The translations under genes and the position numbers were made by a program. Of a stretch of 64,000 nt of DNA, positions 1-64,000 are shown one piece after another. Position 1 is the first letter of the stretch. The number at the start of each line of letters is the position of its first letter. Source of the stretch: Hemileia vastatrix (lineage: Eukaryota > Basidiomycota > Pucciniomycetes > Pucciniales > Zaghouaniaceae); NCBI GenBank assembly GCA_030280995.1, contig JASXTE010000008.1:16972212-17036211 (forward strand), given 5' to 3'. A model generated the notes under the pieces. The model saw only the letters and a program-made list of their open reading frames with translations, had not been told where the DNA came from and did not search any database.

Positions 1-45
1 TAATTTAAATTTAACTCAAAGCACATGACTAAAAAAGAAAAAAAC

Positions 46-775
46 TCAACAAAGCAAGTAGCCAAACGCGCAATCCACTGCCCCAGCAACAGCAACTTCC
101 CTCAACCCGCCCAAAAAAAAAGTTCTTCCTAGTCCTCTTCCCTTTAGCCCTCGCCTTCCTCGCTCCTTCCCCGCAACAAGAACATCATCATCGCTGGAAG
201 ATTTCCTTGCCGCTCTGACGGCTAGATAATCTTTATAAATCTTAGCTACACAGAATAGCCAAGTGATGACTAGAGATAGGAAGTAAAATATGATCCCGTG
301 AATGTTTGTCAATGCAAGAACACCTGCGCAAGCTCCTGCAACACATAAACTTGCTGAAGAGGAAAAGAAGAAGCAAAAGTCAGTGCCATAACTTAAAAGC
401 CAGGAAATTTCCTCCAAAAATGTAAAAAAAATAAGTCAAAAACTTTCTAACACCAAACCTTCTCCCCCCCCCCCCCCCCCAAAAAAAAAACACACACAAA
501 AACAAACTATCTACATACTTGATTTAATAAAATGAATTTGCTTTGTATTGTGAACCAACTTCTCTCCCACCCCACCAACGCCCCCCGTGCGAAAATGCGA
601 TTTAAGAAAACAAAATCAGTTAAATCAGATGATGAAACCCGGATAAAAGCTGGGCAAAAACGGAGATAAAACGATACGGAAAGATACCTAAAAAGGAACG
701 TGAGCTCACATGATCGACAACATAGTTTAATTGTCTTTGTTGTTCGTTGGAGAGATCGATCGATGCAGGATCCAT
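46..775 (-). CDS. EMC6: EMC6-like ER membrane complex subunit, three exons
   Basis: Probable host gene for subunit 6 of the ER membrane protein complex, which inserts membrane proteins into the ER. I assign exons 775-710, 558-519 and 353-46 (stop at 48-46), giving about 137 residues. Exon 1 starts MDPASIDLSNEQQ and ends at a GTGAGC donor. Exon 2 encodes a HNTKQIHFIKS-like stretch and ends at GTATGT. Exon 3 begins after a TTTTCCTCTTCAG acceptor with SLCVAGACAGVLALTNIHG, followed by a hydrophobic segment. This matches the EMC6 pattern of a short soluble N-terminus, a small-residue-rich first membrane helix and LTN.HG. The C-terminus (FFLGGLREV..AFGYLLC) resembles the last helix of short fungal EMC6 proteins. 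A basic loop near residues 90-110 is longer than usual. The exon 2 acceptor lacks a good pyrimidine tract, so that junction is the weakest part. The reading frame is open throughout, unlike everything else in the window. Confidence 0.62.
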
Positions 776-1792
776 ATTGAATATTGAATATTGAATTGCT
801 GGAGCGATGAAATGCCGACTGTGAAAGTGATCGTGAGGTGATGAAAGTTGAATAAAGCTGGAGAGTGAGAACCTAAGATTCACGTGACTGGTGAGATGCA
901 TGGCCGATATGCATAATCCGATGGTAGAAAACATCTCTTCTTCCCTCATATTTGCTACAAACTGCTCTCCTTTTATCACACCCATCTGTAAAATAAGTTT
1001 TTATTTTTCATATTCTTCATCATTTCATTTCAGTGACTGAATTCTTTCCAATCTTACTTCTCATGCTTCAAAGATAAATGTTCATTTATCTCTACACTTA
1101 TTCAAAAACTTTACCATTGTCTTCATCTTCTAGTAGTTATTCTCAGACCAAATAGCTCTTTAGTTTTTCTTTTCTATTTTTGTGAAAAATTATCAACCTA
1201 CATTGGTGAATATCTGTCAAACGGTTTCCTATTTTATAAAATTGCATCTTCGTATCTTGTGAGCTTTTTTGCATTTTTAATAGGTAATGAGAATATTATT
1301 CATGTCTATGTTGGTCAATTTTTTGTGTCAATTCTTCTTCACTTATGATTCTTTTTTCATTTAAAAAGCGATTTATATGATTCATCAATTAATATATACT
1401 AATAAAGAACTTGATTTATGTGTGAAAATTTATGAGATTTTTGAGCCTGCCACATGTTGTTTATCTTTTCATGAATTTCTTTTTAAACAAGTTTTAGGAG
1501 TTGCACAGATCAAAACGTTTTTTTTTATTTTTTATTTTTTATTTCTACCCATGTCAAGGCATGAGATCTGACTTGCAAAAGTGTATATCATTTCTATCAC
1601 TCTTCTCCTTCCCTTTGATGTTACTCACTTCATACCTTTGGTTTTTCTCTTCTCTCCTAAGAATTGGTTTAATCAAATTTTATTCATTACAAAAAAAAAA
1701 AAAGAAGTTGATCCCTTTGCTACCTAATCCCAAACCATAAACCATCCATAAATAAAAATGACAACTGTTTACCAGAAAGAAAAAAAATGTGG
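776..1792. other. No gene seen; upstream region of the EMC6-like gene
   Basis: This stretch should contain the minus-strand promoter of the EMC6-like gene. I see T-rich sequence, short homopolymers and no convincing coding exon or structural RNA. Short open frames near 1,377-1,740 are low-complexity and look accidental. Confidence 0.5.
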
Positions 1793-1973
1793 GCACCTGA
1801 TCGCAGGTGCCAATCTCTATCTTTGATTTGATTCAGTTCTAGCTCGGCTGTAATTCTTCTGGCAAGACCGCGCACTGAACACTGAACCAGCTAGCTCGCG
1901 TGGCATCAAATCTGAGTTATTCTTGTGTCACAAATGGATTGAGGGATTGGCACCTGCTAGTAGGTTCCAGGTG
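1793..1973. mobile_element. Small terminal-inverted-repeat element (MITE-like)
   Basis: The ends are imperfect inverted repeats. The left begins CACCTGATCGCAGGTGCCAA and the right ends with the complement of CACCTGGAACC...GCAGGTGCCAATC. Each arm also contains a short CACCTG/CAGGTG palindrome. At 181 bp with no coding capacity it looks like a nonautonomous DNA element. No clear target duplication is visible in the flanking A/T runs. Confidence 0.45.
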
Positions 1974-2375
1974 TTTTTTTGTGGTGGTTCCTCTATGAAG
2001 CTGTCATTTGGCACCAATTCAGTTTCCATACAGTAATTAAATAATGTCATTTTTTCTTTTTCTTCTTCTTTTTTTTACAATTAAAAAATAAAGTTGCAGA
2101 CATAACTATTTTGTTTTCCTTAAAGCGATAATAAAAGGGGAGTATAAAGGGAAATAATGAAGATAGGGATCATTGGGCTTGGGCCATTTTAGTCAGCTTC
2201 CTGGATAATAACGCTAGCTTACAGGAAGACAGAAAGTGATGGAAGCCTAACACTAACCTATACTGAATGAGAGTGTAAGAGTAACCTAACACTATCATTA
2301 TCAGAAAAAGCATCCGGGAGCGAGAGAAACCGCCAACTTAATTGATCTAGAATGCACTATAAATAGAAAAGTCGT

Positions 2376-2549
2376 GGTGGTCCCCATGTGTAATTGATTC
2401 TCTGTAACGGATAAAAGCCAATTTATTGAAAAGAAACGTGGTCACTATGGGAGTCGAACCCACAATGATTACACTCTTCACCCTTCGACCATCTGAACCT
2501 TAAAGATAGTTAAGGTCCAGGCGTCACGAGAAGTAATAGTTGTGTGCTC
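2376..2549 (-). repeat. tRNA-like dispersed repeat (SINE-like), 3' portion
   Basis: On the minus strand this contains an A-box-like GGTTCAGATGG (2489-2500) followed about 45 bp later by a canonical B box GGGTTCGACTCCC (2449-2461). The same sequence recurs on the plus strand at about 35,690-35,860, including the tail down to CCCATGTG, so it is a dispersed repeat, not a single tRNA gene. The acceptor stem does not pair, so a functional tRNA is unlikely. Its other end lies at about 9,007-9,180, separated from it by the Harbinger element (2,553-8,379) and a foldback element (8,388-9,006). Confidence 0.5.
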
Positions 2550-3110
2550 TAAGAGCATCCACACTCGTTCGGTTGTGTAACTCCCGCTTACATGCATATT
2601 ACTTCTGAGTTGCACAAATTTATGATATCATTCCACACTCATTTTTCAAAAAATTCACTATTTGCGAGTTACACGAAATATTCATCACTCATGTTTCTTG
2701 GTTTATTCAATAACATCACTCCTTCCACGGCACTGATTTCTTCTATTCCTCCTTCTGCTGTACTCATTTTTCTTCACTCAACTGTTGCACTTCTCATGCC
2801 ATTAAATTTCCTGATGATTTATTAGACATGGATGAAGAAGATCTGCTTCTTAAATATTTTTTAACTACATATTGCAACAATCAATCATCTAATTCAACTA
2901 CACCAAGACCAAAGAAAAAAATGATACAATGAGATCATTACACTGGTAATGCATGCTTAATGAAAGACTACTTTGGGCAAAACCCTGATTACAACAATAT
3001 TATTTTTGAGCGCCAATTCAGAATAAGCAAAGATCTATTTACAAAAATTGTTGAGGATCTACAGATGCACAATAAATATTGGGTTTTAAAATCTGTAAGT
3101 ATAGTATTTT

Positions 3111-4548
3111 TGTCAGCCTAGATATCCCTAGGACTGAGTATTTCTTATGCTTAAAATAAGATAACCTTCAGTAAATTAAGCTTATATCTTAAAATAAGGT
3201 TAAAATAATAATATATATTATTATATTATATATATATATAATTATTATTCTATTATACAACTTATAGTAGTTTAAATAGCTTATCCATAGCCTAATAATA
3301 CTTATTAAGGTGTTAATGGAGTCATAATATACTTATCTTAAGTGATATGAAGTAATTATTGACATACATAAGCTTATATGTATACATAAATCTCATATTC
3401 AGTGAAATATGCAGTATATTATGTATATTTAGGTATATAAGTGGGTTTTAGCCCCTTAATAGCCTATAAACTTTGTTTTTCTGCTTATTTTAGGTCATAT
3501 GGACGAAATCAGTGGACTAACAACGCCTACAGAAGCATAGACATCTATATCAGGCGCATACACTCAGTTTGAACAACTAAATTTACTTCCTTGGATGGTT
3601 ATTCACGGATTTATGGGTTGGAAGGTCACTTCTGGGTTAATGTGGTTGCTTGGGGATGTTATTGGGGGCTTGGAAATTTTATTTGTTTCCTTTATATGCT
3701 TTTGGTTTCATTAAATCTCTTTTTGATTGTTTATTTTACCTGTTTCTTTATGGTATCCGCTTTTATCTGGATTTTCTATTTATGGTATAGACACTACGCA
3801 ATATAGGGGGTGGACTTGCTAGCAAGTCCCCAACCTGAACTCAGACAGAACTCAGATGGAACTCAGACTGAACTCATACAGAACTCATACTGAACTCTAC
3901 TTGAAGACCCACAAAAACTGTTCTGCTGAGTGGTGTTCATCCCTGATTGTATGGTTCCTTTGTCAATAGCTCAATGTGTGTTCAATCTGTGGTGAATTTG
4001 AGTCAAGGTTGCGGACTTGCTAACAAGTCCGCCCCCCGTATTGCGCGGTGAGAGCTGTGTTATCATTAATAAAGATGGAGGGTCCTTACTGTAGGTCTGG
4101 GTGTTGAAACTGCTTGAAGTGGAAGCCATGGGGAGGTGATGGGCCCTCACAGTGTTGTAATTGCCGGGGATAGCAGTGACATCATCTGGATTGAAGGTCT
4201 GTGCACTCCAGTGGATTTGGGTATAAGTAAGGAGGGATTTTGACGGTTATTTATCATCATTCAATCACTACAATTCAAACAAACACTACTATACAATTAT
4301 TAGCATTCAGAAATATATTATAAAGCCATTATAAATTGATATTATCTTTATATAAGCTAAAACTATATTTTATTCACCTATTTTCCACCACTAGCACACA
4401 TTTAAATCCAAGTATTGTGAGTTTTATTTGAGTATAACTATTTTATTAGTCTTCCCCTGAGGTTTAAACACTAAATCATTTATCAATAAGTAGTAGGACC
4501 ATAAATAAACACTATTATATCATACTTATATACTAGACTATACTGACA
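3111..4548 (+). mobile_element. Solo LTR of the chromodomain gypsy family
   Basis: It begins TGTCAGCCTAGATATCCC and ends ACTGACA, flanked by the 5-bp duplication ATTTT (3106-3110 and 4549-4553). It aligns along its length with the 1,176-bp LTRs at 25,952-27,127 and 34,359-35,534, apart from a 259-bp insertion. It presumably arose by recombination between two LTRs. It lies entirely within the intron of Harbinger transposase A, so the insertion need not have broken that gene if splicing tolerated it. Confidence 0.92.
3792..4050. mobile_element. Nonautonomous CACTA-type element, copy 1
   Basis: The termini are CACTACGCAATATAGGGGG and, inverted, CACCGCGCAATACGGGGGG. Each is followed by the 18-bp palindrome GGACTTGCTAGCAAGTCC or a one-base variant. 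Flanking AGA (3789-3791, 4051-4053) is a 3-bp duplication. The left subterminal region has about six tandem 11-bp units of the form GAACTCAGACT. Ends starting CACTA, a 3-bp duplication and subterminal repeats are hallmarks of CACTA/EnSpm elements. The two full LTRs of this family lack the insert, which proves it is a discrete insertion. Confidence 0.85.
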
Positions 4549-5442
4549 ATTTTTTTAATAATATCCATCACACTTTTTCTCAATTTTTTACTAACTACAT
4601 TACTATAGGATTGCTGTGGGAAACTTGGATTGAAACCTCACCAAAAGCTAACTAGTGTACTTTGCCAGCTTGCCTATGGGATTTTGGCCGACTCAACTGA
4701 CAAGTATGTTTGCATAGCTGAAACCACTTCACTAAAGGCTTTGAAAACTTTTGTTAAAGACATCATATCTTTATACCAAAGCAAGTATTTACAAGAACTA
4801 AACGCTGTGGAGAAAACCAAGATTTTGAGGGAGTACGAAGACAGAGGGTTTCCGGGATGTCTTGGCAGTATTAATGGGATGCACTGGGAGTGGAAAAATT
4901 GCCCCACAGCCTGATCTGGTCAGTTCCAGGGGAAGGAAAAAACTCTAACAATGATATTGGAGGCTGTAGCAAGCAAAAACTTACAAATTTGGCACACTTT
5001 CTTTGGATCACCTGGAACTTTAAACGACATCAATGTTCTTCATCGCAGCAACTTTTTTGATAAACTTTTGGGTGGTAGTCAAGATGGTGTAACATATAAA
5101 ATAAAAAATAGAATTTATATAAATGGTTACTACCTTGCTGATGGTATTTACCCACCATGGTCAACACTGGTCAAAACAATTTCTCATCCGCAAGATGAGG
5201 AAAGCCAATATTACTCTAAATTACAAGAAAGTGCTAGAAAGGACATAGAACATGCTTTTGGGGTGTTTCAAAGTAGGTGGGGCATTCTAACCCAGCCATG
5301 TTGTCCATGGCATATCGAAGAAGTGAAGGAGACATTGACCTGTTGTATAATCTTACACAACATGATAGTGGAAGCAAAATCAGAATCAGATCCTTACCTA
5401 AATGAACAATTTGTTCAATGTCAACTTTCGACAAACCACTGA

Positions 5443-6421
5443 GATCCTTCTTTGACAAACAGCTTAGTGAATTTTATTCAGAACAGCCAGGAGCTTCACA
5501 ATTCTGACACACATTTTGAATTGTAAGAGAATCTGAAGAAACATATTTGGAAAAATAGAGGAAGATTTGAATATATACAAAGGGAATAATTTATGATTAC
5601 TAAATGTTTATAACTATTGAGCAGTGCAATTAACTTAGCAATAGTATCAGGCCGCCTGTAAGTGACATATATTTCAGAATGAGATAAGTAGTAATACAAA
5701 TTTATCTATACCTTTTATTATATAAAATAGTCTTGGGATAAGTTTCCCAAGCCTTAACTATTGAGAAGCACAACTAACCTATCACATGCGCACCCAATAG
5801 AATAACATGAGAATGTAACAGTGTAGTACTAAAAAATTATAAAAACTTGAGATAAATTTATATTATATATATAAAGCTTGTTAGCAAGTGCCAGCATTTT
5901 TTGTGGTTGGTGATAGCTTTGATGCAGACTTTATATATTTCATGGCTTCCTTGAACAAGAATATCTTGCCCAGGGAATCCTATATGTCTAAATAGCCTTT
6001 ACCCAAGATTTTTACCACACCTGGGAGGGAGTCTCAAAAGATATTTGGTGCACCTCCAAACTTTTTTTATGCATCATTGATGATTAGCAGTTATTTCTGA
6101 AACTTGTATTTTATCTTTTACAAAGTCTCTTTTTTAATCCAAAATTCTCTGATTGTTTTATTTACAAGAACATAGTGGATTGAAAGCAACTTCAAAGCCA
6201 AATCAATATATTGTTCTTGTTGATGAGGGAAATCACAATATATATATTTTCTAATAATATATAAAAATAAAAATAAGTGTGAGTTGAAAATAAAACTAAA
6301 TATATGTAATAATTGCAAGACATTATGTAAATAATAATTAAAAAGAAGAAAATTGAGTCGAAAGGGATGGAACAGACCAGTATATATATTATTTCTGGGC
6401 CTCCTAGCAAGCTCAAAGTGT
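5443..6421. other. Non-coding interior of Harbinger A
   Basis: AT-rich sequence between the transposase end and the internal hairpin. I see no further coding exon. The first few dozen bases may be the 3' untranslated part of the transposase gene. Confidence 0.5.
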
Positions 6422-6773
6422 AGTCAGAAGAGCCATTTTCTGCTTGCCTGCAAGAAAGAAAAAAAAAGAAAAAAAAGGGCAAGAGGAGAGAGGAGGGAAA
6501 TATCTTACCAGTAATTAATTGGAAGAGCCATTTGGTGCTTGCTTGCAAGAAAGAAAAAAGTAAGAGGAAAAAAAATAAATAGTAAGTAATTTCTCTCCTC
6601 TCACCTATTTTGTTTTTGTTTTTGTTTTTTCTTTTTTTCTTTCTTGTAGGAATGCACCAAATGGCTCATCCAATTAATTTACTGGTAAGTTATTTCCCTC
6701 CTCTCTCCTCTTGCCCTATTTTTTTTTCTTTTTTTTCTTTCTTTCAGGTGAGCAGCAAATGGCTCTTCTGACT
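6422..6773. repeat. Long inverted repeat (hairpin) inside Harbinger A
   Basis: The left arm starts AGTCAGAAGAGCCATTTT and the right arm ends with its complement, AAATGGCTCTTCTGACT. The arms are roughly 150 bp each and share long A-rich/T-rich tracts and a GGCAAGAGGAGAGAGGAGGG block. The centre is near 6,597. A third partial copy of the arm lies at about 6,815-6,860. A transcript through it would fold into a long double-stranded RNA. Confidence 0.75.
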
Positions 6774-7025
6774 ACATTTTTGCCTCACATACTCTACATG
6801 GTAACCGAAAAGCCCTTGCAGCAAATGGCTCTTCCAACTAATTACTGGTAAGTAATTTTACCCCTCTCCACTCAAGTAATAAATATATATTTAGTTTTAT
6901 TTTTGACTCACACTTCTTTTTATTATTACTGCTTTTTCATATTCATTTTGACTCACTTTTATTTTTCTTTAAATAATTATATAAATTTTAAAATTCACAA
7001 ATAAAACAATAATTAACAAACTAAA

Positions 7026-8005
7026 TCAAGAGTTACTCTTTTCAATCCACCTCCTTTTCATGTCCTCCTTCATTTTTTGTAAAAGCTCCAAGTATTCATC
7101 AGTACAACAATTATTTTCTTTAAGTAGTAGAAGTTGTTTCATATCATTACCTCTCATTTCACTTAGATTTTTCTCTTTGTCCAGTTGGAGGCACTCTTTT
7201 TGAATTGAAAGTTTCTCTTTTGTAAGTAGAATTTTCTTTTCTGTAAGCTCATTTTGTTTTTCCGTTAACTTCATTGCTGATAATCAATTTTCTGACATTT
7301 TACCCATTTGCAAAGCCAGGTTAGTTTGTTCCTTGAGATTTCTTGCTTCACTAATACAAAGTCTTTTTGAAGATTTTAGACCCAGAGGACATGGAGAAAA
7401 GGCTGATTGTGGGGTGCCACTACGTGTTTCCACTTCAATGTTGCTGCTTGCCTCTTCTACTCTATTGATATCACTTGAGTATGTGTTACTAGATTGAAGA
7501 TCCTTACTTTTATCGAGTCTCCATTTAGGAACATGCCTAAGTTTGTTCCATGCAGTCAAGCTTTTAAAAGATGATTTAGTTTGTTCTTGATAAAGAGATA
7601 GTGCAGGCCTCATCTAGTCACTGGGTGAGCTTCCACTAGGTGGGTTTCTTTCAATTGAGTTATAGATAGCACTGAACTTCAAGGTGGACATGTTAAGGGC
7701 TTGCCATCTAAGGTTGATTATTGAAAAATAATAAACAAGTTTTAATAAAAATGTAAGTCTACAAATTAAATAAAAAATACCGGATTCTAATCTTTTCATG
7801 ATCTCTATATTGTGTCTTGCTATACTCATTAAAATGGCTAATGATTTTTCCTATAAAACGTCTCCACAGATTGGTATGTAGAAAATTCCGGTTGCTCACT
7901 AATAAAAATCCAAGATATATCAAGTTGTTCCTCCTCTTGTTGAGACCAATTCAGTGACCATTTTCTCTTATTTTCAAATTTTCTGGAGCTTTGAGGTGTA
8001 GACAT
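7026..8005 (-). pseudogene. Harbinger ORF1: Myb/trihelix-like DNA-binding protein, broken
   Basis: This is the second protein of PIF/Harbinger elements, a Myb/SANT or trihelix-like factor that assists the transposase at the ends. It starts at ATG 8005-8003. KRKWSLNWSQQEEEQL corresponds to the first helix region. It continues, after a frameshift near 7,850, into ISHFNEYSKTQYRD, and across a 73-nt intron (7,780-7,708) into RWQALNMSTLKFSAIYNSIE and NPPSGSSPSD. AWNKLRHVPKW further on is typical of the plant NAM-associated-type ORF1 proteins. The C-terminal 80 residues are Lys/Glu/Leu-rich and predict a coiled coil. Stops occur after SPSD (about 7,614) and near 7,281. It converges with the transposase gene. 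Confidence 0.78.
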
Positions 8006-8387
8006 AGTTTAGAAAGTACTATAATATAAAAAAAAGTGATGATTTTGGTGTGATGTGATGATGAGAAGTGAGAAAAGTTATGTTTGGTAAGAAAATAGCA
8101 AGTAATTAAGTGTTTGGTAAGAGAGAAGATTTAATGAATTGGAGGTAGTGAGGTGTCACAAGGTTGACCAAGTGAGATGAATTACTGAAAAAATGGCAGG
8201 GCAGAAAATGATATCCACTAATGATTCAATAATTTGTGAAAAGATCCACAATTTACTGAAAAAATTACTGATTTGACCCTTTACCAAAAGACTGAAAATA
8301 GATGAGTGTGGAATTTCAGCGGCTATTTTCTGTGAAATATGCATACAGAACAGATTTACCAAAACAAGTGGAGATGCTCTAACCAAC

Positions 8388-9006
8388 TGAGCTAATGACC
8401 ACCAATGTCAAACCTTGTTGATTTGAGCATACATATACCAATAATCACCCCTTCAAAAAAAAACAAAAAAAACATTAATTTTACACTTATTTCTCATCTC
8501 CTCTCAATCATAACATAAAACTTGTGTTGCCTCTCACCAGATCTAAGCTTACTTGTTCCAAGTGATATCATAACCTCCCTTATCACCCTTCCCCCTCCCA
8601 CCAAGCCTCTTTTCTAGTTAATATAAAAAACAATGACCAATGATGGACATAAAAATTATTCAGGGAGGTGTTGTATAAGTTTTGTTTACAAGTGAGTCTC
8701 AGAGATGAGATGACATATATGTCAATACAATATCAATGTATTTATTTATTTCATCATCATAACCATTAACATTGAGGGTTTGTAAGTGATTTGTAGTTAG
8801 ATCATGTTTATTTTAATTTTATTTATTTATTTGAGAGATTGAGGATGTGGTGGGAGGGAAGATTAAGTGATATATATGTTATGATTGAGATGAGATGAGA
8901 TGAGAAATGAATGTAAAATTAATATTTTTTGCGGAAAGGAGGGGGGAGGTTATTGGTATATGTATGCTTAAATTGATAAGGTCAGACATTGGTGGTCATT
9001 AGCTCA
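8388..9006. mobile_element. Foldback element (MITE)
   Basis: The left end reads TGAGCTAATGACCACCAATG and the right end is its complement. Similarity between the arms extends well over 60 bp inward and continues, with interruptions, toward a centre near 8,690. The element has 619 bp and no coding capacity. Comparing its flanks with the other copy of the interrupted repeat (about 35,650-35,700) shows that this block is extra. The target duplication is unclear: TGA or TCA could be a 3-bp duplication absorbed into the ends. Confidence 0.7.
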
Positions 9007-9180
9007 CACAGCAGGCAAACTTGAGTTACATCAGACTGATGCGACAAGCTGTTGCTATATGTATATTTTTGACAATTCATCCATATTGGCAAAAATTTTC
9101 AGATGTGACAATTGACAGTATGCATTTGACAACTGCTAGTATGCTTGCTACAACTGCTATTATGCATGCGACAAACATCT
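9007..9180 (-). repeat. tRNA-like dispersed repeat, 5' portion
   Basis: The complement contains TGATGTAACTCAAGTTTGCC and matches about 35,653-35,672 on the plus strand. This is the start of the repeat whose 3' portion is at 2,376-2,549. It also holds three degenerate units of about 25 bp built on GACAACTGCTAGTATGC. Confidence 0.5.
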
Positions 9181-9196
9181 TAGATTCTTAACTTCC

Positions 9197-9355
9197 TTTC
9201 ATTCCTCTTTCATCATTGCTTCTTTTTATCTTTCTTCTTTCTTTTCTTTCATGTTCCTCTTTCATCATTGCTTCTTTTTATCTCTTCTTTTTTTTCCTCA
9301 TCTTCTTTCATTTTCCTCTTTCATCATTGTTTATTTTTATCTTTCTTCTTTTTAC
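9197..9355. repeat. Pyrimidine-rich tandem repeat
   Basis: Three imperfect copies of a roughly 55-bp unit with the core CCTCTTTCATCATTGCTTCT. The open frames crossing it are low-complexity and not genes. Confidence 0.75.
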
Positions 9356-10561
9356 AGCTAGACCAAGAAAGCTATGTGGAACCACAATTTTTTTTACAAC
9401 TTTTTACCTTTCCCTGTACTCCTTTTGGACACAATGTGAGCATACAATGGACCAATTGATCCTTTCAACTGCCATCCACAGTATCCCATCCTTCCAATGT
9501 ATGTATATATCCACAGAGTAAAATTCAATGTTGCACTACAAGTATTAATTTCTGAAATAAACTTGAAATTGCACTCAAATTGGACCATTGAATACTTGCA
9601 TCATGTCCTAAAATAAGGGTGGGGAAAGAAAAAAATTTGTTAAGATTTTTGCATTTTCATAAAGCTTTGTATCTTCCTTTGTTTTTTCTTCACATATGTT
9701 ATTTCAATTCCTTCCACTATCTCCATACTTTCTTCTCCCAGCTTCCTCCACATCTTTTCAACTTGAATTTCTTACATTTTTTTCTTTTTTTCTTTTTCTC
9801 TTTCTACCCTTTTGTTCTTTTTTCTTCCCATTTGTTTTTCACTTATTTTATCTTAATATTTCTTTTCTTTCATCCATCTGCATCATGGCATCAAATATCA
9901 TGCTATTGTCTTCCATTCCCAACTCCATATGTTTCACAGCACATCTTCCTTGGCATATGTCAAATTTAGCTTTCAAACAGTCCTTACAGTATGTGATTTT
10001 TTTCTTATAATTCTTGCTCACACTGATTCCTATTTTTTGTGTTACACAGGGGGAAAAAACCCTGAACTAGATGTCAAGTTTAGTTTTTAGTAACAGGGCA
10101 CATTTCTGGGTCTGTTTTATGGAGTAACCCTGCTTTGACACATTCAGAGTGACCCTTTTTGTGCTCAGATTTTTTTTGTTTTTCTGACATTAGCATCCCT
10201 TTTCCTGGCGGCTTTTCCCTCACTTCTCTCATTCACAGTAGATATTTAACCTCATATCTGCCTTTCCTCCTCTTCTCACTCCACCTCTCACACCCTCCCA
10301 AACACTCCTCATTAAATGTTTCTTGCTTCCTCCCATACCTGCTTTCTATCTCAATTCTAGTTTCCCTCTCTACATTCCTCACTAGCCCACTTTTGACTCT
10401 TCATCACCCTTTTATGCATGGTTTCTAGAAAGTGATCTTCCTGATGGTAATTACAGAGTAGCATGAATGATGCATGTTGCCCCTATTACCTTCATTCTAG
10501 ATGAAAGATATGTAAACTTTACATTCTTACAACCTCATTCATCTCTCCCTTCTAGCCTCCA
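9356..10561. other. No gene seen; pyrimidine-rich
   Basis: T/C-rich sequence with several short open frames made of Phe, Leu, Ser and Pro. This is what strand composition alone produces, and I see no family resemblance. Confidence 0.5.
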
Positions 10562-11310
10562 TTTCCTCTCTCTTGCCACCTCCACCACCACCTCCACCAC
10601 CACCTCCTCCTGCCACCTCCACCACCACCACCTTCACCTCCTCCTGCCACCACCACCACCACCACCACCTTCATCTCCTCCTGCCACCGCCACCACCTCC
10701 TCCACTTTCACCTACTCCTTCAATCACCACCACCTCCTCCTCCTTCACATCCTCCTGCCACTACCACCACCACCACCACCACCTTCACCTCCTCTTACCA
10801 CCACCACCACCACCTTCACCCCCTCTAGCCAACACCACCACCACCACCACCACCACCACCACCACCACCACCACCACCACCACCACCACCACCACCACCC
10901 CCACCTCCTATTGCCACCACAATCTCCACCCCCACCTCTTCTTTCCACCACAACCACCACCTCCACCTTTACCTCCTCTTGCCACCACCACCACCACCTC
11001 CTCCTCTTGCCACCACAACCACCATCTCCACCTTCACCATCTCTCACTACCACCACCACCACTACCACTACCACCACCCCCTCTCACCACTACCCCCACC
11101 ACTACCCCCTCTCACCACCCCCACCACCACCCCCTCTCACCACCCCCACCACCACCCCCTCTCACCACCCCCACCACCACCCCCTCTCACCACCCCCACC
11201 ACCACCCCCTCTCACCACCACCCCCACCACCACCCCCTCTCACTACCACCACCACCACCACCACCACCTCCACATTCACCTCTTCTGGCCACCACTAATA
11301 CCACCTCCAC
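10562..11310. repeat. Long CCA/CCT trinucleotide array with a higher-order unit
   Basis: About 750 bp of C-rich trinucleotide repeat: CCACCTCC in the left part, a pure CCA run near 10,830-10,900, and a roughly 24-bp unit (CTCTCACCACCCCCACCACC) repeated at about 11,085-11,240. Open frames through it encode only His, Pro or Thr runs, so it is not a gene. Confidence 0.9.
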
Positions 11311-12309
11311 CTTTACCCCCTCTTTCAAATATATATATATATTAAATAGTAGAGGTGTTCTTAATTAAAATAAAAACATTATTTGCATCAAAAATGAATT
11401 AGGAAGATATATCCTCTTGATTCAAATCTTTAGATTGAAATTGATTATTTTAATATCATTGAATTTTCATCCTTATAATCCTAGTTATAAAGCACTACAT
11501 ATATTTTCTTTTTAATGGGTATATATACAAATATATAACCCAGAAAAGGTATTAAGTAGCTTTTGGATATAAACAAAACATCATTTTTATTTATATCAAT
11601 TTATTTTTGCAATTTCTGAAACTTACAATAATTGCTACCTAACTAAATCCTCAATTGCAAACTGAGAGAGCTGTAAAAAACAAATATGAAGAGTGTGAGG
11701 AAGAGACAAAATAGAATGAGAAAGAAAACCAGGAAAATAAAATGTATTATATCAGAATAAGAAATCTATCTAATTAAGAGGTTGAAAACATGAATTCCTG
11801 ATAAAAGTGAAAAAATAAAAGAACAAATCACTCATGAAGATTGAGGAAATGGAGGATAAATGAAAAAGGGGAAGGAGAAGTAACAAAGAGGGATTTTAAT
11901 TTCAGACAAAAAAGAATCAAGGGCTCTAAAATTGTTACTTCTAGAGTCACAAACTTGGCCCAAAAAGTGATATTCCATTTTTTTCACAGAAATGCACCCA
12001 TGACTGGAATAGGGTCCCAAAACAGAACTCAATGTCTAGTTCATGTTTTTCCCCCAGTGTTATATAAAATACCCAAATCAAATACTTTTCTCTGTGGAAC
12101 TTACAATGGGATCTAATTCTGGTGAGTTTTATTGGCTTCTTATTCTTTTTTCCTGTTATTTAGTTTTTTCTATCATTAAATTATATTGTAATTATATTTA
12201 ATATTTAATTTTCTCTTTTGTTAAAGTGCTTCTTATTTATATTTAGTTTTTACTAGATTTATGAATTTATATTTATCTTCTTTTTTTATTTTTTTTGAAT
12301 AGTGAAATT
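11311..12309. other. No gene seen; AT-rich spacer
   Basis: AT-rich sequence. A short open frame at 11,841-12,116 has no recognisable domain. It may be 5' sequence of the decayed gene that starts near 12,330. Confidence 0.45.
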
Positions 12310-12329
12310 TTTTTAATTTTATCTCACAG

Positions 12330-13834
12330 AATGACTATTGAATCTACTAGCAGCTCTACTAGCACCATTGGCTGAAGTGTTGGTTTGTATCAGACTCAGT
12401 TAGTCCAAGAAGTATCTCAAGTTTTGGCTGCCCAAGCAGCCAAATAAAAATAAATTTTAAATTAGTTTGAAAGCAAACCGGCATCTAAGTATGATGGTAT
12501 TGTTGGTAAATTAGCTGAAAAGCTAAAATCTCACAATTAAAACAGTCATAACAATGAACCCACTAAATTGAATACATCTAAAATGAAGTTAAATGTTCAA
12601 GTTCCATCTTTCAAGGCAAAAAATAGTGATTATTCTCCTTCAAACACCTTAAAATCAACAGCTTTTCCTGCAGATGGATCTTCCAAAGCCCTCAAAATCC
12701 AGTCAATTATGTAAATAATGTCAATTCACATGTCCCATCTCCTAAGCATAATCTGATTCAACTTTAAACATCTGAATTTCCTTTGGACTTTGCCACAACA
12801 AAGGTGAGTCCTCTCTTAATTTATTATGTACTTACACAAGCTTATTCAAATTTAATTTCTAGAACACAATGTTTGTCCATATCAGGATTCTTTGGGGACT
12901 GACAAATAATGATGCAGTACCATCAGCACCAAGCCCTGATGAGCTTACTTTTTTTAATAGTAAATTTTTGGAGTTAAAAAAAGTTGAACTGGCTGTTGAA
13001 AATAATGCTTCACCTGCTCTCATTTCAATTGATTAAGTTAAAATCTTTAACTCATATTCTAAAGGTCAGGGCCAAATTGGCCACTCACTTATTTACCTGT
13101 ATCAAAACTTTATTCTGTATGAAAAAGGACTTCTGACACATTTAGGGCTAAGTATTTGGTGCCCTAATCTTGATGAGGACCGTTCATCACTCTATAATGC
13201 TTCTTAAAGAATCTCTGCTATCACAAATTTTTGAGAAATTGGTGCATCAAAGGCCTATGCATACTTGAACATCAATCTTTTTTATATAGCTGACATACCC
13301 TTACACATCCAGGTGTACAATCATTTTTTACACTTCTTAATTCTCATCCAATTCCAAAAAGAGAGAAAGAAACTGTCACTAATAAGAAAAAAAATTGAAG
13401 AAAAAAAGATTAAAAAGAACAGGGAGAAAGCAAGTGTTTCAAGACCTGTCTCTTTGATTTTATATTCTAACTTTTGTTTTACAGTTAAAAGATGCCCAAG
13501 TTGAGTTTGGAAAAAAGAATAAGTTTCCTAAAAAATAAATGAAAATATTAAACAAGGTTTTGAGAGCATAGTGACAATGAAATCATCAAAAAAAGGTTAT
13601 TATCTCATTAAAAACTTTCCATGCTGCTAGAAAAATTCTAGCCAAATGATGCAATGCTTGAACATATGCATGATTCAAGAATATGAGAAAGATCCTCTTT
13701 CTTGTTGCAAGATGCACTGTCTTCCTAAAAATCTAATCCCCTCAACATTTAAAATAGCCCAAAAAGGCCTCACTTATGATTTTTACAATGCTAAATGGTT
13801 CAAAAGCTTAGTTATATCTCAGAAGCAAACAATT
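12330..13834 (+). pseudogene. Decayed multi-exon gene, left part (repeat-family protein of unknown function)
   Basis: Starts MTIESTSSSTSTIG near 12,332. A clear intron runs from GTGAGT (about 12,805) to TTTCTAG (about 12,862) and joins FATTK to NTMFVHIRILWGLTNNDAV. Downstream are LSIWCPNLDEDRSSLYN, YLNINLFYI, a Lys/Glu-rich block and, just before the break, QKGLTYDFYNAKWFKSL. I recall a repetitive family of unknown function in rust and other basidiomycete genomes with this order of features. That is memory, not a search. Stops and frameshifts are scattered throughout. The frame runs to 13,834, where Harbinger element B interrupts it, and resumes at 21,024. Confidence 0.5.
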
Positions 13835-14236
13835 AGGGGGTATCAATGTTCAGGGATCAGCAATTAAATTAATTGCAGATAAAAATCCTTATACCCCAAT
13901 TATCTTCCGTAATTATTTTTGCTAATAATTGGGTTATTAGACACTTTACGTGTCAATGTTCACCTCTTATCCAACATTTTTTTACTCAATTTTTCATAAC
14001 CACATCTTGGACAACCTTCTGTCATAACCACATCTTGACCTACTTTCTGCCATAACCACATCTTGAACTACTTTCTGCCATAACCACATCTTGAACTACT
14101 CTCTGCATATGCCTTCTACCATTCTCATCCCATCCACTCAGAATTTCTCCTCATTTCTTCTCTTTGATTCTGCTCCTTTTCATCTTGCTATCTCATCTGC
14201 TTGTTTCTGCTCCTTTTCATCTTCATTTATAATAAC

Positions 14237-15583
14237 ATGCCTCGTCATCCTAGATCTTCTCAAAGGCAGCCATCACCCAGTTGTTCTTCAATTCCCACTA
14301 CTTCCTCTTTCCCCCGCTCAGCCAAGAAATCAAAGACCATTCAATTAAAAAAAGATGACCATCTCATTCTTATCAGCTGGCTGAAAACCAAATCTAACTA
14401 TGATTCTTGTTTTGGTACTGAGTATGCCACTAAAGTAGGACGGCCCCCCGCATCAAAAGTTAATGGCTATCTTCTAATGGCAAATGAATTATGGAATAAG
14501 ACCAAGGGAAGGATTGATCTTTTGCCTAAAAAGATGTCTGAATGATTCAAGCATTACCAAGCAAAATACAAGAAGGCAAAGGCTCTTTCATCTTCCACTG
14601 GTTTTGGGGTTACCGACATTGATATAACTAAGGGCATAAAATCTATAGACGATAAACTTGAAACTTTATGTCCTTACTTTAAATAGATGGATGCAATTTT
14701 TGGAGAGCGAGCCGATGTTAATCCTGTAAACATGTTGGATGGTGAAGATCCTATCTCCGAACATGATGTCAAAGCAAATCTTTTCCCATCCTGTTCCTCC
14801 ACTCAAGCCTCCCCTCTTCTAAATTCTACAAATCTAGATAGCTTTGCTATTGATCCTATTGGCAGTTTAACCCAACCCAATCTAACTCAGGTCTGTTTTT
14901 TTTTCTTTTATCTTATCAATACTTTTTTTTATTTACTTAGATTTTCTTATTTCTTAAAAGGCTGATGAACAAGCCCAGGACCCACAATCAACTGAGTCTG
15001 AAGCTAGCGACAATGATGAGGAGGAAAATGCTACGTTGAACAAAAAGTGAAGGGCTTCAAGTAGTCTAAATTTCCACTCCCAAAGAAGATGAAAAAGTGA
15101 TACTTCATCACAAACACCTTTTTCTTCAATGGAACAGTTTTTAGAGAAACATGATGCCGGTAAATGATATCATACTATTATTACTTTACTCTGCTTTTCT
15201 TCTACTTTATGTTAATTTTTATTCTCACTCTAGAACAATTGGAAATTGCTAAAGAGACTCTAAGCTTTGAAAAGAAGAAATACAAGCTCTCTTTAAGGAG
15301 GGATGACAGAGTACAAGATTTGGAAGAGAGGAAGTACAAGCTCTCCTTACAGAAGGATGATTGGGTCCAAGATTTGGAGGAGAAGAAGTTCGAGTTAACT
15401 CTTAGTATTGAAAAATCCAAAAAAGAGGAAATAACACTCGAGCATCAAAACTTAATTGAACAGATGAAGTATAAGCATGATCTCCAAGAAAGTTCTAAAA
15501 AGAAAGATTTTTTGATCAAATGCGTTAAAGCAAACAAATCTAATGAAGAAATAGAAAATTTAATGACATTTTTTGTTGACTAG
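14237..15583 (+). pseudogene. Harbinger B ORF1: Myb/SANT-like with coiled-coil tail
   Basis: Predicted DNA-binding partner of the transposase. Exons are 14,237-14,890, 14,961-15,159 and 15,234-15,583, joined by short GT-AG introns of 70 and 74 nt that keep the frame. A Ser/Pro/basic N-terminus is followed by LKKDDHLILISWLKTKSNYD, a Myb/SANT-like first helix. Then come VGRPPASKVNGYLLMANELW and KMSE-FKHYQAKYKKAK, then MDAIFGERADVNP and an acidic stretch. The last exon is a long Lys/Glu-rich coiled coil with a repeated YKLSLRRDD / YKLSLQKDD motif. Three in-frame stops (about 14,542, 14,684 and 15,048) lie where Arg, Gln or Trp would be expected. It pairs with the minus-strand transposase at 19,373-20,635. 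Confidence 0.78.
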
Positions 15584-15704
15584 AGCCTTTTATTTCTTTC
15601 ACACTTCATGTGTTCATATTTATTTGTACATAAATTTTACAATTATTTGTATTTCTTGAAATTTTGTATTTTAATGTTAAATATTCTTTTTTTAAATAAA
15701 ATTT

Positions 15705-16150
15705 TCAAGTCTCCTTTGAAAATTTGCCAAACCCCCACCCCTGCATTTTTTTGAAGTAAGGGTTGGGTATTACCAAAATTCTTTCTTGTCAAGAGTCTTG
15801 AAAGTCTTATATGAAACTTTGGCATTACTACCCCCTGCATTTTACTGGTATCCCTAAAATTCTTACAAGTCAAGAATTTCACAAGTTTTATAAGAAATTT
15901 TGATAATACTCCCCCCTGCATTTTATTGAAGTAATGGACGGGTATCACCAAAAATTTTTCACCAAAATATTTACAAGTCAAAAATTTTACATGTTACATT
16001 TGAAAATTTGGCAATACCCCCCCTAAATTTTATTGACTCAAGGGGTGGGTATCACCAAAATTTTTACAAGTCATCAATTTTGAATGTCAGATTTGAAAAT
16101 TTGGCAATACCCCCACCTGCATTTTATTGAAGTAAGGGGTGGAAGTCATC
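15705..16150. repeat. Tandem repeat, about 90-bp unit, five copies
   Basis: Units share CTGCATTTTATTGAAGTAAG, a GGGTATCACCAAAATTTTTA block and an ACAAGTCAA block. The CCCCC-CTGCATTT landmark recurs near 15,733, 15,827, 15,905, 16,013 and 16,105. It lies between the ORF1 and Tet-like genes of Harbinger B. Confidence 0.8.
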
Positions 16151-16442
16151 AAAATTTAATATAATTAAATAAATTATTAAATAAATATCTAATATATATC
16201 AATTTCCCTAGTTTAAAGTAATGAAAATTCCTCAAGCTAAAATGCAGATCAAATCTAGAAACAAAAGTTTGGGACTTTCCACAGGTATAGGCTAGAGGAA
16301 CCCCATGAAACAAATAAATGTTATCATGATTACCTGTTATACAACACAAGGTGGTTGGCCCATTACTTTAGTTGAGGAAATTGATATATAAAAAATATTT
16401 ATTAAAAATTTATGAAAAAATATAAAATTTTTGATGACAACT

Positions 16443-17665
16443 CTAATCCCCATACTTTTTGGATCTAGATAAAGTTTTTTTAAATTGATTAACTTTACCT
16501 TCTTTCTTTACCTTGTTGATTCTTTGAATCAACTTTTGACTTATTTGAAAAGAACAACCAAAATGAGTGAAATCTTGACAGGATTCCAATCCAGGAGGAG
16601 CTTTGGTTGTTTGATGATTATCCTGAGAAGAATTCCAAATAGTTTCGATGATACCATTTCCCAAAGAAAAATCAATGATGCACATGTGGTCTGGAAAATA
16701 TAAACCATGCCCTTTTATTTTAGCTGGAGATGGTATTGGTTCGCCAGTAATCGTATTGATATATGAGAATATACCAAAAGTAAGAAAATTGGTGTCATTG
16801 GTATTGGAGTGAATTTTATTGTGAAATCCAGAATGAGTGATAATAACATTATAAAATAAAAGATATTCATGGCTGATATCTTCCCATTCAGAGTCACACC
16901 AATTCGGTATTCCAACTTTGGTTGAAAGTTCATGATTTTTTTCAAATGCCTTATTACAGAGCTTTTTGAGTCAAAGAGCAAGAAAAGAATTAAAGGAAGG
17001 TAGAGTGTCCCATAAGCAAAAATCTTCATCTTTTTGTGCTTTAGTGATATTCTTGAGCAATGAATATATGCCTATATAATTGAAATAAGTGAAATGATAT
17101 TAAGAATGGAACAAAAATTATTAGACATACCAAGAGAATATCCTTTGACAAAACCAGGTCTCCAACCAAAACCAATCATGATACCACCCAACAAATTTGT
17201 ATTCCTTATAGGTAACCCAATCAAAGCCATTTGATAAAGAGTTATGATAAGATTTGATAGTTGATTAAAAGCTTCATCTTTTACACCATTGAATGAATGA
17301 ACTTCCAAAATGAATTGAGCCTTAAAAGTATTTCTGATAACTGCAACAACTCAATCATCTCCAAATTTGGTTAGATATTTGATATCTTCTGGTAATTTTT
17401 TTGGATATTTATTTTTTTTATATACTTTAGTTTTATAAAAAAAAATGTTTGAGATATGACCAAAAAAACTTTCACAGAGAATTTTTTTTTAATATCTTTT
17501 CTTCTGATGAGACTGATTATCATTAATTTTTTTTGATGATTTAGACGATGATTGTATGGAAGTTGATTTCAAAGAAGATGATAGAGATGATAAAGATGAA
17601 GATGACAAAGAAGATAAAGTTGAAGATGAGAGAGAAGTAAGGGGTGAATCTGAAGTAGAAGACAT
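16443..17665 (-). pseudogene. Tet-like 2OG-Fe(II) oxygenase carried by Harbinger B
   Basis: It resembles the Tet/JBP-like 2-oxoglutarate/Fe(II) dioxygenases that are abundant in basidiomycetes and thought to oxidise 5-methylcytosine. Exon 1 runs 17,665-17,131 and starts with a Ser-rich tail (MSSTSDSPLTSLSSS). A 59-nt intron (17,130-17,072) is followed by exon 2 to 16,443. Landmarks are GFGWRPGFVKGYSLG, TKVGIPNW, HNKIHSN where the family has an HxD iron-binding motif, GHGLYFPDHMCIIDFSLGNG, ETIWNSSQDNHQT (likely distal His), and DFTHFGCSFQISQKL. The Asp of HxD is Asn and the expected Arg of the FTR-G pattern is His, so activity is doubtful even without the three in-frame stops (near 17,488, 17,352 and 16,969). 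It lies wholly inside the terminal repeats. Confidence 0.72.
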
Positions 17666-18239
17666 TTTTTTTGATCTGAAAAAAATTTAAATGTCAATAA
17701 AATTTCAACTCAATTTTTTTTAAAAAAAATTCTCACCTAATAATAAAAAAAAATGTTTTTTTATTTGAAAAATAAATTGGAAAAAAAAAAACAAAAACAA
17801 AAACAAAAAATCAGTAAAAATTTTTCCAAAAAAATAATTTATCAAAAAAAAAACCTGAGGTTTTATTTTTAAAAACAAAATAAAAGCAAAATCCTTTAAA
17901 AAAAAAAAGTAATTCAAAAAAAAAAATTTCAGTAAAAATTAAATCAAAAAAAAAAAAAAAAAAATTAAAAGTGAACCATAAGATTGGTTATTAAAAACCT
18001 TCTCACAAGATCCTGAAAAAAAAAAAAAATTCAGTAAAATCAAAATCAAAAACAAAAAAAATTTTTAAATAAAAAAAAAATTCAGAAAAATTATTTACTA
18101 GAAAAATTAAAAATAAAATTATAAACCTTTTTTGATTTGTAAATAAGAGGGACAGTCCTTAACAGAATGAATTTTTTTTTTCTATAATACTGCCAAAAAA
18201 ATTAAAAAATTAATCAAATTTACAAAAAAAAATTTGTTA
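17666..18239. other. No gene seen; A/T homopolymer-rich
   Basis: Dominated by A and T runs upstream of the Tet-like gene, so it could contain its promoter. No coding exon is visible. Confidence 0.5.
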
Positions 18240-18915
18240 GTATATTTATTTGAAAGTAGGTAACCCCTCTTTATCTCCCATAAATGTCCCCTTTTCCCCT
18301 CCTTTATTTATTTGAAATCCCCTTACAAATCCCTCCCTCCTTGCCTCAAATGTTCCCTCAAATCCTCTACTTGCCTGCCTCAAAAACCCCCAGAAACCCC
18401 CTGCTTAATTGTCTCAAAACCCCCCTTTACCCTTCTTTATATGTCCCAACCCCCCCATTCCCCTCTCTTTAGCCACCTCAAACCCCCCCTTCCACTTGCC
18501 TTACCCCTACCCACTCCCTTACCTCCTCCTCTACCCCACCCCTCCTTGTTAACAAACAATCGGTAATGATTGTTTGTTAAGAAAAAGGGGGGGTAGAGGA
18601 GGAGGTAAGGGAGTGGGTGGGGGGTAAAGCGAGTAGAAGGGGGGGAAGGGGGGGTTTGAGGCAGCTAAAGAGAGGGGAAGGGGGGGTTTGAGGTGGCTAA
18701 AGAGAGGGGAAGGGGGGGTTTGAGGCGGCTAAAGAGAGGGGAAGGGGGGGGGTTGAGGGACATAAAGAGAGGGGAAGGGGGGAGTCTTGAAGCACCTAAA
18801 AAAAGGGTAAGGGGGGGTGATGAGGGACCTAAAGAGGGGGGAAAGGGTGGATTTGAGGCAGCTAAAAAGGGGGTAAAAAGGGGGGCCTTGAGGATGATAA
18901 AGAGAGGTGAAGGAG
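18240..18915. repeat. Large inverted array of a G-rich 34-bp unit (hairpin)
   Basis: The left arm is C-rich and the right arm is G-rich. Both are built from a tandem unit of about 34 bp such as TTTGAGGCGGCTAAAGAGAG with runs of five to nine G. The centre is a perfect 13-bp stem: TTAACAAACAATC (18,549-18,561), loop GGTAAT, GATTGTTTGTTAA (18,568-18,580). Arms extend about 310-340 bp each way. Open frames here reflect base skew only. Confidence 0.88.
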
Positions 18916-19372
18916 AGAAAAAAAAACAAAAAAAAGAGAAAAAAGAGAAAAAAACAAAAAAAATTAGTTTACCCTAGAACAAAAATAATTGAAGCACTTA
19001 CAAAAAAAAACAAAAAAAACAAAAAAAAGCAAAAAAAAAAATCATGATTAGCAAATAAAAAACCAAGAAAAAAGAAAAAAAATGACCTACCTGGTGAGTT
19101 GAGTTGAGAAAAAAAATGCAACCAAAAAAACTGAGTGATGTTTGAGGAGAGGATGAAAAGGATATGAGTGATGAATGAAAAAAAAAATCACTGACAAAAT
19201 ATGCAATTTCATGTTGAGCTGGTGAAAGAAAACCAATGAGCCATCCAAAAAAAAGATATTCACCGTAAATTCAAAAAAAAAAATGAATATGCAACAAACC
19301 AAAATACAAAAACAAGTGAATAAAGTACACAAAGAGGACATTTGGAAAGTATGAAAAAATAAAAATTAAAAA
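18916..19372. other. No gene seen; A-rich spacer
   Basis: A-rich sequence between the inverted array and the 3' end of transposase B. It may hold the terminator of that minus-strand gene. No coding signal is seen. Confidence 0.45.
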
Positions 19373-20635
19373 TTAAAAGCGTTGCGAAGTGAAATGTTGG
19401 AGAGTAATTGGCATTATAATGGAGCGTATGCTGGTTGATTGAATGATTTGTGAATCAAGGGAGGGGAGTGCCGGTGGTGGTTCAGGATCCTCTTCTTCAT
19501 AAATATCATTCCACTCATCCTTTAAATCAGCTAGAATATTGTGGAGTATTACGCAAGTCAAGATCCAATGATTTGCAGTTTTGATCTCCAATTTTTTTTG
19601 AAATTGGATTCTGAGCTCCCAAAGACTAGAAAATCGTCCCTCTAAAATACCTATAGCATATTAAATTTGTACTCTTGATTGTGCAAGGTGATAATTAAAG
19701 GCAGTTTTGGGGTCATTTTCTGAAGTTGCACCACAGAAAGCAGGTATAATGTACTTTCCACTTGCATATGCTGGGTCTGCAAGGAGGTACTGAGATTTGT
19801 CAAAGTATGAGTCAGGGGATTGAGAAATCCTCATTCTTTGGAAGACAGAAGATTCATGACATGATCCAGGGAAGCCACTGTGAAAAGCAATAAATTTTTT
19901 ATTGACATCACATACAAGTTGAATGGCAATAGAGTATCTAGAAAGAAGATAAAAAGTTAGATTTTGAAAGATGAGAACTTGGAGAAGATTTTGAAGAAAC
20001 CTTTTTTTGCGATCAAAATAATGGTTGCCATCATGAGCAGGCTTTTGACTCAAAGGGATGGTTGTGCCATCAACAAAACCTATACAGCCAGGGAAACCTT
20101 CAGCTTGCATTACTTGAGAGGATTCAAGTCGCTGTTCTGGAGTTGGCCAAGCAAGAGTTTGAGACTTGAGGGAAAGGATAGCAATCATACAGCGCTTGGT
20201 GTATAATATCATGGTACCATATCCTATGTTAAAGAGATTATCCAAACGTCTTACGGCAGCACCATTTCCATTTGAGCGAAAGCGACATAGAGCAACAACA
20301 AGTTGGATTGCAGGATTACGCTGTTTGTTATGAGAATTGTTATGGAAGATAGGATGTTGAGAAATGAGTTGATTATGTTTGAAGAAAGAATTGGGAGAAG
20401 TTCTAAAAAGTTGCATGAAGTTTAAATGAGGAATGTTGAGAATGGAGGCCAGATCATATTGGGGATCATGATAAATATTTGGCCCCCTGGTGATGATGTA
20501 ACACTTTTTGTAAAGAAAACACATATAAGCTAAAGCATCTTCCAAATCAGAGTCAGATTTATAGTAAAGAACTAAAAGAAAAGTGATAGCATTCATTGTT
20601 GAGTGAAGTAGCTTCCTAGTAGAGAGGTGCTTCAT
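19373..20635 (-). pseudogene. Harbinger B transposase (DDE_Tnp_4 type), one stop
   Basis: Nearly intact Harbinger transposase. Exon 1 is 20,635-20,001 and exon 2 is 19,937-19,373, joined by a 63-nt GT-AG intron that links FDRKKR to YSIAIQLVCD. The first catalytic Asp is in GFVDGTTIPL. The second motif reads SGFPGSCHESSVF, with Glu where the family has Asp. The region around the third catalytic residue reads SRVQI-stop-YAIGILEGRF. The TAA lies exactly where the family has Glu (RxxE), so one substitution removes both the catalytic residue and the tail. The tail resumes in frame with ANHWILTCVILHNIL. Upstream NIPHLNFMQLFRTSPNSFF and VALCRFRSNGNGAAVRRL form the helical N-terminal part. Confidence 0.85.
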
Positions 20636-20903
20636 TGTTGTTGGTGGAAGGGATATGTGATGAGGGAAGTGGGAAGTGGAAATTCACCGCCAAATGTGCA
20701 GTTGAGGTGTTTAGATAGAAAAAAACTTAAGTGTTTGCCACCAGAATTAAGTGGAATAGAGTAAGGAAAGACTTAAGTATGGCATCAGCAATTATGAGTC
20801 ATGTGACTTTCTTGCAAATCCATCATGGATGTGATGAGTTTGGGATCAGGAATTAGGGATGGAAAGTGGGGTATAAGAGGCGGGATAATGCATTATCGTG
20901 GAT

Positions 20904-20939
20904 TTCTTATCCACTAGCCCTGGGGCTAGTGGATAAGAA
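20904..20939. repeat. Near-perfect 17-bp-arm hairpin inside the right end of Harbinger B
   Basis: TTCTTATCCACTAGCCC, a two-base loop, then its exact complement. It lies about 80 bp inside the right terminus, in the subterminal region. It could be a transposase-binding or structural site. The left end has only a shorter palindrome (GCAATTAAATTAATTGC) about 24 bp in. Confidence 0.85.
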
Positions 20940-21023
20940 TCTTCCACAATTAATAATGTCTGATCCCGGGAAAAAAATTCCTGATCCCTAATTGCGGATC
21001 CCTGAACATTGATACCCCCTATT

Positions 21024-21480
21024 GTAGATACTGGTAATTCTAAATTACTTCCTGAAGCAACTTAATCACTTCTACCAAAAGGCCAAACACACCCAGATGA
21101 GAAATATTCCAAGTCAACATTTACATCAAAATACTGGCATTTCCATGCTGCTAAATATGGTTTTTTAAACAACAATGAAGATTCTTCTGAAGGTAGTGAA
21201 GATAAAGAGGGTGATGGTGATACAATTACCTCTGAGGCATGAAGAGTTTGAAGGGGGTGATTCTGAGTTTTTGTATGATTATTATGTTCAAGTCTCTAGT
21301 GAAGAAAATCCCATTGAAGTTTTTAGCCAAGATGTCAAGGAAAAGATGAATGAGACAGTAAGAGAGAAAAGGCACAGATTTTATGATGATAATTTTAAGG
21401 ATCAAGATTACAATGAGGAAGAGATTAAGGAATCAGAGGTAGAGGATGATAGGATGGATGTTGAGGAGGATGGAGTCTGA
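21024..21480 (+). pseudogene. Decayed multi-exon gene, right part
   Basis: Continues the frame broken at 13,834. VDTGNSKLLPEAT is followed by a stop, then SLLPKGQTHPDEKYSKSTF and KYWHFHAAKYGFL, then an acidic tail (EDSSEGSEDKEGDGD). A frameshift near 21,235 moves into a frame that stays open and acidic to the stop at 21,480. It is the C-terminus of the gene described at 12,330-13,834. Confidence 0.55.
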
Positions 21481-22999
21481 TGATGCTATTTTTGATGGGT
21501 ACAGTAAAATTTCATTCTTATTTTTGTTATTAGAGATTAAAGTAATTTCAATGATACACACAAATGTTTGTGACTTTTTTCTATTAGTTAAAAATATTTA
21601 TGATAAATGAGTAAGGGGTATTACCATTTCATATGATTTTTATGAACATTATAACAAATCATGTGATACATTCTATTAAGTAGTAAAATGGTTTACAATA
21701 AATAAATTCAAAAAATATGTTGCTATTTTCTATCAGGAATTAGAATGATTTATGATAAAGAAGAACAGGAATTTTACAACTGTGGATAATTTTTTCTTGA
21801 TATTAAAATGATTTATATAATTGAAGGAAACAGTAAATGGCCATAATGATCTAGATTCTGCAATTTAAATAATGTTGAAAAATAATTTCCACTTGGGTTT
21901 TTTTTTGAAAAACAACTTAAGAAGTCTCAGTAATGATGTATCTTTTAATCTGAAGAGTATAACATTTTTTTATCTATATTTTAGGGAGGCTCTTAAGGGA
22001 CAATGTTTCTACCTTTAGTCACATTTAGGTATTTTTTCCCTAGCCAGCTACCAGAGAAATAGTGCTAACTTCAAGAATGAGGAAAAATAAAGGTAATATA
22101 ATGCAAACCTATGGATAGTTAAATAGTGATAAGAATCTAAAACTAAAATATACAGAAGGGAAAGACTAAGGATAATCTAACACTCTCATCAGTGGAGTGC
22201 AGTCACAAGGAAGAGATACTGATAACTTAATAGGGAGAAAACACTAAATTTAGAAAGGTAGACTCTGTTGCAACTCAAAAAGATGGTCTGTTAAGGCCTC
22301 CCATATTTTATTTATTTTTTTTGCCTAAGGTTTTTTAGAGCTTTAAAGAAATAATACTCAACCATGAAAAAATGTAGATTTTATATTAGTAACTATATTT
22401 TTGAAAACAAAAAAACTCAGAAATTAATTGAATGAAAAGATTCTAATTTGGAGAATGAAAGATGTAAAAGACTGTTTTTTCATTTGTTTTATTTTTTTGT
22501 CATCTTACTTATGAACATGAAAAAACATCAGTGCATTATCCAGTACAAACTGCATTATATCATTCTACCAGAGGTCAAAAAAGCCAAGAGAATTTCAATT
22601 AGTAAGATATTAAAAAATGAAAGGATATATTGTCAAAAGAGACATTATGTTCCACTATTCAGGAGAAAAAAAAAGTAGAGAAACACTATTTTCCCAAATG
22701 AAAGAAAGAACTAATAATGTGATGTATGCTATACTAGCATTGGAAAATCTACCTGTTTCAGAATTAAGTCTATAACAACCTTATATGTATTTTATTGAGC
22801 CAACAAGACAGAGAAATGAAAAAATCATAAATTACTAAAGTTATCAAGAAGGGAAGAAAGTCATGAGGCAAGAGGATGACTCCATTAAGAGATATAGAAA
22901 AGGTTTTCTTGGGAAAAAACAATATTGAGCCACAGATATCACATTGGAAGGTTCAATAAATATCTTGTTTGTGTAATCTACTTGTCCAAATACAACTTT
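21481..22999. other. No gene seen; AT-rich spacer with faint repeat traces
   Basis: AT-rich sequence with no supported gene. The stretch 22,020-22,240 has weak likeness to 2,150-2,300 and 43,280-43,430 (CAGCTTCC/CAGCTACC followed by a CTAACACT-type motif), which may be an old dispersed repeat. Confidence 0.35.
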
Positions 23000-25720
23000 T
23001 TAAAGATATAAAAGGAAAAGAAATTCTGTAGATAGGCAATTTAATTTTTTGTGGTATCTGTATGTAATTGGAGAAACTAATATTATCTTGCATAAATTCT
23101 TTAAAGGATCTTGAGCCTCATAGATCCAATAAATTAAGCAATATTTAATATTTTCATTTTTATACTTCTGCAATATGTGATTGTGAGTTTTGGTGACAGA
23201 AATTGAGGCATTTTTTAAAGAAAAATTCTGAATTGGGAATGTGAATCCTAGAAACACTTTTGAGCTAGCAGGAAGGGAAATTGTGTATTGGTATTGGACA
23301 GATTCATCTTCCATTTTGAATCATTCCCATAAAAGATTATAAAAATCTTCATCAAAATGAATCTTTCCCATTCCTTTATCCTTATTATATCTTAATTTTA
23401 CTTTGATTGCCCCATGATAGGTATCATTGACCATAAGTCTTTGTAATTCACAAACACTTTTCATCATTGTAATGTTCAACTTACCTATGGAATTAATATC
23501 AAAATTGATCAAAATTTAATTGAAAAAAGTTAAAAATTTAATATATCCATCCCACTTACCAATTTTTTTGTTGGGGTTGATTTTTTATAAAAATACAATG
23601 AGCCACTCTCAAGAAAACTCTGAAACCCCAATAGTAGGCCCCCAGAGCTTCATTTTCTTAGGCATGTGAAGTGAAAAATGGTGATTTTGTTGTAATTTGG
23701 AGCCAGGAAAGAGTTTTTCAACAGATATATTATATTTTAATAATTGGTTTTAAATCTTTTAATTCTATCTTCATCAAGCTCTCTTGAAAACAAGATAACT
23801 GTACAGATTACCAGATATACAGTATTTCATAAGAATTTTTGTCAGTAGGACCCTGGTGGAAGATTATTGACATCATCAACAACAAGTTCAAGGATGACTA
23901 GAGGTATCACATATGAAAATAGGGAGTACCATTGTGATGCCTTGATTTTTCCATGTCATTTTTCATCAAGATTTGGAGGAGGTTTTTACTAGATTGCTAG
24001 GTAGAGTCACACCTTTCATAATATCTTGAAATCATTTTATGTCACTTGGAGTGAAGAGCTTTCCATTTTCACCATTTTGTAGTTGAATTTCCTCATAGCT
24101 GTCAGTTTCATCAATATTTTCATCATCATCATAGCTGGAATAAAGAACAATTATCTCTATATGATTATCAATTTGTGCTAATTTCATAGCTTGACTAAAA
24201 ACTTCTTACTGGTTTCTTTTACAGGTAATATATTGTGTCTCAGACTTGAATTTCCAGCAGTTTTACATATAAAGATTAAGAGCACCTTAAATCCAATTAT
24301 GCATGACACCTAGAACAACATGCTTTTTTGGATACCAGTAGCTTAGTTGCTTGAGCTCAGACCATTGAATACCATTATCAATGAGTACTTTTTCTCTAGT
24401 ATTTTGTAATTGGGAATCTCTAGACTTTTTTGAATTTTTGATGACATCATTTCTTAATATTTGTTTTTCACATTCTAAAGATGAAATTTGATCAAGCTTA
24501 GTCATGCACCAAGTGAAAAATTGACTTTCAGAATGTTTTGTAGAACTAGAAGCCTTCTTTGTTTAAAGAATATCTCTAATTACACATAGAGGTCTAACCT
24601 GCACCATAAAACCTTCATGTCTCAGAAATTTTGGTATTAAAATTCCATTTTTCAAGTTCAATCAACTATTCAAAAAAGGGTTATAAAATATGATTTAGAG
24701 ATTATGGATCTTGAGAATTTGGTCCTGGTGTGATTCCAGCAAGGCATATGTGACTAATTCTGTTTTGGATATCAGGTGGAAAATTGAGACAGCTGAAAAA
24801 AACTACTCCCATTGATTCTATGTTTCCAGAAGCTTTATTTCCCTTTGGGTTAAATAAATTAATAAAAATAGAAAGAGCCAATTTGAGGGGGTCAGAGTGA
24901 TTATTTCATTCCATGCTTCTAAATTCTGTACCATGCTACACATCAGTGATGAACCTACTGCTGCTATTGACTTTTTCCTCCAAATTTTTAAATCCTCCTC
25001 AACACATGACCTTCCTAGAAGCCATCAAAGCCAAGTTACTATTTTATGAACTGGAAACACTAAATGAGTAACATTATATTTTTTTGAAATATTTGGAACC
25101 TTTGGGTTTAGATGAGATATGCTAGGATACCTAATTTTTTGATATGTACTTTTAAGATGGTAAAGTGGCTCATTGCATGAAGTTGAACTAGTAAAAATTT
25201 AGTAAGTAAAAATTGGTGGAAGTACCACATGTTCAGGATAGAGCTGAGATAACTTTTGGAAGCATATCATAGTAGCAAAGTTGACATTCAACTTGGTTTT
25301 TTTTTAGCTTAATTTGGGGGTCGAGTGAAATTTTTTCAAGGGCTGAGATGGGAATTGAAGCATTTTGAGAATCCTTAATAATATTGACAATCATTCTGGT
25401 TACACTGATGAACTTTTCTTAACTAGAATTTCAGCCAAAATGGAGACAAGTATTTATGATTGATATAGGCACTGTTTTAAATTAAATCAAGATTTAAAGA
25501 TAAGCTAAAAATTTTAAGAATATTTATTGAGAGAAAAAACAAATTACATGTTGAATCATTATAATCATCAAGACATATTTCACTAAACTTGGAAGGTTCA
25601 CTTTTTGAATGAGGTGGACCCAAATAATATTTCTCATTGGATGAAGAATTTGAAGCTTCACAAAAATTGGGGGAAATAATGACAACAGGTATCTACCAGG
25701 CAATGCCTTCTTTGTGTGCT
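23000..25720 (-). pseudogene. Tnp2-family (CACTA/EnSpm) transposase, heavily decayed
   Basis: Read on the minus strand in shifting frames, the landmarks appear in the order of fungal Tnp2-type transposases. A CQLCYYDMLPK zinc-ribbon-like start (about 25,300) is followed by HKIVTWLRWLLGRSC, then INLFNPKGNKASGN, ESMGVVFFSCLNFPPDIQNR and LAGITPGPNSQDP (about 24,740). Next come GFMVQVRPLCVIRDI, then NGIQWSELKQLSYW and VVLGVMHNWI (about 24,290), and finally VTLPSNL and LFPGSKLQQNHHF. The last 500 bp (23,512-23,000) read TYHGAIKVKLRYNKDKG and NHILQKYKNENIKY and may be its C-terminal region. Dozens of stops and frameshifts mean it is long dead. Its upstream end is cut by gypsy element 1 at 25,952. 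It could once have mobilised the CACTA-type elements at 3.8 kb and 44-50 kb, but no matching ends flank it. Confidence 0.68.
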
Positions 25721-25951
25721 TGGAGCTAGATATTTTCGATGTTGTTCTTTACCCTCTGAGCTCAAAGAACATTCTTGATGAAAACTGAACACTCAAAAAG
25801 CTCCATTGAGATAATTTTTTAAAAAATTTCAAAGAAAAAGGTACATTACTAAAATTTTGTTTGATGAGAGAAAGTAAAGAAAGAGTAGAAAAAATTTATA
25901 CAAAAGGAAATTGACTAGCAAGATGAAAAAATTACCTCTTGGGTGGGTTGT

Positions 25952-27127
25952 TTTCAGCCTAGATATCCCTAGGACTGAGTATTTCTTATACTCAAAATAA
26001 GAAAACCTTAAGTACATTAAGCTTATATCTTAAAAATAAAGTTAAAACAATAATATATATGATTATATTACATATATATATAATTATTACTCTATTATAT
26101 AAATTATAGAAGTTTCAATAGCTTATCCATAGCCTAATAATACTTATTAAGGTGTTAATGGAGTCATAATATACTTATCTTAAGTGATATTAAGTAATTA
26201 TTGACATACATAAGCTTATATGTATACATAAATCTCATATTCAGTGAAATATGCAGTATATTATGTATATTTAGGTATATAAGTGGGTTTTAGCCCCTTA
26301 ATAGCCTATAAACTTTGTTTTTCTGCTTATTTTAGGTCATATGGACGTATCCAGTGGACTCACAACGCCTACAGAAGCATAAACATCTATTTCAGGCGCA
26401 TACACTCAGTTTGGACAACTTAATCTGCTTCCTTGGAGGGATATTCATGGATTTATGGGTTGGGAGGTCATTTCTGGGTTAATATGGATGCTTGCGGATG
26501 TTATTGGGGGATTTGAAATTTCATTTTTTTCCTTTATATACTTTGGTTCTCATTATATTCTCTTTGGATGAGTTATTTTACCTGTTTCTTTATGGTATCC
26601 GCTTTTATCTGGATTTTCTATTTATGGTATGGGTCTGTGTTATCATTAATTGTGATGGAGGGTCCTTACTGGAGGTCTGGGTGTTAAATATGCTTAAAGT
26701 GGAAGCCATGGGGAGGTGATGGGCCCTCACAGTGCTGTAATTTCCAGGGATAGCAGTGACATCATCTGGATTGAAGGTCTGTGCACTCCAGTGGATTTTG
26801 GTATAAGTAAGGGAGGATTTTGACGGTTATTAGACATCACTTACTTACTAAAATTCAAATAAACATTATAACACAATTACTATCATTTATAAATATATTA
26901 TAAAACCTTTATAAATTGATATTATCTTTATATAAGCTATAACTATATCATATTCATCTATTTTCCACCACTAGCACACATTTAAATCCAAGTATTGTGA
27001 GTTTTATTTGAGTATAACTATTTTATTAGTCTTCCCCTGAGGTTTAATCACTAAATCATTTATTAATAGGTAGTAGGACCATTAATAAATACTATTAAAT
27101 CATACTTATATACTAGATACACTGACA
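25952..27127 (+). repeat. 5' LTR of gypsy element 1
   Basis: Begins TTTCAGCCTAGATATCCC (second base altered from TGTCAGCC) and ends ACTGACA. The same length as the 3' LTR, with only scattered differences. A TATATAAG at about 26,275 is a candidate TATA box. No convincing tRNA primer site is seen after its end. Confidence 0.93.
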
Positions 27128-27336
27128 ATCCTTAGTTTTTTACTTATTATTTAGTATAAGCCTTGGGATGTGATTTTTACTTTAGTATAGCTCAAAACAA
27201 ACCAAATATTTGGGTCTTCTGCATATTAGTTCGTAATCATAACTCAGTGATTGCGGAAAAGAACCATTATAATAATTTTAATAATTTTTTATAATAAAAA
27301 TTAGGTATTTACAGTAGTAACTGTACCCAATATAAA

Positions 27337-28134
27337 TGTCACACGCCACGTGACACTCGAGGCGAAATTAACTCAATAAATCAATAATATCGAGTCCTAA
27401 ATCTATACTCGAAGCGCAGAAAGCAATTCTCCATAGCAACTGCGATTTTCCTTTGTGTACTTACTATTTAACTGCGCTAGCCTAAACTCTAAATCTAAAT
27501 TAGTCGATCTCCCAATAGGGTACCTTAGTCCTTTTCAATAAGCGACGCACAGCGCTAGGATCAACGAAATAGTATAGTAGTAGTTTTTTTCATTAAAGTT
27601 TTGTTAATTAATTAAAAAGGGGTAAATTGAGCATGGACAGATATTTAGTGGAGAGGGTCTAAGTGTATGTTAGTAATGGTCAATGGAATGGGAATGCTGC
27701 GATGGAAGGGAGGTCAATGCGAGGAGGAACAAAGGATATAAAAGGAGTTGGGTATTTGGTTCGATATTCCTTAGAATTAAATTATAATATCGGATAGTGG
27801 TAAATCCTTAAAAGTTAAATCATTGTTATTGTATCTTTCTTTTACTTTCTCAATATTCATTTCTAAATCCTAAATCTTTGATTATTGAGTTTCCAACCCT
27901 TTGTGAGATTTTAAGAATTATTATTACCTTGGAACTAGTTTATAATTCTTCTCGAACGAACCTCGAACCTATAGCTATTACTTCGAGTGACCTTCGAATC
28001 ATTTCCTCGAATCATTCCTCTGTGCTTCGAAGAAGTTTCTAAAATCCCTCATCTCACTTACAGGAACATCCTCGACCTTGTGCGTAGGTCGTCCGGTGAC
28101 AATAAACCCAATTTCACTTGGTATTTGGTCACCA
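27337..28134 (+). mobile_element. Possible solo LTR of an unrelated element, CpG-rich
   Basis: Begins TGTCACACGCCACGTGACAC and ends TTTGGTCACCA, with near-matching 5-bp flanks (ATAAA and ATATA). It contains GGATATAAAAGG (about 27,734), a good TATA box. Unlike the rest of the window it keeps many CpG sites (GACACTCGAGGCG, CTCGAACGAACCTCGAACC). It lies in the leader between the 5' LTR and gag of element 1. It could instead be an unusual leader of the gypsy element, because the duplication is imperfect and no second copy is in view. Confidence 0.4.
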
Positions 28135-28398
28135 ATATAACACCCAATTAAATTGGTATTTGGTTAAAGCTTGGTAAGATATTAATTCAACCTTATAAAG
28201 GTCTAGTTAAACATATTATTTCATTTTTAACAGATTTTTTTTCAAATTTTTATTACATTTTATTTAAATAAATAAAGATTTAAATTCAGGGTAAGCTCCA
28301 GTGCTTTTTATTAGTAATAACGTTGCTAATACTTTTAATCTACTAATTCCAATAGTTTTTCCTTTCTTTAGACGTGATATATTTTTCTTTTTATCAAT

Positions 28399-30640
28399 AT
28401 GAGTGCTCCCCGGGACAATGTAAGTGAAAAGCCTGCTTATAATACCAGGTCTAAAGCTAACAAAAACATTGCTCCAGGACATAACCATGGAGGGTCAGTC
28501 ATACCCCCAGGCAGAGCAAATGACATAGAGGAAAAAGACGCCCTCTTAAAAAAGATTACCATAAAAAAGACATCTCCTCCTCTACAGGATCAACTATCCC
28601 ATCTGGAAAAACAGGTACTGAAGTTGGAGGAATCAAAGTCCCTCATGCTCAAGGAGGTAAAGCAATTACAGAACAATTGCAAGGTAGGATTTCAGCAGAT
28701 GAACCAATTATTGGCAGAGCTAAAGGGAGGCCATCCAAGTTAGCAACCCCCTACCCCAGGAGGGTCACATAACTCCCAGGAGAAAATACTGGTAGACAAA
28801 TGGAAGTGGTATTGGTTCCATCAACATTGGTCCAGTCACAACTGCAACATGGATCCTTTTCCTCATCAGACTTCCTCAGTTCACCCCTACAAGCGAAAAC
28901 AAAGGCACCAAAAATCAGGGCTCACACAAATCCTGTGGTAAGTAGATTACCCTCTCAGATTATACACAATACTGATAAGTACAATGTAGGTAATATTATT
29001 GATGTCAAATCTGTGCAGAAAATAGAGGAGGACTTAAGAAAATTAGGTTTTAATGTAGATACACCTGACTTGTCTTTTGTCAATAACAACAGTAGTATTT
29101 ATAATACAGTTAATCCTCAGTTGCCACCACTTACTAGTGAGATGAGAAGTTCACAAGAGAGTGAGAGAATTGAGAAGGAAGACATGGAGTATTTTAATAA
29201 TAATCCAACTTTCCATAGAATTGTTTCAGCATTATGGAATAGAATGACTGATTGTGAGGAACAGACAGTTAAGCTCACAAGTGATACAATTTCATCCTTA
29301 ACATTGAATATTTCTCAACTGGCAACACGTAATAAAGAATTAGAGAATGAACATCTGTCTCTAACTCTTAAATATGATTCATTGAGTAATAAATATAATT
29401 AACTTTCAAACAAATTCTGTGAGTTGGAAAAATTGTATGAAACACATTTATTGAAAACTGAATCAAGAACTAAGTTATCTTTTTCACAGACAAATCAAAG
29501 TTTCTCTGAGCTGCTACAAAGATTGACTAAAGTTGAGATTGAAACTGCCAATCTACTAATGAACCAGGATAATCATAAGTAAACTCAGTATAATAATCAT
29601 CCTTTCATTGGCAAAGGTGAATCTCATTCCTTCCCTATACCACCACAACTAAAACCATTTGGTGGTAGTGTCAAATCTGAAAATGTAAGTCACAAATCTT
29701 TACAGGAGGAAATACAAGACCATTTATCAAGAGTAAATGAGTTGTTAAATTTACCTAAGATTAGGGAAATAAAATCCAATCAGAAGAACTGGCCTAAGAT
29801 AGATCAGTACCCAACTTATGATGGGGAAGCCAGCTCTGATTGGCAAAATTTTATTCAAAGAATTGACAACTGGAAATTCTCATATAATTTACCAGATGAA
29901 TAAATAACATAAAAATTAATCTCTTTATTTAAGGATTTTGCTTTATTATGGTTTGAAGCTGTTTTGAGTGAGGGTAAAGATTACTCTTGGGCTGAATGGA
30001 AACAACTAATTGAAAAAAAATTTGGAGGCTCTAAATTCAGGATCACTCAGAAGAGACTTTATGAGAAAACTAGGTACAATCCATTGAATGGTGACAAACC
30101 TAAGGTATTTTTAATGAATTTAAATAAAATATTAAAAGCCATTGAGCCTAACATGGATTTTAACTTATGGAAAGATAAGATAATATGTAAATTACCTATA
30201 TCTGTCAGAGACATTGTTGTAGCTAGAACAATTAATGTTACTGAATATTCTGACTTTATTAATATTTGAAATAAAATATTACTAAACCATAAGTATGAAG
30301 CAAGTTATTCCACTCATAAACAAAATGTTGAACCTGTGAAAAATCAGAATTCAAAAACACTTCAGGAGAAGAAGAAAAAACCTACTGCACCTGTAGTACC
30401 AAAAAATTATGAGACAAATACTTGTTATAAGTGTAACAAACCTTGGGTTAAAGGTCACAAATGTGAGAAGAATATAAATATTGTTGAAAATCAACATGAA
30501 TCTGAAATTGAAACAGAGAAAAGTAAAGATTCAAGTGATAATGACAGTAATATCTCATATAGTGATGAAAATGAAGTCTGTATTTTGGAAGATTATTTGT
30601 CCATCTTTGACAATCTAATATTGAATATGGACTCAAATGA
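28399..30640 (+). pseudogene. gag of gypsy element 1
   Basis: Structural capsid/nucleocapsid region. It starts MSAPRDNVSEKPAYNTRSKA, has a coiled-coil-like segment (QDQLSHLEKQVLKLEESKS) and later the retrotransposon capsid block YPTYDGEASSDWQNFIQRID and WAEWKQLIEKKFG. It ends with a CCHC-type knuckle CYKCNKPWVKGHKC at about 30,423-30,464. Internal stops lie at 28,741, 29,400, 29,579, about 29,901, 29,910 and 30,267. Most fall where Gln or Arg would be expected from flanking sequence. Confidence 0.85.
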
Positions 30641-31010
30641 ATCTTTAATGAATTTTGAGGATGCTGAAATCATTAAAGATATACCAGCTGATAACTTTAG
30701 AATGACACCTATCATGGTTCCAGCTATCATTTCTGGTGAAAACGTTAATATAGTATTGGACACAGGAGCTTCTGGCTCTGTTGTTTCTACTAATACATTG
30801 CAGAAAATTCATAGTGAATATAAGTCTAAGCTTGAACCCCTTCGAAGTAAAAATTGGAGAGGTTTTGGATCAGTACTAAATCCCATTGGTAGATACAAAG
30901 CTGCTGTTTTCTTTAAACATCAACATGGTTATGTAAGAGTAACTTGTCACTTTGTAGTAATGGATAATACTAACTTTAGTAACTGTTTTATCATTTGAAA
31001 TGATATTCTG
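30641..31010 (+). pseudogene. Aspartic protease of gypsy element 1
   Basis: VNIVLDTGASGSVVS at about 30,747-30,790 is the retropepsin active-site motif (DTGAS), intact. It sits in frame after the acidic C-terminus of gag. An in-frame TGA at about 30,996 separates it from the reverse transcriptase frame, which continues with NDILTKFGVKL. Confidence 0.85.
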
Positions 31011-32857
31011 ACTAAGTTTGGTGTGAAATTAGACCCTTCTAATAACAATTTTACAATTGGCATGAATGGTAAAAGGAAATTTAAAATAAATTCTTTTAAC
31101 ACAGTCTTACACATTGAGTCAGTAACAAATATTCTGTGCAAAGGAAGAGAATCCAATGAGATGGAACTTCTGGAAAAAGAAATTTCAAAAGCATCATTTG
31201 GCACTCAGATAAGTGAAGCTGATAAAAATAATATTTTGAACTTAATTAAAGCATTCCCAATGGCTTTTTCACATGGTACAAATGAACTTGGCCTTGTTAA
31301 AGATCATGAAATGAAGATTAGTTTAACCTGTGACATGGATAATATTCCTGCTAGTCTTAAAAAGAAACCATACCCTGCTTCACCAATGAAGAGGAAAGAC
31401 ATAGAGGATAATATTAATATTTTATTAAAAATGAACATTCTTGAGAAGGTTGAAACTACACCAAAATATTGTGTAATATCACCAGTGCTAATTTCTTATG
31501 AACAAGATAAAGCAAGACTTTGCAGTGATTATAGAGCATTAAATACATTTACAGTAGATGATATTTATCCCTTGCCAAGGTTTGCCTCTATACATCCTAC
31601 CCTTAAAGGTGCTAAGTATATAAGTTGCTTAGATGGAAATAAAGGGTACCATCGAATTCCTGTTGAAAAGAATTCACAGAACTTTTTGTTGATAACAACA
31701 CACATGGGAATTTATAAATATGTCAGGATGCCATTTGGACCAAAAAATGCTCCATCAGTATTTCAGAAGTTAATGGATATAAAATTCCATAATGAAATGA
31801 TTGAGGGATGGTTAATGGTATACATTGATTACATCATAGTGTTCTCTAAGACATATGATGAACACTTAATCCATTTAAAGAAGGTATTTCAGAAAATGGA
31901 TGAAATAAAAATGACCCTTGCATTGAAAAAATGTAAATTTGGGTTTGAATCTTTAAAAGTGCTTGGTCATATTGTATCAGGCTTAAAAATATGTGTAGAC
32001 CAAAATAAGGTGGCTGCAATAAAGAATATTGGAATTCCTCAAAATGTAAAAGATGTACAATCGTTTCTTGGTATGTGTGGTTATTATAGACAATATATAA
32101 AAAACTACCAGTTAATTTCTGCACCATTGACCACACTGATAAAGAAATCAGAAGCTTTCATTTGGAATAATGAAAGACAACAGGCTTTTGATAAGTTGAA
32201 AGAATGCTTGATGATAGCTCTTATCTTGGGATTACCAGTTTTTTAATTACCTTTTGTATTATATACAGATGCAAGTTTTATTGGTCTGGGTGCTTTTTGC
32301 ATCAAAAACAACTTATTGAAGGAAAAATTTCAGAAGGAGTAATTTTCTATATTTCACGTACTCTAAGAAGAAGTGAATTGAAATATGGTGCTACTCAACT
32401 TGAATGTTTGGCAGTAGTATGGGCTCTTGAGAAGCTACATTATTACCTGGAAGACCAAAAATTTGAGTTAATAACAGACTGTAGTGCTGTGAAGTCACTC
32501 TTAAACATGAAAAATCCTAATAGACACATGTTTAGATGGCAATTAGCTGTACAAGAATACAGAGGACTGATGACTATTACACATAGAGCAGGAACCTTAC
32601 ACTCTAATGTAGATTTGTTATCTAGAGTACCTCTGCCTAATAATGATGATAATCCTGCTTATGTTCCTGAAACAGATATTATTAACATTTATGGCATTTA
32701 TGTTGTAGATCTTGAGGATAAATTTATGCAATCAATTCTTGATATGTATGCTTCAGATCCTGACTTGGGTAAACTCACTACAATATTAAATGATCCATCC
32801 AATTCTTCAATGAATGTTTTAATAAAAACATTACCAAAAAGTATAAAGAGGCATTAG
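31011..32857 (+). pseudogene. Reverse transcriptase and RNase H of gypsy element 1
   Basis: Polymerase region that copies the element RNA into DNA. Landmarks are LVKDHEMKISL, KKPYPASPMKRKDIEDNI, ARLCSDYRALNTFTVDDIYP, YISCLDGNKGYHRIP and KYVRMPFGPKNAPSVFQKLM. The active site reads YIDY (31,821-31,832) in place of YIDD, so the second catalytic Asp is lost. SFLGMCGYYRQYI ends the connection domain. A TAA at 32,244 splits PVF from LPFVLYTDAS, the RNase H start. A frameshift near 32,330 leads to GVIFYISRTLRRSELKYGATQLECLAV and LITDCSAVKSLL. Confidence 0.9.
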
Positions 32858-32869
32858 AAGAAGGAAAAT

Positions 32870-34017
32870 TTTCCATTTAGGATGGTTTTATATATTACAG
32901 GAAAAAATTAATTAATGTAATTGTAATTTACTCTTCAATGAGGAAGTTAATGTTAAGTATATGTCATGATGATATATTAGCAGGTCATTTTGACTACCAT
33001 AAAACATTAACCAGAGTAAAAAACACGGCTTGGTGGATTAACATTTCTGAGGATGTTCAAAAATATGTTGAGACATGTGATTCTTGTCAAAAATCTAAAA
33101 GATTAAAAGGCAAAAGAGCTGGTTTATTACAACAAATTGAGAAACCAAAAGCTCCATGGGAAATAATTAACATGGACTTTGTAACAGGTTTGCCAATAGC
33201 AGGGAATAAGAGTTATAACTCCTTCTGGGTAATTGTAGATAGATTTACGAAGATGTGTAAATTTATTCCTACCCACAAAGAGGTTTCTGCAAAGGACTTA
33301 GCTTTCTTATGGTGGACACAAATGTTAAATATAGCAGTTTTCCCCAAAGCAATAGATCCTGACAGAGATCCTAAATTTACTTCTGAGTTCTGTACATCAC
33401 TTATAGATGTTTCAGGGTGTCAATTAAAACTTTCTACAGCACACAATCCACAAACTGATGGGCTAGCAGAAAGAATGATACAAACTTTAGAAGATATGAT
33501 AAGAAGATATTGTGCTTTTGGTCTTAAATTTAAAGACAATGACAAATTCATGCATTATTGGGTAACCCTTATCCCAGGTTTAGAATTTTCATACAATAGT
33601 ACAGTACATTCTGTCACTGGCAAAAAGCCATTTGAGTTATGGTTGCGTTATGTACCTAATACCCCTGTTAAAACTCTTAATAAATTACCTAGATTGGATA
33701 TCCATCCAGGTACTAAATATTTTCTTCAGATTCAAGAATTATGCAGAAAACATGCTCAAGAATGTATAAATAAGGCGTTTGAGTATGAGAAGAAAAGATG
33801 GGATAAAGCGCATAAAGAACAAGTGTTCAAAGAGGGTGATGAAGTCCTTATTTCTACACCACATTTCAATTTAAATGGTAATGTTAAATTGAAGGATCCA
33901 TTCATTGGACCATTTGTAGTTAAAAAGATGGTTGGTAACAATGCTGTTGAGGTTATTCTATATGAACCATATGTTTCCAGTATATCCTATTTCTCTTATA
34001 AAACCATACCATTCTAA
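32870..34017 (+). pseudogene. Integrase of gypsy element 1
   Basis: Inserts the cDNA into the genome. The zinc-binding N-terminus shows HDDILAGHFDYHKT and CDSCQKSK. The DDE core has NMDFVTGLP (Asp, about 33,174), DRDPKF (33,361-33,378) and GLAERMIQTLE (Glu, 33,469). All three catalytic residues are present. FSYNSTVHSVTGKKPFEL and an FKEGDEVLIS / FIGPFVVKK segment match the gypsy C-terminal GPY/F module. This is the best preserved part of the element: 359 codons are open from 32,938. Stops occur just upstream. Confidence 0.9.
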
Positions 34018-34245
34018 TGATACTGCTCTATTTCCAAGAAGATCAGGAAGGCATAAACAGCAACCTAAAGAAATATTTGAAAAGGCATAAATTGAAAAGA
34101 TACTTAAAAAGAGACACCTTACTAAAGAAAAGGGAGTTGATTATCTATTAAGATTAAAAAAAATTCAAGTGAATATGACCAGTGGATTCCAGAAAATGAA
34201 ATCTCTGATCTTAAAAATCTCTTGAAAAAATTTAAATCAAAATAA
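34018..34245 (+). pseudogene. Integrase C-terminal chromodomain
   Basis: After the GPY/F module the sequence reads PRRSGRHKQQPKEIFEKA, a stop, then IEKILKKRHLTKEKGVDYLL. After a frameshift near 34,160 it reads EYDQWIPENEISDLKNLLKKF and stops at 34,243-34,245. This is the chromodomain pattern (EkIl..R, YL-R-K, W-PE-ei, LL-F). Chromodomains on gypsy integrases can steer integration to marked chromatin. The aromatic cage is not all visible because of the frameshift. Confidence 0.75.
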
Positions 34246-34358
34246 TACTGTTTATTCAGTATATGTATTATAGAAAATTTAAAAATTTTTCTATTCACTC
34301 CTTACTTTTAATTAAAATGTCTTAACATTTTTTCTATTGTTTTTTTTGGATGAGGGAG

Positions 34359-35534
34359 TGTCAGCCTAGATATCCCTAGGACTGAGTATTTCTTATACTT
34401 AAAATAAGATAACCTTAAGTACATTAAGCTTATATCTTAAAAATAAAGTCAAAACAATAATATATATGATTATATTACATATATATATAATTATTACTCT
34501 ATTATATAAATTATAGTAGTTTCAATAGCTTATTCATAGACTAATAATACTTATTAAGGTTTTAATGGAGTCATAATATACTAATCTTAATTGATTATAT
34601 GTAATTATTGACATACATAAGCTTATATGTATACATAGATCTCATATTCAGTGAAATATGCAGTATATTATGTATATTTAGGTATATAAGTGGGTTTTAG
34701 CCTCTTAATAGCCTATAAACTTTGTTTTTCTACTTATTTTAGGTCTTATGAACGTATCCAGTGGACTTACAATGCCTACAGAAGCATAAACATCTATTTC
34801 AGGCGCATACACTCAGTTTGGACAACTTAATCTGCTTCCTTGGATGGATATTCACGGATTTATGGGTTTGGAGGTCATTTCTGGGTTAATATGGATGCTT
34901 GGGGATGTTATTGGGGGCTTGGACATTTCATTTGCTTCCTTTATATACTTTGGGTTTCATTATATTCTCCTTGGATGAGTTATTTTACCTGTTTCTTTAT
35001 GGTATCCACTTTTATCTGTATTTTCTATTTATGGTATGGGTCTGTGTTATCATTAATTGTGATGGAGGGTCCTTACTGGAGGTCTGAGTGTTGAATCTGC
35101 TTAAAGTGGACTCCATGGGGAGGTGATGGGCCCTCACATCTCTGTAATTTCAGGGGATAGCAGTGACATCATCTGGATTGAGGGTCTGTGCACTCCAGTG
35201 GATTTTGGTATAAGTAAGGGAGGATTTTGACGGTTATTAGACATCACTTACTTACTAAAATTCAAATCAACATTATAAAACAATTAGTATCATTTAGAAA
35301 TATATTATAAAGCCTTTATAAATTGATATTATCTTTATATAAGCTATAAATATATTATATTCATCTATTTTCCACCACTAGCACAAATTTAACTCCAAGT
35401 ATTGTGAGTTTTATTTGAGTATAACTATTTTATTAGTCTTCCCCTGAGTTTTAATCACTAAATCATTTATTAATAAGTAGTAGGACCATTGATAAATACT
35501 ATTAAATCATACTTATATACTAAATACACTGACA
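34359..35534 (+). repeat. 3' LTR of gypsy element 1
   Basis: Starts TGTCAGCCTAGATATCCC and ends ACTGACA. It follows the polypurine tract and matches the 5' LTR in length (1,176 bp). Confidence 0.94.
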
Positions 35535-35539
35535 GTTGT

Positions 35540-35860
35540 TGTCATACTACTATGAGCATTTGTTGCACCACTACAAGTATTTGTTGCACCAATGCAGGCA
35601 CATGTCACTTCAATGTTGCAAATTTTGATTTAGTGTTGCAATCAATGCTCACCTGATGTTACTCAAGTTTTCCAGCTGTGTCAGTTAGTTAGAGCACAAA
35701 ACTATTACTTCTGGGGGCATCTTGAAACTATCTAACTTCAAGGTTCAGATGGTTGTAGGGCAAATAGTGTACACATTGTGGGTTTTATTCCCATAATGAC
35801 CACATTTCATTTATTTGAATTGGCTTTTTATCTTAAATACAATCACATGGGTAACACCTC
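35540..35860 (+). repeat. tRNA-like dispersed repeat, uninterrupted copy
   Basis: Contains TGATGTTACTCAAGTTTTCC, CAGTTAGTTAGAGCAC, an A-box-like GGTTCAGATGG (35,742-35,752) and a degraded B box GGGTTTTATTCCC (35,780-35,792), then a tail ending in ATCACATGGG. It is homologous to the minus-strand copy split between 2,376-2,549 and 9,007-9,180. Gypsy element 1 is inserted at its left edge. Likely a tRNA-derived SINE, but I cannot see a target duplication. Confidence 0.5.
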
Positions 35861-36330
35861 TACTATCAGGATGGCTAGAGTCCCTGCAGGCAAAACTGTT
35901 TCATTTTTACATTTTGAGTGGAAATTTCCCATAATGAAGAATGACACAGTGAGGTAGCCCATGTCATGCGTAAATTATGTGACATGAAATCCTGCAACTA
36001 TCTTGAATTACACTCATCACACACACCACACAACTCAATTAGGCCCCCCTTCAATCTGTAGAGAATGATACCTTTCAGAAACAGAAAAAGGTCTCTGATA
36101 CACTCAGTGGCTACACTATATACTGATGTGAGACTAGCTAAGGGAATCTACCTTGATGTTGGTAGAAAATAAGTATATAATTGTATGTTAAATGGGTCAT
36201 TTCATAATTAATTTCCATATTCAACCACACTATGAAGTATCTTTTACTATTAACCACATTTATTTAATATTAAACCCTGGGAATTTGGCAGTCATTAGGC
36301 AAACCTCAAGTGCTAATTTTCTTGCATGTC
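35861..36330. other. No gene seen
   Basis: Unremarkable sequence between the tRNA-like repeat and the LINE. It could include the LINE 5' untranslated region. Confidence 0.4.
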
Positions 36331-36347
36331 ATTCAATATGATTAATT

Positions 36348-37289
36348 ATGGATCCTGACCAGAGCCATAACATAATGCTTATTAATGTGCCTGATGTGCC
36401 TTATGCGCCACTTCCTAATTTGCCTCCTCAACCTCTGCCTGACTCACCTCCACCCCTAGTCAATGAATCCTCTACCTCACAGTATTCCACCTCTAATCCT
36501 CACATCTCTCAATATGGAGTCCAAGAAGTCACTCAAAATGCTACTATGCTTGCCCCTTTTGCATCTCCTCTCTCACAGGACTCTTATCTTTCCCCCCCTA
36601 CTCTTTCTCTCCTTGTAATCCTCCCCCCTCCCATATTTAATCTAGACCCCACTACAACTCCCCCTCTAACCCTGCCCTCCCCTCAAAGACAAAACCCTTA
36701 CCCAGCCACCAAAAAGTGATGATACTCCTCAACCTCAATGAGATGCCCAAAAGACCCAACTAGTTATTTGGAGGAAGCCAGAAATGAAAATCTAGAGTTG
36801 TTCTTCTTCAAAGATGCTCCAATGTCTTATGGTAGAATCACTCTTACACCTTCCCCAAGAATCCTACCTATCCCCCTTCCCTTGAGAGCCACCACATCCT
36901 CAGAGAATAACTCATTGGAGGCTTCAATCCACAATCCCAACAACTCCTTTTCCAGATTTGGTATGACCAAGGCCCCTCACATTCCCTTCTCTATATCAGT
37001 TGACCCCAACACCCCTGCTTCCTGCATTTTCATACTAGTAGGACTGGAACATGCAAACAATGCATTGGTTTTGGTCTCCTTCCTGAGAAACTTAATAGGC
37101 ACCATCTGTGATCCACCTATGAAAGGGATGTGTATCAACATCCACACAACTAAAATTTCTGACATTAAAGCCCTAGCTCCTGCCCTCTCCACACTTACTT
37201 TCCAATCAGCCTTTTACTCTCCTTCACCTTCTGCCACCCCAGAATTCATGAAGGCAGTGGAAAATAAACTTAATAAAATCTTGTCTTGA
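36348..37289 (+). pseudogene. LINE ORF1
   Basis: Starts MDPDQSHNIMLINVPDVPY with a Pro-rich low-complexity N-terminus. A TGA at 36,717-36,719 interrupts it, and the frame resumes at 36,738. The second part (EARNENLELFFFKDAPMSYG ... FILVGLEHANNALVLVSFLR) is globular but unrecognised. By position it should be the RNA-binding ORF1 protein. Confidence 0.55.
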
Positions 37290-38221
37290 CTCCCCACTAC
37301 TTCAAGCCTTCCACAAGGCCCCACAGGCTCAACTAACCCTTAACCTCAGTGTCCCACTTTTTCTCAAGCTTATTCCTCTGGAATCCACTCACAGAATCAG
37401 CTCTCTTCAGAACACAAGTCATGCCCAGGCCCTCTTAAATTCACAATAAAGAGGTAAAATCTAGTGATGCCAGTCTTGAAAGACCTGCCCAACCCAAAGC
37501 TCCTCTCATTTTTCAACAACCATATTTCCACCAAAAAATTAATAAGTCCTTCCAATAACTCAGCTATATGCTCCAAGGGAGTTATGCACCACAAGTAAAA
37601 TAATTTGAAAATTATCATGTACTTGGTTCATGAGATGTCCATCCTCACCAGCTCATGGAAAAAGTGGATCTCTCAAGGAATGATCTTCAAAATACCAATA
37701 TACCCAGTAATAGCTCACAGTTTTCTACTTACTTTGACCTCAATGATCAAAATTGTATTAGCTATATCATTGAAGAAAACCTCAACTCATTAAAGTCACT
37801 ATACATAATATCAGGGCTTAGACAACCAGAAGCAAGGGCTGGAATGAACCGCTCCTCAGTATCTCTTCACCTTCACAATAAACTAGATTCTGACTCACTT
37901 GTTTTTTCTTTCCCCTCCTCTCTGCTCATCAACAAAGGACATATTAAATGCACTGAAGCAGTGAACCATGAATGGAGCACTTGTTTTCAGTTTTGGGCAA
38001 TGGGTGCTTGTCAATACACTGTTCAAACTTCTTGGGTCATCACAGAACCAAATTGTGAAAGGCACCAAAATTTTCTTCATCAGTTTTTTTATGCTGATTT
38101 GATGCTCTTTGCCATGAGAATCCTCTCAAAAACTCACTTAAAAACCTTCCTACACTACTTGCTAACCCTCTTACCTCCCCCCAATCTTTCACCTACCCCA
38201 CTTTCCATCCTTCCCTCATAG
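37290..38221 (+). pseudogene. Decayed C-terminal part of LINE ORF1 or linker
   Basis: The open stretch 37,655-38,221 includes WSTCFQFWAMGACQY and ITEPNCERHQNFLHQFF. The Cys and His spacing hints at a zinc-binding module, such as many LINE ORF1 proteins have, but I cannot assign it. Several frames are needed to follow it from 37,290. Confidence 0.35.
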
Positions 38222-38227
38222 AAAATA

Positions 38228-41200
38228 ATGAAGAGTAAAACTCTAAAAAAATCTGCCCATTTCCCCATTTTTCAACTGAACTTTCATAGATCTTTCTATG
38301 TGTTTCATTCTTTATTTAATGACCCAATACTGGAAACTTTGACATCCTTGTGTTACATGAGCCATTCTTCTCCCCTTAAAATTTCTCTCCTTCCCTGGCC
38401 AGGGGTTGGAGCCTGATATCTTCTCTCCACTCACCCTCTCCTTCTCATTCTACCCCTATTTGCTGTTGTTTTTATGTTAACAAAAAACTACCTATTCATC
38501 TCTTCACTGCAATATCAAGCCTGTCTCTTGATTTTAACCTTCCCCCTCTTTTTTTGATATGTGCTAACCTATATAATCCTCCTTTATCCTTCTCAAGCTC
38601 CCAATTTATAACCCTATCTTATCACAACTTTTTTAATATCCTCACCTTCCTCTTTTCAGACTCCAATTTGCATCATGACTTATGGGCCAGTCAAACCAAA
38701 CACCACTTTAATCATACCAAGTCCTTATTCTTCATAAACTCCCTCTCTGATCTGAACATTTCTATAGTCTCTCAAGCAGGCATTCTGACCTTTTTCAACA
38801 CCCAGAATTTTACCTCAGTGATTGACCTGATGTTTACAAACCATAAAGCCACTGTAAAGCTGTTTAGTTACATTAAAGAACAAGATGGTCCCTCTCTCAC
38901 CTATCTAACCACACAGCAATCACCATTCAAATCCTCCCTCTCCCTCTCCCCACTCTCCAAAGAAACTCATTCAGAAATTAGCAAAAGCTTGATGAGTCTT
39001 ATATCCATTCTTCTATCTCCTCTCTCCCCCATTTCCCCATCTTCTTCCCCCTCTTCTATTGAATTGGCTTCTAAAAAAGTCAACTCTCATCTTATTTAAA
39101 TAATTGAAAACTTTTTCCTTCTGCAGAAGCCCAGATTTTTGTGTCATGCATGGTGGAATTGCAGTATCTTGGATCCCCTCAAGAAGAACTTCTACCAAGC
39201 CCAGTGCCACATGAGGCTCTCCCCTGCACCACACCTCAAGGCTGAGCTCCTGTCAGTGAGAAAGTTTTTCAGTGCTAATATAAAATATCTTTGTAAACTT
39301 AATTAGAAAGAATATCTCTCTTCACTCAAGCCCTATACCCTCTTCAAACCAGCTAACTACAACTCTCATTTTTCTAACTCTTGGGTCAACCCTTCTCTGT
39401 TGAATCAAGATGAATTACTTATAATTGAAAATTTACTGAAGGCCTGTCTTCTCATTGAGGGAACTTCAGTAGCATCTATTTCTTGTGAACTATTAGATAC
39501 CAAAACTCCTCCCCCTCCTTCACTTGTCCCACCTTCTCCCCCCTTTGTGGTACAGGAGATCACTGGAGTTCTTTTCAACAAAAATAAAGGCAGGGCTCCT
39601 GGCCCAGACAGGATCCCCAACTCCCTCCTTCACTGCAACCCAAAAGCTGTGGCATACATTCTACTCCCTCTCTTCCATAAATTTCTTGAAATTGGACATT
39701 ATACTAACATCTGGAAGACTGTGAGAACAGTCATCATCCCTAAGCAAAATCTCCCAGACTATTCAGTCTCAGGCGCCTACTGTCTCATAGCCCTCCTCAA
39801 TACTATGGGGAGCTACTAGAGGCTTTAATAACCAAACACCTCTCCCATTAGATAGAAATAAAGCACTTGCTCCCTGAAACTCACTATGGAGGCTCTCCAT
39901 TCAGAAGCACATCAAACACTCTTCTTCACCTGACTACCTTGTCTTAAGACCAGTGGAGGAGAGGTAAAGTTGTTGGAGCCCTGTCTCTAGATGTAAAGGG
40001 AGAATTTCCATCAGTTAACAAAACTAGAATGTCCCATATTCTACCATCTCTACTTCTCCCCCATAAACTGGTCTCCCTAGTTGATAATTTTATGGTAGGC
40101 AGGAGAACTAGCATAGCTTTCACTACCTACAAATACCCAGTTTCTTTCTCTCCCAAGGGACTCCCACAAGGATCCCACTTTCTCAACACTTATATGTTAT
40201 CTATAATTATAAGCTCCTAACTCTCCCTTCCCTCTCTCATTCCTCACTTGCACTGGGTTACCTTGATGATGTGGTATACTTATAAAATAGCAAGGATACT
40301 TAGGTGGTGTTAGATGTACTCTTAAAGTTGGGAACAGAAGCAACTACATGGGGAACTAGACATGCTGCATTTTTGACTTTTCCAAGACTAAATTGATACT
40401 TTTAACCAAGAAAAAAAACATTCTAGCTTCACCTACTCCTCTCAAATTTGATGGATTTTTCCATAGCCCTTCTCCTACCCTGAAGTGGCTTGGAGTCCTC
40501 CTTGACGCCCTATTTTAACAAGTTAATAGAAGAAGGTCACCAAGCTTCTGCATCTATCCATTGTTTAGCTTCATCAGGCTGAGGAATTACTCTGAGAAAA
40601 TATAGCATGTTGATAAAATCTTTGGTAAATTCTAGAAAGGATTATGAATCTATCATCTGGCACAATACTAAGAGGAATTTGAGAACTACCCAACTTTTAC
40701 AGGTGGTGGGAAAAAAGCCCTAATAAGAGCCTTAGGCTACTTTCAATCCACACAGGTAAGGCTCCTCTTACATGGCTCACATTCCCTCCCCTTAAATAAG
40801 TGGTTAGACCTTACAATGAACAAAGCATGGGCAATACTCTTCAACATTCCATCCACAAACCCCATGGCCCAACTGGCTAAATCCCTCCCCAAATCACACC
40901 AGCATTAAATACACATATTTTCAAAAACAAATATATCCCCCCACCTTTCCTCCCCTGACTGACTTAGACTCCCTCCATCACTCCCCACTCCCACCTTGTC
41001 TTCACCCTTTTCCTATCTAACTTTGAAAGCTCAAAGGATTTGGCATGTTTCAGGATAAAAAAATTAATCTCATCCAAGCCTTCCTCTTCATAAATGATTT
41101 AAACCAACAGCTCCAAATCACAGTCAGGAAAATTTTCAGATGCTTTTTACCCTGGAAAAAGAATCCCATTTGTGGCTTGACTAGGTGACCAAAAACTCTA

Positions 41201-42022
41201 CTCAGTATTTGAGATGAATATTTTCTGAATATACCTAGGTTTATGCCTCTTTCTCACTAACTTGTTCCAGTTTCTCAAAAACTCATTAGCTCTTTCACTG
41301 ACAACCAAGAAGTTATCAAAAGCTTATCCTCATCATCCCCTTACACCCATAACTATTTTTTCCTCAACTTGACTTCCATTTCTGTTGTTGCAATAAAGAA
41401 ATAAAACCCAGATATAAGTCTCAACCTACAATGGTGCCCAGGACATGTTGAGATCAATGGAAATTAAATGGCCAATCACCTATCTAATGGGTCCCACCCA
41501 ATGGCTTCTATATCTGATTCGCTCTTATCATATCCATCCCCTCCTCCCTGCATTTCAGCCCTAAAATCACAAATTAAGAATTACTCAAAAACATTGCTCC
41601 ACTCTCCCTCTAACAGTGAAACACTGAAAAATCACCAGGTACAATTTAATCCTTCCCAGTATTTCCAGCTATTTTCAAGACTCGCCACAGACCATGGTAC
41701 TGCATTTGTGCAGTTCCATTCATGTTATTCTTCACTGAAACACTACATCATTAGATTTAATGCGGTCTCCTTTCCTCTTTTCATTCTCTGTAACCTTTGT
41801 GCTTCAGAAGCTCCAGAGCACATATTACTATTTTTCCCAGCACATATAGTTGCATACAAAGCCTTGTTTGAATTATCCAAAAAACATAAACTTAATTTCT
41901 CTACCTCAGCAATTTTATCCCCCTCAACAATGACATACTTCTTTTTTTCCTTTCTTATTAACACTAACATATTTCCAAACAATGCTCCTCTCCCAAATGT
42001 TTTTGTAATTTTTTTCCTCTAA
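38228..42022 (+). pseudogene. LINE ORF2: endonuclease, reverse transcriptase, RNase H region
   Basis: Makes the target nick and copies the LINE RNA. The endonuclease begins FPIFQLNFHRSFYVF (about 38,265) and continues to NLHHDLWASQTKHH and a later NFTSVIDLMFT block. The RT starts NKGRAPGPDRIPNSLL (about 39,580), then WKTVRTVIIPK and YCLIALLNTMG. After frame changes come VVGALSLDVKGEFPSVN (first catalytic Asp), LPQGS and GYLDDVVY (YLDD at 40,259-40,270). PTLKWLGVLLD ends the core. The end (41,420-42,022) reads WCPGHVEING and MANHLSNGSHP, the RNase H end, then HYIIRFNAVSFPLFILCNLC. RT catalytic motifs survive but stops are frequent. Confidence 0.82.
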
Positions 42023-42140
42023 ACTCCCTGTGTTTCTTTCATTATTTAATATCTACTATGCTTGTAACTATACTGATTTGTCACTACCTTCATGCCCCAA
42101 GTCAAGTGATATTGTAAGAAATAAATAAAAAAACATTCTA

Positions 42141-44062
42141 AATGAATAACTTGCTACAGAAGAGTATATTACACAGTTGGAAAAAATGGAAACCTGAAAT
42201 TGGGTTCAGTTCACATACTGAATTGATTCAATTCATTATTTGAACTGAACCCAGTGTCTGGTTGCTAATTTTCCCCCTGTGTTAATTCCTCTCAAAGTAT
42301 CACACATGTATTATAATAGATGTTTAATATATATATCATTCTAGGGAAGTTATCTGGAAACAACCTAGATTTCTAATTATAGAAATTCCATAAAAATTAT
42401 ACAACCTTTGGGCATGCACAACCTACTATGTATTTAGAAATGCATAGAATACAACCTACAACATTAGCAGTATCTTTCCCTCCAATTAGTTAGAAGTATC
42501 ATTCCCTCAATAAATTTAGAAGTATCACTTGCTCAGTCTCATTATTCCTCAAAGTTGGTGTTAGAATACCATTATTTTCACTGTAAACATTAGTGTTAGT
42601 GTTATGTTTAGGGTTAGTGCACAAAGATGATTTAATATGGCACAATTTATGTAATACAGTTTGTTATTGAATAAAATATGTATTTTATTTATGTCTAATA
42701 CATTGTTAACAGGCCATAATATGCAAGTATTTACTATAATTAAAAGTTTAGGTTGACACCAGGTAACAATATTGAGGTAATTTCTATAATTAGAAGTTTA
42801 GGTTGCTGCTGGTTAACTTCCCTTATTCTATTCTATTATCAAATTACATAATAGAACTTCTATTATGCATAATAGACTATTATTCTATTTTCAGAGAAAA
42901 TAGATAATAGCTATTCTATTATCTATAATTTTATTAAGCATAATAGATAATAGCTATCTATTGTATATATTTCTATTATTCATATGAAAACAAGATGGAA
43001 TATTCATTTTCAAGCAACACATTGAATGGAAAAGAGCTGAAACAATATTATCTATTGGCTTGTGTTTAATTTGAATATAGGTCTTTGAATAGTAGATAGT
43101 GCAAATAAAAGCCAATTTTTAATAACTGTAATTCAGCTCAGTGTATGTAACAAGTGTAAGATACAGAACTGCTAGAAATTATTTTCTGTTGGTAGCCCTG
43201 TAGTGAAATTCTTTGCCAATAATATTAATATAAGGTAGGTCTTATAAGAATTACATTTTTCTTGGCTCTTAATTACACCTTTTCTTCTGCTTCCTAGATG
43301 ACCTTTTCTTTTTAGCCTCAGTCAGTCATTTGCATCTTAACCAGCTTTCAGAAAAATAATGTGGCCTTCAAGTATTACAAACAGTAATAGTAGGATAATT
43401 CTAACATCTTAAAAACTTCCAATTTTAGCTTTGTATGTACACAATAGCTCATAATAGAATAGCTATTCTATTATAAAATTTGAAAAATAATAGAAAGATT
43501 CATTATGAATAATAAAATAATGTATCTATAATAGATTTGAGATTCTCTCATTCTTCCGTATGTTAAGAGAGCAATTTCTTGTGTGGTTGCTTGGCATATT
43601 TTAGTAATTGAGGTTTGGAATAGGCAGCCATTAGTTTAAAACAATGAAAATGGATAAAGTTTGGTGATGAGTGGTGAGTAAAATAGCTGGAATAAAAATT
43701 GAAAAATGAGGAACTGGGAAGGAGGCAAGTAAGCAATCAGCAAGTGGGATGCAAATTCAAAAAAATGGCAGGTAGGGGGATTACTTAATGACACCAAGTT
43801 AGTCTCTGTAAGTAAAAATACTTATGTATACCCAAAATTTACAGAATTAAATATTTAATGAAGGGTGATAATGCAAAATTGAATGAGTATGTCCTCATTT
43901 TTTGGTAAAGTATGCATACCGACCCAGCTTACAAACATGGTGGTAGATGCTTTAGCTGCACATTATGGTAATACCATAACATCCCCCCACTTTTCTAGAC
44001 AAAAATCACTCTATAATAATAACAAAAAATTTTAACAAGTGAAAAAGAAAGGGAAAATTAAA
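42141..44062. other. No gene seen; AT-rich with palindromic AATAG repeats
   Basis: Two clusters (about 42,826-42,975 and 43,440-43,535) repeat units like AATAGATAATAGCTATTCT, which can fold on themselves. Otherwise AT-rich spacer with no coding signal. Confidence 0.5.
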
Positions 44063-44180
44063 CACCATGCAATATGTGGTGCAGACTTGCTAGCAAGTCT
44101 GTAACCTTGATCCCCAACTCATGTTAAGTTGAGCACACATTGAGTTAGTGATGAAACATATGCAAATAAAGGATGAAACT
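44063..44180 (+). mobile_element. Unpaired CACTA-type left terminus
   Basis: CACCATGCAATATGTGGTGC followed by the GACTTGCTAGCAAGTC palindrome and a GAGCACACATTGAG block, as at the other CACTA-type ends. No right end with a matching 3-bp duplication was found, so this is probably a fragment of another copy. Confidence 0.65.
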
Positions 44181-45589
44181 TCCTTGAATCCCTCTAGAAA
44201 AAAATTGAATCTCAATTCATGATGATTTGACTCCACTTGGAAAGATTTTTAAATATTACTGGAGGTATTATTTTTAGTCAGTATTAATATTACTGAAGCA
44301 GAAACTTCAAATGCAAGATATTTTCTATGTGTAAAGATGTGTGATTTATTTTTCTGGATCATTATCAACATTTCTTCTTGAATTTTATTAAATCAGATAA
44401 AAAGAATTACTTTTAAATACATGTATCTTTTATTTATATATATACATATATACAAGTTGAAAAATATTGAAAGAAATAGTTAAAAACTAAACATGAAGTA
44501 AATTAAAAATATTAAAAAATGTATCCCAGTCAAATTATTGAAAACTGGATGTTTTATGGTAATAAAAATTGACTATTTTAAATATAAATAATGGTGATAT
44601 TATCTTAAACATTAAAAAAAGTATAAAAGGGATTAAATGGAATGTTACAATTCATATAATACAAAAAGTTAATAAATTTCTCATTTTCTCTTTCAAAAAT
44701 ATAAAACTTATTATTTTAAACTGATTTATGAATTATTCACACTATGCAATATGGGGGGCAGACTTTCTAGAAAGTCTGAAACCTTGAAACCCTAATTTAT
44801 ATCTAATTGAGCACACATTGAGGCAATGATGAAACAATCATGAAGAAATATTGAATTTACCTTGAAAATACCTTAAAACTAATTTGGATCTTCATTGAAC
44901 CACAGTTGACTAATAGTTCAAAAAATATTTATACTTGAATTAGAGGATTTGTTGAAGGGATAAAAAAATAAATGAGCCCCACTATCAATCTAATCTTGTG
45001 GCATCATAAGATTTTGAAAAATAATAAATCATTTTCATTTTTTGAATCTAATGAAACTCTAAGATACTTTGAATTATAAGAGATTTCACATACATTTATA
45101 GGGTATTCACCCTATGAATATATAGATAAAACATCCAATATTCTAAGAAACTATTCATTAAGAAATATTTATTGAATTTCTATATTTAATTATATTTTTA
45201 TCAGTAAAAAATTGAGAAATAGATGCCTTTTCTCATTATATCAATCAATATTATTATTTATTTATCCCTTTTCAAAACATTTGTGGAAGTTGAAACACTC
45301 TTTAAAATAATTTAACATTAAATTTAGTCAATGGAACAATTTTTAAGATTGATTTAAATTCCATATTAATATAAGTTAAAACAGGAAATGTGCCAAGTTC
45401 TATTAAAAATATAACTTATCATGATCATCATTATATCAAAAGAATAAAATATCAAGTTTTTATGAGAATAAAATCTATGGTTAATAAATATTGAAAAATA
45501 TTTTTGAGTTTTTTTTGGGATGTTTCATGCCATTATGATTTCAAAGTCTCAAAATATGTTATATAATTTTTGTGCTTACATTGTTTCAA

Positions 45590-46350
45590 AATGTTCCTTA
45601 CAAGTACTTTCCTCCCTGAAACTTCAAATCTCATTCTTCTCCCATCTAAAATTTTCTCCCTCTTACATTTTATTTAAGTCTACCAAGAACTGTCCTATCC
45701 CAAACCCTTATTCCCCCTTCTGCATCCCTAACCATCCCATTACACCCCTCTTCACTTATTTTGCTCCCCTTAACACCCTATTTATTCCCCTTTTCACTAC
45801 TTTCCACCCCAAATTTCTTAATATCACTCCTTTTGCTCCCCTTCTAACCCCTTTTACTCTATATGCAGAAAAGGGGGTGTCTTGGAAAGCCATAGGGGTT
45901 GGATGAGAATTGAAAGGGTGGATTTGGGTGGGGTGGGGAATTTCTGAGGTGAAGAGTGAAAAAATGGGGGTTGAAAGCAAAAGCATTTTAATTAGCTATA
46001 AAAGTAGTGGGGTGGAGTTGAGGCAAAAATAGATAGAGTAAGGTTGAAAGGGGTGGGGTAGGGTAGGGAGAGGCAAGAAAGGAGTGGTGAGGGATAAGTA
46101 TGGTAGCAAAAGGGGTGGAATTGTGTTAAAAGTGAAAATGGAGTTGAGGGGAATGGCAAGGAGGGCTTAAATTTGGATTTTTAAGCTTAGAGGTTGTAGC
46201 AAATGTATTAGGAGGGAAATAAAAGAGTGGGGGGTGGTAATAGAATTAACAGAAATGACAAGGTAGAAAAAGTTGTTTGGAGAGATTGAGAGGTTGTCAA
46301 TTGAGGTAGCAAAAAATGGAGAGTGTACTCTATGCTTTGAACATACATCA
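45590..46350. repeat. Strand-switched C-rich then G-rich block inside the CACTA element
   Basis: About 280 bp of C-rich sequence (units like TTTTGCTCCCCTTAACACCC) is followed from about 45,875 by 450 bp of G-rich sequence (TGAAAGGGTGG, GGGGTGGGGTAGGG). The halves are loosely complementary, making a fuzzy inverted array centred near 45,870. It resembles the array inside Harbinger B in layout. Confidence 0.5.
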
Positions 46351-47633
46351 GAGTCCACACCCTCAATCTACAGCTCTATTCTTCCAATATGAAAAATGAT
46401 TTACAATTATCTTTTATTGATATTTTTGAGCTTAAAGCTATAGTTTTTACATCTTTATTTAATATTTTTTATTTAAAATGCACTTTAAGACTAAAAAAGT
46501 AATATAATAAAATAATTGGTAACAAAATACTATTTTGCTTTTTTACACAAGAATTGACAGTATGCTTTTGATAAGTATACATGATATAAATATATAATAT
46601 AATAGGAAAATTGTAGCAAAAAGTTGAAAACTAAAACAAAACATTTAAAGAAATTTTAAACAATTGAACTTATGTATTTTATAAGTTTATTGTATTTATT
46701 TTTGAATGTAATAGTAAAATATGTTGGTTAGATTAAAAATATCTTTGAATTAAATTAAATAATTCAAGTAAAGTTTGAAGAAGAGATCTATCTACATATA
46801 TAACCATTTAGCTTCATTTTTTATTTTATGATTACTATATATAACTGGATAATTGACTTTAATAACTGAAAATTTAAGAAAATTTAATAATTTACCTGCT
46901 TCAATATATTTACGATAATCTATTCAGTAACAGAAAAAAATTTCTGAGTCCTTTCTTTTACTAGTTTTATTCATTGCAATGACTATATACATTTCCAAAA
47001 AATATTTTTATCATGTGTTTGGTGGAACTTAGATTGAACTCTCAATGCAATCCTGTTTCCAAGTGTGGTTCAAGCTAATTTAAGCCATGAAAAAATTTAT
47101 ACTTTTTCTGAATTTTTATTAAGTATTTTTAAATATAAACATAATTATATTTTTATATCAAAATATTTTTATTAAATACTTTGAAGTTGTGAAAATAAGT
47201 ACAAATTAAGAATAATTTTGATAAAATATCATATTAAAAATAGTTTTAAGTTGATTATATATTATTATGATGTAATTTCTGTCCATATGGAAGATTAAGA
47301 AAATAAATTAAAATTATTTTTATACAACTATATTATATAAAAAAAGGTATCAGTTCTTTTGCTTAGATTTGAAGTACTTCAAAAAAATTTTTTTTGCTTT
47401 AGGTACACAACATATAGAGTCTTCAGAGAATCATATTAATTTTTTAGACTTATACTTCTAAGTTTTAGGGAAGCCTCACAGGATAAAATTGGTGATTTTG
47501 TATAAAAAATAAGTAAATATCTTTTAAATCAATATATATTTCTATAAAAAGTCAAATTTTAATATTTATTTTATGTTTTAAATATGTAATGAAGATTTGA
47601 AATAATGATATTTAAATTAATTTTTATAACAAT

Positions 47634-47894
47634 CACTATGCAATATAGGGGTTCAACTTGCTAGCAAGTCCTCAACCTGAACTGAGATGGAACTCTGATG
47701 GAACTCTGACTGAACTCATACTGAACCCAAACTGAACTCTACTTGAACACCCACCTAAAACTGTTCTTCTGAGTGGTGTTCATTCCTGATTGTATGGTTC
47801 CTTTATCAATATCTCAATGTGTGTTCAATCTGTGGTGAGTTTGGGTCCAAGGTTGCGGACTCGCTAGAAAATCCGCCCCCCATATTGTGTGGTG
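47634..47894. mobile_element. Nonautonomous CACTA-type element, copy 2
   Basis: Closely related to the 259-bp copy at 3,792-4,050, with the same termini, the palindrome GCTAGC core, 11-bp subterminal repeats and internal GAGTGGTGTTCATTCCTGAT. It is flanked by AAT (47,631-47,633 and 47,895-47,897) and inserted in the larger CACTA-type element. Confidence 0.88.
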
Positions 47895-49500
47895 AATATA
47901 CTCATTCCAGTATTGCTTTGTGATAAGGCCAATTTCAAGAAGATTCATAAACTATTCTGTTTAAATAAAATATTAAAGGGATTGTTTTTCATACACCTAG
48001 AAATTGAATATAAAAATCATATAAGATCTACCAATCAGCATAAATATCATTATTCTAATAAATCATTGATAGATCCTGAACCCATATATTTAATTTTAGA
48101 ATTGTGTGTAAGTGTTCAGTTGTGAATTACTCCTATCAAAATTTTTATTCTAAAGACTAAAAAGTGTACCTTAAAAATTTCACTTAATTTATTTTTCAGC
48201 ACCATAGAATTGAAATATTTTTTCTATTCATTTCAAATATGGAATAATATGGTTTTTAATCAAAATATGATTGCCTTCAAAGCTGCTTTTCTACATGGGC
48301 ATATTCTAAAGTACATATTGTGTCTTTTTTACAAAAATGAATATCATAAATAGTTTTTCAATTTGAAACTGATAGAATTATGAAGAAGTACCACTTCTAC
48401 CTATTTAACTCAGTTCTTGAACAATAATACAATCAAAATATTCATCTGAAGCACATTTTTTAAGATGATAAAATTTTGCTAAATATATGTTGCTTATTCT
48501 CAAGTTGACACTAAAATTATCCCACAATAAAGCATTGAAGCAAAATCAAGCACTAAAATTAAAGTTTAAATAAATTCATACTACTTTGTTTATATTATCT
48601 TTAAAGTTTTACATATAGCTTGAATTTCAGTTTTTCATATGAAAACTTTATTGAGTAGTGATTTATTATTTCAACTCATGAGATTACTCTACCAAATCAC
48701 CATATTTGCATGAAATTTTGATAAAATAAATCATGAAAAGTTCCAGAATATCATATGTGTATTACATTGAATAAATGTATATTGTGAAAGTTCTTAGTAG
48801 TTGAATATTCAATAGAACAAAAAAAATAGCAAAAATATATTTTCTTTTAATTTTAATCATCTTCTTGCATATAAAAATGCAAAAAAATTGATTAAAATCT
48901 ACTGGTATAAAAATTATACTTATTTCTAAACTTATAATAAAACAATTCATTAAATATTAGTGCTTAGTGTAAAGAAGCTATGAGAGGACTTCATTGAAAC
49001 AAAAATTAGGAAAACATATTTCTATCTTTTATTTTTTTAATTATGAGTCTTTTCACAGTATTATAGAGTAAAATACTTGAAAATTTTGATGGTTCAATAT
49101 GTTTGTTAAATAAATCCATTGAACTGAAAATATTTATATTACATAATCAGAAATAATAAAAATACAAAAAAAATCAGGTAATATGGTTTAAATTAAAGAA
49201 TGAAAGCTTCAAATTCTTGGTTAAAATGAGTTATCAACAAAAAGAACCACTGATCTTATTATATATTTTTTCAAAAATAAAACTAATAAAATCATTAGAG
49301 AGGTTAAAAGTGATGCTTTTCAAATAAATAGTATAATTTTCAGTCTTTTTAATGATCAAGTGAAATTCAAAATGAAAATTAAATTGTGTTTTATGAAAAA
49401 AATCTGTTAATGGATCAGATTCTTAATCTGCCCTTGTCATTATTTCCATAAATTATTCATTGAAATTTCACTATTATTCCAGCACAGACTCATCCATTAT
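47895..49500. other. No gene seen inside the CACTA-type element
   Basis: Strongly AT-rich. Open frames up to 78 codons are isolated and of no recognisable family. Confidence 0.45.
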
Positions 49501-49638
49501 TGGTTAAGAGCTCAATATGAGTTCAAATTAAAGTTCAGTATCAGTTCATTATAAGTTCAGTTTGAGTTCCATATGAGTTCCATCTAAGTTCAAGTTGAGG
49601 ACTTACTAGCAAGTCCCCCCAAAATATTGCATGGTGTC

Positions 49639-50456
49639 AATAATCTTTGAGTAGAAAGAATGCAACTAGTGAAAAGTATTTTTTTATACATAAAAAGGTG
49701 AAAAGAATTGTAAAAAAGTTGATTAAGCTTTGGTTCTATTAAATGAGATAGTGTTGTTTGAATAGAATAAAATTAAATTTATGTTGAGGGCTAATTTATT
49801 TTAAATAAGAGAAAAATAATTTATGTAATGTTTATATAAAAACATTTAAAAAGAAATTTTGTACTTATACTAATGGTGATAGTTTTTTATTGAATTTCCA
49901 CAAAATACAATGATATATTGTGAGTTAAAAATTTCAAAACACTCCTTAACAAAAAAAACTACCTTCAATGATGTAGTATATCTCTTTAAAAATGTACTCA
50001 CAAAAAATAATAATTTCTCAATAATTTCAATTTATATGCATCTCAGCCAATAATGGATAGCGTTTTATTAGAAATCTAATATAAGTAATACCTAAATGAT
50101 TAATTCTGAATTTCATTAACAAAAAAAGAAATACATTCATGAAATAATATACCAAAAAAATAAAATTTGAAAAAAAATATTGATATATAAAGAGAATTGA
50201 ATAAAGTCACAATTTTAGCCTCTTCTTAATCTAAAAAGAAGCTAATTTTATTAATATCAATATAATCAAAAAATAATAATTAAATTATCTTTATAAACTT
50301 TTAAACTTGAAATTTTGAATAATTTATTCTAACAACAACTCATTCTATTTACCACCAAAATTAAAGGGAGAATTTATAGTGATTAAAAATTCCAATGAAA
50401 TTTTTAGTAGTGTTGCTTAAAAAAAGTCCTTCTTTTATATTTTATTTTGGCTTATT
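49639..50456. other. No gene seen; AT-rich spacer
   Basis: AT-rich sequence between the CACTA-type element and the probable left end of Harbinger C. No feature recognised. Confidence 0.45.
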
Positions 50457-50921
50457 AGGGGGTCTCAAAAATACCATATGCACCTGGCAGACTTCAGTCT
50501 TAAAATCCCATTCCAAGATGCCATCATAAATGGATTGATTGGGGTTAGAAATGTCAAACATTAGGTAAAATACTTCATCAAATACTTCCTATTCTTGCAC
50601 CATTTTTGAAACCACAATTCAGCACACCAATACACTCATACCTTAAACCCACTGAAAATTAGATCCAGTTTCCCCCAACCCCACATTATCCTGTTTCTTT
50701 TTTTCTTCATCTAGATTTCCTGCTCAAATTTATATATTTGTCATCACTTTAAGTTTTTCATTTCCATCTCTTTCATCATCACCTTATCAAGCCCATGTTT
50801 AATTTTTCCTTCTATTTTATTCTGTCTTATCTCACCAAATATTTGTTAGGATTTCACTTTTTATCCATTAAATTTTATCATCCACTAATATTTCTGTTTT
50901 CTCCCTAGTTTTAACTCTCTT

Positions 50922-52187
50922 ATGCCTCACCCAAAAACCAGCACTCAAATTTATATCCAACTTACCAATGATGAACTTCATATTTTGGTCAATTGGTTTC
51001 AAACAAAATCAAAATACAATGGCTGTTTTGGCTGTGAAAGGTCTACACATGTGGGATTACCTCCTTAAAAATCAGTGGTTATTAAAAAGAGGTGATTGAA
51101 ATAAAAAATAAAACAAAAGGTTAAATGGACTTGAAAAGCAAGAAAATGAGGGAGAGATTCAAAAATTATCAAGAAAAATAAAAGAAGACAAAAATGGATT
51201 CCACTTCTTCTGGCTTTGGAGGATCAGAAGAAGATCTACAAGATGAAATCACCTCATTTTATGAAAAAATAAATTCAATGTGCCCACTCTATCAACAGAT
51301 GGAGGATCTCTTTGTGAAAAGATCCAAAATAGATCATCTACACATTGAGGACTCTCAACTATTGGGTTCTGCAGTTAACTACAATTTAGACAAGTCAATT
51401 AATCCAGTACTCAATACACCAGTTTTAAATGATGCTTCCAAACATTCAGATCCTGAGAAAGATGATTCTGTATTCGTAAGTTTGAATCAATTGTCTTAAA
51501 AATTTACTTTCACATTTCACTATAATTTTTTGTTTTTACATGTAATAACTTCTATACCAATCATAAACCAGACTCAAGGTGGAACCATTCAAGATACTTT
51601 TAACAAAGATTTTTATGTGGACAGATTTTTAGAAGATTAGCTCACAAAAACACTAAACAGACTTAAAATAAGATCTTCAGAATCTTTTACAAGCCATCAA
51701 TACAGTTCAAAATGTGTCATATCTACTTATGGAGAAATTGTGGACAAATTTGAAGAAAGTAAGGCTTTTTAATTTTTTTAATCTCTATATGATTGTTTTT
51801 TAAATTTTCCTTTATTTTTAAGTAACTCTTGTTGAAAAAAAAGAACAAGCACAGATATAAATTATGAAAATGGAGTCTCAAGAGAAGTCTGAAAACTGAG
51901 GTTGTGAGCTTGATGAAAATAATTCTTTCACTTACTCAAAAAAGATGAAAATTCTTTGTAAATTGAGAGATATTGTTTAAAGAAGGAGATGGAGAATTAA
52001 GAGTTTCAAAGGTAAAAAGATCATTTTTTCAGAAGTCAATAGCTTCAATTTGAAAAAGACAAATTGCAGCTCCAACATGACAAATTGAATCAAAAAAAAG
52101 TGAAGAGAACACTGGCCAGAAAAACTTGATGTTAGCATGTCTGAATGTGGAAAAATCAACAAAGAAATTAAACAGTTGCTTTAATTA
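50922..52187 (+). pseudogene. Harbinger C ORF1: Myb/SANT-like
   Basis: A diverged copy of ORF1 of Harbinger B. It starts MPHPKTSTQIYIQLTNDELH. ILVNWFQTKSKYNGCFG parallels ILISWLKTKSNYDSCFG in B. Then come ERFKNYQEK, a long open stretch 51,194-51,475 (CPLYQQMEDLF parallels CPYFK-MDAIF), a 96-nt intron (51,476-51,571) and a Lys-rich coiled-coil tail to about 52,187. Stops lie near 51,067 and 51,098 and throughout the last exon. Confidence 0.7.
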
Positions 52188-52199
52188 TTGGATTAATTT

Positions 52200-52869
52200 A
52201 ATTAAATTTATTTTTGGTGATAATTTCTTATAAGCTGAATTAGCAAAGGTATTGAATTGAATAAGAAATTCTTTTGGTCAAAAATTTGAAAAACTCTTAC
52301 ATAAAACCTTTCTTGAAAAAGGTGTTAAATTATTCAATCTTTTTATCTTTTATATTCTTTTTTCTTTAATGCTGAATATTCAATTTATATGTATCCAAGT
52401 TTCTTAGTGGTAAAATGCCTTACCTAATTCCCTTGAAACATGTCCATATCACATTTCATATTGAATTTCTAAGAATATTTGGTAACACATTTCAGAATTC
52501 ATTTCATAACACATTTCATAACACATCATAAAAATTTCATAATGAAATTATCCTTCCAAATTTTTTCAACTATCTTTCCCTTTACTTATTTTACTTCCAT
52601 TTAATGAATGTGAGTTTCTTTTTCTTACTTTTTTTCTTTTATCATTCTTCTCAACATTTATTTCTTTGACCCCCAATGTTTATTCTTTTTTTCTTTCTCT
52701 TCTCTCTTTTTATTTTTTACCCTTGCTAAATTATTTCTTTTTGTTTGTTTCTTATTTTTCTTCATTAATTTTAAGGCCCTCTTACCCTTAACCCAAGAAT
52801 ATACTTACTAATATTCCTTTTTTTACACAATTTTATTTAACATTTTCTCCTTTCTTTCTTTTTTAATAT
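52200..52869. other. No gene seen; T-rich
   Basis: T-rich sequence with repeated TTTCATAACACATTTCATA-type short units near 52,470-52,540. No coding signal. Confidence 0.45.
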
Positions 52870-53650
52870 TTTTGCTTTGGACACAGCTCCAAGATGTTTC
52901 CTTCCTGTTTCTGAGATTTTTACATGAGTTTTTGTATTTTTTTTGTCTTGGAAATACTTTGTTAATTTTTCCAAGATTTTTACAAGGCTTTTTCTGATTC
53001 TCTTTTTATTTTTTTTCTTTGGAAACAGTGCAAGGATGTTTCCTGTCTGTCTCTGAGTGTTTTAAGTGAATTTTTAAAATCTTTTTTAATTATTTCTTTT
53101 TCAGAAATAGTTCTCGGATGTTTCCTGTATTTTTCCAAGCATTCAAGGTGAATTTATTTTTATTTTTTTCCTTGGAAACATTTACAAGATTTTTCTGAAG
53201 CTTTTTCTAATTTTTTTTTGTTTTTTTATCATTTTTCTTTGGAAACAGTTCCAGAACATTTCCTGCCTATTTTCAAGCATTTTAGATGAGTTTTTTTAAT
53301 TGTTTTGTCTTAGAACCACTTTGGAAATGTTTCTGAGAGGTTTCCAAGGCTTTTTCTGACATTTTTATTTTTTTTAATTATTTTTTATTTGGAAATAGTT
53401 CCAGGATGTTTCCTGCCTCTTTCCAAGTGTTTTAGGTGAGTTTTATTTTATTTTTGTTTGTTTCTTTTTTTTTATTCTTTGATTTTAAGGACCTCTTACC
53501 TGTATCCCAGGTAAGTAGTTACTAATATTCCTTTTTCTTTCACTCACTTTTACTTCCTTGTTTTTCTTGTTTTTTTTCTTTTTTTTTCTTTTTTTCTTTT
53601 ATTTATTTTTTTCTCTTTCTTTTGTTTTTTGATAGTTTTGCTTCAGAAAT
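52870..53650. repeat. Tandem repeat, about 145-bp unit, left block
   Basis: Five degenerate units share TTTGGAAACAGTTCCAGGAT, GTTTCCTGCCTGTTTC and TGTTTTAGGTGAGTTTTT. Landmarks lie near 52,875, 53,022, 53,100, 53,240 and 53,388. The array is cut at 53,650 by gypsy element 2 and continues at 60,049. Confidence 0.82.
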
Positions 53651-54050
53651 TTTCAGGCTTAGTTTGAGTACACAGATGTGACTAGCTTGATTATTCAGTT
53701 GTCTAGAAGACTTTAATGGTCCAACATGAATAGTGTTGTCCAAATCCAATTAAGTAATAAAATTTAATTCAATGTAATGGTCTCAGTTATTTAATCTCAC
53801 TTATGATAAATGGTAAAGAGTTTAAAGTTAGTAGAAAAATAGAAATAATGATATCAAAATAGTATTTAAAATAATTTAGCAGTACTAATGAATATGTATT
53901 GTAATGGTTTAGCTAAATATTTTTAAGGTGATGTAAAAGAATGTATAATTAAAGCCCAAAAACCTCCTCCTTTTATACCAATTAATTTCCCAATGTTCTC
54001 CCTTAAATGAACAATCCTTTACATGAAAAATGACACCCCATTCTAGCAGT
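53651..54050 (-). repeat. Remnant of the 3' LTR of gypsy element 2
   Basis: Matches the distal part of 58,558-60,048, including TAGTGTTGTCCAAATCCAAT and CCCAATGTTCTCCCTT. Similarity stops near 54,050, marking the deletion junction. Confidence 0.85.
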
Positions 54051-54197
54051 TACACATACCCAAAAGCAGTACTTAACCCTGTAAAGCTTGCATCATTATA
54101 CAAGTTAAAAGAAAGATTAAATTTTTGCATTCCTTATATTTGAGCTGACATTAAAACTTTCCTTTTATTTATCAAAGGTATGTTGTCTTTCATTATT

Positions 54198-55354
54198 CTA
54201 AATGAAAGACTCACTTTTCCTGATTAATGTTGTTAAAGGGGCTGCAATGGATTGATACTTCTTTATATACTGCCTATAATAACCACACAAACCTAGAAAG
54301 CTTTGAACATCTTTCAAATTTTTAAGTATATCAATATTTTTTATTGATGCCACTTTATTCTGGTCAACACAAACTTGTAAGCCAGATACAACATGTCCAA
54401 GTACTTTCAAGTATTTAAACCCAAACTCACATTTTTTCAATGCTATTGTCATCTTGATTTCATTCATTTTTTGAAATACTCTTCTCAGGTAATTTAAATT
54501 TTCATCATATGTTTGGAAAGCACTATAATGTCATTAATATATACTAAGAGCTATCCTTCAACCATTTCATGATGAAAAAAACTATCCATCAGTTTTTGGA
54601 AGACTGAAGGGGAATTCATTGGGACAAAAAGCATTCTCACACATTTATTTATTCTCATGTGTATGGTTATGAGTAAGTGATTCTGAGAATTAATTTCCAC
54701 AGGAGTCTGAAGGTAAAATTTTTCTCCATCTAGAAAGAAAATATATTTTGCTCCTTGTAATGTAGCATGGATAGAAGCTATCCTTTGGAGATGGTAAATA
54801 TCATCCACAGTGAATGTATTTAGATCCCTATAAACTACAAATAATCTTGCCATATCTTTTTCATAAGAGACTAAAGCTGGAGATATGGCACAATATTTAG
54901 GAGTTGTGTCTAATTTTTTTACAATAACCATTTCTAACATTTTTATATTATCTTCAATGTCTTTCCTTTTTGCAGGGGAAGCTAGGTGAGGATTCTTTTT
55001 TAAGCTACCAAGAATATCATCCAAGTCACAACTTAAGGATATTCTCATCTCATGGTCTTTGACCAATACTAGCTCATATGAACCATGAGCAAATACCATA
55101 GGATAAGAATTTATAAATCTCATAATATTGTATTCTTCAATTTTAGAGAGTTGAGGGCTGAAAGAAGCTTTTTGGATTTCATTTTCCAATTCTACCACTT
55201 CAGAGGTGGATCTTCCACCTTGGAATTGTTTTTCTTTCAGAGGAATTGAATTAATAGAATTTTCAGAAAAAATCTTGAATTTTCTTTTCCCATTTACTCC
55301 AATTTTGAAGCAAGTATTTTCAGGATCTAGTTTAATACCAAACTTGGTCAACAA
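54198..55354 (-). pseudogene. Reverse transcriptase of gypsy element 2
   Basis: Landmarks parallel element 1: LVKDHEMRISLSCDLDD, ASPAKRKDIEDNIK, TPKYCAISPALVSYEKDMAR, YRDLNTFTVDDIYH and SPSVFQKLMDSFFHHEM. The active site reads YIND (about 54,535) in place of YIDD, a different lesion from element 1. The C-terminal part LKVLGHVVSGLQVCVDQNKV and SFLGLCGYYRQYIKKY is open to 54,198, where sequence identity ends at the deletion. A stop and frame change separate the two blocks near 54,500. Confidence 0.85.
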
Positions 55355-55531
55355 ATTTTTGCAAATAACATACCAATCACTACAATTATTATTATCAATT
55401 ACTACAAATTCTCATACTGATCTTACATATCCATTATTATATTTAAGGAATACAAAAGTATTGTATTTTCCAATTGGAAATAATACTGAACCAAAACCTC
55501 TCCAGTTTTTTGTCTGTACAGGTTCCAATTT

Positions 55532-55753
55532 TTATTTATACTTACTATCAAGTTTCATTAATGTGTTAAAAGAAAATAAACTACCTGAAGCCCTAGTTTC
55601 AGGAATTGCATTTAATTCTTCTCCATATATTATAACAGGTGCTCTCTTTGGTTTGATTTTGTAAGTATTATGATTAACAGCTTTTATTATTTCAGTTTCC
55701 TCAATGGAAGCTAAATATGCTTCTGTGGGAGTTATTGCATCATTTGGAAACAT
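55532..55753 (-). pseudogene. Protease region of gypsy element 2
   Basis: The segment KRAPVIIYGEELNAIPETRA corresponds to the region of element 1 containing DTGAS. The active-site triad reads ETR in place of DTG, so the protease is dead. It lies between gag and RT as expected. Confidence 0.7.
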
Positions 55754-55790
55754 AATATCCTGTTCTAATACAAGTACCTAATTTTCATCA

Positions 55791-57900
55791 TCACTTTAAG
55801 ATTCCATCTTCATAATTAATGGATTTAAAATCTTGTGAGTTTTCAATAACATTTATTCTCTTCTTAAAAGTATGAACTTTTACACAAGGTTCATTACATT
55901 TATGGCAAGTGTGAATTTCTTTTTTCTTAGGGACAATAGGAGCAGTAGGTTTTTTCTTCTCCACTGGTAACCTATTTGTAGCAGGTTTTACTACCTCAAC
56001 ATTTTTCTTATATTGATTATACCTTGTCACGTATTTGTGGTTCAATAATATATTATTGCATATATTAATAAATCCATAATTATCTCTGATGGTTTCAGTT
56101 CTAGCTATGATAATGTCTCTGACTGATATAGGCAATTTATTTATTATTTTTTCTTTTCAATCATCATAATACATTTTTTGATCCATGGATTACATGATTT
56201 TTATTAAACTAATTAAAAATATCATTGGTTTTTCCCTAGTACTTGGGTTATATCTGGTTCTTTCATAAAATCTTTGTTGAGTGATTCTAAATTTTGGGCC
56301 ACCAAATTGTCTTTCAATTAGTGCCTACCATTCAACTCAGGAGTAGTTAACTCCCTCACTCAGAACAGATTCAAGCCATAATAAGGCTACATCTTTAAAT
56401 AAAGATATTAAGTTTGATGTAACTTCTTCATCAGGTAATTTGTATTAAAATTATAAGTAATGAATTCTTTTGATGAATTGTTGCTAATCAGATTTTGAGT
56501 CCCCTTCAAAAGAAGGGTACTGATCTAACTTAGGCCAGCTATTTTTTTTAGTTATGACTTCCTTAACCTGAGGAATATTTAGTAATTCACTTACTTTGAA
56601 TAGATTTTCATGTATTTAATCTTTTACAAATTTTTTACTCTAAGAGTCCATGACACTATTTTCTATTTCAATCATTGGTTTTTAATATGAATGTTTCATA
56701 TGAATTGATATATTCTCCACATAATAGGTGTTTTCATTAATTTTGTCAGTATTTTTCAAAATATTAGCTACTTCTATTTCTAGTCTCTATAAGCTATCTT
56801 TTATTACAGGTACATGTGATAAATTATCATTTACATTTGAAAAAGAAAATTTTACCTATCCATCAATTTCAGCCATTTTATTCTGAGAATGTTCTAATTT
56901 ACTGTAAAAATTCATAATCTCAGAGTTTATTTTTTTATTTACATTCGTTAACTCATTATTTGAATTCTCAATGACCTTTAGTTTATTGGAAGTAGTAATA
57001 AATTATTTGGTAAGATTTAATAACACATTTTCTGTATTATTGTTGGACTCTCTTGAGAATTCTTCCAATCTTTCAATTCTTAATAATAATTTACTTATGA
57101 TTTTTGATTCCATTGTATTTTCTTTCATGAAATATTCAATCTTATCAGTTTGTAACTCAGAAGTTTTATCATTATTTTTGGACTCAAAATCAATTCATTT
57201 TGCTCAATTTTGTTTTTTTTAGTATTAATCTTGTTTCCAATAAACCTATGTACAATGTTATCATGTAAAGACAAATCCAAAATAATATGTTCAAATGAAT
57301 AATCCTTAAGATCCTTATTAATTATATTCAATAAATGCTTATTAAACCCATTACCTATAAGTAATTCATTATTAATATTATATAATTGATTATTAGTAGA
57401 TTGATGACTCACCATGGTTTTATTCCACTCCCCTTCCTCTTTTTCCCTTTCCTCTGTAAGGATGACTGCTGGAGCTGTGATGAGGAGGATGACTATAGTT
57501 CTGTGAGTACCAGTCCTATTTCCATTTTCTGACTGTAATTTTTTTTTTCCTCTTCTTGAGCTGGAGCTGGAGCTACTCCTGGTAGATTTGTTGTGGGATT
57601 TTTGGCTACAGAAGTAGGTTGAGCCTTGAGGCTTACAGAGCTTGATTTACTTCTATAAATATCTGAGCTTCCCTCTTTTCCAGGTTGTTCATTTGGTCCA
57701 CCATATTTTTGACCTTTAATTTTAACATACTTATAAGTTGTGAGAGGGAATGAAATTTCTCTTGCAGCATATTTTTTGATTTGATTATTAATATTTTTTT
57801 AATATTTTTTCTTTTTCCTCTATTTTCATGTTAGGAGTGTTGCTACTGTTTTATTGGGTTGGAGATCCTTGATCCTCCATTTGAATGTTCTGTAACAGGT
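55791..57900 (-). pseudogene. gag of gypsy element 2
   Basis: LPISVRDIIIARTETI and YGFINICNNILLNHKY match element 1 gag. The zinc knuckle reads CHKCNEPCVKVHTF, with the last Cys changed to Phe. Upstream (57,415-57,125) is a decayed coiled-coil region. The start lies near 57,900, where N-terminal traces and KYGGPNEQPGKEGSSD are seen. Many stops. Confidence 0.7.
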
Positions 57901-58557
57901 ATATCAGCTCTGGGTCTTAAATTGTAAGGTTTAACCTCCTTACTCACATTTTCAACATTTTAAAGCACCTTGAAAGTTGCTAATGAATCAACAAATAAAG
58001 TTATAAGTATTTAAAACTTCAAGAAGGAGTTTTATCAGTAGAAAATAACACTAATTGAGTCAATAATCTGAATTCAGGTTTATACAGTGAATTTATAAGT
58101 TTCAAAATTCAAATATTCTTTTATGTGTTCACTTAATGAAATGGGTCTGCAAATGTAGCCATTTTTTATATTTAAAAAAGAATTTTTTCAGTAAATTTCT
58201 TTTTAAATTTTAAATATTTTGGAAAAACTAAGAAAAAAGGATTAAAAGTCCTGATAAAAAGAATCAATTAATCAGTTTTTTTTTTTGGTTTATTATCTGC
58301 AAGGATTACAAATTTAATTGGTCTGTTGACAGATCTTTACTAAGAACAATTAATGTTCAATTAGTATTAAAATTGTTGATTCTGATATCACAATTTTTAT
58401 ATAACTGGGCTTCTTTTTCTGATATCACAATATGTAGTGAAACAACCCTTTGTAATTAATCCAAATATTTTTATAGGGATTTTATTCAATGTAGTCTTTT
58501 TCAAATTTTGCTTACTGGAAGACAAAACAGCAAAATTCTTGAGGAAAGGCCCCCAAT

Positions 58558-60048
58558 TGTCAGGCTTAGTTAAAGTACAGAGACATGAATAGATTCATTA
58601 GTCAGTGTTCTATAAATATCAAATGGTTCAGTATAAATAGTGTTGTCCAAATCCAATTAAGTAATAAAATATAATTCAATGTAATGGTCTCAGGAATTTA
58701 ATCTCACTTATTATAAATGGTATACAGCTTACAGTTGGTAGAAAAATAGAGCTAATTATTTAAAATACTTTAAAAAAAATTCAAAAGTACCAATGAATAT
58801 GTATTGTAATGTTTTGTTTATATACTTGTAAAGTGATGTAAAAGAATGTAGAATAAAAGCCCAAAAACCTCGGCCTTTTATACTCATTAATTTCCCAATG
58901 TTCTCCCTTGAATAACTGATCCTTTACACAGCCAATGACACCCCAATCTAGCATTTACACATGCCAATCAACCCAAGGATCATCCAATAACAAAAGAAGA
59001 ATCGTATGACATTCCAAAATACAAGAATAACATTGGATAATCCATCAAAATAAGGTAATAAACCCAAAAGAGAGTATACGCATGGAATTATTAAAATAAA
59101 AGACTAATTAAGGAAAGAAAGGATCTAAAAATAATATCTAACTAAGGGGAATAAACAGTAGAAATTAAAACATAAATTATAAAAAATTTATTTGTGAAAT
59201 ACCCATTTGAAAATGAATAATATAGCCTGAGAAACCATTGAGAAACCCAAAATAAGACATGACATGTGGGGTGACTGAATGCAGACTGTTAACAGGAGCT
59301 TTCATGGGTACATCCTTGATAAGATAGGCAACCTTAAGTGTGGTAGTAATATCTGGGAACCAATCTTGGGGTTATTAATGAAATTAGTGCATAGAATGAG
59401 ATCAATGCACTAATAATGAAATCAGGACACTAAAATAGCACCTCTTGCTTATTTTAGCGTGTTTACACATATGGAGCATAAACTGTGGTATAATTTTAGT
59501 GTGAAAATACTAAAATTGCTAATAATGAAGCTATGCATGTGGCATAAATGCAGGCAGCATAAGGCCAGTACACAGAAGTCATTTCTAGCATAAAAACATC
59601 AATTTTTAGAAGTGTTGTTTTTATACATTTAAGTAACCAAATCAATATTCCTAGCTAAAGCAAATTGATCCGTCAAAGTAAAATTTTAATATTATTAAAT
59701 TTATAATGCATACATTCAACTTTAAGTGATTTAAAGCACATTTATTCATTATTTCACTATAATAGTAAAAAAAAGCTTTAGGACCACTTAAAATATATGA
59801 AACCTTATTTCTAAGCTTCTTAATATTACCCTAAAATATTCAAACATAATATTAAGTACATAAGACTTATAAAAGGTGGATATATGTGTGTATTTAAAGT
59901 ATTATAATGGCATATATTGTATTAAATGACTTATTTTACTTATTTATACATGTTGTATACCTTCACTTATTGTCCCCATGTGTAATACATGTGTTTATAA
60001 TATTTTAAATGCTTATTTTACATAGTCCTGTGAATATCCAGGCTGAAA
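58558..60048 (-). repeat. 5' LTR of gypsy element 2
   Basis: 1,491 bp. On the minus strand it starts TTTCAGCCTGGATATTCAC and ends CTAAGCCTGACA. The internal sequence follows directly with ATTGGGGGCCTTTCCTC. Confidence 0.85.
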
Positions 60049-60690
60049 GAAATATTTCCAGGATGATTCCTGTCTGTCTCTAAGTGTTTTCTGTAAGTTT
60101 CTTTTTAATTTATTATTTTTGTTTGTTTGTTTATTTTTCTTCTTCTTTGATTTTAAGGCCCTCCTAACCTAATACAAGGTAAGTACTTAATAATGTTCCT
60201 TTTTCTTTAACTCAATTTTACTTTCTTTTTTTTCTTTTTTTTAAAAGTTTTGCTTTGGAAAAAGTTCCAGGATGCTTCCTACCTGTTTCTGTGTGTTTTA
60301 GGGGAGTTTTTTTATTTATTTTGCCTCACAAATACTTTGGAATCATTTCTGAGACCTTTCTAAGGCTTTTTATAAGTTTTTTCTTTTTTTTAATTGTTTT
60401 TCTTTGGAAAAAGTTCCAGGAAATCTCCAGCCTGTTTCTGAGAATTTTAGGCAACTTTTTTTTGCCTTAGAAATGCCTCAGAAACATTTCCAAGACATTT
60501 CTGAGGCTTTTTTTGACTTTTATTTTTCAATTTTTTTAATTCAGAAACAGTATCTTAATGTTTCCTATCTGCTTTAAAGTGTTTTAGGTTAGTTTTTTTT
60601 TGGTGATGCTTCCAAGTCATTTACTAAAAATTGTATTATTTTCTTTCATTTTAATTTTTTATTTTTTTTCCAAATAATTTCAGAAACAGT
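60049..60690. repeat. Tandem repeat, about 145-bp unit, right block
   Basis: Continues the array at 52,870-53,650, with unit landmarks near 60,055, 60,258, 60,405 and 60,545. Joining 53,650 to 60,054 restores a unit (CTTCAGAAAT then ATTTCCAGGATG), which shows that the gypsy element landed in the array. Confidence 0.82.
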
Positions 60691-60695
60691 TTCCC

Positions 60696-61820
60696 ATGTC
60701 CTTTTCATCTCTCTCATATATAACTTCCCTTTCCTCAATCATATCTTTAAAAAAATTTCCTCTTCTTCAATTTTGTCACTTTCTGTAATGAAATCTTCAA
60801 ATGAATCAAAGATAACTATTTCTCAGGTAAAGAGAATTTCATATCAAAAACATAAATCAATTTGAATGAATAAATGGTGCCAAACATACTTTTGCCATTT
60901 AAGAAATATGAAATTTTATAAAACTACAATATGTAAGAAAAAAATGTATTTAAAATTATTACCTGAAAAAATCAAATACTTAACCAGTAGTGGAAAGGAT
61001 ATTTTTGTTGCTGTTTGAGTAATGTTAAAAACCTAAATTTAATTTAGAGGTCCATTCATTTGATGGAGTTGAAGATGAAGATTTTGAGAAATTATTAGAT
61101 AATATATCAACTTTATATCAGACAGCTTCAGTTGAACAACCCCTAAATAATAAAAGTACACTAGAAGGTATTGTGATTGGACTTGGATGGAGACCTGATT
61201 TTGAAAAGGGAAAATCTCTTTGTAAAAGTTTATCATGATTTACTTTGATGAAATATTTTTTCTTAAAACAATACTAGGTATATATTCATTACTTAGAAAT
61301 TTATGCTCTAGTGAAATGAAGAATTATTTAGAAAGATGGAAAAGCTTAGGATCATTCAATAAATTTTTGTGTAATCAATTATAAAATTATGTATTTGTGC
61401 TTGTGAATCTAATCATGAACTAGCTATGAAAGCAGGACTACCAAATTGGACAGATATGGAATTGGTTGAACTAGAAGATGAACACATCTTTTATTCTAAC
61501 ATTATCATTAATTTTTGCGGATTTTAAAACAAATTTCATGTTGACAAAAAAAGTTTTAATTTTCTTACATTTGGTCTTTTCTATTATATAAATCCTATAA
61601 ATTGTCAGCCTATTCCTTCACCTGCTTTAGTCAAATAACATGTACTATACTTTCTGGATCATAAATTTATTATAGACTTTGGATTGGGGAATAGACTTGT
61701 GGAAGTGATTTGGAATTCTTCTTGAGATAATCATTAAAAAAATAAGCACCAACGGGATCAGAGTCTTGTAAAAAGTTTACACATTTTGGGTGCTCTTTAC
61801 AGATCAACTAAAGTTTGATA
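60696..61820 (+). pseudogene. Tet-like 2OG-Fe(II) oxygenase carried by Harbinger C
   Basis: Second Tet-like gene. A Ser-rich N-terminus (MSFSSLSYITSLSS) is followed by LPEKIKYLTSSGKD, VHSFDGVEDEDFEKLLDNIS and IVIGLGWRPDFEKGKSL (61,040-61,215). After an intron near 61,220-61,275 come AGLPNWTDMELVEL, FHVDKKSFNFLTFGLF, QPIPSPALVK and KFIIDFGLGNRLVEVIWNSS. The HxD iron-binding motif is intact here (HVD, about 61,541), unlike the HSN of the first copy. The sequence from EVHSFDGV onward aligns with the gene at 16,443-17,665. Stops and frameshifts (for example TAA at about 61,526) make it a pseudogene. Confidence 0.7.
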
Positions 61821-63149
61821 ACTAAGATAAGTAAAGTTAGGTGTGAAGTATTAATGAAAAGTAAATCATTGGGGAGGGAGGCTAAGTATGGTAAATAAAG
61901 GATTTCAAAAGATTCATTTTTATTTTTTAAATTTATAATTAATTAGTTATTAAAGATAATTATAAGCTTTAAGTAGTGGGTCATTGGGCTTCGCTGCTGT
62001 ATATAGGTAATCATTCAAACAATTAATTGATTAAATGAGTTCAAAATACAATTCCATATCAAATTTATACTTTGACTTTTGTTACATCATAACTCATGGG
62101 CAGGTAGTATTCTAAATGAAATTAATTTTAGTTTTTTTATTATCTTTTTTTACTGGTTTACTTATTAATTTAAGAAGTAAATAATACACCTTGTTAATCT
62201 TGAGCCCTCCCATAGAAAATTTCAAGGGACGGTATCACCATTTTTTTATTTTGTGATTTGTTTGGAAAATATTTTTAAAGGCATATATATACTAAAAAAA
62301 TGTCAAAAATTAAAAGATGAACAATTTAAAATAAATTACTTTATTAAAGCCTTACTTTTAATATTAAAGATACATGTTTTATACATATACTTGCATGTTG
62401 AAAAGACTTAAATTTTAAAATTTAATTTCTGTTCAAAAAAGATAGTACAAAGGAATAAAAAGCTCTAAACACTATAAGTTTAAAATACAAAAAACATCAA
62501 AATAAAGAGGTCTTGATCCATAAGATGGTACAAACAAGTACAATTGTGGAGTATAAAAAAGGTAGTTCTTTCCCTCAGAAAAAAACCTTACTTCTTTCTA
62601 CTAAAATCCCTAAATTTCACATAGCCCTTTATAGTTTCACTGGATGATATCTCTACCAACAGAATCATCTACTCAGGGAGAGTACAGCACAGAAGACTAT
62701 AAGCTCACAAGAATATAATGCATACCTTGGACTGAGTGTGAAAGATCCAATTACTATTGGGTTAAAAACACAGGAGAAAAAGTATTCAGTTCAACATGTG
62801 CATGTTTTTTATGGCATCATATACATGTGATGCCCTTAATCTCAATCTGGATACTCAATGCCAAATTACATCTACTTGATACTAAACTAATGAGACAGAA
62901 GGAGAGACTATGTAAGATAACTCCATTATCTATCTTTGATATCTTTTTATTTGAGATGTATCAATTCTTTTAGCTCATTAGATAAAACTAATTGTACTGA
63001 ACAAGTTGTCAATAAAGAAGCTTCAACAGAAGAAAATATTCCCAGAAAAAGGATAAAGATAATTATTCCAAGTGAGTTTTATGTATTTATTTGAAAAAGA
63101 AAATATATGACTAAAATTTAGAATTTTAATAGTTAGATAACAATCACAA
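61821..63149. other. No gene seen; AT-rich
   Basis: AT-rich interior of Harbinger C between the Tet-like gene and the next remnant. No supported exon. Confidence 0.45.
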
Positions 63150-63420
63150 CATAATAGTATAGATTCAGAGGATGAAGATAGTCTTTGAAATTGGAGATTG
63201 GAATATGATGATACTAAGTAGGAAGAATCTATCATTGAGGCTAATGATAAGCAGGCTTAAGTGTTGAAAGAAGGAGTAGGAAAAATTTTATTAGAAATCA
63301 GTAGGTTAGTGAGTAACAAAAATATAGAAAGGTTTAATGATGTATGAAAGAATATAAGAGACATTTTCAAAGACTTTTATAAGGATATATAAGAAGAAAT
63401 AAAGAAATAATTTTAGTAAT
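63150..63420 (+). pseudogene. Short coding remnant with stops at likely Gln/Arg codons
   Basis: One plus-strand frame reads DSEDEDSL-stop-NWRLEYDDTK, then EESIIEANDKQA, VLKEGVGKILLEISRLVSNK, NIERFNDV and KNIRDIFKDFYKDI, with helical, charged composition throughout. The five internal stops (TGA, TAG, TAA, TGA, TAA) fall at intervals in otherwise well-behaved protein sequence. I do not recognise the family. It could belong to Harbinger C or to an older insertion. Confidence 0.45.
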
Positions 63421-63639
63421 AGTAGATAATAAAGCTGAGTCTTTAAAATAAGAAAGTGATAGAAAGGATTTTAGCATGCATTCCACCAGGTTAAGATGAA
63501 GAAATGGAGGATGATTCAATAGTTGGGGATGGTTCATGAATTTCATCATTATAAATATTAATCCTTTAATCCTTTAATTTTGCAAGGAGATAATGAGTTA
63601 CCAAGCATGAAATGTTAATTATAATTTCTTTCTTGTTTC

Positions 63640-63982
63640 ATAAAGGACTTCTCATTTCCCTTAGTGAAGCAAGTTGACCTTCCAAAATTCCAATTTCATG
63701 CTCAATCCTTACTCAATACTTCAAAAGATGAGTGCTGAACTTGTATTTTTCAGTATTTTCATCACCAGCCCCAGAAAATTCTGGGATCACATATGTACTA
63801 CTAGTGTAAGAAGAGTTAGAAAGAAGATATTTATTTTCATCATAGTAATTATCTGTTTGATGAGAAATAATCATTTGTTGAAAAACTGAAGAGTCATGGC
63901 AAGCACCAGGAAAGCCAGAATAAAAAGCAATAAAATTTTTATTAATATCACAAACCAATTGGAGAGAAATAGAATACCTAAA
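63640..63982 (-). pseudogene. Harbinger C transposase (DDE_Tnp_4 type), partial at window edge
   Basis: The exon begins after a TTTAG acceptor with YSISLQLVCDINKNFIAFY, parallel to YSIAIQLVCDVNKKFIAFH in element B. The second catalytic motif GFPGACHDSSVF has the Asp intact. A TGA at about 63,713 lies where Arg is expected before VRIEHEIGILEG, and the catalytic Glu of that motif is present. The N-terminal exon, with the first Asp, lies beyond the right edge. Confidence 0.82.
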
Positions 63983-64000
63983 CATTGTAAAAGTAAGATA

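What the first reader, a model, noticed from the sequence alone, without database searches (positions are those of the whole stretch)
13835..21020. A Harbinger-type transposon that carries a Tet/JBP-like DNA-demethylase-type gene
Between matching terminal inverted repeats and a 3-bp duplication lie an ORF1, a DDE_Tnp_4 transposase and, between them, a Tet-like 2OG-Fe(II) oxygenase gene. Tet/JBP-like genes are known to be expanded in basidiomycetes and linked to KDZ-type transposons. Carriage by a Harbinger-type element is, to my knowledge, not a standard description. Such cargo could demethylate the element or its target and so counter host silencing. The gene lies wholly inside the termini, so it would move with the element.
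Basis: partly seen in the sequence, partly recalled or inferred. Interest (0 to 1): 0.88.

Follow-up and report, generated by a model that had tools for sequence, protein, structure and literature searches.

The report
Rust transposon carrying a Tet-like gene
This is a dead copy of an abundant Harbinger-type jumping element of the coffee leaf rust fungus that carries its own Tet-like DNA-oxygenase gene; elements of this kind were described in other rusts in 2025, and this one adds a host, a different target-site footprint and signs that the gene is an old, maintained part of the element.

Summary
Window 13835-21020 is a DNA transposon: inverted ends (33 nt, 97%), ATT duplications, ORF1, a Tet-like 2OG-Fe(II) oxygenase (PF20515, E=7.9e-23) and a DDE_Tnp_4 transposase (E=1.5e-12). 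Assembly numbers identify the host as Hemileia vastatrix (coffee leaf rust). This copy is dead: each gene has in-frame stops and the oxygenase HxD motif reads HSN. One copy of a second family, with other termini, has the same layout; its genes are 56-62% identical and its oxygenase dN/dS (0.16-0.22) is like the transposase's. In 10 of 20 copies exon 1 is replaced by one shared segment. Novelty is limited: Kojima 2025 described Tet-carrying Harbinger elements ('PHISTA') in other rusts. PHISTA is defined by TA duplications; here 15 of 15 copies and three empty sites fit 3-bp AAT/ATT ones, and ORF1 is weakly Myb-like. A new variant of a known kind. Anti-silencing is the likeliest role but untested; the copies are strongly CpG/TCG-mutated.

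The parts
13832..13834 (.). target-site duplication ATT, left
   Evidence: same 3 bp at 21021-21023; 15 of 15 copies with both ends show AAT or ATT on both sides; three gap-free empty sites
13835..13866 (+). left terminal inverted repeat (AGGGGGTATCAATGTTCAGGGATC...)
   Evidence: 97% complementary to 20989-21020
14237..15583 (+). ORF1: three inferred exons 14237-14890, 14961-15159, 15234-15583; N-terminal part weakly Myb/SANT-like in two of three other copies scanned, C-terminal part coiled-coil-like; in-frame stops in the window copy
   Evidence: exons read by eye and from other copies; Pfam Myb_DNA-bind_4 E=0.009 in L024, 0.023 in L033, none in L029, all below the cut-off; stops
16443..17071 (-). 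Tet-like oxygenase exon 2 (catalytic part); in-frame stop at 16971-16973; HxD motif reads HSN
   Evidence: PF20515 E=7.9e-23; an open copy, L030, matches profile positions 49-211 at E=2.5e-28; motif
17072..17130 (-). inferred 59-nt intron, GTATGT..TAG
   Evidence: read by eye; joins the frames GYSLG / IYSLL
17131..17665 (-). Tet-like oxygenase exon 1 (serine-rich start plus N-terminal part of the domain); in-frame stop at 17351-17353
   Evidence: matched by tblastn in 9 of 20 fetched copies, one of them (L034) only in a second, inverted match; open in L029
18397..18913 (.). G-rich/C-rich spacer with tandem and inverted repeats between oxygenase and transposase
19373..20683 (-). DDE_Tnp_4 (PIF/Harbinger-type) transposase; in-frame stop at 19661-19663 where L024 and L051 have the E of IEHAIGIL
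   Evidence: the full-length 436-aa frame in L027 matches DDE_Tnp_4 at E=1.2e-25
20989..21020 (-). right terminal inverted repeat
21021..21023 (.). target-site duplication ATT, right

Best explanation
A decayed copy of an abundant PIF/Harbinger-type DNA transposon of Hemileia vastatrix. ORF1 and the DDE transposase cut the element out and insert it into AWT targets, duplicating 3 bp (the footprint is shown; the biochemistry is inferred from the superfamily). The Tet-like oxygenase is a regular third gene of the element, kept by selection for at least as long as the two families compared have been separate (shown by copies and between-family dN/dS). Its likeliest job is to oxidise 5-methylcytosine on silenced or new copies, so that the transposase is expressed and methylation-linked C-to-T mutation slows (inferred, untested). 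Copies that lack the oxygenase's first exon have spread as well, so they were probably moved or helped in trans by complete ones (inferred).
For: Termini, duplication and domains in the window. Oxygenase exon 2 in 19 of 20 fetched copies. At least 150 exon-2 copies at 89-100% identity, 107 of 150 without stops (capped list). 10 of 10 sampled stop-free copies have the left end in the predicted 301-bp stretch, 7 of 10 the transposase at the predicted offset. A second family, read from one copy (L051), has other termini and the same order and strands. Between-family dN/dS is 0.16-0.22 for exon 2 (three copies) and 0.33 for exon 1, against 0.20 for the transposase N-half. Empty sites for 3 of 15 insertions.
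Against: No activity or expression data. The copies are heavily C-to-T mutated at CpG, above all TCG (0.358 and 0.182 per site against 0.017 elsewhere), so the gene does not fully protect them. 10 of 20 fetched copies lack exon 1 and still spread. Within the family the selection signal is mostly lost when forms A and B are separated, and silent sites between families are near saturation (pS 0.56-0.80). Some other copies have also lost the HxD Asp (L030, L039). In the sample, 3 of 10 had no transposase at the tested offset.
Confidence: 0.6

Rival explanations
1. The oxygenase is a passenger or host-derived gene without benefit to the element; it rides along and decays.
For: Exon-1-less form B makes up 10 of 20 fetched copies; stops are common in the fetched copies; within-form selection is weak.
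Against: Between-family dN/dS 0.16-0.33; 107 of the 150 best exon-2 copies are stop-free; the same layout in a second family.
Confidence: 0.2
2. The oxygenase makes a modified base (5hmC or another mark) that acts as a signal or guards DNA ends during transposition, rather than removing methylation.
Against: No partner gene such as a glycosyltransferase was recognised inside the element (only the ORF pieces given to Pfam were examined).
Confidence: 0.15
3. It is a member of PHISTA, and the TA footprint reported for PHISTA is a misreading of the same A..T-edged termini.
For: All 15 copies can also be read as TA duplications; only empty sites decide. The nearest named transposases are from Puccinia striiformis and P. 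coronata, 46-57% identical. Kojima's Figure 1 shows one representative insertion per family (legend).
Against: PHISTA termini, trees and sequences could not be seen; some Harbinger relatives do make 2-bp duplications; P0001 and the others were not shown to be PHISTA.
Confidence: 0.4
4. One-off insertion of the oxygenase into a plain Harbinger element.
For: None found.
Against: 19 of 20 fetched copies carry exon 2; 10 of 10 sampled exon-2 copies have the left end; second family with the same layout.
Confidence: 0.01

Closest known systems
PHISTA, Tet-carrying Harbinger elements of rusts (Kojima 2025, PMC12730594)
   Same: Harbinger-type transposase plus a Tet/JBP-like gene plus a third protein, in rust fungi; transposase closest to named Puccinia proteins.
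   Different: 3-bp AAT/ATT instead of TA duplications; ORF1 with sub-threshold Myb/SANT similarity in some copies, where PHISTA third proteins are said to have none; host Hemileia, not mentioned in that paper's main text. Shared clade not tested.
Canonical PIF/Harbinger and Nuwa
   Same: DDE_Tnp_4 transposase, inverted ends, 3-bp duplication, a second, possibly Myb-like protein.
   Different: Carries a Tet-like third gene; the duplication reads AWT (the usual TWA of PIF/Harbinger is recalled, not from a call).
PU-type Tet/JBP dioxygenases of rust transposons
   Same: PF20515 Tet-like domain inside a rust DNA transposon; the HxD motif is present in open copies.
   Different: Only 44% identical to the two relatives found, both from environmental contigs; not compared with Kojima's sequences.
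KDZ (Kyakuja-Dileera-Zisupton) Tet-carrying transposons
   Same: Tet/JBP gene inside a fungal DNA transposon.
   Different: Different transposase superfamily; the KDZ members described make 7-8 bp duplications.

Membership tests
PIF/Harbinger superfamily | DDE_Tnp_4-type transposase | tested here: met
   E=1.5e-12 in the window, 1.2e-25 in L027
PIF/Harbinger superfamily | inverted ends | tested here: met
   33 nt, 97%; both ends found in 14 of 20 fetched copies
PIF/Harbinger superfamily | 3-bp target duplication | tested here: met
   15 of 15 copies with both ends AAT or ATT; gap-free empty sites for 3 of 15
PIF/Harbinger superfamily | second protein with Myb/SANT domain | tested here: inconclusive
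   Myb_DNA-bind_4 E=0.009, 0.023, none and 0.42 in L051, all below cut-off; none in P0053 or the window pieces; model too poor
PHISTA (Kojima 2025) | TA target duplication | tested here: not met
   empty sites fit 3 bp, not TA
PHISTA (Kojima 2025) | carries a Tet/JBP-like gene | tested here: met
   PF20515
PHISTA (Kojima 2025) | third protein without Myb/SANT | tested here: inconclusive
PHISTA (Kojima 2025) | transposase in the PHISTA clade | not testable with these tools
Tet/JBP dioxygenases | Tet-like 2OG-Fe(II) domain over the curated cut-off | tested here: met
   82 bits in the window, 100 in L030, cut-off 27
Tet/JBP dioxygenases | HxD iron-binding motif | tested here: met
   met in other copies (L027, L038: HID; L021: HTD), not met in the window (HSN) or L030 (HTN)
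Tet/JBP dioxygenases | oxidation of 5mC | not testable with these tools
   needs an assay
KDZ transposons | KDZ transposase | tested here: not met
   transposase matches are DDE_Tnp_4, DDE_Tnp_1 and Plant_tran

The most novel reading that the evidence does not exclude
The Tet-like gene is an ancestral core gene of a rust Harbinger lineage, inherited together with ORF1 and transposase and selected about as strongly as the transposase, here in a rust outside Puccinia and Austropuccinia. The lineage truly makes 3-bp AWT duplications, and the TA of PHISTA is a misreading of the same A..T-edged termini. An exon-1-less form lives off complete copies in trans, which makes the benefit of the oxygenase testable within one genome.
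Probability: 0.4. Interest if true: 0.55.

Novelty: new variant of a known kind. Interest (0 to 1): 0.42.

Why it matters
A transposon with its own putative DNA-demethylation gene is a direct test case for the conflict between host methylation and mobile DNA. Here complete and exon-1-less forms coexist in one transposon-rich genome, beside CpG-starved retrotransposon copies, so methylation and mutation can be compared between forms. The 3-bp footprint also bears on how Tet-carrying Harbinger elements of rusts are classified.

Tried and rejected
Rejected: one-off insertion; TA duplication for this family; KDZ membership.

Led nowhere: AlphaFold2 models of oxygenase exon 2 (mean pLDDT 46) and ORF1 (50); Foldseek on the ORF1 model, best E 4.2; the solved-structure sequence search for exon 2, one chance match; Rfam on the window, 0 matches. 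The oxygenase protein search found two relatives among 59 candidates, both 44% identical from environmental contigs; the ORF1 search found one among 93, 39%. The comparison of CpG content (O/E 0.21-0.32 in six copies of this family, 0.31 in L051, 0.07 and 0.09 in two Gypsy stretches, 0.13 in the rest of the window) is not used as evidence of protection, because the Gypsy masters may have been CpG-poor from the start; a planned control with more Gypsy copies got no answer. In one search the exon-1 dN/dS value came from an alignment slip at a leading stop and is replaced. Matching the 40 strong left ends to 77 of the 150 places gave 2 pairs, so ten copies were sampled directly. Of the 15 joined-flank tests, 3 gave gap-free empty sites (L021, L025, L039); L022 matched tandem repeats beside itself and L030 and L034 aligned only with gaps (not counted); 9 gave no junction-spanning match in the sequence held.
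Full report
WHAT IS THERE. Window 13835-21020 has inverted ends (33-nt arms 13834-13866 / 20989-21021, 97% complementary) and is flanked by ATT on both sides. Inside are ORF1 (+), an oxygenase (-) and a transposase (-). Pfam: 16443-16970(-) is 2OG-FeII_Oxy_6 (Tet-like), E=7.9e-23, profile 85-211; 19661-20683(-) is DDE_Tnp_4, E=1.5e-12. The oxygenase reads as two exons (17665-17131 and 17071-16443) with an inferred 59-nt GTATGT..TAG intron, placed by eye.

THIS COPY IS DEAD. Each of the three genes has at least one in-frame stop. The oxygenase HxD motif reads HSN, where L027 and L038 read HID and L021 HTD; L030 (HTN) has lost it too. The transposase stops where L024 and L051 have the E of IEHAIGIL. 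Open copies of single genes exist: the transposase as a 436-aa frame in L021, L027 and L038; oxygenase exon 2 in L030 and L038, and in L029 up to a stop near its end.

HOST. The genome has 747,610,610 bases in 791 contigs, one contig being 71,415,227 bases. The Hemileia vastatrix Race I assembly has 747,980,110 bp, 794 scaffolds and a largest scaffold of exactly 71,415,227 (PMC10652848, part 1 of 2 of the text read). The host is therefore coffee leaf rust, by inference from these numbers.

COPIES. The left 401 bp gave 42 matches, 40 of them strong and one of these the window itself (only 40 of 3,410 candidates were scored). The next 20 by score were fetched, 9 kb each, so the set leans towards close relatives. 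Oxygenase exon 2 is in 19 of 20; L036, a truncated end, lacks it. Transposase of this family is in 15 of 20, counting a 36-aa fragment in L037 and a decayed one in L034; L029, L032, L033 and L036 show none within the 9 kb, and L040 shows only a 48%-identical one. Both ends were found in 14 of 20. In 10 of 20 (L022-L026, L028, L031, L032, L034, L040; form B) oxygenase exon 1 and the spacer are replaced by a shared ~0.8-kb segment with no long open frame; the breakpoints lie near element positions 3253 and 5097, the first inside the oxygenase intron. L034 also has a second, inverted exon-1 match of 79% about 5 kb away. To the right of the segment, L023-L026 and L031 are 88-89% identical to the window against about 94% on the left (pieces of L022, L028 and L034: 85-92%), and near-fixed differences between forms A and B are 44 in transposase, 9 in exon 2 and 0 in ORF1 exon 1: form B looks like a recombinant.

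GENOME-WIDE. PF20515 scored 150 places, all above the cut-off (cap reached; 10,849 first-look candidates); 0 of 14 control genomes matched. With L038 exon 2 as query, 150 places again (cap; 15,053 candidates) match over 214 or more of 218 residues at 89-100% identity; 107 of 150 have no stop (the list holds the best-scoring copies). Ten were picked at steps through the upper two thirds of that list (ranks 2 to 95, all stop-free): 10 of 10 have the left end within the predicted 301-bp stretch, each after AAT or ATT; at one 151-bp stretch where transposase was predicted, 7 of 10 hit transposase, 1 (L057) hits the neighbouring spacer and 2 (L055, L065) hit nothing.

TARGET SITE. All 15 copies with both ends, the window included, read AWT|AGGGGG..CCCCCT|AWT with the same W on both sides: 10 AAT, 5 ATT. 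A TA reading (GGGGG..CCCCC) is also possible in every copy, so empty sites decide. L021's joined flanks match window 32587-32296 over 292 columns without a gap (90%); L025's match L004 over 296 without a gap (94%); L039's match L028 over 270 without a gap (91%, that site reading TTT). Each fits a 3-bp duplication; TA would need three more bases. The other 12 of 15 gave no usable empty site.

A SECOND FAMILY. Locus L051, fetched around a PF20515 hit, has other termini (TAGGGGGTCTCAAACTTGACCAAAT), flanked by AAT, and the same order and strands of ORF1, oxygenase and transposase. Identities are 61-62% (oxygenase exon 2), 56% (exon 1), 57-61% (transposase) and 59% (ORF1 core). dN/dS is 0.16-0.22 for exon 2 (three copies against L051), 0.33 for exon 1 and 0.20 for the transposase N-half; the transposase C-half and ORF1 are saturated at silent sites. 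The three genes have diverged to a similar degree, as expected if they travelled together. L048 also shows ORF1-like sequence beside an oxygenase, judged by eye, but its right side could not be fetched.

SELECTION AND DECAY WITHIN THE FAMILY. Pooled over copies, pN/pS falls from singletons to shared variants in exon 2 (1.06 to 0.37, p=0.001, 20 copies) and transposase (1.45 to 0.47, p=5e-5, 12 copies), less in exon 1 (1.09 to 0.53, p=0.11, 10 copies) and ORF1 exon 1 (0.97 to 0.77, p=0.5, 19 copies). Split into forms A and B the signal is lost for transposase (A 1.40 to 1.35, B 1.01 to 0.91) and weak for exon 2 (A 0.64 to 0.44, p=0.40; B 0.79 to 0.29, p=0.048). That the clearest remaining value is in the form without exon 1 does not fit a simple story. 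The between-family dN/dS is the stronger evidence. C-to-T change is 131 of 366 at TCG, 122 of 670 at other NCG and 255 of 14,864 at other C, on strict-majority sites: the TCG bias that Kojima cites for Pucciniomycotina repeats. The elements have been exposed to methylation-linked mutation despite the gene.

LITERATURE. Kojima 2025 (PMC12730594; parts 1-5 of 7 of the text and the figure legends read, supplement not open to me) describes fifteen Tet-carrying Harbinger families with TA duplications in five Puccinia species and Austropuccinia psidii, names the lineage PHISTA, says that their third proteins lack Myb/SANT, and proposes escape from silencing. Hemileia occurs 0 times in that main text. 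In the held library a search for 'Hemileia vastatrix' + Harbinger + dioxygenase found 0 papers; one with TET + DNA methylation + transposable found 5, of which 3 were listed and none, by title and start of abstract, concerns this.

READING. What it works like: a Tet-carrying Harbinger element whose oxygenase most likely counters methylation (inferred). Whether it is PHISTA: the defining TA duplication was tested and not met; clade membership could not be tested. Either this is a sister variant with a 3-bp footprint, or PHISTA's TA calls, shown as one representative insertion per family, need the same empty-site check.

Noticed in passing
window 4915-5442 (+): Another Harbinger-type transposase piece (Plant_tran E=2.6e-58, DDE_Tnp_4 E=1.7e-11), of a different kind from the element studied.
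   Followed up: no
window 28773-34017 (+): Gypsy-like LTR retrotransposon genes (reverse transcriptase, integrase); 32296-32587 is the empty-site counterpart of the L021 insertion.
   Followed up: partly
window 38380-39819 (+): LINE-like endonuclease (Exo_endo_phos_2 E=3.4e-8), followed by a frame at 39307-39819 that looks like reverse transcriptase by eye but has no Pfam match.
   Followed up: no
window 13995-14106, 15775-16065, 18642-18913: Tandem repeats inside the element (28 bp x4; 81-108 bp x2; 32-33 bp x8); the last lies in a G-rich/C-rich imperfect palindrome. Function unknown.
   Followed up: no
whole window; L029 insert: Strong CpG depletion: O/E 0.14 for the window, 0.09 and 0.07 in two Gypsy stretches, 0.21-0.32 in six copies of this element and 0.31 in L051.
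   Followed up: partly
G000, places: Many PF20515 hits are open frames of about 290-414 aa that match nearly the whole profile in one exon: other Tet-like gene classes than the window's, carriers unknown.
   Followed up: no
L052-L070 left ends: 8 of 10 sampled copies have an inner terminal-repeat variant (GTTGACC.ATC instead of GTTCAGGGATC), several with transposase stretches 98-100% identical to the copies in hand: subfamilies that appear to share a transposase.
   Followed up: no
L051:7390-7633: A 244-bp inverted left end of the window's family (96% identical), with a 33-nt match to the opposite terminus at its edge, beside the second family: a possible short non-autonomous end fragment.
   Followed up: no
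window 10467-11368: Long low-complexity stretch rich in His/Pro/Thr codons, open in several frames.
   Followed up: no
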